NCBI GenBank assembly: GCA_944380315.1
Contig: CALWHG010000014.1
Location: 1-40,765 of the forward strand
Reading direction: 5' to 3'
Source of the DNA: an uncultured Lachnospiraceae bacterium
Lineage (GTDB): Bacteria; Bacillota; Clostridia; Lachnospirales; Lachnospiraceae
DNA length: 40,765 nucleotides
Below are positions 1-40,765 of this stretch, piece by piece. The stretch's first letter is position 1. Each line of letters begins with the position of its first letter. A program made the translations under genes and the position numbers. Under the pieces are notes generated by a model. The model was not told where the DNA came from, ran no database searches, and saw only the letters and a list, made by a program, of their open reading frames with translations.

Positions 1-1245
1 GACCGCTTCTCTGTGCTGGAGGATGTCAAGACCATCAACATAGGAAACGAGATGTCCCTGACCCTGAGCATAGGCATAGGCATGGAGGGAGGAGACTACA
101 AGACCGACCATGAGGCTGCCAGGACGGCCATAGACCTGGCTCTGGGACGAGGCGGAGACCAGGCCGTCATAAAGGACGGAGAGGACATACAGTATTTTGG
201 AGGCAAGTCCATGGCGGTCGAAAAGACCACCCGTGTCAAGGCCCGCGTCAAGGCCCATGCCTTCAAGGAGCTGCTGGATTCCAAGGACAAGCTCATAGTC
301 ATGGGCCACAAGATGGCCGATGTGGACTGCCTGGGAGCAGCGGTGGGCTTCTGGAAGATAGCCTCCGTGTACGGCAAGAAGGCTTACATAGTCATGAACA
401 GCTCAGACAATGCGGTAAAGCCCATAAAGAAGCAGTTCACGGACAGCCCGGACTATCCCAGGGACATGTTCATAAGCGGCGACAGGGCCATGGAGCTTGT
501 GGATGACGAGACCATAGTGGTGGTATCCGATGTCAACAGGCCAAGCTATACTGAGGAGCCAAGGCTGCTGGAGGCCTGCGATACCGTGGTGGTCATAGAC
601 CATCACCGCAAGACCTCGGAGACCATACGGAACGCAGTCCTTTCATACGTGGAGCCTTATGCCTCATCCTCCTCGGAGCTGGTGGCTGAGATACTCCAGT
701 ATATAGGAGACGACATCAGGCTGACCTCCCAGGAGGCTGATGCCATGTATGCAGGCATGGTGGTGGACACCCAGAACTTTACCAACCAGACGGGAGTCCG
801 CACCTTTGAGGCGGCGGCCTACCTGAAGCGGAACGGCGCAGACATAGTCCGTGTCCGCAAGATGTTCAGGGACGACATAAATGATTATCGGGCCAAGGCG
901 GCTGCAGTGGATAAGGCTGAGATATACAGGGAATGCTTCGCCATAGGCGTATGTGACCCCGAGGGCACTGAATCACCTACGGTAGTAGGCGCCCAGGCAG
1001 CCAACAGCCTGCTGGATATAAGGAGTATAAAGGCGGCCATAGTCCTGACCCCCTGGAATGATAAGATTTATCTGTCGGCAAGGAGCATAGACGAGGTCAA
1101 TGTCCAGGTCATGATGGAAAAACTGGGAGGCGGCGGCCATAAATCCGTAGCCGGAGCTCAGCTGTCTGACATGACTCTGGAGGAGGCAAAGGATAAGCTC
1201 AAGGCCGTCATAGACGAGATGATGAATGAAGGAGATGTTTTATAA
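1..1245 (+). CDS. gdpP: Cyclic-di-AMP phosphodiesterase GdpP, 5'-truncated by the window edge
   Basis: The frame is open from the first base, so the gene starts upstream; 414 residues are visible. GdpP is a membrane-bound DHH-DHHA1 phosphodiesterase that hydrolyses c-di-AMP to pApA. The visible part opens in the tail of the degenerate GGDEF domain, then a linker, then the DHH domain with MGHKMADVDCLG (about residues 101-112) and the signature VIDHHRK (about 198-204). The DHHA1 domain near the C-terminus carries GGGGH. The N-terminal membrane segments and PAS domain lie outside the window. Its stop TAA shares one base with the rplI start (TAATG), so translation is probably coupled. The gdpP-rplI-dnaB order is conserved in Bacillota, which supports the call. 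A GTG at base 13 is not the real start, because homology extends upstream of it. Confidence 0.93.
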   Translation, partial: DRFSVLEDVKTINIGNEMSLTLSIGIGMEGGDYKTDHEAARTAIDLALGRGGDQAVIKDGEDIQYFGGKSMAVEKTTRVKARVKAHAFKELLDSKDKLIVMGHKMADVDCLGAAVGFWKIASVYGKKAYIVMNSSDNAVKPIKKQFTDSPDYPRDMFISGDRAMELVDDETIVVVSDVNRPSYTEEPRLLEACDTVVVIDHHRKTSETIRNAVLSYVEPYASSSSELVAEILQYIGDDIRLTSQEADAMYAGMVVDTQNFTNQTGVRTFEAAAYLKRNGADIVRVRKMFRDDINDYRAKAAAVDKAEIYRECFAIGVCDPEGTESPTVVGAQAANSLLDIRSIKAAIVLTPWNDKIYLSARSIDEVNVQVMMEKLGGGGHKSVAGAQLSDMTLEEAKDKLKAVIDEMMNEGDVL

Positions 1246-1688
1246 TGCAGATCATACTTCTTGAGGATGTAAAATCTCTTGGAAAGAAGGGTACTGTCGT
1301 AAAGGTAAATGACAGCTACGGAAGGAACTATATCATACCCAGGAAGCTGGGCGTGGAGGCAAATGCGGCAAACCTGAACGATCTCAAGCTTCAGAACGCA
1401 AACATGGAAAAGCTGGAGGCGGCCAAGATGGCCAGCGCCAGGGAGGTGAAGGAAAAGCTTGACGGCAGGACCTTTACAGTGCGCATAAAGGCGGGCAAGG
1501 ATGGCAAGACCTTTGGCTCAGTCACCGGCAAGGAGGTGGCCAAGGCCATCATGGATGAGGCCAAGATAGAGATAGACAAGAAGAAGATAGTCATGGAGCC
1601 TGTAAAGGCTCTGGGAGAGCAGCACGTGAAGCTTAAGCTCCACAAGGATATAAATGCTGAGATCCTGCTCAAGGTAGAGGAAGCCTGA
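1245..1688 (+). CDS. rplI: 50S ribosomal protein L9
   Basis: At 147 residues this is the normal full length of bacterial L9. The N-terminal domain begins MQIILLEDVKSLGKKG and carries the L9 signature around SYGRNYIIPRKLG (residues about 26-38), which binds 23S rRNA. A long connecting helix rich in Lys and Ala follows, then the C-terminal domain (about 75-147). The start ATG overlaps the gdpP stop by one base, and dnaB begins two bases after its stop. All three genes are therefore almost certainly one transcript. Nothing unusual is seen in the protein. Confidence 0.97.
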   Translation: MQIILLEDVKSLGKKGTVVKVNDSYGRNYIIPRKLGVEANAANLNDLKLQNANMEKLEAAKMASAREVKEKLDGRTFTVRIKAGKDGKTFGSVTGKEVAKAIMDEAKIEIDKKKIVMEPVKALGEQHVKLKLHKDINAEILLKVEEA

Positions 1689-1690
1689 GC

Positions 1691-3031
1691 ATGGAGGACA
1701 ATGCTTTAAAAAGGATAGCCCCTCAGAGCATAGAGGCGGAGATGTCAGTGGTAGGCTCCATGCTCATGGACAGGGATGCCATAACCGAGGCCGTGGAGGT
1801 CCTTACCAAGGAGGACTTTTATCACAGGCAGTATGGCATCATGTTCGAGGCCATAAGGGAGCTGTATAACGAGGACATCCCCGTGGATCTTGTCACGGTC
1901 AGGGACAGGCTGCTCCGTGACGGCGCTCCTCCTGAGATGCAGAGCACGGATTTCCTGAGGGACATACTGAGCGCGGTGCCCACCTCGGTCAATGCCCGCA
2001 CCTATGCGGACATAGTACATGAAAAGGCCATACTCAGAAGGCTCATAAAGGCCAGTGAGGAGATAGTACAGAAATGCTATGAGGGCAGCCAGGACACCGA
2101 GGACATACTCAACGATACGGAAAAGGCGCTCTTTGAGCTCATAAAGTCAAAGGGAGCGGCGGAATACAAGCCCATAGACGATGTGGTGCTGGAGGTCATG
2201 CAGAAGATACAGGAGGCCTCTCAGCTGAAGGACCATATCACAGGAGTGCCCTCCGGCTTTACGGATCTGGACTACATGACCACAGGCTTTCAGCCTTCGG
2301 ATTTCATACTCGTAGCGGCCAGGCCCTCCATGGGAAAGACCGCCTTCGTGCTCAACATACTGGAATATGTGGCCATCAAGAAGGAAAGGCCCTGCATGAT
2401 CTTTTCCCTGGAGATGAGCTCGAACCAGCTGGTCAATCGTATGCTGTCCATGGATTCAGGAGTGGATGCCCAGCTCATCCGTTCGGGAAAGCTTTCTGAC
2501 AGCGACTGGCCGAGACTCATAGATTCCGCAGACAGGGTCGGAGGCTCGAACATCATCATAGACGATACTCCGGGCATATCGGTGCCGGAGCTCAGGAGCA
2601 AATGCAGGAAGGTCAAGCTGGAGAGAGGACTGGATCTGATCATCATAGACTATCTGCAGCTCATGAGCGGAAGCTCAAAAAAGAGCGACAACAGGCAGCA
2701 GGAGGTCTCTGACATATCAAGATCCCTGAAGGCCCTGGCCAGAGAGATGAACTGTCCTGTCATAGCTCTGTCTCAGCTTTCCAGAGCCTGTGAGCTGAGA
2801 GCGGACAAGCGACCCATGCTCTCAGACCTTCGTGAGTCGGGAGCCATAGAGCAGGATGCTGACCTGGTCATGTTCCTGTATCGTGACGAATATTATGAGC
2901 CGGACAGTGACAAAAAGGGTGAGGCTGAGGTCATCATAGCCAAGCAGAGGAACGGCCCCATAGGTACGGTCACCCTAAACTGGCATGCAAATACCACCAG
3001 GTTCACCGGCAAGGAAAGGGCCTACGGCTGA
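1691..3031 (+). CDS. dnaB: Replicative DNA helicase DnaB
   Basis: 446 residues, standard length for the hexameric replication-fork helicase (called DnaC in Bacillus). The N-terminal domain (about 10-110), which contacts primase, is followed by the RecA-like motor. Walker A is ARPSMGKT (about 210-217). The Walker B strand is LIIIDYLQLM, followed by the DnaB motif with ALSQLSR and the arginine-rich RESGAIEQDADLVMFLYR near the C-terminus. No intein is present. It is the last gene of the gdpP-rplI-dnaB group and is followed about 30 bp later by a strong hairpin terminator. Confidence 0.97.
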   Translation: MEDNALKRIAPQSIEAEMSVVGSMLMDRDAITEAVEVLTKEDFYHRQYGIMFEAIRELYNEDIPVDLVTVRDRLLRDGAPPEMQSTDFLRDILSAVPTSVNARTYADIVHEKAILRRLIKASEEIVQKCYEGSQDTEDILNDTEKALFELIKSKGAAEYKPIDDVVLEVMQKIQEASQLKDHITGVPSGFTDLDYMTTGFQPSDFILVAARPSMGKTAFVLNILEYVAIKKERPCMIFSLEMSSNQLVNRMLSMDSGVDAQLIRSGKLSDSDWPRLIDSADRVGGSNIIIDDTPGISVPELRSKCRKVKLERGLDLIIIDYLQLMSGSSKKSDNRQQEVSDISRSLKALAREMNCPVIALSQLSRACELRADKRPMLSDLRESGAIEQDADLVMFLYRDEYYEPDSDKKGEAEVIIAKQRNGPIGTVTLNWHANTTRFTGKERAYG

Positions 3032-3063
3032 AAGGAACAGGCTTAATGCTGAAGAGATAAAAA

Positions 3064-3103
3064 ACGGAGCCAGGATGATATCATCCTGACTCCGTCTTTG
3101 TTT
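3064..3103. terminator. Bidirectional intrinsic terminator between dnaB and the DUF1858 gene
   Basis: ACGGAG (3064-3069) pairs with CTCCGT (3090-3095), and the inner CAGGATGAT pairs with ATCATCCTG, interrupted only by one C/A mismatch. The plus side is followed by CTTTGTTT. The minus side runs into six Ts (AAAAAA at 3059-3064). It therefore fits termination of dnaB and of the convergent minus-strand gene. Confidence 0.85.
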
Positions 3104-3114
3104 GCCGGAAATCC

Positions 3115-3318
3115 TTATCTGTCAGCCAGCACTTCGTTGATATTGCTGACCAGTGAGTCGCAGTCTATGCCGTGCACCATGCAGGCCTCCTCAAGGGTCT
3201 CCATCTGTGATGCGGGACATCCGAGGCAGTGCATGCCTGCACGCATAAGTATGGGGGTGATGAGCTCATCCACCTGGATAAGATCACCGATCATCATGTT
3301 CTTGTCGATCTGTTTCAT
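3115..3318 (-). CDS. DUF1858 / hybrid-cluster-associated redox-disulfide domain protein
   Basis: A 67-residue protein made of a single DUF1858 domain. Its hallmark is the CxxC pair in MHCLGCPAS (about residues 29-37) preceded by a short helical segment (DLIQVDELITPIL). Family members are small cytosolic proteins thought to act in redox or Fe-S related chemistry, sometimes near hybrid cluster proteins. No such partner is next to it here. It lies downstream of mecA on the same strand with about 95 bp between them and no obvious terminator, so it may be co-transcribed. A purine-rich ribosome site (GAAAGGA) lies about 10 bases upstream of the ATG. The specific function is unknown. Confidence 0.85.
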   Translation of the reverse strand: MKQIDKNMMIGDLIQVDELITPILMRAGMHCLGCPASQMETLEEACMVHGIDCDSLVSNINEVLADR

Positions 3319-3412
3319 TTTTTGCTAATCCTTTCTAAGACCCGTCTGACCGGTATGATCCCGGGCCTGATATGTGTTTTGAGATGCTTCAGCTTATGTC
3401 AGAGCAACGGCC

Positions 3413-4174
3413 TCAGATCCTGCCAAGCTTCTGGACTGCCTGCTCCGCTACCACGGTCCTGTAATGCTCATCGTAGTAAGCGAGGGAAGCAGCTCCTGAT
3501 CTGAGCTTCCTGCCGTATTCGGCGATCATGTTGCAGGCCTTGAGGAAATCCTCGGACTTATCTGGCTGCATCTTAAGCACGAGGACATAATAGCTGTCCC
3601 CGCCTTCCTTTTTGTAAAGCTTTGAATCGGTATCAAATGAGGCTATGGCCTTGGAGGCGGCGATGACCTTGTCAAGATCATCAAAGGCAAAGATCCTGTG
3701 GTCCTCCGTAGAGGCAGCAGGTGCCTGAGCCTTTCCTGAAGCTGAACGTCCCTGGGAGATCTGGGCTGCCTGGGCGTCGCTTATGAGGCCGCTCTCGCGG
3801 AGCTTCTGAAGTATGCCGTCAGCACCCTCAAGCAGCTCGTTGGTAAGCTTCCTGAGCCACTCGTTGTTCTGCATGGCAGCCTGACGGGACTGGGAGAATT
3901 TTGAAAATCTCGTATCCAGCTCCTCCGGATCCTCGACCTTGGTGATGACTATCTGTATGGCATTGCCGGTCATGGGTATGGCCTCTATCATGATGGGAGT
4001 GTTCTCCGCATTGAAGCCTACCTCGTCGCTGGCTCTTGTCATCATCTCGTCAAAAAGCTTCCTGGCCTTGTCGCTGCCGTATGTGAGCTCCCTGAGGTTC
4101 AGGTTACGTACCGATAGATCAAAGCTTGTAAGGATACAACGTATTGAATTTTCATTTATTCTTTCTATTCTCAT
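3413..4174 (-). CDS. mecA: Adaptor protein MecA
   Basis: 253 residues. MecA hands substrates to the ClpC/ClpP protease in Bacillota, including ComK-type regulators in Bacillus. The start MRIERINENSIRCILTSFDL is typical of the N-terminal substrate-binding domain. A variable linker (about 115-165, rich in Gln, Ser and Ala) leads to the C-terminal ClpC-binding domain (DHRIFAFDDLDKVIAASKAI, then a segment with YYVLVLKM). The start is supported by a GAGGT ribosome site and by the family N-terminus. No clpC is in the window; the nearby clpB is a different chaperone. The gene diverges from the GH18 protein gene. Confidence 0.9.
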   Translation of the reverse strand: MRIERINENSIRCILTSFDLSVRNLNLRELTYGSDKARKLFDEMMTRASDEVGFNAENTPIMIEAIPMTGNAIQIVITKVEDPEELDTRFSKFSQSRQAAMQNNEWLRKLTNELLEGADGILQKLRESGLISDAQAAQISQGRSASGKAQAPAASTEDHRIFAFDDLDKVIAASKAIASFDTDSKLYKKEGGDSYYVLVLKMQPDKSEDFLKACNMIAEYGRKLRSGAASLAYYDEHYRTVVAEQAVQKLGRI

Positions 4175-4190
4175 CTTCTACCTCGACCTT

Positions 4191-4219
4191 ATAATATGCC
4201 AAAAGCCGTAAGTTATCAA
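4191..4219 (-). promoter_or_regulatory. Putative sigma-A promoter for mecA
   Basis: On the minus strand TTGATA (4219-4214) and TATTAT (4196-4191) are separated by exactly 17 bp. The predicted start site leaves a leader of only about ten bases, so the GAGGT ribosome site would sit at the very 5' end. That is unusual and lowers confidence. Confidence 0.55.
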
Positions 4220-4254
4220 TAGAGGAAGGGATTATTTTATAAAAATTTCAAAAA

Positions 4255-4283
4255 TTGCTTTTAGCCCTTATCGATGATATACT
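4255..4283 (+). promoter_or_regulatory. Putative sigma-A promoter for the GH18 gene
   Basis: TTGCTT (4255-4260), a 17-bp spacer and TATACT (4278-4283). Transcription would start near 4290. This excludes the ATG at 4274 as a start codon and supports the ATG at 4346. The leader contains a short CGCAGG/CCTGCG hairpin just before the ribosome site. Confidence 0.7.
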
Positions 4284-4345
4284 GGACAGGTGCCCGCAAA
4301 GGGCAGCCTCGCAGGGATGAAGAGCCTGCGGGCGGAAAGAGATAT

Positions 4346-6160
4346 ATGGCTCAGAGAAGAAGACATAAAAGTTCATACAATAGAGACCTTGATCACATGG
4401 ATTTCCTCCTGGATGAGGGCAGCGATGGAAGCAGGCCGGTGAGATCAAGGAAAAAAGGCAACAGCAGAAGGAACAGCAGCAGGTTTTTTGCCCTTGTGGC
4501 GCTTCTGTGCCTGGTGCTCATGGGCTGGATGGTGGGCAGGCCCATTATCGAAAAATACACTCCCACCAAGGAGCGCAAGGACCTGAACGAGTGGTTCGAG
4601 GTGGCCGGAGACGAGGTCAAGATATACTATAACAATGCCGGTGATACGGAGACCCGGGCCATGGCCAGGGACGGAGAGGTATATCTGCCCATAGGCTGGG
4701 TGCATGAGCATATCTCAAGCCGGTTTTACTGGAGCCCCCAGGAGACCATGCTGACCTATGTGCTACCCGATCGGGTGGATGACTATGACAGCGACAGTCT
4801 GGATGACCAGGGCCATCCGGTATTTATACTGGATGAGGAGGGCGGCATGTACCTGTCCCTTTCCTTCGTGGCATCCCATGCGGGAGATGTGACGTACCTT
4901 AGCTTTGCCTCAGAGGATACGGCTGCCAAGAGGGCCTTCATATACCATGAGATGGGACCCATAAATGAGGCCGAGGTGAAGCGTGACACCAGTCTCAGGG
5001 TCAACAGCGGCATAAAGGCAGAGATCCTGACTGACATGGAAAAGGGAGACCTGGTCACTGTCCTTGATTCCACGGAAAACTGGTCCAGGGTAGTGACGAA
5101 GGACGGCTTCATAGGCTACTGCCAGTCAAAGAGGCTTTCAGATACCACGGAACAGGACTATGATCCCCAGTGGGAGGAGCCCAGGCCCCAGTATGCCATG
5201 CTGGACGAGGCTGTGGTCATGTCCTGGCATCTGGTCACGGGAAGCGCTGCGGCAAACGAGGGCTTTGATGCCTATGTGGCAAATACCGGAGGACATATGA
5301 ATGTCATATGCCCTACCTGGATACAGATAAACAGTGCCGAGGGAGGCTACAACAACTTTTCCTCCAGGGACTATGTGGACAAGGCTCATGCCATGGGCAT
5401 GAAGGTCTGGGCAGTGGTGGACAACTTCAATGACCCCACAGGCTTTTCCGACTTCAGCACCAGAGATTATTTTGCTCTCAGCACCAACAGGAGAGACTTC
5501 ATAGCCAGACTCATGGCCGATGCGGAGACCTATGGCTATGACGGCTTCAACCTTGACTTTGAGTCCCTTCCCTCGGATGCGGGACCCAGCTATGAGCAGT
5601 TCTACAGGGAACTTTCAGTGGCCTGCCATGAGAGGGGACTGACCCTTTCCATAGACAACTACGTGCCCTATGAGTTCAATGACCACTACAACCTGTCTGA
5701 GCAGGGCATATTTGCGGATTATGTGGTGATCATGGGCTATGACGAGCACAATTCCTCCTCTGAGGAGGCGGGCTCGGTAGCGTCCATAGGCTATACTGAG
5801 CTTGGCATAACCAGGGCTCTTGAGAGCGTGGAGGCTGAGCATCTGATAAATGCAGTGCCCTTCTATACCAGGCTCTGGAAGGATTCCGGCTCCAGCGTGA
5901 GATCCACAGCCATGGGCATGACCGCCGCTGCGGACTATGCAGAGCAGAACGGCATGGAGATAGTATGGGACGATGAGACCGGACAGTACTATGCAGAGAG
6001 ACAGCTGGATGGCGTGACTGAGAGGATGTGGCTCGAGGACGAGAGGTCCCTGAGCCTCAAGCTGGACCTCATGAAGGAGCATGGCCTGGCAGGAGTAGCC
6101 GGATGGAGACTTGGCTTCGAGCCCGCCTCCATATGGGAGCTCCTGGACATGAACGGCTGA
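4346..6160 (+). CDS. Membrane-anchored SH3b / glycoside hydrolase family 18 protein
   Basis: 604 residues from the ATG at 4346, preceded by GGAAAGAG; an in-frame ATG at 4274 lies upstream of the likely transcription start. A basic N-terminus (RRRHKSS, RSRKKGNSRR) precedes one membrane segment (FFALVALLCLVLMGWMVG, about residues 47-64), so the rest should be extracytoplasmic. Next come a region resembling the copper-amine-oxidase N-terminal-like stalk domain (about 80-190) and a bacterial SH3 domain (about 210-265, TSLRVNSG to GFIGYCQSKRLS). The C-terminal GH18 barrel (about 290-604) has DGFNLDFE, whose last Glu is the expected catalytic acid. Relatives include spore or cell-wall glycosidases such as YaaH-type proteins. 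A role in peptidoglycan or glycan remodelling is inferred; the substrate cannot be read from the sequence. Confidence 0.85.
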   Translation: MAQRRRHKSSYNRDLDHMDFLLDEGSDGSRPVRSRKKGNSRRNSSRFFALVALLCLVLMGWMVGRPIIEKYTPTKERKDLNEWFEVAGDEVKIYYNNAGDTETRAMARDGEVYLPIGWVHEHISSRFYWSPQETMLTYVLPDRVDDYDSDSLDDQGHPVFILDEEGGMYLSLSFVASHAGDVTYLSFASEDTAAKRAFIYHEMGPINEAEVKRDTSLRVNSGIKAEILTDMEKGDLVTVLDSTENWSRVVTKDGFIGYCQSKRLSDTTEQDYDPQWEEPRPQYAMLDEAVVMSWHLVTGSAAANEGFDAYVANTGGHMNVICPTWIQINSAEGGYNNFSSRDYVDKAHAMGMKVWAVVDNFNDPTGFSDFSTRDYFALSTNRRDFIARLMADAETYGYDGFNLDFESLPSDAGPSYEQFYRELSVACHERGLTLSIDNYVPYEFNDHYNLSEQGIFADYVVIMGYDEHNSSSEEAGSVASIGYTELGITRALESVEAEHLINAVPFYTRLWKDSGSSVRSTAMGMTAAADYAEQNGMEIVWDDETGQYYAERQLDGVTERMWLEDERSLSLKLDLMKEHGLAGVAGWRLGFEPASIWELLDMNG

Positions 6161-6228
6161 CCGTAAGCGAGAGTCAACATACGTGGAAAAGGGCCCCATA
6201 AAAGAAACACAGAAAGACAGGAAGCAGG

Positions 6229-7401
6229 ATGGATACAGCTTTATATGAGCTAAATGGATATAACAGCGAGGGAGCACTGTCACCTGAGGATCTGGAGAAG
6301 CTTCGGGAGGCAGCAGCCATACTAAGAGACGGAGGGCTAGTGGCATTTCCCACGGAGACGGTCTATGGACTGGGAGGAAATGCTCTTATGAAGGATGCCT
6401 CAAGGCGCATATATGCGGCTAAGGGGCGCCCTTCTGACAATCCGCTCATAGTACATATCACGGAATTTGAGGACATAGAGCCGCTGGTATCGGTATACAG
6501 CGATGAGGCGAGGAAGCTTGCGGAGGCCTTCTGGCCGGGACCATTTACTCTGATCATGCCCAAGTCTGAGCTGGTGCCTCATGAGACCACGGGAGGGCTG
6601 GATACGGTGGCACTTCGCATGCCCTCTCATCCGGTGGCAAGAGAGCTTATAAGGCTGGCCGGAGTGCCGGTGGCGGCCCCCAGTGCAAATACCTCGGGAA
6701 GGCCCAGCACCACTACGGCAGCCCACTGCATGGAGGACCTTAAAGGCAGGGTGGAGGCAGTGGTGGACGGCGGAAGCTGCACCATAGGACTTGAATCTAC
6801 CATAGTAGATGTAAGCGGGGAGGAGCCTGTGCTGCTGAGACCGGGCGCCGTGACCAGGGAGATGTTGAGAGAGGCCCTGGGCAGGGACATAGCCGTGGAT
6901 CCGGCAGTAAAGAAGCCTCTTGAAAAGGATGAGCATCCCAAAGCTCCCGGCATGAAATACAGGCATTACGCTCCCAAGGCGCCCATGATCATCATAGAGG
7001 CGGAGGCAGGAGAGGGTGCCGACAGGGAGAGCCGCACGGCAGAACGTATGATAGAGCTGGCCCTGAGGGAGAGATCAGAGGGCAGGAAGCTGGGGCTTAT
7101 AGCCTCCAGTGAGGTCTGCGGTCTGGTGCTCGAGGCTCTGAGTGAGGAAGGCACAGGGGCTCCGGAGAGCAGGAGGCTCGGAAGCCTTCATATATATGAT
7201 ACGGAGTCCATGGTCATCATGGACCTGGGAAGGAGCACCCAGGAAAAAAGCTGGGCCCACGAGCTCTTTGCAGCTCTTCGTGAGATGGATGAGGAGGACG
7301 TGGACCGGATACTGGCTGAGGGAGTTGACGAAAGCGACATAGGCTTTGCAGTCATGAACAGACTCAGGAAGGCCGCAGGCGGCAATGTCATAAAGGCCTG
7401 A
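6229..7401 (+). CDS. sua5: L-threonylcarbamoyladenylate synthase (Sua5/YwlC type)
   Basis: 390 residues. The enzyme makes threonylcarbamoyl-AMP from Thr, bicarbonate and ATP, the first step of the t6A37 modification of ANN-decoding tRNAs. The YrdC-like catalytic domain (about 20-210) has FPTETVYGLG, KGRPSDNPL and APSANTSGRPS. The linker PGMKYRHYAPKAP (about 242-254) is diagnostic of the long Sua5 form, and the C-terminal Sua5 domain follows. The protein is slightly longer than most family members. The start is supported by an AGGAAGCAGG ribosome site. t6A matters for ANN codons, including the ATA codons this genome uses heavily, but that link is only contextual. Confidence 0.93.
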   Translation: MDTALYELNGYNSEGALSPEDLEKLREAAAILRDGGLVAFPTETVYGLGGNALMKDASRRIYAAKGRPSDNPLIVHITEFEDIEPLVSVYSDEARKLAEAFWPGPFTLIMPKSELVPHETTGGLDTVALRMPSHPVARELIRLAGVPVAAPSANTSGRPSTTTAAHCMEDLKGRVEAVVDGGSCTIGLESTIVDVSGEEPVLLRPGAVTREMLREALGRDIAVDPAVKKPLEKDEHPKAPGMKYRHYAPKAPMIIIEAEAGEGADRESRTAERMIELALRERSEGRKLGLIASSEVCGLVLEALSEEGTGAPESRRLGSLHIYDTESMVIMDLGRSTQEKSWAHELFAALREMDEEDVDRILAEGVDESDIGFAVMNRLRKAAGGNVIKA

Positions 7402-7458
7402 ATACGAAGGCACAGGAGACCTGAGTCAGGGCAGATCGGATATACAGGAGAGATCCAT

Positions 7459-8109
7459 ATGGCAAGAGAAAGCAAAAAGGCAAAGGCTGAGAGACTGTCA
7501 GGGATACTTGAGGCCCTGGATCGGGAGTATGGCACGGATCTGCGCTGCTACCTGAACCATGAGACTCCCTGGCAGCTGCTGTTTTCCACCATCATGAGCG
7601 CCCAGTGCACTGACGCCCGGGTCAATATGGTGACGGAAAAGCTTTATAAGAAGTATCCGGATCTGAAGGCATTTGCAGAGGCTGATCTGGAGGAGCTTAA
7701 GCGGGACATATATCAGACCGGCTTTTACAACAACAAGGCCAGGAACATCATAGCCTGCGCCAGGGTGCTGCTTGAGGAGTACGGCGGAGAGGTGCCCTCT
7801 GACATAGATGAGCTGACGAAGCTTCCGGGCGTGGGCCGCAAGACTGCAAATGTCATAAGGGGAAATGTCTACGGCATACCCAGCATAGTGGTGGATACCC
7901 ATGTGAAGCGTATAAGCAGGAAGCTCGGCATCACGGATACTGATGACCCCACCAAGGCGGAATTTGAGCTCATGGACATACTTCCGGAGGATCACTGGAT
8001 ACTCTGGAACATAGACCTCATAACCCTGGGCAGGACCATATGCCAGGCCCAGAGGCCGGACTGTGGCCACTGCTTTCTCAGAGAGTATTGCCCTTCGGCG
8101 GAAAAATAA
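7459..8109 (+). CDS. nth: Endonuclease III (DNA glycosylase/AP lyase)
   Basis: 216 residues, full length. A base-excision repair enzyme that removes oxidised pyrimidines and cuts at abasic sites. The helix-hairpin-helix LPGVGRKTANV places the catalytic lysine at residue 128, and the catalytic aspartate is D146 in VDTHVKR. The C-terminal 4Fe-4S loop is complete: C195-x6-C202-x2-C205-x5-C211. An AGGAGAG ribosome site precedes the ATG. The last codons contain the -35 region of the promoter for the next small gene. Confidence 0.96.
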   Translation: MARESKKAKAERLSGILEALDREYGTDLRCYLNHETPWQLLFSTIMSAQCTDARVNMVTEKLYKKYPDLKAFAEADLEELKRDIYQTGFYNNKARNIIACARVLLEEYGGEVPSDIDELTKLPGVGRKTANVIRGNVYGIPSIVVDTHVKRISRKLGITDTDDPTKAEFELMDILPEDHWILWNIDLITLGRTICQAQRPDCGHCFLREYCPSAEK

Positions 8110-8116
8110 GTATAAT
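8088..8116 (+). promoter_or_regulatory. Sigma-A promoter for the small membrane-peptide gene
   Basis: TTGCCC (8088-8093), a 17-bp spacer and a perfect TATAAT (8111-8116). The -35 lies in the end of nth. Transcription would start near 8123, giving a leader of about 70 bases before the 8195 start codon. Confidence 0.7.
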
Positions 8117-8194
8117 GACCGGAGGAACCAGGGCTTTCCCGGTAAGGAGAAGGCCGTTTTTAAATATAAAGATATATAGATTGGAGTTGATCCC

Positions 8195-8287
8195 ATGAAA
8201 AAGAGAACCAGGAAGATCATAACTGCGGCCATAGCCGTGATACTTGTGCTTGCCATGGTAGTGCCTCTTTTGGCATATGCCCTTTGA
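8195..8287 (+). CDS. 30-residue single-pass membrane peptide
   Basis: A short gene with a good ribosome site (TTGGAG, 8 bases before the ATG) and its own promoter. The peptide starts MKKRTRKIITAAIAVILV, a strongly basic N-terminus followed by one hydrophobic helix reaching the C-terminus (ending PLLAYAL). This predicts an N-in single-span membrane protein. Its build resembles Prli42-type and other tiny Bacillota membrane peptides, but identity with any named family cannot be claimed. It has the same ATA-rich codon use as its neighbours and is followed by a perfect 10-bp hairpin, so it forms a compact transcription unit. Confidence 0.65.
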   Translation: MKKRTRKIITAAIAVILVLAMVVPLLAYAL

Positions 8288-8309
8288 TCGGTCGGCAGAG
8301 ATCTTGCAG

Positions 8310-8334
8310 GTAACAGCCGGATGACGGCTGTTAC
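8310..8334 (+). terminator. Perfect 10-bp hairpin between the membrane peptide and the next gene
   Basis: GTAACAGCCG (8310-8319) pairs perfectly with CGGCTGTTAC (8325-8334) around a GATGA loop, followed by only TTTG. The short T-run makes it at best a weak terminator. It lies 9 bases from the next start codon, so it could also limit ribosome access there. Confidence 0.5.
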
Positions 8335-8343
8335 TTTGACATT

Positions 8344-8958
8344 ATGAGAGAATCAGCATTTGACATAGTGATAACAGGCTTTGCGGGGCTTAGCGGGAGC
8401 CGTATCATATATAATGAAGAGAGCCTCAGATCAAGGCTCCTTGAGACCTATCCGGCTTTCTTTTTCAGACCTCTTTGTGAGGCTGGTATGGGCTGTGAGG
8501 GCTCTGGAGGGGCTGATGAGACAGAGGAGGTCTGTGCATCGGTGGAGGCCCTGCGGGAGCTTGAAGGCCTTGCAAGGCAGCAGGAAGAGGCCGGGCTCAT
8601 GGCCTGGGCCGGGGAAGGCGGCATATATGCGGCCATGTGGAAGCTGCTGAAGGCCAGGAGGCTTGGGGCCGAATACAGCCAGAGGGCCATACCCATATTG
8701 CAGCAGACCATAGAGATATGCGAGACCTGGTCCCTGGATCCCTACAGACTGGATTCTGCGGGAGCGGGAGTGTGGCTCATGTCGGGCGGCGCTTTGGGAC
8801 TCGTGGCGCTGGCTGAGAGAGCATACGGCCATGGCTCTGCAGCAGTTGTGGGAAGGTCCATGAAGGGACCGGCCATAAAGCGGGTGGATCAGGAGGAGAT
8901 CGCCTATATACGAAGGCCCGGTCCGGACGAGCTTCAGAGGCTTTTTATAAAAGCGTGA
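8344..8958 (+). CDS. AIR-synthase-related protein (C-terminal-domain-like half)
   Basis: 204 residues. The stretch GGIYAAMWKLLKARRLGAE, then IPILQQTIEICETWSLDPYRLDSAGAGVWLM (about 100-155) and the final HGSAAVVGR segment match the C-terminal domain of the PurM/HypE/ThiL/SelD superfamily. In those enzymes that half helps bind the ATP and substrate phosphates. The N-terminal ATP-binding half normally present is missing, and the first 90 residues do not look like it. Enzymatic activity is therefore uncertain. No in-frame start exists upstream (TAA at 8311), and there is no good ribosome site because a hairpin occupies that position. It is followed 19 bp later by comEB. Confidence 0.6.
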   Translation: MRESAFDIVITGFAGLSGSRIIYNEESLRSRLLETYPAFFFRPLCEAGMGCEGSGGADETEEVCASVEALRELEGLARQQEEAGLMAWAGEGGIYAAMWKLLKARRLGAEYSQRAIPILQQTIEICETWSLDPYRLDSAGAGVWLMSGGALGLVALAERAYGHGSAAVVGRSMKGPAIKRVDQEEIAYIRRPGPDELQRLFIKA

Positions 8959-8977
8959 ACAGACAGGAGGTAACGGG

Positions 8978-9472
8978 ATGTCAGATAAAAGAGAGGGTTA
9001 TATCACCTGGGATGAGTACTTTATGGGAGTGGCCGAGCTTTCAGGCATGCGCTCCAAGGACCCCAGCACTCAGGTGGGAGCATGCATAGTGAGTCAGGAC
9101 AACAAGATACTCAGCATGGGCTACAACGGATTTCCCAGAGGCTGCAGCGACGATGAATTCCCCTGGGGCAAGGAGCATCAGGACGATGACCCCTACAATG
9201 CGAAGTATTATTATACGACCCACAGCGAGCTCAACGCCATACTCAACTACAGGGGAGGCTCCCTGGAGGGGGCCAGGCTTTATGTGACGCTCTTCCCCTG
9301 CAACGAGTGCGCCAAGGCCATCATACAGGCTGGCATAAAGACCATCATATATGCAAATGACAAATATGCGGATACGCCCTCGGTAAGGGCTTCCAAGAGG
9401 ATGCTCAATGCTGCAGGGGTGCGCTACTATGCCTATGAGCCCACGGGCAGGAAGGTGGAGCTCACGCTCTGA
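8978..9472 (+). CDS. comEB: Deoxycytidylate (dCMP) deaminase, ComEB type
   Basis: 164 residues, normal length. The enzyme converts dCMP to dUMP for thymidylate synthesis and belongs to the zinc-dependent cytidine/dCMP deaminase family. The zinc site is complete: H82 and catalytic E84 in HSELNAI, and P107-C108-x2-C111 in FPCNECAK. N-terminal SKDPSTQVGACIV and GYNGFPRGC are typical. A strong AGGAGG ribosome site fixes the ATG. No comEA or comEC lies beside it here. Confidence 0.93.
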   Translation: MSDKREGYITWDEYFMGVAELSGMRSKDPSTQVGACIVSQDNKILSMGYNGFPRGCSDDEFPWGKEHQDDDPYNAKYYYTTHSELNAILNYRGGSLEGARLYVTLFPCNECAKAIIQAGIKTIIYANDKYADTPSVRASKRMLNAAGVRYYAYEPTGRKVELTL

Positions 9473-9509
9473 TGCAGAAACATTTTAAGTACAGGGAGAA
9501 AGGACGGAC

Positions 9510-9989
9510 ATGAGAGACAGGATACTTGACATCATAGAGAAGAACGGAAGGCTCAGTGCGGCAGATATAGCAGCCATGATAGGAGCTGATGAGGAGGCTG
9601 TGGCCAGAGAGATAGAAAGGCTCGAGGATGAGCATGTGATCTGCGGATACCGTGCCATCATCAACTGGAACAAGACCGATGAGGAAAAGGCGGATGCCTT
9701 CATAGAGGTCAAGGTCAGCCCCCAGAGAGGAGTGGGCTTCGACCAGATAGCGGAGCGCATCTGGCAGTATCCGGAGGTCTCCAGCATCCAGCTCATAAGC
9801 GGATCCTTCGACTTTGCCGTATTTATTCAGGGTCGCTCCATGAGAGAGGTGGCCATGTTCGTGTCCGAAAAGCTTTCCACCATAGATGGAGTGCTCAGCA
9901 CCTCTACCCAGTTCGTGCTCAAGAATTACAAGGATCACGGCATCGTCATAGAGAGCCCAAAAAAGGATGAAAGGCTGGAGCTGTCGTGA
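9510..9989 (+). CDS. Lrp/AsnC-family transcriptional regulator
   Basis: 159 residues with the usual layout: an N-terminal winged helix-turn-helix (about 1-55, ILDIIEKNGRLSAADIAAMIG) and a C-terminal RAM/ligand-binding domain (about 65-145, ADAFIEVKVSP, then IQLISGSFDFAVFIQG). These regulators form octamers and sense amino acids. The gene ends inside the start of an aminotransferase (GTGA overlap, 9986-9989), so the two are translationally coupled. That arrangement resembles the Bacillus subtilis yugG-yugH (AlaR-AlaT) pair and suggests control of alanine or aspartate metabolism by its product. Confidence 0.9.
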   Translation: MRDRILDIIEKNGRLSAADIAAMIGADEEAVAREIERLEDEHVICGYRAIINWNKTDEEKADAFIEVKVSPQRGVGFDQIAERIWQYPEVSSIQLISGSFDFAVFIQGRSMREVAMFVSEKLSTIDGVLSTSTQFVLKNYKDHGIVIESPKKDERLELS

Positions 9990-11152
9990 GAAGAGCACTT
10001 AACAGTTTTATAGAGGATATCCCCAGCTCGGGGATAAGGAAGTTTTTTGATATAGTAGCAGAGATGAATGACCCGGAGGTCATATCCCTGGGAGTGGGAG
10101 AGCCGGATTTTGACACCCCCTGGCATGTGAGGGAGGAGGGCATATATTCCCTTACAAAGGGAAAGACCTTCTATTCTCCAAATGCTGGACTTAGGAGCCT
10201 GAGGGACGAGATCCATGGCTTCATGGAGAGACATTATGGTCTGTCATATGACCCGGTGCATGAGATACTTGTGACCGTGGGCGGATCCGAGGCCATAGAC
10301 CTGGCCTTCCGTGCCATGCTGGATCCGGGAGACGAGGTGCTGATACCGGAGCCCTCCTATGTATCCTACAAGCCCTGTGCCGTGCTGGCAGGAGCCGTGC
10401 CCAGGACCATAGAGCTTCAGGAAAAGGATGAGTACAAGCTCAGGCCCGAGCAGCTTGAGGCGGCCATCACGGAGCGCACCAAGATACTGCTCCTCTGCTA
10501 TCCCAACAACCCTACCGGGGCTGTCATGGAGAAGGAGGATCTGGAGCCCATAGCGGAGCTCGTCAAGAAGCATGACCTCTATGTGGTATCCGATGAGATA
10601 TATGCAGAGCTCAATTATACGGGCAGGACTCATGTGAGCATAGCCACACTTCCCGGCATGAGGGAGAGGACCGTGGTCATAAACGGCTTTTCAAAGTCCT
10701 TTGCCATGACTGGCTGGCGCCTTGGGTATGCTGCGGCTCCCAGGCTCATCATGGACCAGATGCTGAAGATACATCAGTATGCCATCATGTGTGCTCCCAC
10801 CACGGCTCAGTATGCGGCAGTGGAGGCCCTGAAAAACGGAGATCAGGACATAGAGCTCATGAGGAATGAATATGACGGCAGGCGCAAGTACCTTCTTAAG
10901 CGCTTTTGGGACATGGGCATAGACTGCTTTGAGGCCCAGGGAGCATTTTACGTGTTCCCGGATATATCCCATTTTGGCATGAGCTCCGATGAGTTTGCCA
11001 CCAGGCTGCTCCATGAGCAGAAGCTGGCGGTGGTGCCCGGCACTGCCTTTGGAGAGTGCGGAGAGGGACACCTCAGGATATCCTATGCCTATTCCCTCAG
11101 GGACCTGAGCAGGGCCCTGGACAGGATAGAGGCCTTTGTAAAGGGACTTTGA
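9986..11152 (+). CDS. Class I/II PLP-dependent aminotransferase (AlaT/YugH-like)
   Basis: 388 residues from a GTG that overlaps the upstream regulator stop by four bases. The fold-type I aminotransferase motifs are present: NPTGAVM in the cofactor pocket, SDEIYAEL carrying the PLP-ring aspartate, and the Schiff-base lysine K237 in GFSKSFAMTGWRLGY. The C-terminal HLRISYAYS supplies the conserved arginine for the substrate carboxylate. The substrate is not decided by sequence; alanine or aspartate is the best guess from the coupled Lrp partner. No ribosome site stronger than the overlap itself is needed. Confidence 0.9.
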   Translation: MRRALNSFIEDIPSSGIRKFFDIVAEMNDPEVISLGVGEPDFDTPWHVREEGIYSLTKGKTFYSPNAGLRSLRDEIHGFMERHYGLSYDPVHEILVTVGGSEAIDLAFRAMLDPGDEVLIPEPSYVSYKPCAVLAGAVPRTIELQEKDEYKLRPEQLEAAITERTKILLLCYPNNPTGAVMEKEDLEPIAELVKKHDLYVVSDEIYAELNYTGRTHVSIATLPGMRERTVVINGFSKSFAMTGWRLGYAAAPRLIMDQMLKIHQYAIMCAPTTAQYAAVEALKNGDQDIELMRNEYDGRRKYLLKRFWDMGIDCFEAQGAFYVFPDISHFGMSSDEFATRLLHEQKLAVVPGTAFGECGEGHLRISYAYSLRDLSRALDRIEAFVKGL

Positions 11153-11161
11153 TCATAAAAG

Positions 11162-12550
11162 ATGGCAGATAATATCATAGAAGTAAAAAATGTCACAAAG
11201 GTCTACAGGCTCTACGACAAGCCCATAGACAGGCTGAAGGAAAGCCTCAGCCCCAGAGGAAAATGTCTCCACAGGGATTTTTATGCCCTGAGGGACGTGT
11301 CATTTTCAGTGGAAAGGGGACAGTCCTGCGGTATCATAGGCACTAACGGCTCGGGAAAGTCAACCATACTCAAGATAATAACCGGGGTGCTTTCAAAGAC
11401 CGAGGGCTATGTGAAGGCTGACGGCAAGATATCGGCACTGCTGGAGCTTGGAGCGGGCTTCAACAGCGACTATACGGGCATAGAAAACATATACATGAAC
11501 GGCACCATGATGGGCTTCTCCCGCAAGGAGATGGACGAGAGGCTGCCGGCCATACTGGAGTTTGCGGACATAGGAGACTTCGTGTATCAGCCGGTCAAGT
11601 CCTATTCCTCAGGCATGTTCGTGAGACTTGCCTTTGCCCTGTCCATAAACGTGGATCCGGAGATACTCATAGTGGATGAGGCCCTTTCCGTGGGAGACGT
11701 ATTTTTCCAGGCCAAGTGCTATCATCGCATGGATGAGCTGAGGGCCAAGGGCACGACCATACTCATGGTCACCCACGACATGGGCTCTGTCATGAAGTAC
11801 TGCGACAAGGTAGTGCTCCTGAACCGGGGCGAAAAGGTGGCAGAGGGCAGGCCCGGCGAGATGGTGGATCTGTATAAAAAGATACTGGCAGGACAGTATG
11901 ATCAGCTTAAGGACATGCTTGACGAAAGGAAAGATGAGGACGGCAGGGCTGACGGTGCCAGGGACGGAGCAGGAGCAGAGGCCGATGACCGGGAGACTGG
12001 AGCCGGGGCTTCAAAGGGAAGCCGGGCGGAAGCCTCCGATGCAGGGCAGAAAAGGCTCATGCGCAGTGAGATGAACATCAATCCAAACGTCAATGAGTAT
12101 GGTGACGGCAGGGCTGAGATATATGATTTTGGCATAGAGGATCAGAACGGCAGGCTGACGAATCTGGTGCTCAAGGGAGAGACATTTACCATAAGGGAGC
12201 GCATAAGGTTCAATGCTCCCATAGAGGCTCCCATATTTACATTTACCATAAGAGACAAAAAGGGCAATGACCTGACCGGCACGAACACCATGTTCGAGGG
12301 TGTGGACATAAAGCCCGTGAAGGCAGGTGACCGGTACGAATGCAGCTTCACCCAGAGGATGGACCTCCAGGGAGGTGAATACCTCATAAGCATGAGCTGC
12401 ACCGGATTTGAGCAGGGAGAGCATACAGTGTACCACAGGCTCTATGATCTGCTGAACATTACAGTCATATCAAACAAGAACACTGTGGGTGTCTATGACA
12501 TGGGGTCAGAGACTCACGCGGTGAAGCTGGAAGACAGAGATGATGGATGA
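11162..12550 (+). CDS. Wzt-type polysaccharide-export ABC transporter ATPase with C-terminal glycan-binding domain
   Basis: 462 residues. The ATPase domain (about 1-245) has Walker A GTNGSGKST (about 60-68), signature SYSSGM (about 146-151), Walker B ILIVDEALSVGD and the switch histidine in VTHDMGS. The LLELGAGFNSDYTGIENIY stretch marks the Wzt/TagH polysaccharide-export group. A low-complexity charged and Ala/Gly-rich linker (about 245-295) leads to a beta-rich C-terminal domain (about 300-455), as in Wzt proteins that recognise the non-reducing end of the glycan. The Wzm permease partner is not in the window. It overlaps the following glycosyltransferase fusion by 11 bp, so the two products are probably coupled and functionally linked. 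The ribosome site is weak. Confidence 0.88.
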   Translation: MADNIIEVKNVTKVYRLYDKPIDRLKESLSPRGKCLHRDFYALRDVSFSVERGQSCGIIGTNGSGKSTILKIITGVLSKTEGYVKADGKISALLELGAGFNSDYTGIENIYMNGTMMGFSRKEMDERLPAILEFADIGDFVYQPVKSYSSGMFVRLAFALSINVDPEILIVDEALSVGDVFFQAKCYHRMDELRAKGTTILMVTHDMGSVMKYCDKVVLLNRGEKVAEGRPGEMVDLYKKILAGQYDQLKDMLDERKDEDGRADGARDGAGAEADDRETGAGASKGSRAEASDAGQKRLMRSEMNINPNVNEYGDGRAEIYDFGIEDQNGRLTNLVLKGETFTIRERIRFNAPIEAPIFTFTIRDKKGNDLTGTNTMFEGVDIKPVKAGDRYECSFTQRMDLQGGEYLISMSCTGFEQGEHTVYHRLYDLLNITVISNKNTVGVYDMGSETHAVKLEDRDDG

Positions 12551-15500
12551 ATTCATATATGATCTGATCGAGGATCTTGATAAGAGCGGAGGCAATGTCC
12601 GGGCTGTCCTTAAAAAGGAGGACGATCCGGAATTTTATCATGCCCTGAGCGAGGACAGGCAGAACCTGGTCTCCTGGCTCCCCGTGAGCAAGGATATGGA
12701 CATACTGCTCTGCGGCGCCTGCTATGGTGCTTACTGCGGTCTGGCAGGCAGGGCCAGGAGCCTGGACATCTTTGATCCTTCGGAAAATGGTCTCACGGTG
12801 GTCAGAAAACGCTATGGAGACAGGCTCAGGGAGCTTGGAGACATAGGCCTTCACAAGACTGAGCCCCATAAGCTCTATGATCTTGTGATGCTCCCCGTCA
12901 TGGATGAGGGGATCTGTGCATATGCGGAGAGCTGCATCGAGGCGCCCAGCTTCGGAGAACGAAGGACCGAGGAGACGGACAGGCTGAGATCGGTGCTTGG
13001 TTACTTTGCACGCTTCCTTAAAAACGGAGGCAGCCTGGTATTTGCTCTCGACAACAATGACGGGCTGAGATATTTTTCCGGGGCTGAAAAGAGGGCCTCT
13101 GAGCGCTGCTTCTCCAGAGCTGAGACGGACAGGGCCATAAGGCGTCTTCCCTTCGATGGCAGCAGGTCCTATTATCCTTTGCCTGACATGTCCTTTGCAA
13201 GAGATATCTTCTCTGAGGACAGGCTTCCTGGGGAGGGAGATTTCAGGGGAGTGGCAAGGACCTTTTCGGGAGACGGCTACAGCCTCTGCGATCAGGAGGC
13301 ACTGTATGGAAGGCTTTCCGCAAAGGGGGCCTTCAGGGACTTCGCGCCCTCCTTCCTGGTACTGCTGACCGGATATCACGGCGAGCACATAAAGGATGTG
13401 GTGCTCATGAGCGAGCCCGAGGCCAGAAGACTCAGTGAGGATGAGCTCCCCATTTACATAAGATATAACAGGCGCAGGGATGAGCGCTACAGGATAAAGA
13501 CTGAGATACTTGAGACCGGGAAGGGCAGGGTCGTACGAAAGACGGCCCTTTCAGAGGCGGCAAATGACCATATACTGTCCTTTGAGCACAAGTGCAGCCT
13601 TCTTGAGGAGACCGTGGAAAACAAGGAGCTCCATATACTCAAGCCCCGTACAGGCCGAGACAGATACGGACTCATGTATGCGGAGTTTGATTATATCGAG
13701 GGCCGTACCATGGCCGAGATACTGGCCGATGACATAAAGGATGGCAGAGCGCCTCTTGGAAGGCTCCGGGATGCCCTGGAGTTCGTCATGGGACGAGGAC
13801 TCAGCGAATGCCATGATCTGGATCTGGTATTTGAAAATGTGCTGGTCAGCAGAGGCACGAGCTGGCTCATAGACTATGAATGGGTGTTTGATACTGCACC
13901 GGACCGGGATTATGTGAGATACAGGATACTCAGGTACTGGTATGAGGCCTACAGCCAGTCTCTTTATGCCTATAAGGATCTCCATGATTTCCTTGCCGAG
14001 TTCGGCATAAAGGGAGAGCTCCTTTCTGACTGTGAGGAGAGAGAGGAGTCCTTCCAGAGCTTTGTAAATGGAGACAGCGTGCTGGACTTCCCGCCCAAGT
14101 TCGGGGCAGCCCCCAAGGGTGTAGAGGAGGTAAAGGAGGCCTTCAGAAGGCTTCAGGAATTTACTGAGTGGAACCTGCGCCTCCAGGACGAGGTGGAGGA
14201 GCACAAGACAGCCATACGAAAGCTCCATGAGACAGAGAGGCTCAGCCAGAACCATATAACCAATCTTGAAAACATCATAAAGGCAAGGACTGCGGAAAAT
14301 GAGAGGCTCACCTCAGAGGTGGCATATCTTCGCAGACACAGGAGCCTCTATGCCAGGATAGCCGGGGCAGTGACTGCCCATTTTGACAGGACAGCTCCCC
14401 AGGGTTCAAGAAAGAGGAAGCTGCTCCACTATGCCAAAAATACGGTGAAGCATCCTCTGACCTATATCAGGCGATATGTGACCTCTGAGGGCAGACTGTT
14501 CATAAGAGGAGATCTGTCCATAGGAGGAGAGTTTGAGGAGGGAGGCTTCCTCAGACTGCCTGAGGTCGGAGAGGGAGGGCCTCTTGTATCCATAGTGCTG
14601 CCTGCCTACAACGAGGTGGCCTATACCTATGCCTGCATAAGGTCCATCATAGAGCATACGGATGCGGAAAAGACTCCCTATGAGGTCATACTGGCAGACG
14701 ATATGTCCACGGATGCGACTGCAGAGATAGATAAGTACATCACAGGCCTCCGCATAAGCAGGGGCACGGAAAATCAGGGCTTCCTGAAGAACTGCAACAG
14801 GGCTGCGCAGCTGGCTGCGGGAAGATACATACTGTTCCTCAACAACGATACCAAGGTGACCGATGGCTGGCTTCAGAGCCTTACGGATATGATGGAGAGA
14901 GATGACAGCATAGGTATGTGCGGCTCCAAGCTCATCTATCCGGACGGAAGGCTCCAGGAGGCTGGTGGCATCATATGGTCCGATGCCTCAGGCTGGAACT
15001 ACGGACGTCTGGATGATCCGGACAAGCCGGAGTATAACTACGTCAAGGATGTGGACTACATCTCCGGTGCTGCCATCATGATAAGGGCAGAGCTCTGGAA
15101 GGAGATCGGCGGCTTTGACGAGAGATATGCACCTGCCTACTGCGAGGACAGCGACCTGGCCTTTGAGGTTAGGAAGCATGGAAAACGGGTGGTATATCAG
15201 CCCAAGTCAGTGGTAGTGCATTTTGAGGGCATATCGAATGGTACTGACGTGGAGGGCACAGGCCTCAAGCGCTATCAGAAGATAAATAATGAGAAGTTCA
15301 GGGAAAAGTGGGCCGAGGAGCTTAAGAAGCAGCAGGTCAATGACGGCTCTCCCGATCCCTTCACGGCCCGTGACCGTTCCGCAGGGAAGAAGTGCATACT
15401 GGTCATAGACCACTATGTGCCCACCTGGGACAAGGATGCTGGCTCCCGCACCACCTATCAGTATATAAGGATGTTCATCAAGAAGGGCTTCAATGTAAAG

Positions 15501-16499
15501 TTCCTGGGGGACAACTTCCTTCATGAGGAGCCCTATACCTCGGAGCTCGAGCAGCTAGGAGTAGAGGTGCTCTATGGGGATGAGTACAAGCTGGGCATAT
15601 TTGACTGGATCAGGAAAAATGCAGCCCACATAGACATAGCTTATCTCAACAGGCCCCACATAGCCGCTAAATACATAGACTTCCTCAAGGATGAGACTGA
15701 TATAAAGTGCATATACTATGGCCACGATCTGCATTTCCTCAGGCTGGGACGTGAGTATGAGCTAACGGATGATATCAGGTACAAGAGAGAGGCAGAGTAC
15801 TGGAAGAGCGTGGAGCTCTCTGTCATGGACAGGGCCGACATGGTATATTACCCCTCTGAGGTGGAGATAGAGGCCATAAGAGAGCTCAGGCCTGACATAA
15901 AGGCCAGGGCCATAACTGCCTATACCTGGGATGAATTCCCGGAGCCCCCCTCCGATGAGGAGACCAGGGAGGGCATGCTGTTTGTGGGAGGCTTTGCCCA
16001 TCCGCCAAATGAGGATGCCATGCTCTGGTTTGCAAAGGACATATGGCCTTCCATCAGGGAGGAGCTTCCTGAGGCAAAGCTCTATGTGGCCGGATCCCAT
16101 GTGACTGAGGCAGTGGAGGAGCTCGGCAGCATAGACGGCATAGAGATACTGGGCTTTGTAAGCGATGAAAGGCTCAAGGAGCTTTACGACAGCACCAGGC
16201 TGGTGGTAGTGCCCCTCAGATACGGAGCCGGAGTCAAGGGCAAGGTGGTAGAGGCCCTTTATCATGACTGCGTGGTAGTCACTACCGAGGTCGGCGCCGA
16301 GGGCATACCTGATGCGGACAGCGTTATGGCAGTGACTGAGTCAGGACCGGAGGAGGCCTCTGATCTTGCTGCGGACGTGGTCAAGCTATATAAGGACGAT
16401 GTCTTCTGCAGTGCCATAAGGCGCGCAGCAGCTGCTTACGTCAGACAGCATTACAGCATCGATGCCGCCTGGGATGTCATAAAGGAGGATCTTACCTGA
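12540..16499 (+). CDS. Multidomain glycan-assembly protein: methyltransferase-like, kinase-like, coiled coil, GT2, GT4
   Basis: 1319 residues. Residues about 50-290 look like a class I SAM methyltransferase: altered motif I ILLCGACYGAYCG (about 54-67), acidic motif II DIFDPS, YDLVML (about 113), and FLKNGGSLVFALDN (about 160-172). Residues about 315-480 look like a kinase or phosphotransferase: RVVRKTAL with a possible ATP-binding lysine, HDLDLVFENVL with D428 and N433 spaced as in HxDxxxxN loops, and D445 in WLIDYEWVF. About 530-602 is a heptad-rich coiled coil. A GT2 domain (about 681-900, VSIVLPAYN, FLNNDTKV) and a GT4 domain (about 951-1319, PLRYGAGVKGKVVEAL) follow. Soluble and probably membrane-associated through partners. 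It overlaps wzt and resembles WbdD fused to its polymerase; catalytic competence of the first two domains is unproven. Confidence 0.82.
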   Translation: MMDEFIYDLIEDLDKSGGNVRAVLKKEDDPEFYHALSEDRQNLVSWLPVSKDMDILLCGACYGAYCGLAGRARSLDIFDPSENGLTVVRKRYGDRLRELGDIGLHKTEPHKLYDLVMLPVMDEGICAYAESCIEAPSFGERRTEETDRLRSVLGYFARFLKNGGSLVFALDNNDGLRYFSGAEKRASERCFSRAETDRAIRRLPFDGSRSYYPLPDMSFARDIFSEDRLPGEGDFRGVARTFSGDGYSLCDQEALYGRLSAKGAFRDFAPSFLVLLTGYHGEHIKDVVLMSEPEARRLSEDELPIYIRYNRRRDERYRIKTEILETGKGRVVRKTALSEAANDHILSFEHKCSLLEETVENKELHILKPRTGRDRYGLMYAEFDYIEGRTMAEILADDIKDGRAPLGRLRDALEFVMGRGLSECHDLDLVFENVLVSRGTSWLIDYEWVFDTAPDRDYVRYRILRYWYEAYSQSLYAYKDLHDFLAEFGIKGELLSDCEEREESFQSFVNGDSVLDFPPKFGAAPKGVEEVKEAFRRLQEFTEWNLRLQDEVEEHKTAIRKLHETERLSQNHITNLENIIKARTAENERLTSEVAYLRRHRSLYARIAGAVTAHFDRTAPQGSRKRKLLHYAKNTVKHPLTYIRRYVTSEGRLFIRGDLSIGGEFEEGGFLRLPEVGEGGPLVSIVLPAYNEVAYTYACIRSIIEHTDAEKTPYEVILADDMSTDATAEIDKYITGLRISRGTENQGFLKNCNRAAQLAAGRYILFLNNDTKVTDGWLQSLTDMMERDDSIGMCGSKLIYPDGRLQEAGGIIWSDASGWNYGRLDDPDKPEYNYVKDVDYISGAAIMIRAELWKEIGGFDERYAPAYCEDSDLAFEVRKHGKRVVYQPKSVVVHFEGISNGTDVEGTGLKRYQKINNEKFREKWAEELKKQQVNDGSPDPFTARDRSAGKKCILVIDHYVPTWDKDAGSRTTYQYIRMFIKKGFNVKFLGDNFLHEEPYTSELEQLGVEVLYGDEYKLGIFDWIRKNAAHIDIAYLNRPHIAAKYIDFLKDETDIKCIYYGHDLHFLRLGREYELTDDIRYKREAEYWKSVELSVMDRADMVYYPSEVEIEAIRELRPDIKARAITAYTWDEFPEPPSDEETREGMLFVGGFAHPPNEDAMLWFAKDIWPSIREELPEAKLYVAGSHVTEAVEELGSIDGIEILGFVSDERLKELYDSTRLVVVPLRYGAGVKGKVVEALYHDCVVVTTEVGAEGIPDADSVMAVTESGPEEASDLAADVVKLYKDDVFCSAIRRAAAAYVRQHYSIDAAWDVIKEDLT

Positions 16500-16511
16500 C
16501 CGGAGAAGCAA

Positions 16512-17276
16512 ATGGCTGAAAAGGATTTCCTTGAAAAACGCATAAGAGAGCTGGACCAGCAATGCTACGACAGGGACATCATAAGATATACGGACTTTCT
16601 CGACATACGGGAACAGTCCGTATATCTGTCCATGCAGAGAGAGCTGTCATCGGACAGCCTGCTGTACGGCGGACATGAGGAAGCAGACAGGCAGATGGCC
16701 ATGTTCCTCCCCTCCTATATGGACAGGGACTACCCGGAGCTTGCGGCAGAGAGCTGCATGGCCCTCCTCCTGGCAAGACCCCTCAACGAGAGATTTTCCG
16801 ATGATCTGACCCACAGAGATTTTCTGGGGGCCCTCATGAATCTCGGCATAGAGAGGTCAAAGACCGGAGACATACTCACGGACGGCACGAAGGCCTATAT
16901 CTTTACGACCTCGGACATGGCAGGCTTCATATGCGATGAGCTCAGACGGGTCAGGCACACCTCCATATACTGTGAAAAGGTGCCTCTGTCCGCCTGTGAC
17001 ATAAGGCCGAAGTTTGAGGAGCTCAGGGTAAATGTAGCCTCGGAGCGGGCAGACGCGGTCATAGCCGCGGTCTACAAGCTGTCCCGGGAGACTGCCTCCG
17101 CCCTCATAGAGGCGGGCAACGTATTCATGGACGGAAGGGAGCTCAGGAAGGCCTCCGCAGAGCTCAGGGAGGGCTGCCGGCTGTCCGTCAGGGGACATGG
17201 CAAGCTGAGATACGAGGGCACGGAAAATGTCACCAGGAAGGGAAGGCTCTACGTAAATATAAAAAGATATGTGTGA
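16512..17276 (+). CDS. ylmH: YlmH-family RNA-binding protein with S4 domain
   Basis: 254 residues. N-terminal region (about 1-80, ending YMDRDYPELAAES) and a middle YlmH domain containing LTHRDFLGALMNLGIERSKTGDI (about 99-121), which is characteristic. A C-terminal S4 RNA-binding domain follows (about 180-245, RADAVIAAVYKLSRETASALIEAGNVFMDG). YlmH proteins act on the ribosome, with a reported role in ribosome quality control, and often neighbour cell-division genes; that context is absent here. It follows the glycosyltransferase fusion by 12 bp with a GGAGAAG ribosome site, and the operon ends in a terminator. Confidence 0.9.
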   Translation: MAEKDFLEKRIRELDQQCYDRDIIRYTDFLDIREQSVYLSMQRELSSDSLLYGGHEEADRQMAMFLPSYMDRDYPELAAESCMALLLARPLNERFSDDLTHRDFLGALMNLGIERSKTGDILTDGTKAYIFTTSDMAGFICDELRRVRHTSIYCEKVPLSACDIRPKFEELRVNVASERADAVIAAVYKLSRETASALIEAGNVFMDGRELRKASAELREGCRLSVRGHGKLRYEGTENVTRKGRLYVNIKRYV

Positions 17277-17304
17277 TCATATAGGATGAATGGCATATGT
17301 GACA

Positions 17305-17335
17305 GGGTCGGCTTTGAACAAAAGCCGGCCCTTTT
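17305..17335 (+). terminator. Intrinsic terminator after ylmH
   Basis: GGGTCGGCTTT (17305-17315) pairs with AAAGCCGGCCC (17321-17331), with one T-G wobble, around a GAACA loop. TTTT follows. It closes the long upstream plus-strand run and insulates clpB. Confidence 0.85.
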
Positions 17336-17362
17336 AAAGTTTAGAAATATTTTATCTTTTGA

Positions 17363-17389
17363 TTAGCACTCGTTTATTGACAGTGCTAA
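17363..17389 (+). promoter_or_regulatory. CIRCE operator (HrcA binding site) upstream of clpB
   Basis: TTAGCACTC (17363-17371), a 9-bp spacer, and CAGTGCTAA (17381-17389). This matches the CIRCE consensus TTAGCACTC-N9-GAGTGCTAA with one mismatch in the right arm. It overlaps the -35 box, so HrcA binding would block transcription until heat shock. Confidence 0.9.
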
Positions 17390-17405
17390 CAATCAGGTAT
17401 ATACT
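17377..17405 (+). promoter_or_regulatory. Sigma-A promoter of clpB
   Basis: Perfect TTGACA (17377-17382), a 17-bp spacer and TATACT (17400-17405). The -35 is inside the CIRCE element. The predicted leader of roughly 165 bases contains a repeated GCAGAGCTT (about 17439 and 17463), but no other clear structure was recognised. Confidence 0.88.
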
Positions 17406-17575
17406 ATGGTCGTTCGATGAAAAAGGATACTACGGCGGCAGAGCTTCGCAGCGCCTGTCCGGGCAGAGCTTTTTAGGATAAAGGATAAGCGATCTTTATT
17501 TTGGGGCTATCCCTGCGATCCATCCTGCCGCCGATATTTATATATGATATTTCCTTTTGAAAGGGGGATATGGAT

Positions 17576-20155
17576 ATGAACATTAACAAATTTACACAGA
17601 AATCCATAGAGGCCGTCAATGGCTGTGAAAAGATAGGACTGGAATATGGCAACCAGCAGATAGAGCAGGAGCATCTGCTCCTCAGCCTTCTGAATATAGA
17701 GGACAGCCTGATAGAAAAGCTGCTCCAGAAGATGGGCGTGGATACGGCAGCATTCAGGCGTGATGTGACAGACATGGTGGCAGGCCTTCCCAAGGTATCG
17801 GGAGCCGGCCAGATGTATTTTTCAAATGATGCCAACAAGGTGCTCACCGGTGCAGAGGACGAGGCAAAGGCCATGGGAGACGAGTACGTCTCCGTGGAGC
17901 ATCTGTTCCTGCGCATGCTCAGAGAGCCCTCGGCAGGCATAAAGAAACTGCTTTCAAGATACAATATCACCAGAGACAGCTTCCTCAAGGCTCTTTCAGA
18001 GGTAAGAGGCAATCAGCGTGTCACTTCGGATAACCCTGAGGCCACCTATGATACTCTCAACAAATACGGCTATGACCTGGTGGAAAGGGCCAGGGATCAG
18101 AAGCTGGATCCGGTCATAGGCAGGGACAATGAGATAAGGAACGTGGTCAGGATACTCTCCAGGAAGACCAAGAACAACCCGGTGCTCATAGGTGAACCCG
18201 GTGTCGGCAAGACTGCGGTAGTTGAGGGGCTGGCTCAGCGTATAGTCAGAGGAGACGTGCCTGACAGCCTTAAGGACAAGAGGATATTTGCCCTGGACAT
18301 GGGAGCCCTTATAGCGGGCGCAAAGTACAGGGGAGAGTTTGAGGAGAGGCTGAAGGCCGTCCTTAAGGAGGTCACCGAGTCAGACGGGGAGATCATCCTT
18401 TTCATAGATGAGATACATACCATAGTCGGAGCGGGCAAGACCGAGGGCAGCATGGATGCCGGCAATATGCTCAAGCCCATGCTGGCAAGAGGTGAGCTCC
18501 ACTGTATAGGCGCCACGACCCTTGAGGAATACAGATACATAGAGAAGGATCCTGCCCTCGAGAGACGTTTCCAGCCTGTCATGGTGGATGAGCCTACGGT
18601 GGAGGATACCATATCCATACTTCGTGGCATAAAGGATCGCTATGAGGTATACCACGGTGTCAAGATCACCGACTCGGCGCTGGTATCTGCAGCAGTGCTT
18701 TCAGACAGATATATAAGTGACAGGTTCCTTCCCGACAAGGCCATAGACCTGGTGGATGAGGCCTGCGCCATGATAAAGACCGAGATGAACCAGCTTCCTG
18801 CGGAGCTCGATGAAAAGCAGCGCAGGATCACCCAGCTGGAGATAGAGGAGGCAGCCCTCAAAAAGGAGGAGGACAATGCCTCTGCCCAGAGGCTTTCAGA
18901 GCTTCGGAAGGAGCTGTCGGAGCTTCGTGATGACTTTACCGCCCAGAAGGCAAAGTGGGAATATGAAAAGGCAGGAGCCGACAGGCTCTCAGCCCTCCGT
19001 GAGGAGATAGACAAGAAGCGCAGCGAGGCCGAGATCCTTCAGAGGAAGGGCGACTACGAGCAGGCAGGCGCCCTTATATACGGAAAGATACCTGAGCTTC
19101 AGAAACAGCTCTCCGAGGAGGAGGAAAGGGTAAAGGCCGAGGGTCATGATCTGGTACATGAAAATGTCACCGAGGACGAGATAGCAAAGATCGTCTCCAA
19201 GTGGACCGGCATACCCGTAGCAAAGCTCTCCGAATCTGAGCGCTCAAAGGTACTCCATCTGCCTGATGAGCTCCACAAGAGAGTGGTAGGTCAGGATGAG
19301 GCAGTGGAAAGGGTATCCGATGCCATACTTCGTTCAAAGGCCGGTATCAAGGACCCCACCAAGCCCATAGGCTCATTCCTGTTTATGGGACCTACCGGAG
19401 TGGGTAAGACTGAGCTTGCAAAGACCCTTGCCCAGGCCCTGTTCGATGATGAGAACAACATGGTCCGCATAGATATGTCGGAGTATATGGAGAAGCACAG
19501 TGTCTCCAGGCTCATAGGAGCTCCTCCGGGATATGTGGGCTATGATGAGGGAGGACAGCTTACAGAGGCTGTGAGAAGGAAGCCCTATTCAGTCATCCTC
19601 TTTGATGAGGTGGAAAAGGCTCATCCGGATGTGTTCAACATACTGCTTCAGGTGCTGGATGACGGACGTATCACAGACTCCAAGGGCAAGACCGTGGACT
19701 TCAAAAATACGGTCATCATACTTACCTCCAACCTGGGCTCCCAGTATCTGCTGGAGGGCATAGACGGAGAGGGCAACATCACTCCCGAGGCCAGAGCAGA
19801 GGTGGAGGGCATACTGAAGCAGAGCTTCAGGCCCGAGTTCCTCAACAGGCTCGATGAGATCATCATGTTCAAGCCTCTTACCAAGGACAACATAGGTAAG
19901 ATAGTAGAGCTCTGCATAGATGATCTTAACCGCCGGCTCCGTGACAGGGATATGAAGGTGGAGCTTACGGATGCTGCAAAGCAGTACTGCATCGATAATG
20001 GCTACGAGCCTCAGTTCGGTGCAAGGCCCCTCAAGAGGTTCATACAGAAGAATGTGGAGACCATATCCGCCAGAGCCATACTCGAAAACCGCATAGCCGA
20101 AGGCGGCACCATACACATAGACCTGCAGGACGGAAGACTTGCGGTGGTAGGATAA
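17576..20155 (+). CDS. clpB: ATP-dependent protein disaggregase ClpB
   Basis: 859 residues from the ATG at 17576; an ATG six bases earlier is only 2 bases from the GGGGG ribosome site, whereas 17576 is 8 bases away and gives the family start [10 protein letters not shown]. Domain order: N-terminal Clp repeats (about 1-145), AAA1 with GEPGVGKTA (about 205-213), the long middle coiled-coil domain (about 405-525) that separates ClpB from ClpC, AAA2 with GPTGVGKTE (about 605-613), and the C-terminal D2-small domain. ClpB forms hexamers and resolves aggregates with DnaK. Expression is probably under HrcA through the CIRCE site upstream. It is followed by a convergent terminator. Confidence 0.97.
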
Positions 20156-20175
20156 GCATATATTTAAGTAACAAA

Positions 20176-20208
20176 AGAGGCTCGCAGTTTGTCTGGCTGC
20201 GAGCCTTT
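20176..20208. terminator. Terminator between clpB and the convergent doc gene
   Basis: GGCTCGCAG (20179-20187) pairs with CTGCGAGCC (20197-20205), extended by A-T pairs, around a 9-base loop, and is followed by TTTATT. The A-run on the left gives Ts on the minus strand, so it can also serve the doc transcript. Confidence 0.85.
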
Positions 20209-20227
20209 ATTAATGATCATCTAAAGA

Positions 20228-20605
20228 TCAATGAAGATGTTGTTTGATCCAGAGTGACAGATCATCTGCTGAACATCTTCTTGCTGCAATGGCTATGAAC
20301 ATATCAGATAACTCTCCTTCATTCAGATCCAATATATATCCATTCCATTTAAGCAGCAGCTGAGTGATGAGCGCTCCGATCCTTTTATTTCCGTCCAGGA
20401 AAGCATGATTTGAAGCAAGTCCATATCCTAATCTTGCGATTTTTTCAATATCAGTTTTATAAAGATCATTACCATCAAAGGACTGAAGGGGAGCAGCTAC
20501 CGCGGCTTCAAGAAGTGATCTGTCTCTTAAGCCGTCAAGTCCTCCGGTTTTACGGATCAGATGAGAATGAAGCATGATAATGTCTTCGGTGTCGATCCAG
20601 ATCAT
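20228..20605 (-). CDS. doc: Doc/death-on-curing Fic-fold toxin
   Basis: 125 residues, the length of Doc-type Fic proteins. Doc of phage P1 phosphorylates EF-Tu and stops translation. The catalytic motif is NHAFLDGNKRIGA (about residues 66-78), matching HxFx(D)xNKR with the key histidine present. The remaining helices (SLLEAAVAAP, KIARLGYGLASNH) fit the family. Its ATG overlaps the stop of the upstream RelB/DinJ-like gene by four bases (ATGA), the usual coupling of a toxin to its antitoxin. The toxin looks intact. Confidence 0.88.
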   Translation of the reverse strand: MIWIDTEDIIMLHSHLIRKTGGLDGLRDRSLLEAAVAAPLQSFDGNDLYKTDIEKIARLGYGLASNHAFLDGNKRIGALITQLLLKWNGYILDLNEGELSDMFIAIAARRCSADDLSLWIKQHLH

Positions 20606-20856
20606 TGGGCCATTCTCCTGTAGTCTTCGGCAAAAGCGTTAAGAAACATATCGGCATCTTTTATCATCTCACTTTTTGAAGGGCTTAAAGGATATGCATC
20701 ATCTATGCGAACAGGAAAGGGCATGCCTTTTGCACGCACGAAAGCATTGGCGAAAATATTGAAGGCAGCAGAGGGCGTCATGCCAAGCTGTTCACATATT
20801 TTAGCCATATCTGTTTTAACCTGATTATCTATCCGAAAAGTAATATTTGTATCCAT
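20602..20856 (-). CDS. RelB/DinJ-family antitoxin
   Basis: 84 residues. The N-terminal ribbon-helix-helix (ITFRIDNQVKTDMAKICEQLGMTPSAAFNIFANAF, about 5-39) is the DNA-binding and dimerising region of RelB/DinJ antitoxins. The C-terminal tail (about 50-84) should bind the toxin. The usual partner is a RelE/YafQ RNase, but here the coupled gene encodes a Doc-type protein, a mixed pairing. A strong AAGGAGGGT ribosome site precedes the ATG. Autoregulation of the upstream promoter is expected from the fold. Confidence 0.88.
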   Translation of the reverse strand: MDTNITFRIDNQVKTDMAKICEQLGMTPSAAFNIFANAFVRAKGMPFPVRIDDAYPLSPSKSEMIKDADMFLNAFAEDYRRMAQ

Positions 20857-20876
20857 AGGACCCTCCTTGCACTAAA

Positions 20877-20905
20877 ATATTACTACAAAATATGTGCATA
20901 TTCAA
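20877..20905 (-). promoter_or_regulatory. Promoter of the toxin-antitoxin operon
   Basis: On the minus strand TTGAAT (20905-20900), a 17-bp spacer and TAATAT (20882-20877). Transcription starts just before the ribosome site. AT-rich imperfect inverted repeats lie around 20885-20955, including GTGTA...TACAC arms, and could be antitoxin operators. Confidence 0.65.
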
Positions 20906-21101
20906 TACACAAATGAAAGTGTAAAATATCATTAATATTTTTTGTACACATTCACGAAAAATAGCATTTTCATAAAAAAGCCTTTCCATAGCCGCATATC
21001 TGGCTTATAATCTAAGCACATCTAAGATTCTTATATCATTCAGGACATCTGTTTACATATCTTATCGATAATCTGTAAACTTCCCCGCTTATATGTTATG
21101 A
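20906..21101. other. AT-rich intergenic stretch with an imperfect inverted repeat
   Basis: No gene is supported here. GTTTACA (21051-21057) and TGTAAAC (21074-21080) frame a central TATCGATA, an imperfect dyad of operator-like size. It stands just before the nuclease remnant and may be its old promoter region. Confidence 0.35.
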
Positions 21102-21314
21102 TACAAGGAGCAGACAAGTGAAGAGATTCAAATTTTCCTTGAGCTGATGAACGGACATGTATCTGATGATCCATTTATAAAGGCGATCACCAGAGAGATG
21201 GACTACATAAAGTCTGATTCAAAAAGGGAGACGAAATATATGTCATACTGGAAGGAACAGAAGGCATACAGGGATATGCTTTATGATAAGTACGGTATTG
21301 GATTGACTGTATGA
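21102..21314 (+). pseudogene. Remnant of an Rpn/PD-(D/E)XK recombination-promoting nuclease
   Basis: The plus frame reads about 70 residues without a start, beginning after an in-frame TGA at 21099. It contains EIQIFLELMNGHVSDDPF and then REMDYIKSD, KYMSYWKEQKAYRDM, ending at TGA 21312-21314. This is the helical region that follows the nuclease core in Rpn-family (transposase_31 / PD-(D/E)XK) proteins. The core itself is missing, so the copy is dead. A second damaged member lies near 39.0 kb on the minus strand. The identification rests on remembered family pattern and is moderate. Confidence 0.5.
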
Positions 21315-21378
21315 TAGTATGATGTAATTTAAAACTTATCATAGCATTTATATCAAAGCTGTGTTAAAATTATCCAGT

Positions 21379-21436
21379 GCGGCAGAGACTGAGGGAAGGC
21401 ATGCATACCAGCCCTCAGAAAGTCTCAGCTGACCGC
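21379..21436 (+). promoter_or_regulatory. Long stem-loop in the recA leader
   Basis: GCGG (21379-21382), GAGAC (21385-21389) and TGAGGG (21390-21395) pair in order with CCCTCA (21412-21417), GTCTC (21422-21426) and CCGC (21433-21436). The loop holds GCATGC. It lies 20 bases before the recA start. There is no T-run after it, so it is not a simple terminator. A weak TAAAAT -10 is at 21365-21370. Confidence 0.5.
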
Positions 21437-21456
21437 ATGAAAGAAAGGACAGTCAG

Positions 21457-22548
21457 ATGGCAGAAAGACTTAAGACAGAAAAGACCGAGGTCACAAGACA
21501 GGATAAGGAAAAGGCCCTTGAGGCTGCCATAAAGCAGATAGAGAGGGAGTACGGACAGGGTGCCGTCATGAAGCTTGGCGATGCCTACAACAAGATGAAC
21601 ATAGAGACCATATCCACGGGCTCACTCAGCCTGGATCTGGCACTTGGAGTCGGAGGCCTTCCCAAGGGCAGGATAGTGGAGATATACGGACCTGAGTCCT
21701 CAGGTAAGACCACCATAGCCCTCCATGCCATAGCAGAGGCTCAGAAGCAGGGAGGCATATGCGGCTTCATAGATGCGGAGCATGCACTGGACCCTGTCTA
21801 TGCCCGCAACATAGGTGTGGATATAGACAACCTTTACATATCACAGCCTGACAGCGGCGAGCAGGCCCTTGAGATCTGTGATACCATGGTACGCTCAGGT
21901 GCCATAGACGTCATAGTCATAGACTCGGTGGCAGCTTTGGTCCCCAAGAAGGAGATCGAGGGTGAGATGGGAGACTCGGTGGTAGGCCTTCAGGCTAGAC
22001 TCATGTCCCAGGCTCTTCGTAAGCTGACAGCTCAGATCTCCAAGTCAAACTGCGTGGTCATATTTATAAATCAGCTCCGTGAAAAGGTAGGAGTGCTCTA
22101 CGGCAATCCTGAGACCACTACTGGAGGCCGTGCTCTCAAGTTCTACTCTTCCGTGCGCATGGAGGTACGTAAGTCCGGAGACAGCATAAAGCAGGGCACG
22201 GACATCATCGGAAGCCACGTCAAGATCAAGATCTCAAAGAACAAGGTGGCGCCTCCCTTCAAGTCGGTGGAGCTGGACATCATGTTTGGCAAGGGCATAT
22301 CCAGAGAGGGCGACCTGCTGGATGTGGCAGCCAAGGAGGACATAGTAGAGAAGAGCGGAGCCTGGTATGCCTACAAGGGCGAGAAGATAGGCCAGGGCCG
22401 TGAAAACGCCAAGCAGTACCTTATAGACCATCCTGAGGTATTTGAGGAGATAGACCATGCGGTACGTGTCAACCATGGACTCCTGCCCGATGAGGACGGA
22501 CAGTACAGGGACAAGGCCGATGAGGTGATCGAGGACAAAGATATCTGA
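21457..22548 (+). CDS. recA: Recombinase RecA
   Basis: 363 residues, full length. RecA forms filaments on single-stranded DNA, drives strand exchange and triggers LexA cleavage. Walker A is GPESSGKTT, Walker B is [11 protein letters not shown], and the L2-like loop region has [28 protein letters not shown] in the standard place. The charged C-terminal tail ([19 protein letters not shown]) is typical. An AAAGGAC ribosome site precedes the ATG. No Bacillota LexA box of the usual GAAC-N4-GTTC form was recognised upstream; instead the leader holds a long stem-loop. recX follows by 5 bp. Confidence 0.98.
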
Positions 22549-22553
22549 CGGAT

Positions 22554-23168
22554 ATGTACATAAGCTCTATCACAGATCATGATAAAAAACGCAAAAGGAT
22601 AAGCCTGGACAACGGCAGGCTTATCTTTTTACTGTACAGGGGAGAATGTGGAAAACTCAGGCTCAGAGAGGGAGAAGAGCTTTCCGAAGAGGAGCTTCAG
22701 TGCATCTTCAGGGATATCCTTGAGCCAAGAGCCAAAAAACGGGCTCTGTATTATTTAAAATCTTCGGACAAAACAGAAAAAGAAGTCAAAAGAAAACTAA
22801 AAGAAAGTCTGTATCCTGAAGAAATCATAGAAAAGGCTCTGGAGTATCTGAAGGGCCATAAATTCGTGGATGACAGCCGTTATGTGGAAAACTTTGTGGA
22901 TACAAAAAAAGGCAAGGCCTCAAAGAGGGAGATACTGAGGAAGCTGAGGCAGAAGGGCGTGAGCCCTGAAGCGCTGGAAAAAGCGGCTGAATGCATAGCG
23001 GATGATGATGAATATGATATCTGCCGAAGGACTCTTGAGAAGTATACAAGGGGCCGGGACCTGAGAGATCCTAAGGAGAGGGCCCGGGCATATCGGTATC
23101 TTGCAGGAAAGGGCTACAGCTACGATGCCATATCAGGAGCCCTGGGCAGTATGGATGAGATGGACTGA
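22554..23168 (+). CDS. recX: Regulatory protein RecX
   Basis: 204 residues. RecX binds and modulates RecA filaments. The repeated three-helix units are visible: ALYYLKSSDKTEKEVKRKLKE, then ALEYLKGHKFVDDSRYVENFV, then KREILRKLRQKGVSPEAL, then the C-terminal ARAYRYLAGKGYSYDAISGAL. It lies 5 bp after recA, the common Bacillota arrangement. Its own ribosome site is poor, so expression by coupling or readthrough at a lower level is likely. No terminator was seen right after it. Confidence 0.92.
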   Translation: MYISSITDHDKKRKRISLDNGRLIFLLYRGECGKLRLREGEELSEEELQCIFRDILEPRAKKRALYYLKSSDKTEKEVKRKLKESLYPEEIIEKALEYLKGHKFVDDSRYVENFVDTKKGKASKREILRKLRQKGVSPEALEKAAECIADDDEYDICRRTLEKYTRGRDLRDPKERARAYRYLAGKGYSYDAISGALGSMDEMD

Positions 23169-23242
23169 CATTTTGTGTGACAGTCCATTTTTTGTGCGCT
23201 TAAAAAGGCTCAAAAATATTTCAGGATTTTACAAAAATATGC

Positions 23243-23270
23243 TTGCATACCCCTGCAAAATATGTATAAT
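23243..23270 (+). promoter_or_regulatory. Promoter of the XRE-cupin regulator / pot operon
   Basis: TTGCAT (23243-23248), a 16-bp spacer and a perfect TATAAT (23265-23270). Predicted start near 23277, giving a leader of about 120 bases. Confidence 0.7.
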
Positions 23271-23290
23271 ATGCTTGTTTGATTTTTTTA

Positions 23291-23304
23291 ACTAAAAGTT
23301 TAGT
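23291..23304 (+). promoter_or_regulatory. Candidate operator, inverted repeat downstream of the promoter
   Basis: ACTAAAAGTTTAGT: six-base arms with a two-base centre, placed about 15 bases after the predicted start site. The position suits a roadblock operator for the regulator encoded just downstream. The binding protein is inferred only. Confidence 0.45.
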
Positions 23305-23397
23305 ATCAGTATACCAGAGCTGTGCGGCGGTGAGCCATACCTGGACGCGGCGGCAGGAAGCTGATAAAGACGGCGACATGGCACAGGAGGCGATGGT

Positions 23398-23931
23398 TTG
23401 GATATAGGCAAGAATCTCAAGGAGCTGAGGCTCAGCCAGGATCTGACATTGGAGGAGCTGGCCTCAAGGAGCGAGCTTACGAAGGGCTTCCTCTCTCAGG
23501 TGGAGCGGAACCTGACGAGCCCCAGCATCTCCACTCTGGAGGACATACTGGAGGCTCTCGGCACTACCCTTTCTGACTTTTTCAAGCCGGAGAAGGAGGA
23601 GCAGGTGGTCTTCGGTCAGGCGGATTTCTTCGTGGATGAGCAGGAGGACTATACCATAGAGTGGATCGTGCCGAACGCTCAGAAAAATGCCATGGAGCCC
23701 ATACTCCTCAGGCTCAATCCGGGCTGCCGCAGCGAGCTCATGGAGAGCCACAGCGGCGAGGAGTTCGGCTATGTGCTGAAGGGCTCGGTCAGCCTCATCC
23801 TGGACGACAAGAGATACAGGCTCAGGCCCAGGGAGACATTTTACATAAACGGAAGAAAGACACATCATCTGGTAAATACAGGCAGTACGGAGGCCAGGAT
23901 ACTCTGGATCACGACGCCGCCCATGTTTTAA
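23398..23931 (+). CDS. XRE-family regulator with C-terminal cupin domain (PuuR-like)
   Basis: 177 residues from a TTG start; AGGAGG lies 7 bases before it, and the ATG codons nearby are out of frame. The N-terminal helix-turn-helix (about 1-60, [29 protein letters not shown]) is XRE type. The C-terminal cupin (about 90-175, [18 protein letters not shown], then [13 protein letters not shown]) would bind a small ligand. This architecture is common in regulators next to polyamine genes, such as PuuR. The gene is 11 bp upstream of potABCD on the same strand, so control of polyamine uptake and its own expression is likely. Confidence 0.88.
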
Positions 23932-23942
23932 GGAGTTTAGCC

Positions 23943-25520
23943 ATGGAAGAGAAAGCGCTTATCCAGTTTCGGGGCCTGGTCATGGAATTTGACGGCCAGA
24001 CCGTGCTTAAAAATGTGGATCTGGACATCCATGAAAATGAATTCGTGACCCTGCTGGGCCCTTCCGGCTGCGGCAAGACCACCCTGCTCCGCATACTCGG
24101 AGGCTTCCTTAAGCCCATAGAGGGCAAGGTCTATTTTGACGGAGTGGACATAAGCGATGTGCCTCCCCACAAGAGGGAGCTCAACACAGTGTTCCAGAAA
24201 TACGCCCTGTTCCCTCATATGAATGTCTATGAAAACATAGCCTTCGGACTCAAGATCAGGAAGATGAGCAAGGATGTCATAGAGCAGAAGGTCATGAAGA
24301 TGCTGAAGCTCATAGGCCTGGAGGGCTTTGAGAGGAAAAATGTCACTCTGCTCTCAGGAGGACAGCAGCAGAGGGTGGCCATAGCCAGGGCCCTGGTCAA
24401 TGAGCCCAAGGTACTGCTCCTCGATGAGCCCCTGGGTGCCCTGGACCTCAAGCTCCGCAAGGAGATGCAGTATGAGCTCAAGCGCATACAGCAGGAGGTA
24501 GGGATCACCTTCATATATGTCACCCATGACCAGGAGGAGGCATTGACCATGTCTGACACCATAGTGGTCATGAAGGCGGGAGAGATCCAGCAGATAGGCA
24601 GCCCCCAGGACATATACAACGAGCCCGTCAACCGCTATGTGGCGGATTTTGTGGGAGAGAGCAACATCATCCCCGGCAACATGCTCAGGGACAGGCTGGT
24701 CAGGTTTGACGATACGGACTTCGAGTGCGTGGATGCGGGCTTCGCTCCCAATGAGCCGGTGGACGTGGTGCTGAGGCCTGAGGACATAGACATAGTGAGC
24801 CCTTCCGAGGGACTCCTTACCGGCGAGGTAGAGAGCGTGCTTTTTAAGGGCATGCACTATGAGGTGGTCGTGGAGACCGTGCCCGGTACCAGCGTCACTG
24901 TCAACATGCGCGTCATAAAGAACAACGAGGTCACCTCGGGAGACGGCAAGGAAAAGATATCGGCCAATGACTTCTATGTGGACATAGAGGATGTGAAGCT
25001 GCTGGACGACAAGGAGATCATAGCCCGTGCGGATGCCCAGGCCTGGCTCCCGGAGACCGATGAGTTCATATCCATAAACAGGATCGAGTATGATCTTAAG
25101 GAGGAGGAAGGAGAGTATCCCGTCACCTTCTTTACCTCGGCGGGCACCATGATACAGAGGACCATATTTGTGGTCAATCAGCCCTTCATAAGGAATGTCA
25201 GGGCAAATGAGGCAGTCAGCGCCTTCAACTTCTTCAAGACCGTGGACGAGATCACCGAGTCCCAGGCCCTGGATACGGATCTCAAGACCTGGGCCAACGC
25301 TCAGGGCTGGAAGCTCTCCGATGAGGACCAGTCAGTGGACATAAGCGTTGACTATGATTTCGAGCCCGAAAAGATCAGGGAAGGCGTCTATAAGGTCACC
25401 TTTTCCACCACGGGACGTGAGTTCAAGATCAGGACCACTGATTATGTGGAGGAGGAGACAGAGGTAGGTCTTCGCTTCAACCCCGAGGACATCCACGTCA
25501 TGAGGAGGATGGAGGCATAA
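23943..25520 (+). CDS. potA: Spermidine/putrescine ABC transporter ATPase PotA with large TOBE insertion
   Basis: 525 residues from the ATG at 23943 (AAGGAG just upstream); PotA is usually about 350-380. The ATPase domain (about 1-235) has Walker [10 protein letters not shown], signature LLSGGQQQR, Walker [13 protein letters not shown] and THDQEEAL. The TOBE domain starts normally ([13 protein letters not shown], about 278-290) and its last strand, [13 protein letters not shown], is at the very C-terminus (about 507-519). Between about 322 and 505 sits an extra segment of roughly 180 residues with two beta-rich, Ig-like units, each ending in a G-x-Y-x-VTF-type strand. The core motifs are intact, so the ATPase should work. 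Frame and codon use run straight through, so the insertion is not a frameshift artefact. Confidence 0.92.
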
Positions 25521-26363
25521 ATGAAGAGATTTTCGCAGCTTGCCGCACCCTATATAGTCTGGGCGGTGATCATGCTGCTCCTGCCCATGCTGCTCATAGT
25601 GCTCTATGCATTTACTGACACGGGCAACGAGATCATGACCTTCCGCTTCACCCTTGAGAACTTCGTAAAGTTCTTTACGGATCCGGACTTTTTGCTGGTG
25701 CTCTGGCGCTCCATAAAGATAGCGCTCAAGACCACGGTCATATGTGTGCTGCTTGGCTATCCCATAGCCTATTTCATAGCCTTCAGCCCTGACCGTATGA
25801 GGAACATGCTCATCCTGGCCATCACCCTTCCTACCTGGATAAACATGCTGGTGAGGACCTACGCCTGGATAGGCCTGCTCTCGGAGGGAGGCATATTTTC
25901 ACAGATACTGGGACTGCTGGGCTTTGAGGAGACTGAGCTACTCTATACTGAAGGGGCGGTGCTCCTGGGTATGGTATACAACTTCATACCATTCATGATA
26001 CTGCAGATAAATACCTCCCTTTCAAAGATGGACCGCTCGCTCATGGAGGCCAGCAACGATCTGGGAGCAGACGGCATACAGACCTTCCTTAGGGTCACCC
26101 TGCCCCTGTCACTGCCCGGCGTGGTCAGCGGCATTTCCCTGGTATTCCTTCCTGCAGTGAGCTCATTTTCCATACCGAAGCTCCTGGGCGGCGGACAGTT
26201 CTTCCTCATAGGAAATGTCATAGAAAACCAGTTCATAACCGTAGGAGAATGGAACTTCGGCTCATCCATATCCCTGATCATGGCCCTGATCATGATGGGT
26301 ACCATGTATGTCATAAGGAGACTGGATGCCTATGCAGCAGGCGGAAGAAAGGAGGGACGGTAA
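25521..26363 (+). CDS. potB: Spermidine/putrescine ABC transporter permease PotB
   Basis: 280 residues, six predicted membrane segments beginning with YIVWAVIMLLLPMLLIVLYAF. The permease EAA loop that docks on PotA is seen at MEASNDLGADGIQTF (about 174-188). The ATG directly follows the potA stop, with a GGAGG ribosome site inside the end of potA, so translation is coupled. Together with PotC it forms the membrane channel for polyamines brought by PotD. Confidence 0.93.
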   Translation: MKRFSQLAAPYIVWAVIMLLLPMLLIVLYAFTDTGNEIMTFRFTLENFVKFFTDPDFLLVLWRSIKIALKTTVICVLLGYPIAYFIAFSPDRMRNMLILAITLPTWINMLVRTYAWIGLLSEGGIFSQILGLLGFEETELLYTEGAVLLGMVYNFIPFMILQINTSLSKMDRSLMEASNDLGADGIQTFLRVTLPLSLPGVVSGISLVFLPAVSSFSIPKLLGGGQFFLIGNVIENQFITVGEWNFGSSISLIMALIMMGTMYVIRRLDAYAAGGRKEGR

Positions 26364-26366
26364 GCC

Positions 26367-27188
26367 ATGAGAGAAAAGAAAAGGCCCATAGGAAGGCTGA
26401 TCATGATACTGGCCATAGTATTTTTCTATCTGCCCATAGTGTTCATGATAGTATTTTCCTTCAACGACAGCCGCTCCCTTACCAGCTTCACGGGCTTTTC
26501 CCTTCGCTGGTACGAGCGCATGTGGAATGACTCCGAGATGATGGAGTCCCTGTACACCACCATCATAGTGGCTGTGCTGGCCACGGTCATATCCACGGTG
26601 GTGGGCACCATAAGCGCCATAGGCCTCTCCAAGTCAAGGCGCATAGTGCAGGATGTCATACTCCAGATAAATGACTTCCCCATCATGAACCCGGAGATAG
26701 TCACTGCCATAGGGCTCATGCTCTTCTTCATCACCATAGGCGTGGAGAGAGGCTTCATGACCATGCTGCTGGCTCACATAGCCTTCTGCATACCCTATGT
26801 CATACTGAGCGTCATGCCGAAGATCCGGTCCCTGGATCCAAATCTGGCGGATGCGGCCATGGACCTGGGCGCCACCCCCTGGCAGGCACTCACCAAGGTC
26901 ATAGTGCCTCAGATAAAGGTGGGCATATTTTCAGGAGCGCTCATAGCCTTTACCATGTCCTTTGACGATTTCATCATATCCTATTTCGTCACGGGACGGG
27001 GAGTCAAGAACCTGAGCATCATGGTATATACCATGAGCAAGAGGGTCAACCCCAGTATCAATGCCATATCCACCCTGGTGGTGCTCTTCATCACCCTGGT
27101 GCTGGTGGCGGTAAATGTCATCCCTATCATAAGGGACAGGAAGCTTAAGAGAGAAGCGGGAGATATCCCGACTCAGATAAATGTATGA
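26367..27188 (+). CDS. potC: Spermidine/putrescine ABC transporter permease PotC
   Basis: 273 residues with six predicted membrane segments (first LIMILAIVFFYLPIVFMIVF). The EAA loop is DAAMDLGATPWQALTKV (about 167-183). It pairs with PotB and binds PotA. The start lies 3 bp after potB with a GGAGGGACGG ribosome site. The C-terminus ends in a short charged cytoplasmic tail. Confidence 0.93.
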   Translation: MREKKRPIGRLIMILAIVFFYLPIVFMIVFSFNDSRSLTSFTGFSLRWYERMWNDSEMMESLYTTIIVAVLATVISTVVGTISAIGLSKSRRIVQDVILQINDFPIMNPEIVTAIGLMLFFITIGVERGFMTMLLAHIAFCIPYVILSVMPKIRSLDPNLADAAMDLGATPWQALTKVIVPQIKVGIFSGALIAFTMSFDDFIISYFVTGRGVKNLSIMVYTMSKRVNPSINAISTLVVLFITLVLVAVNVIPIIRDRKLKREAGDIPTQINV

Positions 27189-27210
27189 TCATCTTGGGAG
27201 GAAATGAAGG

Positions 27211-28290
27211 ATGAAAAAACTTATGCTGATGGCGGCAGCAGGCCTCATGGCCATGAGCCTTACTGCCTGCGGAGGAGGAAATGAGGGAGAGTATGCAGGA
27301 CAGACTCTCCATATCTACAACTGGGGCGAGTACACCGGTGAGAACCTCATAAGCGATTTTGAGGAGCTGACTGGCTGTGACGTGGTCATGGACAACTTCG
27401 AGTCCAACGAGCAGATGTATATAAGAGTGGCAAACGGAGACTCCTATGACATACTGGTGCCCAGTGACTACATGATCGAGAGGCTCCTTCAGGAGGATCT
27501 GCTCCAGCCCCTCGACAAGGAAAAGCTGGACTGCTTTGACAAGCTGGATCCGGACGTGCTGGGGCTTCCCTACGATCCTGACAATGAGTATTCCGTACCC
27601 TATTTCTGGGGCACGGTGGGCATAGTTTATGACAAGAACAAGGTAGACCTTGCAGATCTTGAAGCAGAGGGCTTCGGCATCTTTGCGGATGAAAAGTACA
27701 AGGGAGACATCTATCTCTATGACTCAGAGAGAGACTCCTTCATGATGGCTCTCAAGTACCTGGGCTACAGCATGAATACCGCGGATGAGGCTGAGATAAA
27801 CGAGGCCTATGAGTGGCTGGTAAGCATAGTTGAGACCATGGAGCCTGAGATAGTCACCGATGAGATCATAGACAACATGGCTCAGGGCAGGAAGGCCCTC
27901 GGACTTATCTATTCGGGAGATGCGGCTTATGTCATAAGCGAAAATCCCGACATGGGCTTCTACCTTCCCGAGACCGGTACCAACATCTGGTCCGATGCCA
28001 TGGTCATCCCTAAAAATGCTGAGAATCCCGACCTGGCTCATGAGTTCATAAACTTCGTATCGAGCTATGACGGAGCTCTGGACAACTCAGTGACCGTGGG
28101 CTATACCTCTCCCAATCTGGAGGTCATGGAATATCTTTCCGGCGAGGAGGGCGATTACTACGGCATAGATGCCTACATCCCCCGCTCCGGCAACCCCAAC
28201 GACGAGGTGTTCAGCTACGATCCTGACACCAGGGTCATCATCTCTGACCTCTGGAGCAGAGTCAAGATAGCTGCTTCAAACGCAGGCTGA
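27211..28290 (+). CDS. potD: Polyamine-binding lipoprotein PotD
   Basis: 359 residues. A lipoprotein signal peptide ends in the lipobox LTAC with the lipidated cysteine at residue 20, so the protein is anchored outside the membrane. The mature part is a periplasmic-binding-protein type II fold close to PotD/PotF: LHIYNWGEYTGENLISDFEE near the start, YDILVPSDYMIERL, VPYFWGTVGIVYD and the C-terminal YTSPNLEVMEYL. It captures spermidine or putrescine for PotABC. Ribosome site GGGAGG. It is the last gene of the operon, followed by a very stable stem-loop. Confidence 0.95.
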   Translation: MKKLMLMAAAGLMAMSLTACGGGNEGEYAGQTLHIYNWGEYTGENLISDFEELTGCDVVMDNFESNEQMYIRVANGDSYDILVPSDYMIERLLQEDLLQPLDKEKLDCFDKLDPDVLGLPYDPDNEYSVPYFWGTVGIVYDKNKVDLADLEAEGFGIFADEKYKGDIYLYDSERDSFMMALKYLGYSMNTADEAEINEAYEWLVSIVETMEPEIVTDEIIDNMAQGRKALGLIYSGDAAYVISENPDMGFYLPETGTNIWSDAMVIPKNAENPDLAHEFINFVSSYDGALDNSVTVGYTSPNLEVMEYLSGEEGDYYGIDAYIPRSGNPNDEVFSYDPDTRVIISDLWSRVKIAASNAG

Positions 28291-28365
28291 GTCGCCTGGG
28301 AAAAGACCCGGACACCGGCTCAGACCCGGAAATACAGCATATAAACCACTTATTTAATTTCATAT

Positions 28366-28443
28366 GATCCCGGTATATGGGAATGGGTGTCTGCTGCCTC
28401 TATGAGGCGAAGGGCCCTTCCCATATACCGGGATCTATTTTTT
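28366..28443 (+). terminator. Extended terminator after potD (18-bp perfect stem)
   Basis: GATCCCGGTATATGGGAA (28366-28383) pairs perfectly with TTCCCATATACCGGGATC (28418-28435). The 34-base loop contains a second hairpin GCCTC-TAT-GAGGC (28396-28408). TATTTTTTG follows. The strength and nested hairpin are unusual for a plain terminator. Confidence 0.85.
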
Positions 28444-28481
28444 GAAAGGATAACTTAAGTTGAATTAAGGCATGACTTGGG

Positions 28482-28505
28482 GTACTGTATTAATGTGAAC
28501 AGTAC
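28482..28505 (+). promoter_or_regulatory. Operator of the YtrA-type GntR regulator
   Basis: GTACTGT (28482-28488) and ACAGTAC (28499-28505) form a perfect 7-bp dyad with a 10-bp spacer, about 24 bp upstream of the regulator start. A possible TTGAAT -35 is at 28460-28465 and the left arm would overlap the -10. Autoregulation is inferred. Confidence 0.65.
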
Positions 28506-28528
28506 AGTTCGTACAGGAGAGGAGCAGC

Positions 28529-28906
28529 ATGATCAGTCTTGACTATAAAGACAAACGGCCCTTATATGAGCAGATATCGGAAAAGCTCAAGGAGCTCATG
28601 GCTGTGGGAGGCCTTCCGGAAAATTCCCAGCTTCCCAGCGTCCGTGCGCTGGCCATAGACCTGAGCATCAACCCTAACACCATCCAACGGGCCTATGCGG
28701 AGCTGGAGAGACAGGGCTATATATACAGCATTAAGGGCAAGGGCAATTTTGTTGCCCAGACGGAGCGTCTCCAGTACCTCAAGGTAGAGGAGCTCCGGGG
28801 CAGGCTCGCTGCCATACTGGATGAGGCCCAGAGGCTTGGCATGAGCGATGATGAGATCATAGACTTCATAAGAGGCATCATAGCCGAAAGGAGCATTTCC
28901 GCATGA
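28529..28906 (+). CDS. GntR-family regulator, YtrA subfamily
   Basis: 125 residues: an N-terminal winged helix (about 8-75, PLYEQISEKLKELM, QLPSVRALAIDLSINPNTIQRAYAELERQG) and only a short helical C-terminal dimerisation tail. That is the hallmark of the YtrA subfamily, which controls adjacent ABC exporters, often in response to cell-envelope stress. Its stop overlaps the following ABC ATPase start by four bases (ATGA). Ribosome site AGGAGAGGAG. A dyad operator lies just upstream. Confidence 0.93.
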   Translation: MISLDYKDKRPLYEQISEKLKELMAVGGLPENSQLPSVRALAIDLSINPNTIQRAYAELERQGYIYSIKGKGNFVAQTERLQYLKVEELRGRLAAILDEAQRLGMSDDEIIDFIRGIIAERSISA

Positions 28907-29808
28907 TAGAGACAGTTTCGCTTACAAAACGATTTGATGACATAGTGGCTCTGGACCATGTGACTGCCACCATCAGGGAGGGACAGGTGTTTGGACTCAT
29001 AGGCACCAACGGGGCCGGCAAGTCCACCTTCCTGCGCTGTCTTTCAGGCATATATAAGCCTGAGGAGGGCGAGGTGACCATAGACGGGGCCCCGGTGTAT
29101 GAGCATACGGCGGTGAAGGAGAGATTTTTCTTCATATCCGATGATCAGTACTTCTTTCCCAGCGCCACGCCCCTTGACATGGCGTCCTCCTATGCCATCT
29201 ACTACAGGCATTTTGACAGGGAGCGCTTCAAGAGGCTCCTTTCGGAGTTCGGCCTTGACGGACACAGGAAGATATCAACATTTTCAAAGGGCATGAAGAA
29301 GCAGCTGTCAGTCATACTGGCACTGTCAGCTCATACTGACTATATATTCTGCGATGAGACCTTTGATGGCCTGGATCCTGTCATGAGGCAGGCGGTCAAG
29401 TCCCTGTTTGCAAATGACATGGCAGAGAGGGGACTGACTCCCGTCATAGCCTCCCACAACCTGAGGGAGCTGGAGGATATGTGTGACCATGTGGGGCTAC
29501 TTCATAAGGGTGGCATACTGCTGTCAAAGGACATAGATGATCTGAAGCTGGGAGTACACAAGATCCAGTGCGTATTTGCCTCAGAAAAGGAGCCTGAGCA
29601 GATAGAGGGCCTTGAGATCATAAAGTGTGAGCACAGGGGCAGGCTGCGCACCATCATAGTCAGGGGCGATGAGGATCGTATCCGGGCGCTTATGGACCGG
29701 GAGGAGACCGTGTTCTATGAGCTCATACCTCTTTCTCTGGAAGAGATATTCATAACGGAGACTGAGGTAGCAGGCTATGATGTAAAGAAGATCATACTGG
29801 GAGAGTGA
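28903..29808 (+). CDS. ABC transporter ATPase (YtrB-like)
   Basis: 301 residues. Walker A GTNGAGKST (about 35-43), signature STFSKGMKKQ, and Walker B IFCDETFDGLD, where Cys and Thr replace the more common Leu and Pro around the DE pair. The H-loop is ASHNLREL. The C-terminal 80 residues form the usual regulatory tail of ABC-2 exporters. It is coupled to the GntR gene upstream and stands 4 bp before its permease. The transported substrate is not evident. Confidence 0.9.
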   Translation: MIETVSLTKRFDDIVALDHVTATIREGQVFGLIGTNGAGKSTFLRCLSGIYKPEEGEVTIDGAPVYEHTAVKERFFFISDDQYFFPSATPLDMASSYAIYYRHFDRERFKRLLSEFGLDGHRKISTFSKGMKKQLSVILALSAHTDYIFCDETFDGLDPVMRQAVKSLFANDMAERGLTPVIASHNLRELEDMCDHVGLLHKGGILLSKDIDDLKLGVHKIQCVFASEKEPEQIEGLEIIKCEHRGRLRTIIVRGDEDRIRALMDREETVFYELIPLSLEEIFITETEVAGYDVKKIILGE

Positions 29809-29812
29809 TATT

Positions 29813-31927
29813 ATGCTGAAGATGATAAAAGAGGATCTGCATTATAACCTGGGTACCCTGCTTCTGGGGCTCCTCGTCATGGTATTTAACTATCCCATAA
29901 ACCTGGCCCTGCAGCTCAGCGAACTGAAGGACAGGATGGACAGCTATATGGTCACTACGGAGATGTCCTGGGACGGCCCCAGCTCCTTCGTCGTGGCTGA
30001 AAAAATCACGGATCTTGGAGAGCGCATGACCAGGACCACCAACATGGTCCTTTGCGGCACCGGCGGCCTGCTGGCTTTGATCATACCCGTGGCGGCGGTG
30101 CTATGTGCAAGGTGCATGTTCCACTATCTGATGCAGAAGAGCACTGTGGACTTTTACATGAGTGAGCCCGTCAGCCGCCAGAAGCGCTTTGCCGCAAACT
30201 ACATCAGCGGACTTCTGATCATGCTCATAAGTCTCCTTACGGGATTCGTGCTCTGCCTGCCGGTGGCCCTGGCCTATGGTGTGGAGGGGATGGAGCTGGG
30301 CACTGCCCTGGCATCCAGCCTTGGCTTCATGCTGGTGTTCCTGATGCTTTATACCACGGTCATCATAGCCATACTGCTGTGCGGAAGGACCTTTGCCGCC
30401 GTGGCTGCGGTCATAGTCATAAATGGCATCGGCTTCTGCGTATATGCGGTCATGATGGTGTTCATGAACTTTTTCGACACCTACATAGAGTATGGTACGC
30501 CGATCTGGGAGAAGCTTTACTATACCTCACCCATATACTATATCTTTGAGTATATGGAAAGACTGACACCCAGGAGCTCTTCCATAGCCGTCATGAGCCC
30601 TGAGGTGCTGAGGCTCATGCTGGTCATGGCAGGGATATCGGCTCTGCTCATACTGCTGGCAGTCCTGCTTCACCGCATAAGGCCCTCTGAGGCCTGCGGA
30701 AGCACTCTGGCATTTCCCTTGACCAGGAGGCCCCTCAGGGTGATCCTGAGCATCATGGGAGGTCTGCTGCTCTCCTTCCTGGGGATATATCAGAGCGGAG
30801 TGTTCTGGGTATTTTTCTTTACCCTCCTGGGAGTGGTCATAGTCCATGCCATGGCGGAGATAGTCATCAACATGGATGTGCGCATGCTTTTTTGCCACAG
30901 GATAGAGACAGCCATATGCATGGCGGCGGCCTTTGGCTTCGTATGCATTTTCGTCTTTGACCCCTTCGGCTATGATGCCTATGTGCCTGAGGCCTCAAGT
31001 CTTCAGTCCGTGGCCATAAGCTATAACGGAGACTTTGAGGAGAGACGGGCCATAAGCCTTTCGGACTATCAGTACGAGTATGAGACTGAGCATCCGGAGG
31101 ATATATACACTACGGAGTACTGGGACGGACAGCCGGACGGCTTCCTTGAGATGGCCATCACCGAGGAGCCCTATGTGGATGCAGTACTTGAGCTGGCCTG
31201 CTGCGGAGCAGAGCATGCCTCCGGCGTAAACTACAGGGGCTATGAGGACTATTATGATGAGGATAGCTATCTGATAGACGTGGCCTACAGGCTCAGGAGC
31301 GGCTCTGTCAGGTACAGGCGCTATGAGCTCTCGAGAGCCGAGGTGGATGAGTACATGCCGGGCATATTTGCCTCCATGGAATATAAGACCGCCATGTATC
31401 CCATACTCGAGCTTCCGGAGGAGGAGCTGGGACTTTTCGGCATAGAGTATGCAGATGATGCTGAGGGAGCAAGGCTGGAAGCAGAAGGAAAGCTCAGCGG
31501 AAAGGAGATCAGGACGAATCCCTATGCCTCCAGGGACTGGGATGATTTTGGCTCCGTATATGACATAAACGAGGATCAGAGCTTCAGGCGAGAGCTGCTT
31601 GCGGCCCTTAAGCAGGACATAAGCGATATGCGCTTTGAGGACTACGAGGACTGGTTCTACACGGTGGATTCCGGATATAACGAAGAGACGGGAAGGGTAG
31701 AGACATTTTCAGATTCAGAGCTTTATAAGGAGGGCGATGTGCCCGGCTGCTACCTGATAGATGACATCATCTATTACATCCCCGAGACCTCGGTGCTCAT
31801 GGCAGACATGCACTATGAGGCCGGAGACAACTATACCTACGAATACAGGGACATCTACCCCGTATTTGACAGCTTCACCCATGTAAGGGAGGTCCTGAGC
31901 GACTACGGATATGTGGATCAGGACTGA
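29813..31927 (+). CDS. ABC-2-type permease with large extracytoplasmic C-terminal domain
   Basis: 704 residues. About eight to nine hydrophobic segments occupy residues 15-385 (for example LGTLLLGLLVMVFNYPI, YISGLLIMLISLLTGFVL, MAAAFGFVCIFVFDPFG). About 320 acidic, Tyr-rich residues without membrane spans follow, presumably outside the cell. Similar long permeases accompany YtrA-type regulators in Clostridia. Partner of the ATPase just upstream. It may export or sense an envelope-active compound; the substrate cannot be named. Its ribosome site is weak and overlaps the end of the ATPase gene. Confidence 0.78.
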   Translation: MLKMIKEDLHYNLGTLLLGLLVMVFNYPINLALQLSELKDRMDSYMVTTEMSWDGPSSFVVAEKITDLGERMTRTTNMVLCGTGGLLALIIPVAAVLCARCMFHYLMQKSTVDFYMSEPVSRQKRFAANYISGLLIMLISLLTGFVLCLPVALAYGVEGMELGTALASSLGFMLVFLMLYTTVIIAILLCGRTFAAVAAVIVINGIGFCVYAVMMVFMNFFDTYIEYGTPIWEKLYYTSPIYYIFEYMERLTPRSSSIAVMSPEVLRLMLVMAGISALLILLAVLLHRIRPSEACGSTLAFPLTRRPLRVILSIMGGLLLSFLGIYQSGVFWVFFFTLLGVVIVHAMAEIVINMDVRMLFCHRIETAICMAAAFGFVCIFVFDPFGYDAYVPEASSLQSVAISYNGDFEERRAISLSDYQYEYETEHPEDIYTTEYWDGQPDGFLEMAITEEPYVDAVLELACCGAEHASGVNYRGYEDYYDEDSYLIDVAYRLRSGSVRYRRYELSRAEVDEYMPGIFASMEYKTAMYPILELPEEELGLFGIEYADDAEGARLEAEGKLSGKEIRTNPYASRDWDDFGSVYDINEDQSFRRELLAALKQDISDMRFEDYEDWFYTVDSGYNEETGRVETFSDSELYKEGDVPGCYLIDDIIYYIPETSVLMADMHYEAGDNYTYEYRDIYPVFDSFTHVREVLSDYGYVDQD

Positions 31928-31969
31928 TACAGGTGGATTTTTATCCTGATCTGAGGTATCATAACAGAC

Positions 31970-33781
31970 ATGAAAGAGCGTGTGATCAATTTTCTGAAGG
32001 ATCAGAACAGGATGCTTGATATGGCGATGCTTTTCTGCATCGCCGTATTTGCGTTTTATGTAAACAGGGACATAGAGATAAAGGGACTCTATATGGACGA
32101 CCTTTACATGTGGTCCTGCTATGGAGAGCAGAGCTTCATGGAGTTCGTGTTCCCGGTGGGCACCTCCACCAGGTTCAGGCCGGTATACTGGCTGTTTACC
32201 TACCTGCAGATGGCCATCATAGGCAATCATGTGGACTGGTTCGTGGCCTTCAATGTCATCTGCAATATCATAGTGGCCTATGAGCTGTTTTACATATGCA
32301 GGAGGCTGTCCGGAAGCAGGCTGCTGCCCTTCTTTTCAGCGCTCTGCTATCTGGCCTCCCGCTTTGCCTATTATCAGATAGGGCAGGCCCTGGGACTTAT
32401 GGAGACCCTGGCTCAGTTCTTTGCCCTTTGGATATTTTATCTGCTCTATGTCTATATGAACAGGCCAAACGACCGTACCAGGGCGGAGCTCATAGCAGAG
32501 GGAGAGGCAGTGCTCGTGCAGACCGGCCAGAAGCCGGAGCTCAGCCTGAGGCTGGTGCGGAGCAGCGACATTTATTTTGCCGGCGCTCTGGCTCTCTATG
32601 TGCTGCTGTGCTTTACCCATGAGCGATATCTCTGCCTCCTTCCACTGTTTTATATGGTGCTGGCAGTAAAATGGCTTCGGGAGCAGAGGGCCTGGAGGAA
32701 AGCCTGGTTCATGGAAAACCGTGGCAAATGGCTGGCTCCTCTTCTGAGCTTTCTGATCATCATGGCCATAAGGCTCCTTAGCACCGGCGCCTTGGTGCCT
32801 GCGGGCACGGGAGGGACCGAGGTGACTGATACATTTTCCGCAGCTCAGACCCTGTCCTTCGTCATGGATGAGATAGCCTATATATTTGGCATAAATGCCG
32901 GAGACAATTATCTCTCGGCTCTGTCCTGGACTGAGACTCCGGAGCTCATAAAGGCCCTTGTCAAATCAAGTGTGCTGTGCATAGGCGTCATAGCTGCACT
33001 GTATGTCATAGTACTGCTTCTGGAGAGCTCTGAGAGGAAAAAGGACGAAGAAAAGGACGGAGGCGACATCTTCTGGCGACATGTGGCAGACAGCCTGCTC
33101 ATGCTCATGTTCATGGGGCTCTGCATAGGGGCTTCATCGGTCACCATCAGAGTGGAGATGAGATGGGTATATGTCTCCTACAGCATGGCCCTCATATTTG
33201 CCTGCTACATGATATCGGCCATAGGCTCGGCCTACAGGTCCTCCTTTGCGGTGGACGATGCCAGGGCAGCGGACAAGGGCCCGGCTGGCAAGGCTGCTCC
33301 CGGAGTGCTGGAGGGCAACATATTCAGGCGTATGTCGCTTACGGTAGCCGACAGGCTCGTGGGTCCCAAGGTGTTTTACGGGATCATATGCCTTGTGTTC
33401 CTGGCCTACTGTGGGCTCAGCATATATACAAATGTCTTTTATCGGGGATATTTTCCCAACATATATTTCTGGCAGGATCAGCAGCGCATGAACTCTCTGG
33501 CAGAGGAGACCGTGGAGAAGTACGGCGTGGAGGGAGTGCTTGGAAAGCAGGTATACATACTTGAAAATACCTATGGCATGTCGGATTTTTACGGAGACAC
33601 CTTCTTTAAGGTGTATGATAAGGAAAAGACGGGCCAGGGAACTGTCATACATTTCATAGATGATATGGAGGATGTGCCCGAGGATGAGCTTCGATGGGGC
33701 GGGGCTCTGGTGCTCATGGAGGTCCCTGAGGAAAATGGCTACAGAGACGTGACGGAGGATGCTTACTCGTACATACGGTAG
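31970..33781 (+). CDS. Polytopic membrane protein, GT-C glycosyltransferase-like
   Basis: 603 residues with about ten to eleven membrane segments. After the first span comes an acidic pair, KGLYMDDLYMW (about 39-49), in the external loop, followed by RFRPVYWLF. That layout resembles GT-C enzymes, which use lipid-phosphate sugars outside the membrane. A soluble segment of about 130 residues forms the C-terminus. The specific family is not recognised with certainty. It opens the surface-glycan block and overlaps the convergent GT2 gene by 19 bp at its 3' end. A GAGG ribosome site lies about 13 bases from the ATG. Confidence 0.65.
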   Translation: MKERVINFLKDQNRMLDMAMLFCIAVFAFYVNRDIEIKGLYMDDLYMWSCYGEQSFMEFVFPVGTSTRFRPVYWLFTYLQMAIIGNHVDWFVAFNVICNIIVAYELFYICRRLSGSRLLPFFSALCYLASRFAYYQIGQALGLMETLAQFFALWIFYLLYVYMNRPNDRTRAELIAEGEAVLVQTGQKPELSLRLVRSSDIYFAGALALYVLLCFTHERYLCLLPLFYMVLAVKWLREQRAWRKAWFMENRGKWLAPLLSFLIIMAIRLLSTGALVPAGTGGTEVTDTFSAAQTLSFVMDEIAYIFGINAGDNYLSALSWTETPELIKALVKSSVLCIGVIAALYVIVLLLESSERKKDEEKDGGDIFWRHVADSLLMLMFMGLCIGASSVTIRVEMRWVYVSYSMALIFACYMISAIGSAYRSSFAVDDARAADKGPAGKAAPGVLEGNIFRRMSLTVADRLVGPKVFYGIICLVFLAYCGLSIYTNVFYRGYFPNIYFWQDQQRMNSLAEETVEKYGVEGVLGKQVYILENTYGMSDFYGDTFFKVYDKEKTGQGTVIHFIDDMEDVPEDELRWGGALVLMEVPEENGYRDVTEDAYSYIR

Positions 33782-34566
33782 CTCCTCCGATAGGGGATCA
33801 TGAGAAGGGAAGCTATGGGTGCAGGCCAGAGCTTTCTGAACATGAGCTCCTCCTCCGAGCCTCTGAGGCCCTGATGAGTTAGCCGGCTGGTGGCAGCGCC
33901 CTCATGCACTCTGTAGGATATGAGCTCCCTTTCATCACATATGAATCTGCCTGGCCTTCTGGCCAGACGTATGAGGGCATCCCAATCGGTGACGAAGCTG
34001 TATTCACCGGAAAATACTGAGGTGCCCGTAAGTTTTACTGCATAGCTGCAGCTTGGACAGCATATACCGTTGCCGAATCTGATCGGCAGCTCCTTAATGA
34101 AGCGCGTCCCGGAAAGGCCCCTGAGTCTCAGAGGCATCCGCAGGATGCGCTTTATCCCTTCTATGGAATGAGGTATGACATGGCCTTCAGCATCTATGGT
34201 CTCGTAGCGGGTGCAGAAAAGGGACATGTCAGGCCAGCGCCTGCAGGCCTCAAGGAGGGCCCGTCTGTAGCCCGGGTGATAGATATCATCCTGATGGGCT
34301 ATGGTCACAAGCTCTGCTTCACGCTCCTCAGTCGCAGTCCTCATGGCATAGTTCCAGTCATCCCGAAGAGAGCTCTGGCCGCTGCGCACATAAAGGGGGA
34401 TGCCATAGCGCTTCGCCAGGGCCCTTATATGCTCATTGTCCGTGGAGGTGCAGATGATCACATCTCCCGGCGTATCCTGACTGAGGACAGAGCTTATGCA
34501 CTGCTCAAGGTAGGGAGAGCATCCGTATGCGCATATGGAAAATGTATGCCTTGGCTGTCTGTCCAT
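33763..34566 (-). CDS. Family 2 glycosyltransferase
   Basis: 267 residues, GT-A fold. The nucleotide-binding start is TFSICAYGCSPYLEQCISSVLSQ (about 8-30), and the DxD-type motif is VTIAHQDDIYHPGYRRAL (about 87-104). VTDWDALIRLARR marks the acceptor region. Soluble or peripherally attached. It is coupled to the SIS isomerase gene upstream (start ATG shares one base with its stop). Its 3' end overlaps the convergent membrane-protein gene by 19 bp. The sugar donor is unknown. Confidence 0.82.
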   Translation of the reverse strand: MDRQPRHTFSICAYGCSPYLEQCISSVLSQDTPGDVIICTSTDNEHIRALAKRYGIPLYVRSGQSSLRDDWNYAMRTATEEREAELVTIAHQDDIYHPGYRRALLEACRRWPDMSLFCTRYETIDAEGHVIPHSIEGIKRILRMPLRLRGLSGTRFIKELPIRFGNGICCPSCSYAVKLTGTSVFSGEYSFVTDWDALIRLARRPGRFICDERELISYRVHEGAATSRLTHQGLRGSEEELMFRKLWPAPIASLLMIPYRRSYRMYE

Positions 34567-35225
34567 CAGATCTCAAAATAGGTGTCCTCAAGCATGAGGC
34601 ACAGGGTATGATATATGGGCAGGTGGAGCTCCTGTATCTTATAGGTCTCCTGCTCTGGAGCCACTATGGCTATGTCTGCCTCCTTGGCAAGGCGCCCGCC
34701 ATCCCTGCCTGTAAGGCCTATGACGGTCATGCCCAGGGCCTTGGCCACTGGAAGGGCATACAGCAGGTTTTTGCTGTTTCCGGAGGTGGATATGAGCATC
34801 AGCACGTCGCCGGGAGTGCCATAGCCCAGGGTCTGCTGGGCAAAACAGAAGGCCGGATCCACATCATTTGCAAATGCGGTGTTGAGGCTCTGGTGCTCCG
34901 ACAGGGACAGGGCCATGAGGCCAAGCTGGAGCTTGCCTGCGGTCTCCTTGCCATAAACGGGATCCAGCTGCTCTATGGCAGCAGCAAGCTCAGGCCCAAG
35001 GGGCCTTTTTTTGCAGAAGCCCTTCATGAGCTCCCCCACTATGTGCTGGGCATCTGATGAGGAGCCGCCGTTTCCGGCCACAAGGAGCTTGCCTCCTCTG
35101 TCATAGCAGTCCCTGAGGGCCTCATAGGCCTTCAGGATGTCCGGACAGACGGGTGCAAGGACGGGATATCTTTCGGAAAGCTCCGCAAGCCTTCCTTCTA
35201 TGAGCTTAGTTCTTTCGTTATTCAT
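34566..35225 (-). CDS. SIS-domain phosphosugar isomerase, GmhA-like
   Basis: 219 residues. The SIS fold with GNGGSSSDAQHIVGELM (about 52-68) and LISTSGNSKNLLYAL is closest to GmhA, which converts sedoheptulose 7-phosphate to heptose 7-phosphate for surface heptoses. FANDVDPAFCFAQQ also fits. The other heptose genes (gmhB, hddA/hldE) are not in the window. No ribosome site is visible before the ATG; the leader is very AU-rich. The promoter overlaps the divergent rfbF promoter. Confidence 0.78.
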   Translation of the reverse strand: MNNERTKLIEGRLAELSERYPVLAPVCPDILKAYEALRDCYDRGGKLLVAGNGGSSSDAQHIVGELMKGFCKKRPLGPELAAAIEQLDPVYGKETAGKLQLGLMALSLSEHQSLNTAFANDVDPAFCFAQQTLGYGTPGDVLMLISTSGNSKNLLYALPVAKALGMTVIGLTGRDGGRLAKEADIAIVAPEQETYKIQELHLPIYHTLCLMLEDTYFEI

Positions 35226-35261
35226 AATATTTATTTTATTTGATTAAATGCCTTTGATGGG

Positions 35262-35291
35262 TTAATATTTACGATGTATATTATATATAAT
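35262..35291 (+). promoter_or_regulatory. Promoter of rfbF-rfbG
   Basis: TTAATA (35262-35267), an 18-bp spacer and a perfect TATAAT (35286-35291). It interlocks with the divergent promoter of the SIS gene. Confidence 0.55.
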
Positions 35292-35309
35292 AAAATGAAA
35301 AACAGGCAA
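35280..35309 (-). promoter_or_regulatory. Promoter of the SIS isomerase-GT2 operon
   Basis: On the minus strand TTGCCT (35309-35304), an 18-bp spacer and TATAAT (35285-35280). The -10 boxes of the two divergent promoters abut, so both cannot be occupied at once. Confidence 0.5.
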
Positions 35310-35345
35310 TATCCTATATAAACAAAAAGAAAAGGGAAGACATAT

Positions 35346-36116
35346 ATGAAAGTCGTGATACTGGCAGGAGGCCTTGGCACCCGCATCAGCGAGGAGAGCC
35401 ACCTGAGGCCCAAGCCCATGATAGAGATAGGGGAGCAGCCCATACTGTGGCACATCATGAAATACTATTCTGCCTTCGGCTTCGATGATTTCATCATCTG
35501 TGCCGGATACAAGCAGTATGTCATAAAGGAGTATTTTGCGGATTTCTTCCTGCACAACAGCGACGTGACCTTCGATCTTTCGCAGGGGAGCATGGAGGTG
35601 CTCAGCAATAACTCTGAAAAGTGGAAGGTGACCATAGTGGATACGGGCCTCAACACCATGACCGGAGGCAGGATCAAGCGCATACAGAGGTATGTGGGCC
35701 AGGAGACCTTCATGCTGACCTATGGCGACGGGCTCTGCAATGTGGATCTGGATAAGCTGCTTCAGTTCCATCGCTCTCATGGCAGGCTGGCCACGGTGAC
35801 TGCGGTCAACATAGCCCAGCTCAAGGGTGTCATGGAGGTGGAGCAGGATGGCAGGATCACGGCCTTCAGGGAGAAAAATGACCGGGACGCCGCCATCATA
35901 AACGGAGGCTTCATGGTATTTGAGCCCGGCTTCTTTGACTATCTTGAGGGCGATGACACTGTACTTGAGCAGGAGCCATTTTCACGGTTATGCAGCGAGG
36001 GGCAGATGATGAGCTTCTACCATGACGGCTTCTGGCAGTGCATGGATACCCAGCGGGAAAAGAAGAAGCTGGAGGAGCTCTGGGCCAGCGGTCACGCACC
36101 CTGGAAGATCTGGTGA
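35346..36116 (+). CDS. rfbF: Glucose-1-phosphate cytidylyltransferase
   Basis: 256 residues. Makes CDP-glucose from glucose 1-phosphate and CTP, the entry to CDP-linked deoxysugars. The nucleotidyltransferase start MKVVILAGGLGTRISEE and RPKPMIEIGEQPILWHIMK (about 22-40) are typical of RfbF, and the metal-binding region is TYGDGLCNVD. It is full length. Ribosome site GGGAAG. rfbG follows by 31 bp, so both steps of the pathway are co-expressed. Confidence 0.95.
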   Translation: MKVVILAGGLGTRISEESHLRPKPMIEIGEQPILWHIMKYYSAFGFDDFIICAGYKQYVIKEYFADFFLHNSDVTFDLSQGSMEVLSNNSEKWKVTIVDTGLNTMTGGRIKRIQRYVGQETFMLTYGDGLCNVDLDKLLQFHRSHGRLATVTAVNIAQLKGVMEVEQDGRITAFREKNDRDAAIINGGFMVFEPGFFDYLEGDDTVLEQEPFSRLCSEGQMMSFYHDGFWQCMDTQREKKKLEELWASGHAPWKIW

Positions 36117-36147
36117 TCGTCGGGAAGCTTTTTTAAGGGAGATATAA

Positions 36148-37296
36148 ATGCCTCATACTGATAGATTGAAGGAATTTTATAAGGGAAAGCGTGTCCTGGT
36201 GACGGGGCACACGGGCTTTAAGGGAAGCTGGCTCTGCGTGCTGCTTTCATATCTTGGAGCAGAGGTCTATGGCTATGCGCTTGAGCCCGATACGGAGCCT
36301 GCTCTTTTTTCCATGCTGTACGGAGCTGAGCCTGAGGGTGAGCTGAGGCTTCAGCTTGAAGCTGAGCAGCTTCCGGAGAGCTGGTCTGAGGCGGGCAAAG
36401 CCACTTTGCACAGCCACATAGGGGATATAAGGAGCTTTGAGGAGCTTAAGAGCTTCTATGAAAATGCTGCACCTGAGGTGGTCATACATCTGGCGGCTCA
36501 GCCCATAGTCAGGGAATCCTATGTCATCCCAAGGGAGACCTATGAGATAAATGTCATGGGCACCGTCAATCTGCTGGAATGCGTGCGCACCATACCGGGC
36601 TGCAGGTCAGTCCTTAACGTGACCACGGACAAGGTCTATCTCAATGAGGAGAGAGAGGGCTACGGCTACAGGGAGGAGGACAGGCTGGATGGCTATGATC
36701 CCTATTCCAACTCCAAGTCCTGCTCGGAGCTTGTGACCCACAGCTACAAGGCTGCATTTTTTGATGGTATGGATATAAGAGTATCCACTGCCCGTGCGGG
36801 AAATGTCATAGGAGGAGGGGATTTTGCGAAGGATCGCATCATACCGGACTTCATGAGGGCGGTGAAGGCTGGAAGGAGCCTCTGCGTCAGGAATCCCTAC
36901 AGCACCAGGCCCTATCAGCACGTGCTGGAGCCCCTGCTTGCCTATCTTTACATAGCCATGAGGCAGTGGGAGGACAGCTCACTTTCCGGCTGGTACAATG
37001 TGGGACCTGATGACTGCGACTGCGTGACCACAGGAGAGCTCTGCGATATCTTCCAGAGGGCCTATGGTCAGGGCGCCTGCTGGCACTCTGAGGCGGAGAA
37101 GGATGCGCCCCATGAGGCCTCCTTCCTGAAGCTTGACAATACTAAGCTCAAGGAGACCTTCGGGCTCCATCCCGTATGGCATATAGATGAGGCCGTAAAA
37201 GCCTCTGCGGACTGGACCAGGGCCTGGCTTGAGAGCGATGCCCGGGCAAACAAAGAGCTGCTTCGGCAGATCGAAGCATTTTTGAAGGATCTCTGA
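36148..37296 (+). CDS. rfbG: CDP-glucose 4,6-dehydratase
   Basis: 382 residues, short-chain dehydrogenase fold. The NAD site is VLVTGHTGFKGSWL (about 15-28) and the catalytic region has NVTTDKVYLNEE and DPYSNSKSCSELV, where Tyr and Lys form the YxxxK-type pair. It turns CDP-glucose into CDP-4-keto-6-deoxyglucose. RfbH (the 3-dehydrase) and later CDP-deoxysugar enzymes are not in the window, so the final sugar is unknown. Ribosome site AAGGGAG. Confidence 0.95.
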   Translation: MPHTDRLKEFYKGKRVLVTGHTGFKGSWLCVLLSYLGAEVYGYALEPDTEPALFSMLYGAEPEGELRLQLEAEQLPESWSEAGKATLHSHIGDIRSFEELKSFYENAAPEVVIHLAAQPIVRESYVIPRETYEINVMGTVNLLECVRTIPGCRSVLNVTTDKVYLNEEREGYGYREEDRLDGYDPYSNSKSCSELVTHSYKAAFFDGMDIRVSTARAGNVIGGGDFAKDRIIPDFMRAVKAGRSLCVRNPYSTRPYQHVLEPLLAYLYIAMRQWEDSSLSGWYNVGPDDCDCVTTGELCDIFQRAYGQGACWHSEAEKDAPHEASFLKLDNTKLKETFGLHPVWHIDEAVKASADWTRAWLESDARANKELLRQIEAFLKDL

Positions 37297-37342
37297 TCCT
37301 TATGGAGGTACGCTGAAGGCCCTTTGAAGGACCGGACAGCCT

Positions 37343-38752
37343 TTGAGAAGCTGCATCAGGAATATGATTGACGGATCATCACGAAAAAAACATACAGACC
37401 TTTTGCTGTGCCTCCTGCTGACGGCTCTTGGAGGCATTTTTCTGCTGTGGTATATAAGGGCAGCAGGTGCTGATGTGGTCTACAGCGACTATATCAGGAT
37501 AGTGGAGGAGTACCTGCCGGATGCCCTGGATCCTCAGAAGCTGTTCGTTCCGGACATACTTACCCGTATCCCGGCCACCTTCCTTCAGCGCTTTATAAAT
37601 GTGGAGCTGTTTTCCTACTCGGTGACCTTTGACCGCGTATGCTCGGCTCTGGGTATAACGGGCTGCGCCCTCATGACGGCTCTCTATATGCATAAGGAGC
37701 GCATGTCTGCACTATGGTTCATACCCATAGCGACGGTCACATTTTCTCTTAACAAATGGGAGATCATACTGAACGGCACGGCCTGGGCCCATACGGTGGC
37801 CTTTGCCATGTTTTTCCTGAATTATCTTCTGCTGGACAGCTATTATGAGGGCAAGGGATCAAAATGGGGCAGGACAGCTCTTTGCAGCATGCCGTTTATC
37901 ATACTGCTGTTTTCAGGAGAATACATAGCATCATACGCTGCGGTCATGGCAGTAGCCTATATCTTCTGCATGCTTGAGCAGAGAGACCGTATATACATAA
38001 GAGGACTTGTCTGTACCCTGGCGGCCCTGGGACTGTATCTGCTCAGCCGGCATTTCGCCGTATGGGAGCATGCGGGGGCTACGGATATGAGCCTTATGGA
38101 GGTAGTGGCTGAGGACCCCTTGTTTATACCGAGGCTGTTCATAAAGAGCTTTGCAGGAGCAGTGCTTGGGCAGCAGGCCATGGCGGATTTTTACGGTCCT
38201 GCCATGCCGCTTTCAGATAGCTGGGTATTGCTTATCGGAGTGCTGGTCATAGGCGCATATATATTTGCCATAGCTCTGTATATCAGGCACAGCCTATGGA
38301 AAAGAAGCATCTACCCAATGATACTCATGCTTTCTGGGGGCTTCAATCATGTGCTGGTCACGGCCTCCCGCTGGATATTCCTTAATGATGACTATGGCCT
38401 GAGCTCCCGCTATGGAGCCCAGTTCATGATAGGCATCATAGGCATACTGCTTACATTTGCTTTGTATTTTAAGGTAAGGGACAAAGAAAAAAAGAGATGC
38501 GGAGCGCTGATGATGATACTGACTGTGCTGATCTTTGCAGGCAGCATCCTGACCACCAGGGCAGAGCTTGCCATAGTGCCCTACAGAGAACAGAATTATG
38601 AGGCACTGCGACAGGCAGTACTGGATTATCGCAGCTATGAGCCTGAGGAGCTGGCCGGGCTACTTGAGTGGGGCAAATCCGAGGATACCATGTACAGGGC
38701 TCTTGAGATACTTGAGGATAACAGGCTGAATGTGTTTTCCGGCTTGGACTGA
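37343..38752 (+). CDS. Polytopic membrane protein, possibly glycan-related
   Basis: 469 residues with about eleven hydrophobic segments (first LLLCLLLTALGGIFLLWYI), followed by an external loop with VVYSDYIRIVEEYLPDAL. The architecture recalls GT-C-type or O-antigen-ligase-type membrane proteins, but no family motif is certain. The start is ambiguous: a TTG at 37343 gives the longest frame, while the ATG at 37364 begins MIDGSSRKKHTD; neither has an ideal ribosome site. It follows rfbG by 46 bp and probably belongs to the same glycan operon. Confidence 0.6.
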   Translation: MRSCIRNMIDGSSRKKHTDLLLCLLLTALGGIFLLWYIRAAGADVVYSDYIRIVEEYLPDALDPQKLFVPDILTRIPATFLQRFINVELFSYSVTFDRVCSALGITGCALMTALYMHKERMSALWFIPIATVTFSLNKWEIILNGTAWAHTVAFAMFFLNYLLLDSYYEGKGSKWGRTALCSMPFIILLFSGEYIASYAAVMAVAYIFCMLEQRDRIYIRGLVCTLAALGLYLLSRHFAVWEHAGATDMSLMEVVAEDPLFIPRLFIKSFAGAVLGQQAMADFYGPAMPLSDSWVLLIGVLVIGAYIFAIALYIRHSLWKRSIYPMILMLSGGFNHVLVTASRWIFLNDDYGLSSRYGAQFMIGIIGILLTFALYFKVRDKEKKRCGALMMILTVLIFAGSILTTRAELAIVPYREQNYEALRQAVLDYRSYEPEELAGLLEWGKSEDTMYRALEILEDNRLNVFSGLD

Positions 38753-38760
38753 TGCCGGAA
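38737..38760. terminator. Weak hairpin between convergent genes
   Basis: TTCCGGC (38737-38743) pairs with GCCGGAA (38754-38760) around ten bases. No T-run follows on either strand, so terminator function is doubtful. Confidence 0.3.
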
Positions 38761-38765
38761 GGTCA

Positions 38766-39238
38766 TTATTCAGCCTTTATCCAGCCTTCTATCTCATCTG
38801 CAGGTGCGTCTACCATTGCGGAGATATCGTTTATGTCCATATGTGCATTGTACATGCGAAGTGCGATAAGCTTCTTTTCTTCGCTTTTCTGATCATGTCC
38901 ATAAGATCAGAAATGATGCTGTCAGCTTCCTTATCACTCAGACGTTTGGCTTTGATCTTATTTTCATATTTCAGCATCCTGAGTGCCATATGTTTGTCCG
39001 CAGTCGACTGACATTCTACATGGTATCTGTGGCCCCTTATAAGGAAGATCGAATCAGTTATGATCTTACCAAATTCCTCATAGTGTTCATTTCGCAATTG
39101 TGTTATATCCTGTTGTTCATAGGATGTATGAAATACTTCGTTTATGAGAGGCAATATCAGTTGTGGCAGCTTTTGTGCTATAGTCCTGAATACGTCATCA
39201 AAAATAGTGCTTTTGGGAGCGCCGATATTTTCTGCCAT
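38766..39238 (-). pseudogene. Frameshifted Rpn/PD-(D/E)XK nuclease-family gene
   Basis: Starts well at ATG 39238 with a GGAGAATAAC ribosome site. The N-terminal nuclease region reads STIFDDVFRTIAQKLP, then ITDSIFLIRGHRYHVECQST, whose Asp and ExQ-like residues fit the PD-(D/E)XK core, then HMALRMLKYE. Near 38885 the frame slips at an A-run: the next frame continues as EEKKLIALRMYNAHMDINDI and DEIEGWIKAE to a TAA at 38766-38768. One missing A restores a single reading frame. Even so, it is about half the usual family length, so an internal deletion is also likely. Probably inactive. Rpn proteins promote RecA-independent recombination. Confidence 0.75.
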
Positions 39239-39445
39239 GTTATTCTCCTTAAATTATATTTGTGTGGGAAAACTGTGTCAATGAAAGAATATGTGTGATA
39301 TAGATCTTAAGAACGATGATGTCAGAAAAACAAAGTTTAGATCGGTCAAAAGATGATGTTGTTTGCTTTATGATATCAGAAAAAGATGAGAAAGTGGAGT
39401 TTTTTATTGATATTTTTATAATTTCTTTCCACCAGCTGATTTTAC
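39239..39445. other. AT-rich intergenic stretch without a supported gene
   Basis: A short minus-strand frame here (39249-39452) has low-complexity Ile/Ser/Lys content and no ribosome site, so it is not annotated. The base composition is visibly more AT-rich than the chromosome to the left. Confidence 0.5.
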
Positions 39446-39474
39446 TTGACAAGCTTTCGGCTTGGTGATATTTT
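39446..39474 (+). promoter_or_regulatory. Strong-looking plus-strand promoter with no clear gene behind it
   Basis: Perfect TTGACA (39446-39451), a 17-bp spacer and TATTTT (39469-39474). The spacer contains CAAGC-TTTCG-GCTTG, a small hairpin. Transcription would start near 39481 and enter the unexplained GC-rich segment. Confidence 0.5.
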
Positions 39475-39480
39475 TAATCC

Positions 39481-39782
39481 ATCAATCAAATATGGCAAAC
39501 CGATGACAGAGAGTAAGTAGGTCATATGCAGGAAGTAAGAGAGAGCCGCTGACGGTGTGATGGCGGTACGGACGGTATGGCTGAATGGACTCTGGAGGGC
39601 GCTCCGGAATCAAATAGTATGGAGCGACGAAATCCGCATTCGTTAAAGGGCGGCATATATGATGGTATATGGACAAGAGGGCTTCGGCCAAAGCGGGGTG
39701 CGCATGGCAATTGTATTGGGGCGGACTGCGTGGGCCTCGTGCCGTCCTGGCCTGCCGTGCCCTGCGGCCCCTCATCACCCTT
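39481..39782 (+). other. Unexplained GC-rich segment, possibly a structured RNA or foreign insert
   Basis: This stretch interrupts the Fic remnant on its right side and differs in composition from the AT-rich DNA on its left. Several short frames exist on both strands, but none has a ribosome site or recognisable domain. Local structure is visible: CGCTCC (39600-39605) pairs with GGAGCG (39621-39626), and GGC-TTCG-GCC is a stable tetraloop hairpin near 39680. It could be an untranslated RNA, an insertion, or rearranged debris. Confidence 0.35.
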
Positions 39783-39893
39783 CAACAAAAACACGCGTTG
39801 CGTTCTACCGTTTCCTTCGCGGAAGGGGTGAACGAAGTTGTAATTGTCGTAGTGATACGCCAAGCGCTCGACGAACTTATTCGACGTGAACAG
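39783..39893 (-). pseudogene. Fic-domain toxin fragment with intact catalytic motif
   Basis: In the minus frame the peptide reads NKFVERLAYHYDNYNF then HPFREGNGRTQR and VFL, the full HPFx[D/E]GNGRxxR Fic motif that carries the AMP-transfer histidine. Everything before NKF (normally over 100 residues) is absent and the sequence runs directly out of the antitoxin gene in another frame. Everything after VFL is replaced by unrelated sequence. It is a remnant of a FicT/VbhT-type AMP-transferase and cannot be active as it stands. Confidence 0.8.
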
Positions 39894-40062
39894 CCTCTCT
39901 GCGCTCGACCTTCCAGCGGCGCTTGGTTCTCTTCACCAGGTCCTCAATAGAAATATCGCCTCTGACATACTCGTCCGCGTCCTTGCGAAACTCTTCGGAG
40001 ACATATGCGCCATCCATCTCTCCCGAATGAATAGCTTCCTCCATCAATGTCTTGCGGTCCAT
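39877..40062 (-). CDS. VbhA/FicA-type antitoxin
   Basis: 61 residues, full length for the class I Fic antitoxins. The inhibitory helix motif [S/T]xxx[E]G appears as SGEMDG (about 13-18, Asp replacing Glu), followed by the conserved tail DADEYVRGDISIEDLVKRTKRRW. In working pairs this helix blocks the ATP site of the Fic toxin. A good AGGGGG ribosome site precedes the ATG. The cognate toxin directly downstream is reduced to a short fragment. Codon use (CGC, ATC, GAA) differs from the ATA/AGG-rich chromosome, suggesting transfer. Confidence 0.82.
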   Translation of the reverse strand: MDRKTLMEEAIHSGEMDGAYVSEEFRKDADEYVRGDISIEDLVKRTKRRWKVERREAVHVE

Positions 40063-40220
40063 ATAAACCCCCTGTCAGCCTCTATACAAGCATGCTTTCA
40101 AGAAGGGATTTTCTGAAATTATTGAATAACTTCAGCTTACGCTGATTGCGTGCGTCCCTCTTTCTTCGCGAGTTCTTCTTACACAGGTGCGCGCGAAAGC
40201 GAAGGGGCTCGTGCTACACC

Positions 40221-40765
40221 CTAGTTATCGTTATATCCGTGCATCCGCGTGTCGAGGCAGTCCTTCCACCATTGTTCCCGCTTCCGCACTTTTTGCGGGT
40301 CGTAGCTCATTCCGAAGTACTCGAGCAGTGTGAACTCGAAGTACTTTCTGAAGTACTCCGCGCCCTCTCGCTCGTAGAGCTCGCGCAGCTTCTTGTTTCC
40401 TCCGTGCTTGGAGTCCAGATAGCTGCCCCAGCGCGCCGCCACGCCTCCCTCGCTGGTTGCCGACCCGATGTAGAGCTTGCCGGTCTTGGTGTCCGTGAGG
40501 CAGTAGACTCCCGTCACGCTCTCCAACGCGTCGTGAAACGAAGGCATGATCTCGCGCCTGAATATCCGGTCGAGCTTCGCGAACGGCAGATGCACCTGGT
40601 CGTATCCTCGGAATTCATCTCCGCTGTACATCACGGGAAGGATTTCCTTGATCGTCGCATCGTTGAGGTATTTGCTCAGGTTGAACGTGTATCGGGAGAA
40701 CTTGTTCCCTTTGTAGAGGTCGATGATCAGCCGGCCGAAAAGGGGGGCATACTCCGTCAGGATCT
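40221..40765 (-). CDS. GIY-YIG nuclease-domain protein, 5' end beyond the window
   Basis: The frame is open to the window edge, so the start is outside; about 181 residues are visible. The GIY-YIG domain occupies the C-terminal part: GVYCLTDTKTGKLYIGSA gives the G-(V)-Y and Y-I-G halves, followed by the arginine in GGVAARWGSY and the glutamate of REGAEYFRKYFEF. A GTG at 40634 is not the real start, because a coherent protein sequence (YAPLFGRLIIDLYKGN, NLSKYLNDATIKEI) continues upstream. These proteins cut DNA; whether this one is a restriction, repair or homing enzyme cannot be told. Codon use matches the antitoxin and differs from the main chromosome. Confidence 0.82.
   Translation of the reverse strand, partial: ILTEYAPLFGRLIIDLYKGNKFSRYTFNLSKYLNDATIKEILPVMYSGDEFRGYDQVHLPFAKLDRIFRREIMPSFHDALESVTGVYCLTDTKTGKLYIGSATSEGGVAARWGSYLDSKHGGNKKLRELYEREGAEYFRKYFEFTLLEYFGMSYDPQKVRKREQWWKDCLDTRMHGYNDN

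Follow-up and report, generated by a model that had tools for sequence, protein, structure and literature searches.

The logic by which capping, a ruler and export are tied together has so far been worked out mainly in Gram-negative bacteria. For the ORF6 protein of Klebsiella pneumoniae O7 (ORF6-O7), kinase, methyltransferase and polymerase activities were shown by assay, with methylation of the phosphate as the second capping step; the published positions are G91/G93, D441, D975/977/978 and N1230/D1232, and the kinase, for which AmiN was the published match, was described as quite different from that of WbdD (Kelly et al. 2024, PMC11231755). Excerpts of PMC3482155 state that phosphorylation suffices for chain termination in E. 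coli O9a, and report NodS among the closest folds to the WbdD methyltransferase. An excerpt of PMC9445017 places Trp362 of the Aquifex Wzt_C domain in a methyl pocket. In Ruminococcus gnavus, according to excerpts of the review PMC12413058, a cluster of 23 genes is assigned to a glucorhamnan whose rhamnan backbone is 2- and 3-linked.

We examined the window, i.e., the whole stretch of 40,765 nucleotides from an uncultured Lachnospiraceae bacterium, within which a 1319-aa protein is best read, from its sequence, as an O7-type terminator-polymerase with a predicted active sugar kinase and a doubtful methylation step. The features of the locus are as follows.

11162..12550, + strand: Wzt-type ABC ATPase, 462 aa, with a C-terminal carbohydrate-binding Wzt_C domain (ORF; Pfam ABC_tran 4.4e-21, Wzt_C 3.4e-43)
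12089..12502, + strand: predicted cap-reading domain, Wzt_C; Arg426 occupies the position of the methyl-pocket Trp362 of Aquifex
12540..12550, + strand: 11 bases shared by wzt and the gene for the putative terminator-polymerase (ORF coordinates)
12540..16499, + strand: putative O7-type terminator-polymerase, 1319 aa (ORF, Pfam, family profiles)
12558..13364, + strand: methyltransferase-fold domain, residues 7-275 (profiles, model, fold search)
12708..12731, + strand: degenerate SAM motif I, residues 57-64, LCGACYGA (family alignment)
13452..14075, + strand: APH-like / protein-kinase-like kinase domain, residues 305-512 (profiles, alignment, model, fold search)
13539..13541, + strand: invariant Lys334 of the kinase (103/103 family proteins)
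13812..13838, + strand: kinase catalytic loop, residues 425-433, with invariant D428 and N433 (103/103)
13872..13883, + strand: DYEW motif, residues 445-448, at the DFG place (D445, E447 and W448 in 103/103)
14121..14336, + strand: predicted coiled-coil helix of 72 residues, 528-599, the ruler candidate (model and heptad count)
14583..15308, + strand: GT2 polymerase module, residues 682-923 (Pfam GT2 4e-24; family profile)
15336..16493, + strand: GT4-type polymerase module, residues 933-1318 (Pfam PF13692 3.9e-20; family profile)

The reading frames, their overlap and the Wzt with its C-terminal domain stood as described in the earlier note, which had been made from the letters alone. Pfam, profiles, an AlphaFold2 model and heptads likewise bore out a methyltransferase fold followed by a kinase fold, a coiled coil, GT2 and GT4, the sequence in which ORF6-O7 carries its methyltransferase, kinase, coiled coil and two GTs on one chain. 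A chance fusion or assembly error was ruled out by the same layout in 64 fused proteins, the window's included.

The N-terminal half was assigned through relatives. Residues 1-650 matched no Pfam family above its cut-off, the N-terminus as a lone query gave no result in Pfam, NCBIfam or PDB sequence searches, and no methyltransferase model matched the window protein alone; profiles built from relatives were needed because this member is too diverged for single-sequence searches. Methyltransf_23 was matched at ≤0.01 by 12 of 17 aligned members, the window protein being among those that did not match, and the 17-row family profile matched solved class I SAM methyltransferases, the best at 1.7e-10 among the matches listed (60 of 112). 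The AlphaFold2 model of residues 1-676 had a mean pLDDT of 80, with the kinase blocks mostly at ≥90. A fold search with this model gave NodS (2.7e-7) as the methyltransferase match and KSR1:MEK1 (1.2e-5), PknI (4.8e-5), RIO1 (8.7e-5) and APH(3')-Ia (1.1e-4) as kinase-like matches with TM-scores of just 0.3-0.4; no contrary fold appeared among the matches listed, in agreement with the proposal of a methyltransferase followed by a kinase. TCAD9, the sole Pfam hint in the kinase region, scored 0.035, under the cut-off, and was discarded. Within helix 528-599 hydrophobic residues occupy 14 of 20 heptad a/d positions vs 11 of 52 others, a pattern reached by 45 of 20000 shuffles. The kinase-to-GT2 spacing is 165-230 residues (median 169; n=95 family proteins), i.e., near-constant, while the coil sequences average 45% identity.

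Relatives are widespread and include Lacrimispora and Candidatus Avilachnospira members. Of 200 genomes from the family to which the window belongs, 100 had the terminator-polymerase branch. A genome scan kept the best 80 of at least 570 confirmed relatives, a sample that leans toward close ones; a set of 26 relative loci was drawn from among the better-scoring matches, rather than a random draw. We call the branch Lachnospiraceae-type after the record names, some of which read Clostridium, Eubacteriales, Fusobacterium naviforme or Paenibacillaceae. After removal of 6 duplicate proteins, the 100 methyltransferase domains (L046 and L127 being left out) comprised 64 fused forms, 28 split forms and 8 stand-alone methyltransferase-kinases. 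Sequencing frameshifts were rejected as the origin of the split forms, which have long open frames in many records and account for 6 changes on the quick tree (91 rows, midpoint-rooted). Seven of 21 phylum-wide matches covered a generic methyltransferase stretch only and were not counted as family. A literature search, with most subscription papers outside its reach, returned no account of such an architecture in a member of the Lachnospiraceae.

By comparison of profiles and positions, the nearest characterised relative is ORF6-O7 and not WbdD of E. coli O9a, which the earlier note had taken as the closest kind; the link runs through a 1457-aa homologue from Pseudomonas asturiensis. That protein has G91/G93, D443, DHDD at 1011-1014 and NxD at 1268-1270, at or near the ORF6-O7 positions, and it matched the family profiles collinearly over the methyltransferase (123.5 bits) and, weakly, the kinase (18.6 bits), so that homology of the head to ORF6-O7 was traced indirectly through it, ORF6-O7 itself being compared by published positions. 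The Citrobacter braakii homologue scored 124.8 bits with the methyltransferase profile and just 3.9 bits with the kinase profile. Domain E-values for these homologues, as for the relative loci and the family, refer to small sets. These Gram-negative homologues are Wzm-Wzt-linked proteins, and the second GT2 module of the P. asturiensis homologue outscored the first with the family GT2 profile.

Linkage to export was similarly consistent. The 462-aa protein has both ABC_tran and Wzt_C, and its Wzt_C is the sole one above the Pfam cut-off in the window's genome; a linked Wzt with a cap-binding C-domain is thus present as for ORF6-O7. Of 103 family proteins (window and L081 included), 98 have such a Wzt upstream of them on their own strand, at a distance of ≤1.6 kb, as expected from the earlier note, and contig ends cut 2 of the other 5; by longest ORF, 37 of 64 fused members have a gene that overlaps its wzt. 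No wzm lies within the window. The probable counterpart sits next to rmlC on a different contig, and we infer that the window Wzt works with it. In this genome, which also has rmlB, rmlC immediately precedes wzm, and likewise in 8 of 8 relatives tested. The C1 wzm was rejected as partner because it is accompanied by its own short Wzt without Wzt_C, and a 704-aa ABC2-type permease in the window (stretch 30044-30553) did not reach the family cut-off and comes with an ATPase of its own.

The two capping domains have fared unequally. K334, D428, N433 and D445 of the kinase, among them the catalytic Asp and metal-binding residues as in ORF6-O7, are retained in 103 of 103 family proteins, whereas the SAM motif is canonical ([ED]xGxGxG) in just 19 of 100 methyltransferase domains, and the window protein has LCGACYGA in place of the E/DxGxGxG of ORF6-O7. 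Judged on sequence, then, the kinase is not degenerate and motif I of the methyltransferase is. The suggestion that both motifs were altered survives for motif I only; HDLDLVFEN is near the family's usual loop.

We therefore put at nearly four in five the probability that this single chain is both terminator and polymerase for a surface polysaccharide that depends on an ABC transporter and probably contains rhamnose, with a length-setting coil and a phosphate-capping kinase. The GT2 and GT4 modules would elongate the lipid-linked chain; the coiled coil, by analogy, would keep the capping head at a set distance from the polymerase and so fix chain length; the kinase, from homology and its strictly conserved catalytic residues, would phosphorylate the non-reducing-end sugar and stop growth; and the exporter would recognise the phosphate-capped chain. 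Methylation of the phosphate is uncertain in this protein because motif I is degenerate.

What the cap consists of depends on that domain. Both domains may be active, with a methyl-phosphate cap as in O7 and a motif I that has merely drifted, and we give this somewhat less than an even chance. An acidic residue that closes strand 2 (D79 in the window protein) is retained in 93 of 100 methyltransferase domains, Gly59/Gly63 in most and N172 in 100 of 100, and Wzt_C is near-identical between canonical and non-canonical members among polymerase-linked forms, which fits an unchanged cap. However, a canonical motif is carried by just 6 of 64 fused forms and 5 of 28 split ones vs 8 of 8 stand-alone methyltransferase-kinases, and mean methyltransferase identity falls below that of the kinase in fused (.331 vs.373) and split (.434 vs.467) forms but far exceeds it in the stand-alone ones (.555 vs.331) (99 loci; pairs with kinase identity ≥0.7 left out; pairs non-independent). 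Alternatively, and tentatively, the methyltransferase would now be a scaffold and the cap a plain phosphate. One clade of seven (Oribacterium-type; support 100) has no motif I but keeps the fold (model pLDDT 81) and every kinase residue, and has a Wzt of the Wzt_C type at each of its 7 loci; it groups with the window's clade (support 100, by midpoint root only), where 12 of 12 members are non-canonical, and termination by phosphorylation is precedented in O9a (excerpt of PMC3482155). Against this, the window retains the acidic residue; the loss counts as one event because it is clear in a single clade; and drift may have run in both directions because canonical motifs are scattered over the tree (8 changes).

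A true WbdD homologue fused to a polymerase is improbable. The order of methyltransferase, kinase and coiled coil is the same, and NodS, which the model matched best in fold, is also near the WbdD methyltransferase (PMC3482155, in excerpt); yet WbdD was missing from the best 50 of 239 (window model) and best 50 of 124 (model of L110, an Oribacterium-type member) fold matches at E 0.001, and from the profile matches listed (60 of 112), and the kinase neighbours of the L110 model, again with TM-scores of 0.3-0.4, were largely macrolide/aminoglycoside phosphotransferases and PknI, cf. the AmiN match of O7. Still less credible is a methyl-only capper with a structural kinase domain, for which WsaE of Geobacillus, a Gram-positive protein encoded after wzm/wzt that joins a methyltransferase to two rhamnosyltransferases (PMC2943079, in excerpt), would be the model: conservation runs the other way, with the kinase invariant and the methyltransferase eroding, and Wzt_C has Arg and not Trp at the methyl-pocket place. 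This Arg is present in 97 of 97 aligned family Wzt_C domains, and also in PDB chain 2r5o and both Gram-negative homologues (P. asturiensis, C. braakii). These observations may be joined, though we would not bet on it, in a head that is turning kinase-only over a methyltransferase scaffold and leaves unmethylated phosphate ends, which Wzt_C would read via Arg426; the change would be complete in the Oribacterium-type clade, where Wzt_C (H425D and L427K in 7 of 7) would have followed.

Returning to the terminator-polymerase reading, the modules and linkage proposed for capping, length control, polymerisation and a cap-reading Wzt were found, but one chain for all three functions is not novel per se because it has been published for Gram-negative ORF6-O7 (PMC11231755). 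What is new is the Lachnospiraceae-type branch, the GT2+GT4 polymerase, gene fission, a wzm elsewhere in the genome and the unequal fates of the capping domains. The findings suggest that, in a major gut family, a large share of the members would make surface glycans of set length by O-antigen-type logic, and the natural series (canonical, altered or lost methyltransferase, invariant kinase, fused or split genes) makes the roles of the two cap halves in termination vs export testable.

Compared with known systems, the protein shares with ORF6-O7 the joining, on a single polypeptide, of a methyltransferase, an APH-like kinase, a coiled coil and two GT modules, and would share cap-dependent export. 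It differs in having GT2 + GT4 where ORF6-O7 has two GT2 modules, a gap of just 15 residues from the end of the kinase at 512 to the start of the coil at 528 where ORF6-O7 has an Ig-like CBM, a degenerate SAM motif, wzm elsewhere and a Gram-positive host. WbbB of Klebsiella O12 has three GT modules in place of the kinase-methyltransferase, and its terminator adds Kdo. In common with our protein as proposed, it combines polymerisation, termination and length measurement within a single chain, as summarised in PMC11231755. WsaE of Geobacillus stearothermophilus is Gram-positive, fuses a methyltransferase to two rhamnosyltransferases and has a gene overlapping wzt, but the excerpt of PMC2943079 reports three domains without a kinase, a 2-O-methyl cap and an S-layer glycan. 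E. coli O9a WbdD would resemble our protein in its mode of action, with a kinase-then-methyltransferase cap, a coiled-coil ruler and export coupled to Wzt_C; its kinase is of another type (PMC11231755), and it is separate from the polymerase WbdA, whereas the window protein carries its polymerase modules in the same chain.

The earlier note had described a 1319-residue protein whose gene overlaps that of a Wzt-type ATPase with a C-terminal domain, and the ORFs and a Pfam search bore this out. The gene pair is flanked by an aminotransferase gene and a ylmH-like gene:

11162-12550, plus strand: wzt, 462 aa, ABC ATPase domain and Pfam Wzt_C (3.4e-43)
12540-16499, plus strand: gene for the putative terminator-polymerase, 1319 aa, overlapping wzt

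The window Wzt was the sole Wzt_C above cut-off in the whole genome (among 14 control genomes, the same search rose above cut-off in 2). The C-terminal half of the 1319-aa protein contains GT2 and GT4 modules by Pfam; residues 1-650 contained no Pfam family above its cut-off. By profile comparison, the N-terminal half is too diverged for recognition alone and its relatives are recognisable: Methyltransf_23 was matched by 12 of 17 aligned N-terminal halves of family members, the window protein searched alone being a miss, and a profile of the 17 rows matched class I SAM methyltransferases of solved structure (best 1.7e-10). An AlphaFold2 model of window residues 1-676, made from the 17-row alignment (mean pLDDT 80), matched NodS (2.7e-7), and KSR1:MEK1, PknI, RIO1 and APH(3')-Ia (1.2e-5 to 1.1e-4, with modest TM-scores), these matches being allotted to the methyltransferase or kinase domain by the kind of match and not by aligned residues. 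For the relative L110, the model (mean pLDDT 81) had BioC as best methyltransferase match (1.2e-5), and its best kinase matches included PknI and macrolide and aminoglycoside phosphotransferases. A 72-residue helix with a heptad pattern (528-599) is predicted C-terminal to the kinase domain. Of the regions noticed earlier from the sequence, the methyltransferase-like one was recovered by profile and in the predicted fold, and the kinase-like one in the predicted fold.

The N-terminal half was matched at E≤1e-5 in 100 of 200 genomes of the window's family, its own genome counted (99 of 199 genera), some matches spanning only part of that half; phylum-wide, 21 of 398 matched the profile at 1e-10, 7 of them confined to the generic methyltransferase stretch. 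Of 570 relatives confirmed in a scan of public genomes, the 80 best were kept. Among 137 proteins (131 once 6 duplicates were removed), there were 64 of the fused methyltransferase-kinase-coil-GT2-GT4 form, a split form with 28 methyltransferase genes and 31 kinase-coil-GT2-GT4 genes, and 8 stand-alone methyltransferase-kinase proteins of 622-704 aa; at least 6 changes between fused and split are needed on the tree. The kinase-to-GT2 spacing was nearly constant (165-230, median 169, sd 7.7, n=95). Linkage to wzt, on which the earlier reading depended, held in the family: 98 of 103 proteins have a Wzt_C-type Wzt on their own strand, no more than 1.6 kb upstream. Among the five misses, relative loci L075 and L140 stop at a contig end, in L078 and L080 the Wzt does not directly precede the terminator gene but lies some 3 kb further upstream, and L064 showed no Wzt_C-type Wzt within its stretch.

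Judged by their residues, the kinase and methyltransferase capping domains have different fates in the family. In 103 non-duplicate kinase domains R313, T321, K334, H344, G388, D428, N433, D445, E447, W448, R462, E502 and Q506 were invariant, with kinase-like spacing (5 from D428 to N433, 17 from D428 to D445). Motif I, scored over 100 methyltransferase domains, was canonical in 8/8 stand-alone, 5/28 split and 6/64 fused proteins, and reads LCGACYGA in the window. It was lost in seven fused proteins (L041, L091, L109, L110, L116, L122, L135), which form one fully supported clade grouping with the window's clade of 12; the methyltransferase fold is still predicted for these (L110 model), and all seven loci contain a Wzt_C-type Wzt. 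Mean pairwise identity (methyltransferase/kinase) was.555/.331 for stand-alone,.331/.373 for fused and.434/.467 for split forms. Full decay of the methyltransferase is argued against by the acidic residue that closes strand 2 (kept in 93/100, the window among them), by N172 (100/100) and by the canonical motifs being scattered over the tree (8 changes). The suggestion that one or both domains may be structural keeps some force for the methyltransferase, with its altered motif I; for the kinase, the catalytic residues invariant in 103/103 domains speak against it.

No wzm adjoins the window wzt. Two ABC2-type permeases were above cut-off in the window genome, on contigs C1 and C21, and the C21 permease scores like family Wzm (2e-115 vs 7e-81 for the C1 gene). 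The C21 wzm sits after rmlC and a DUF2142 gene; rmlC was directly 5' of wzm in 8/8 relatives tested and a DUF2142 gene 5' of rmlC in 2/2, and from this shared order the usual cluster seems to have been divided into two parts in the window genome. No Wzt_C turned up within the 20 kb surrounding the C21 wzm; some 9 kb downstream of this wzm is an ABC ATPase with a weaker score (8e-65). The C1 wzm was rejected as partner, having its own short Wzt without Wzt_C alongside; this second wzm-wzt cluster (L060), with several GT2 genes and a Wzt without C-domain, is perhaps of a cap-independent type. Across the family, no wzm was seen in the fetched stretch, contig ends included, for 41/64 fused, 6/31 split and 1/8 stand-alone proteins; in eight such genomes searched a wzm relative was found in all eight, one just a fragment. 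The wzm and wzt-terminator parts are more than 1 Mb apart on one contig in genome G178, and on different contigs in the same-genus genome G117. The window genome also contains rmlB. We infer that the C21 Wzm pairs with the window Wzt, and that the glycan holds a dTDP-derived 6-deoxyhexose, probably rhamnose.

Elsewhere in the window (33763-37296), minus-strand GT2 and SIS-domain genes adjoin plus-strand NTP-transferase and NAD-epimerase genes, the last GDP-mannose-dehydratase-like; together they resemble a small set of nucleotide-sugar genes, which may be of heptose type. Proteins of 603 aa (31970-33781) and 469 aa (37343-38752) had no Pfam match at 0.1. The stretch 28529-31927 encodes a GntR regulator, an ABC ATPase and a DUF6449-containing permease of 704 aa, and ORFs of like size and order also lie 3' of the terminator gene in G117 (L040). 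A short Fic/DOC-domain protein is encoded on the minus strand at 20228-20605.

The window Wzt_C aligned with PDB chain 2r5o (3.1e-5), which we take to be the Wzt of E. coli O9a, and with the chain of an Aquifex-type Wzt (1.3e-4). In the passages drawn upon from PMC9445017, Aquifex Trp362 stacks on the methyl cap. This residue would correspond to window Arg426 if the chain numbering runs one ahead of the paper's, as the Trp and Met positions suggest. Arg occupies this place in 97/97 family Wzt_C, as well as in 2r5o and the two Gram-negative homologues discussed below; such conservation fits a phosphate-type cap. Wzt_C is nearly alike between canonical and non-canonical polymerase-linked members, which argues that the cap is the same in both. 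The motif-less clade has H425D and L427K in 7/7, and these, confined to one lineage, count as one event.

In the mechanism we propose, a rhamnan would be polymerised by GT2 and GT4, chain growth would be ended by phosphorylation with the coiled coil as ruler, and export would depend on the cap; methylation of the cap is a doubtful step. The domain order, invariant kinase, eroded motif I, Wzt_C Arg, linkage and spacing come from sequence or model, and the evolution of a kinase-only cap is the idea worth testing.

A plasmid protein search with a stand-alone form as query gave 8 records, two of them informative. Both of these encode an ABC permease and a Wzt_C-type Wzt; beside them, Pseudomonas asturiensis pCC1524 has a protein of 1457 aa, and Citrobacter braakii pF217-3 has rmlBACD and a protein of 649 aa. 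The Lachnospiraceae-type methyltransferase profile scored 123.5 bits on the P. asturiensis protein and the kinase profile 18.6 bits, collinear (only 3.9 bits on the C. braakii protein); the GT2 profile favoured the second GT2 of the P. asturiensis protein (190.6 vs 93.0 bits). Its residues G91/G93, catalytic-type Asp443, DHDD 1011-1014 and NxD 1268-1270 may be set beside those published for Klebsiella pneumoniae O7 ORF6 (G91/G93, D441, D975/977/978 and N1230/D1232; PMC11231755), and by these motifs we take it as ORF6-type. In the portions of that paper used here, orthologues of ORF6 are placed in alpha- and gammaproteobacteria and cyanobacteria, with homologues in an archaeon, and no Bacillota were noticed among those named. 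The same portions report that the second GT2 module in O7 adds alpha-1,3-linked rhamnose, that ORF6 in assays carried out polymerisation, O-3 phosphorylation of the terminal rhamnose and methylation of that phosphate, and that with D441A chains were not exported (PMC11231755). Our verdict is that the window protein is an O7-type terminator-polymerase, of a variant kind.
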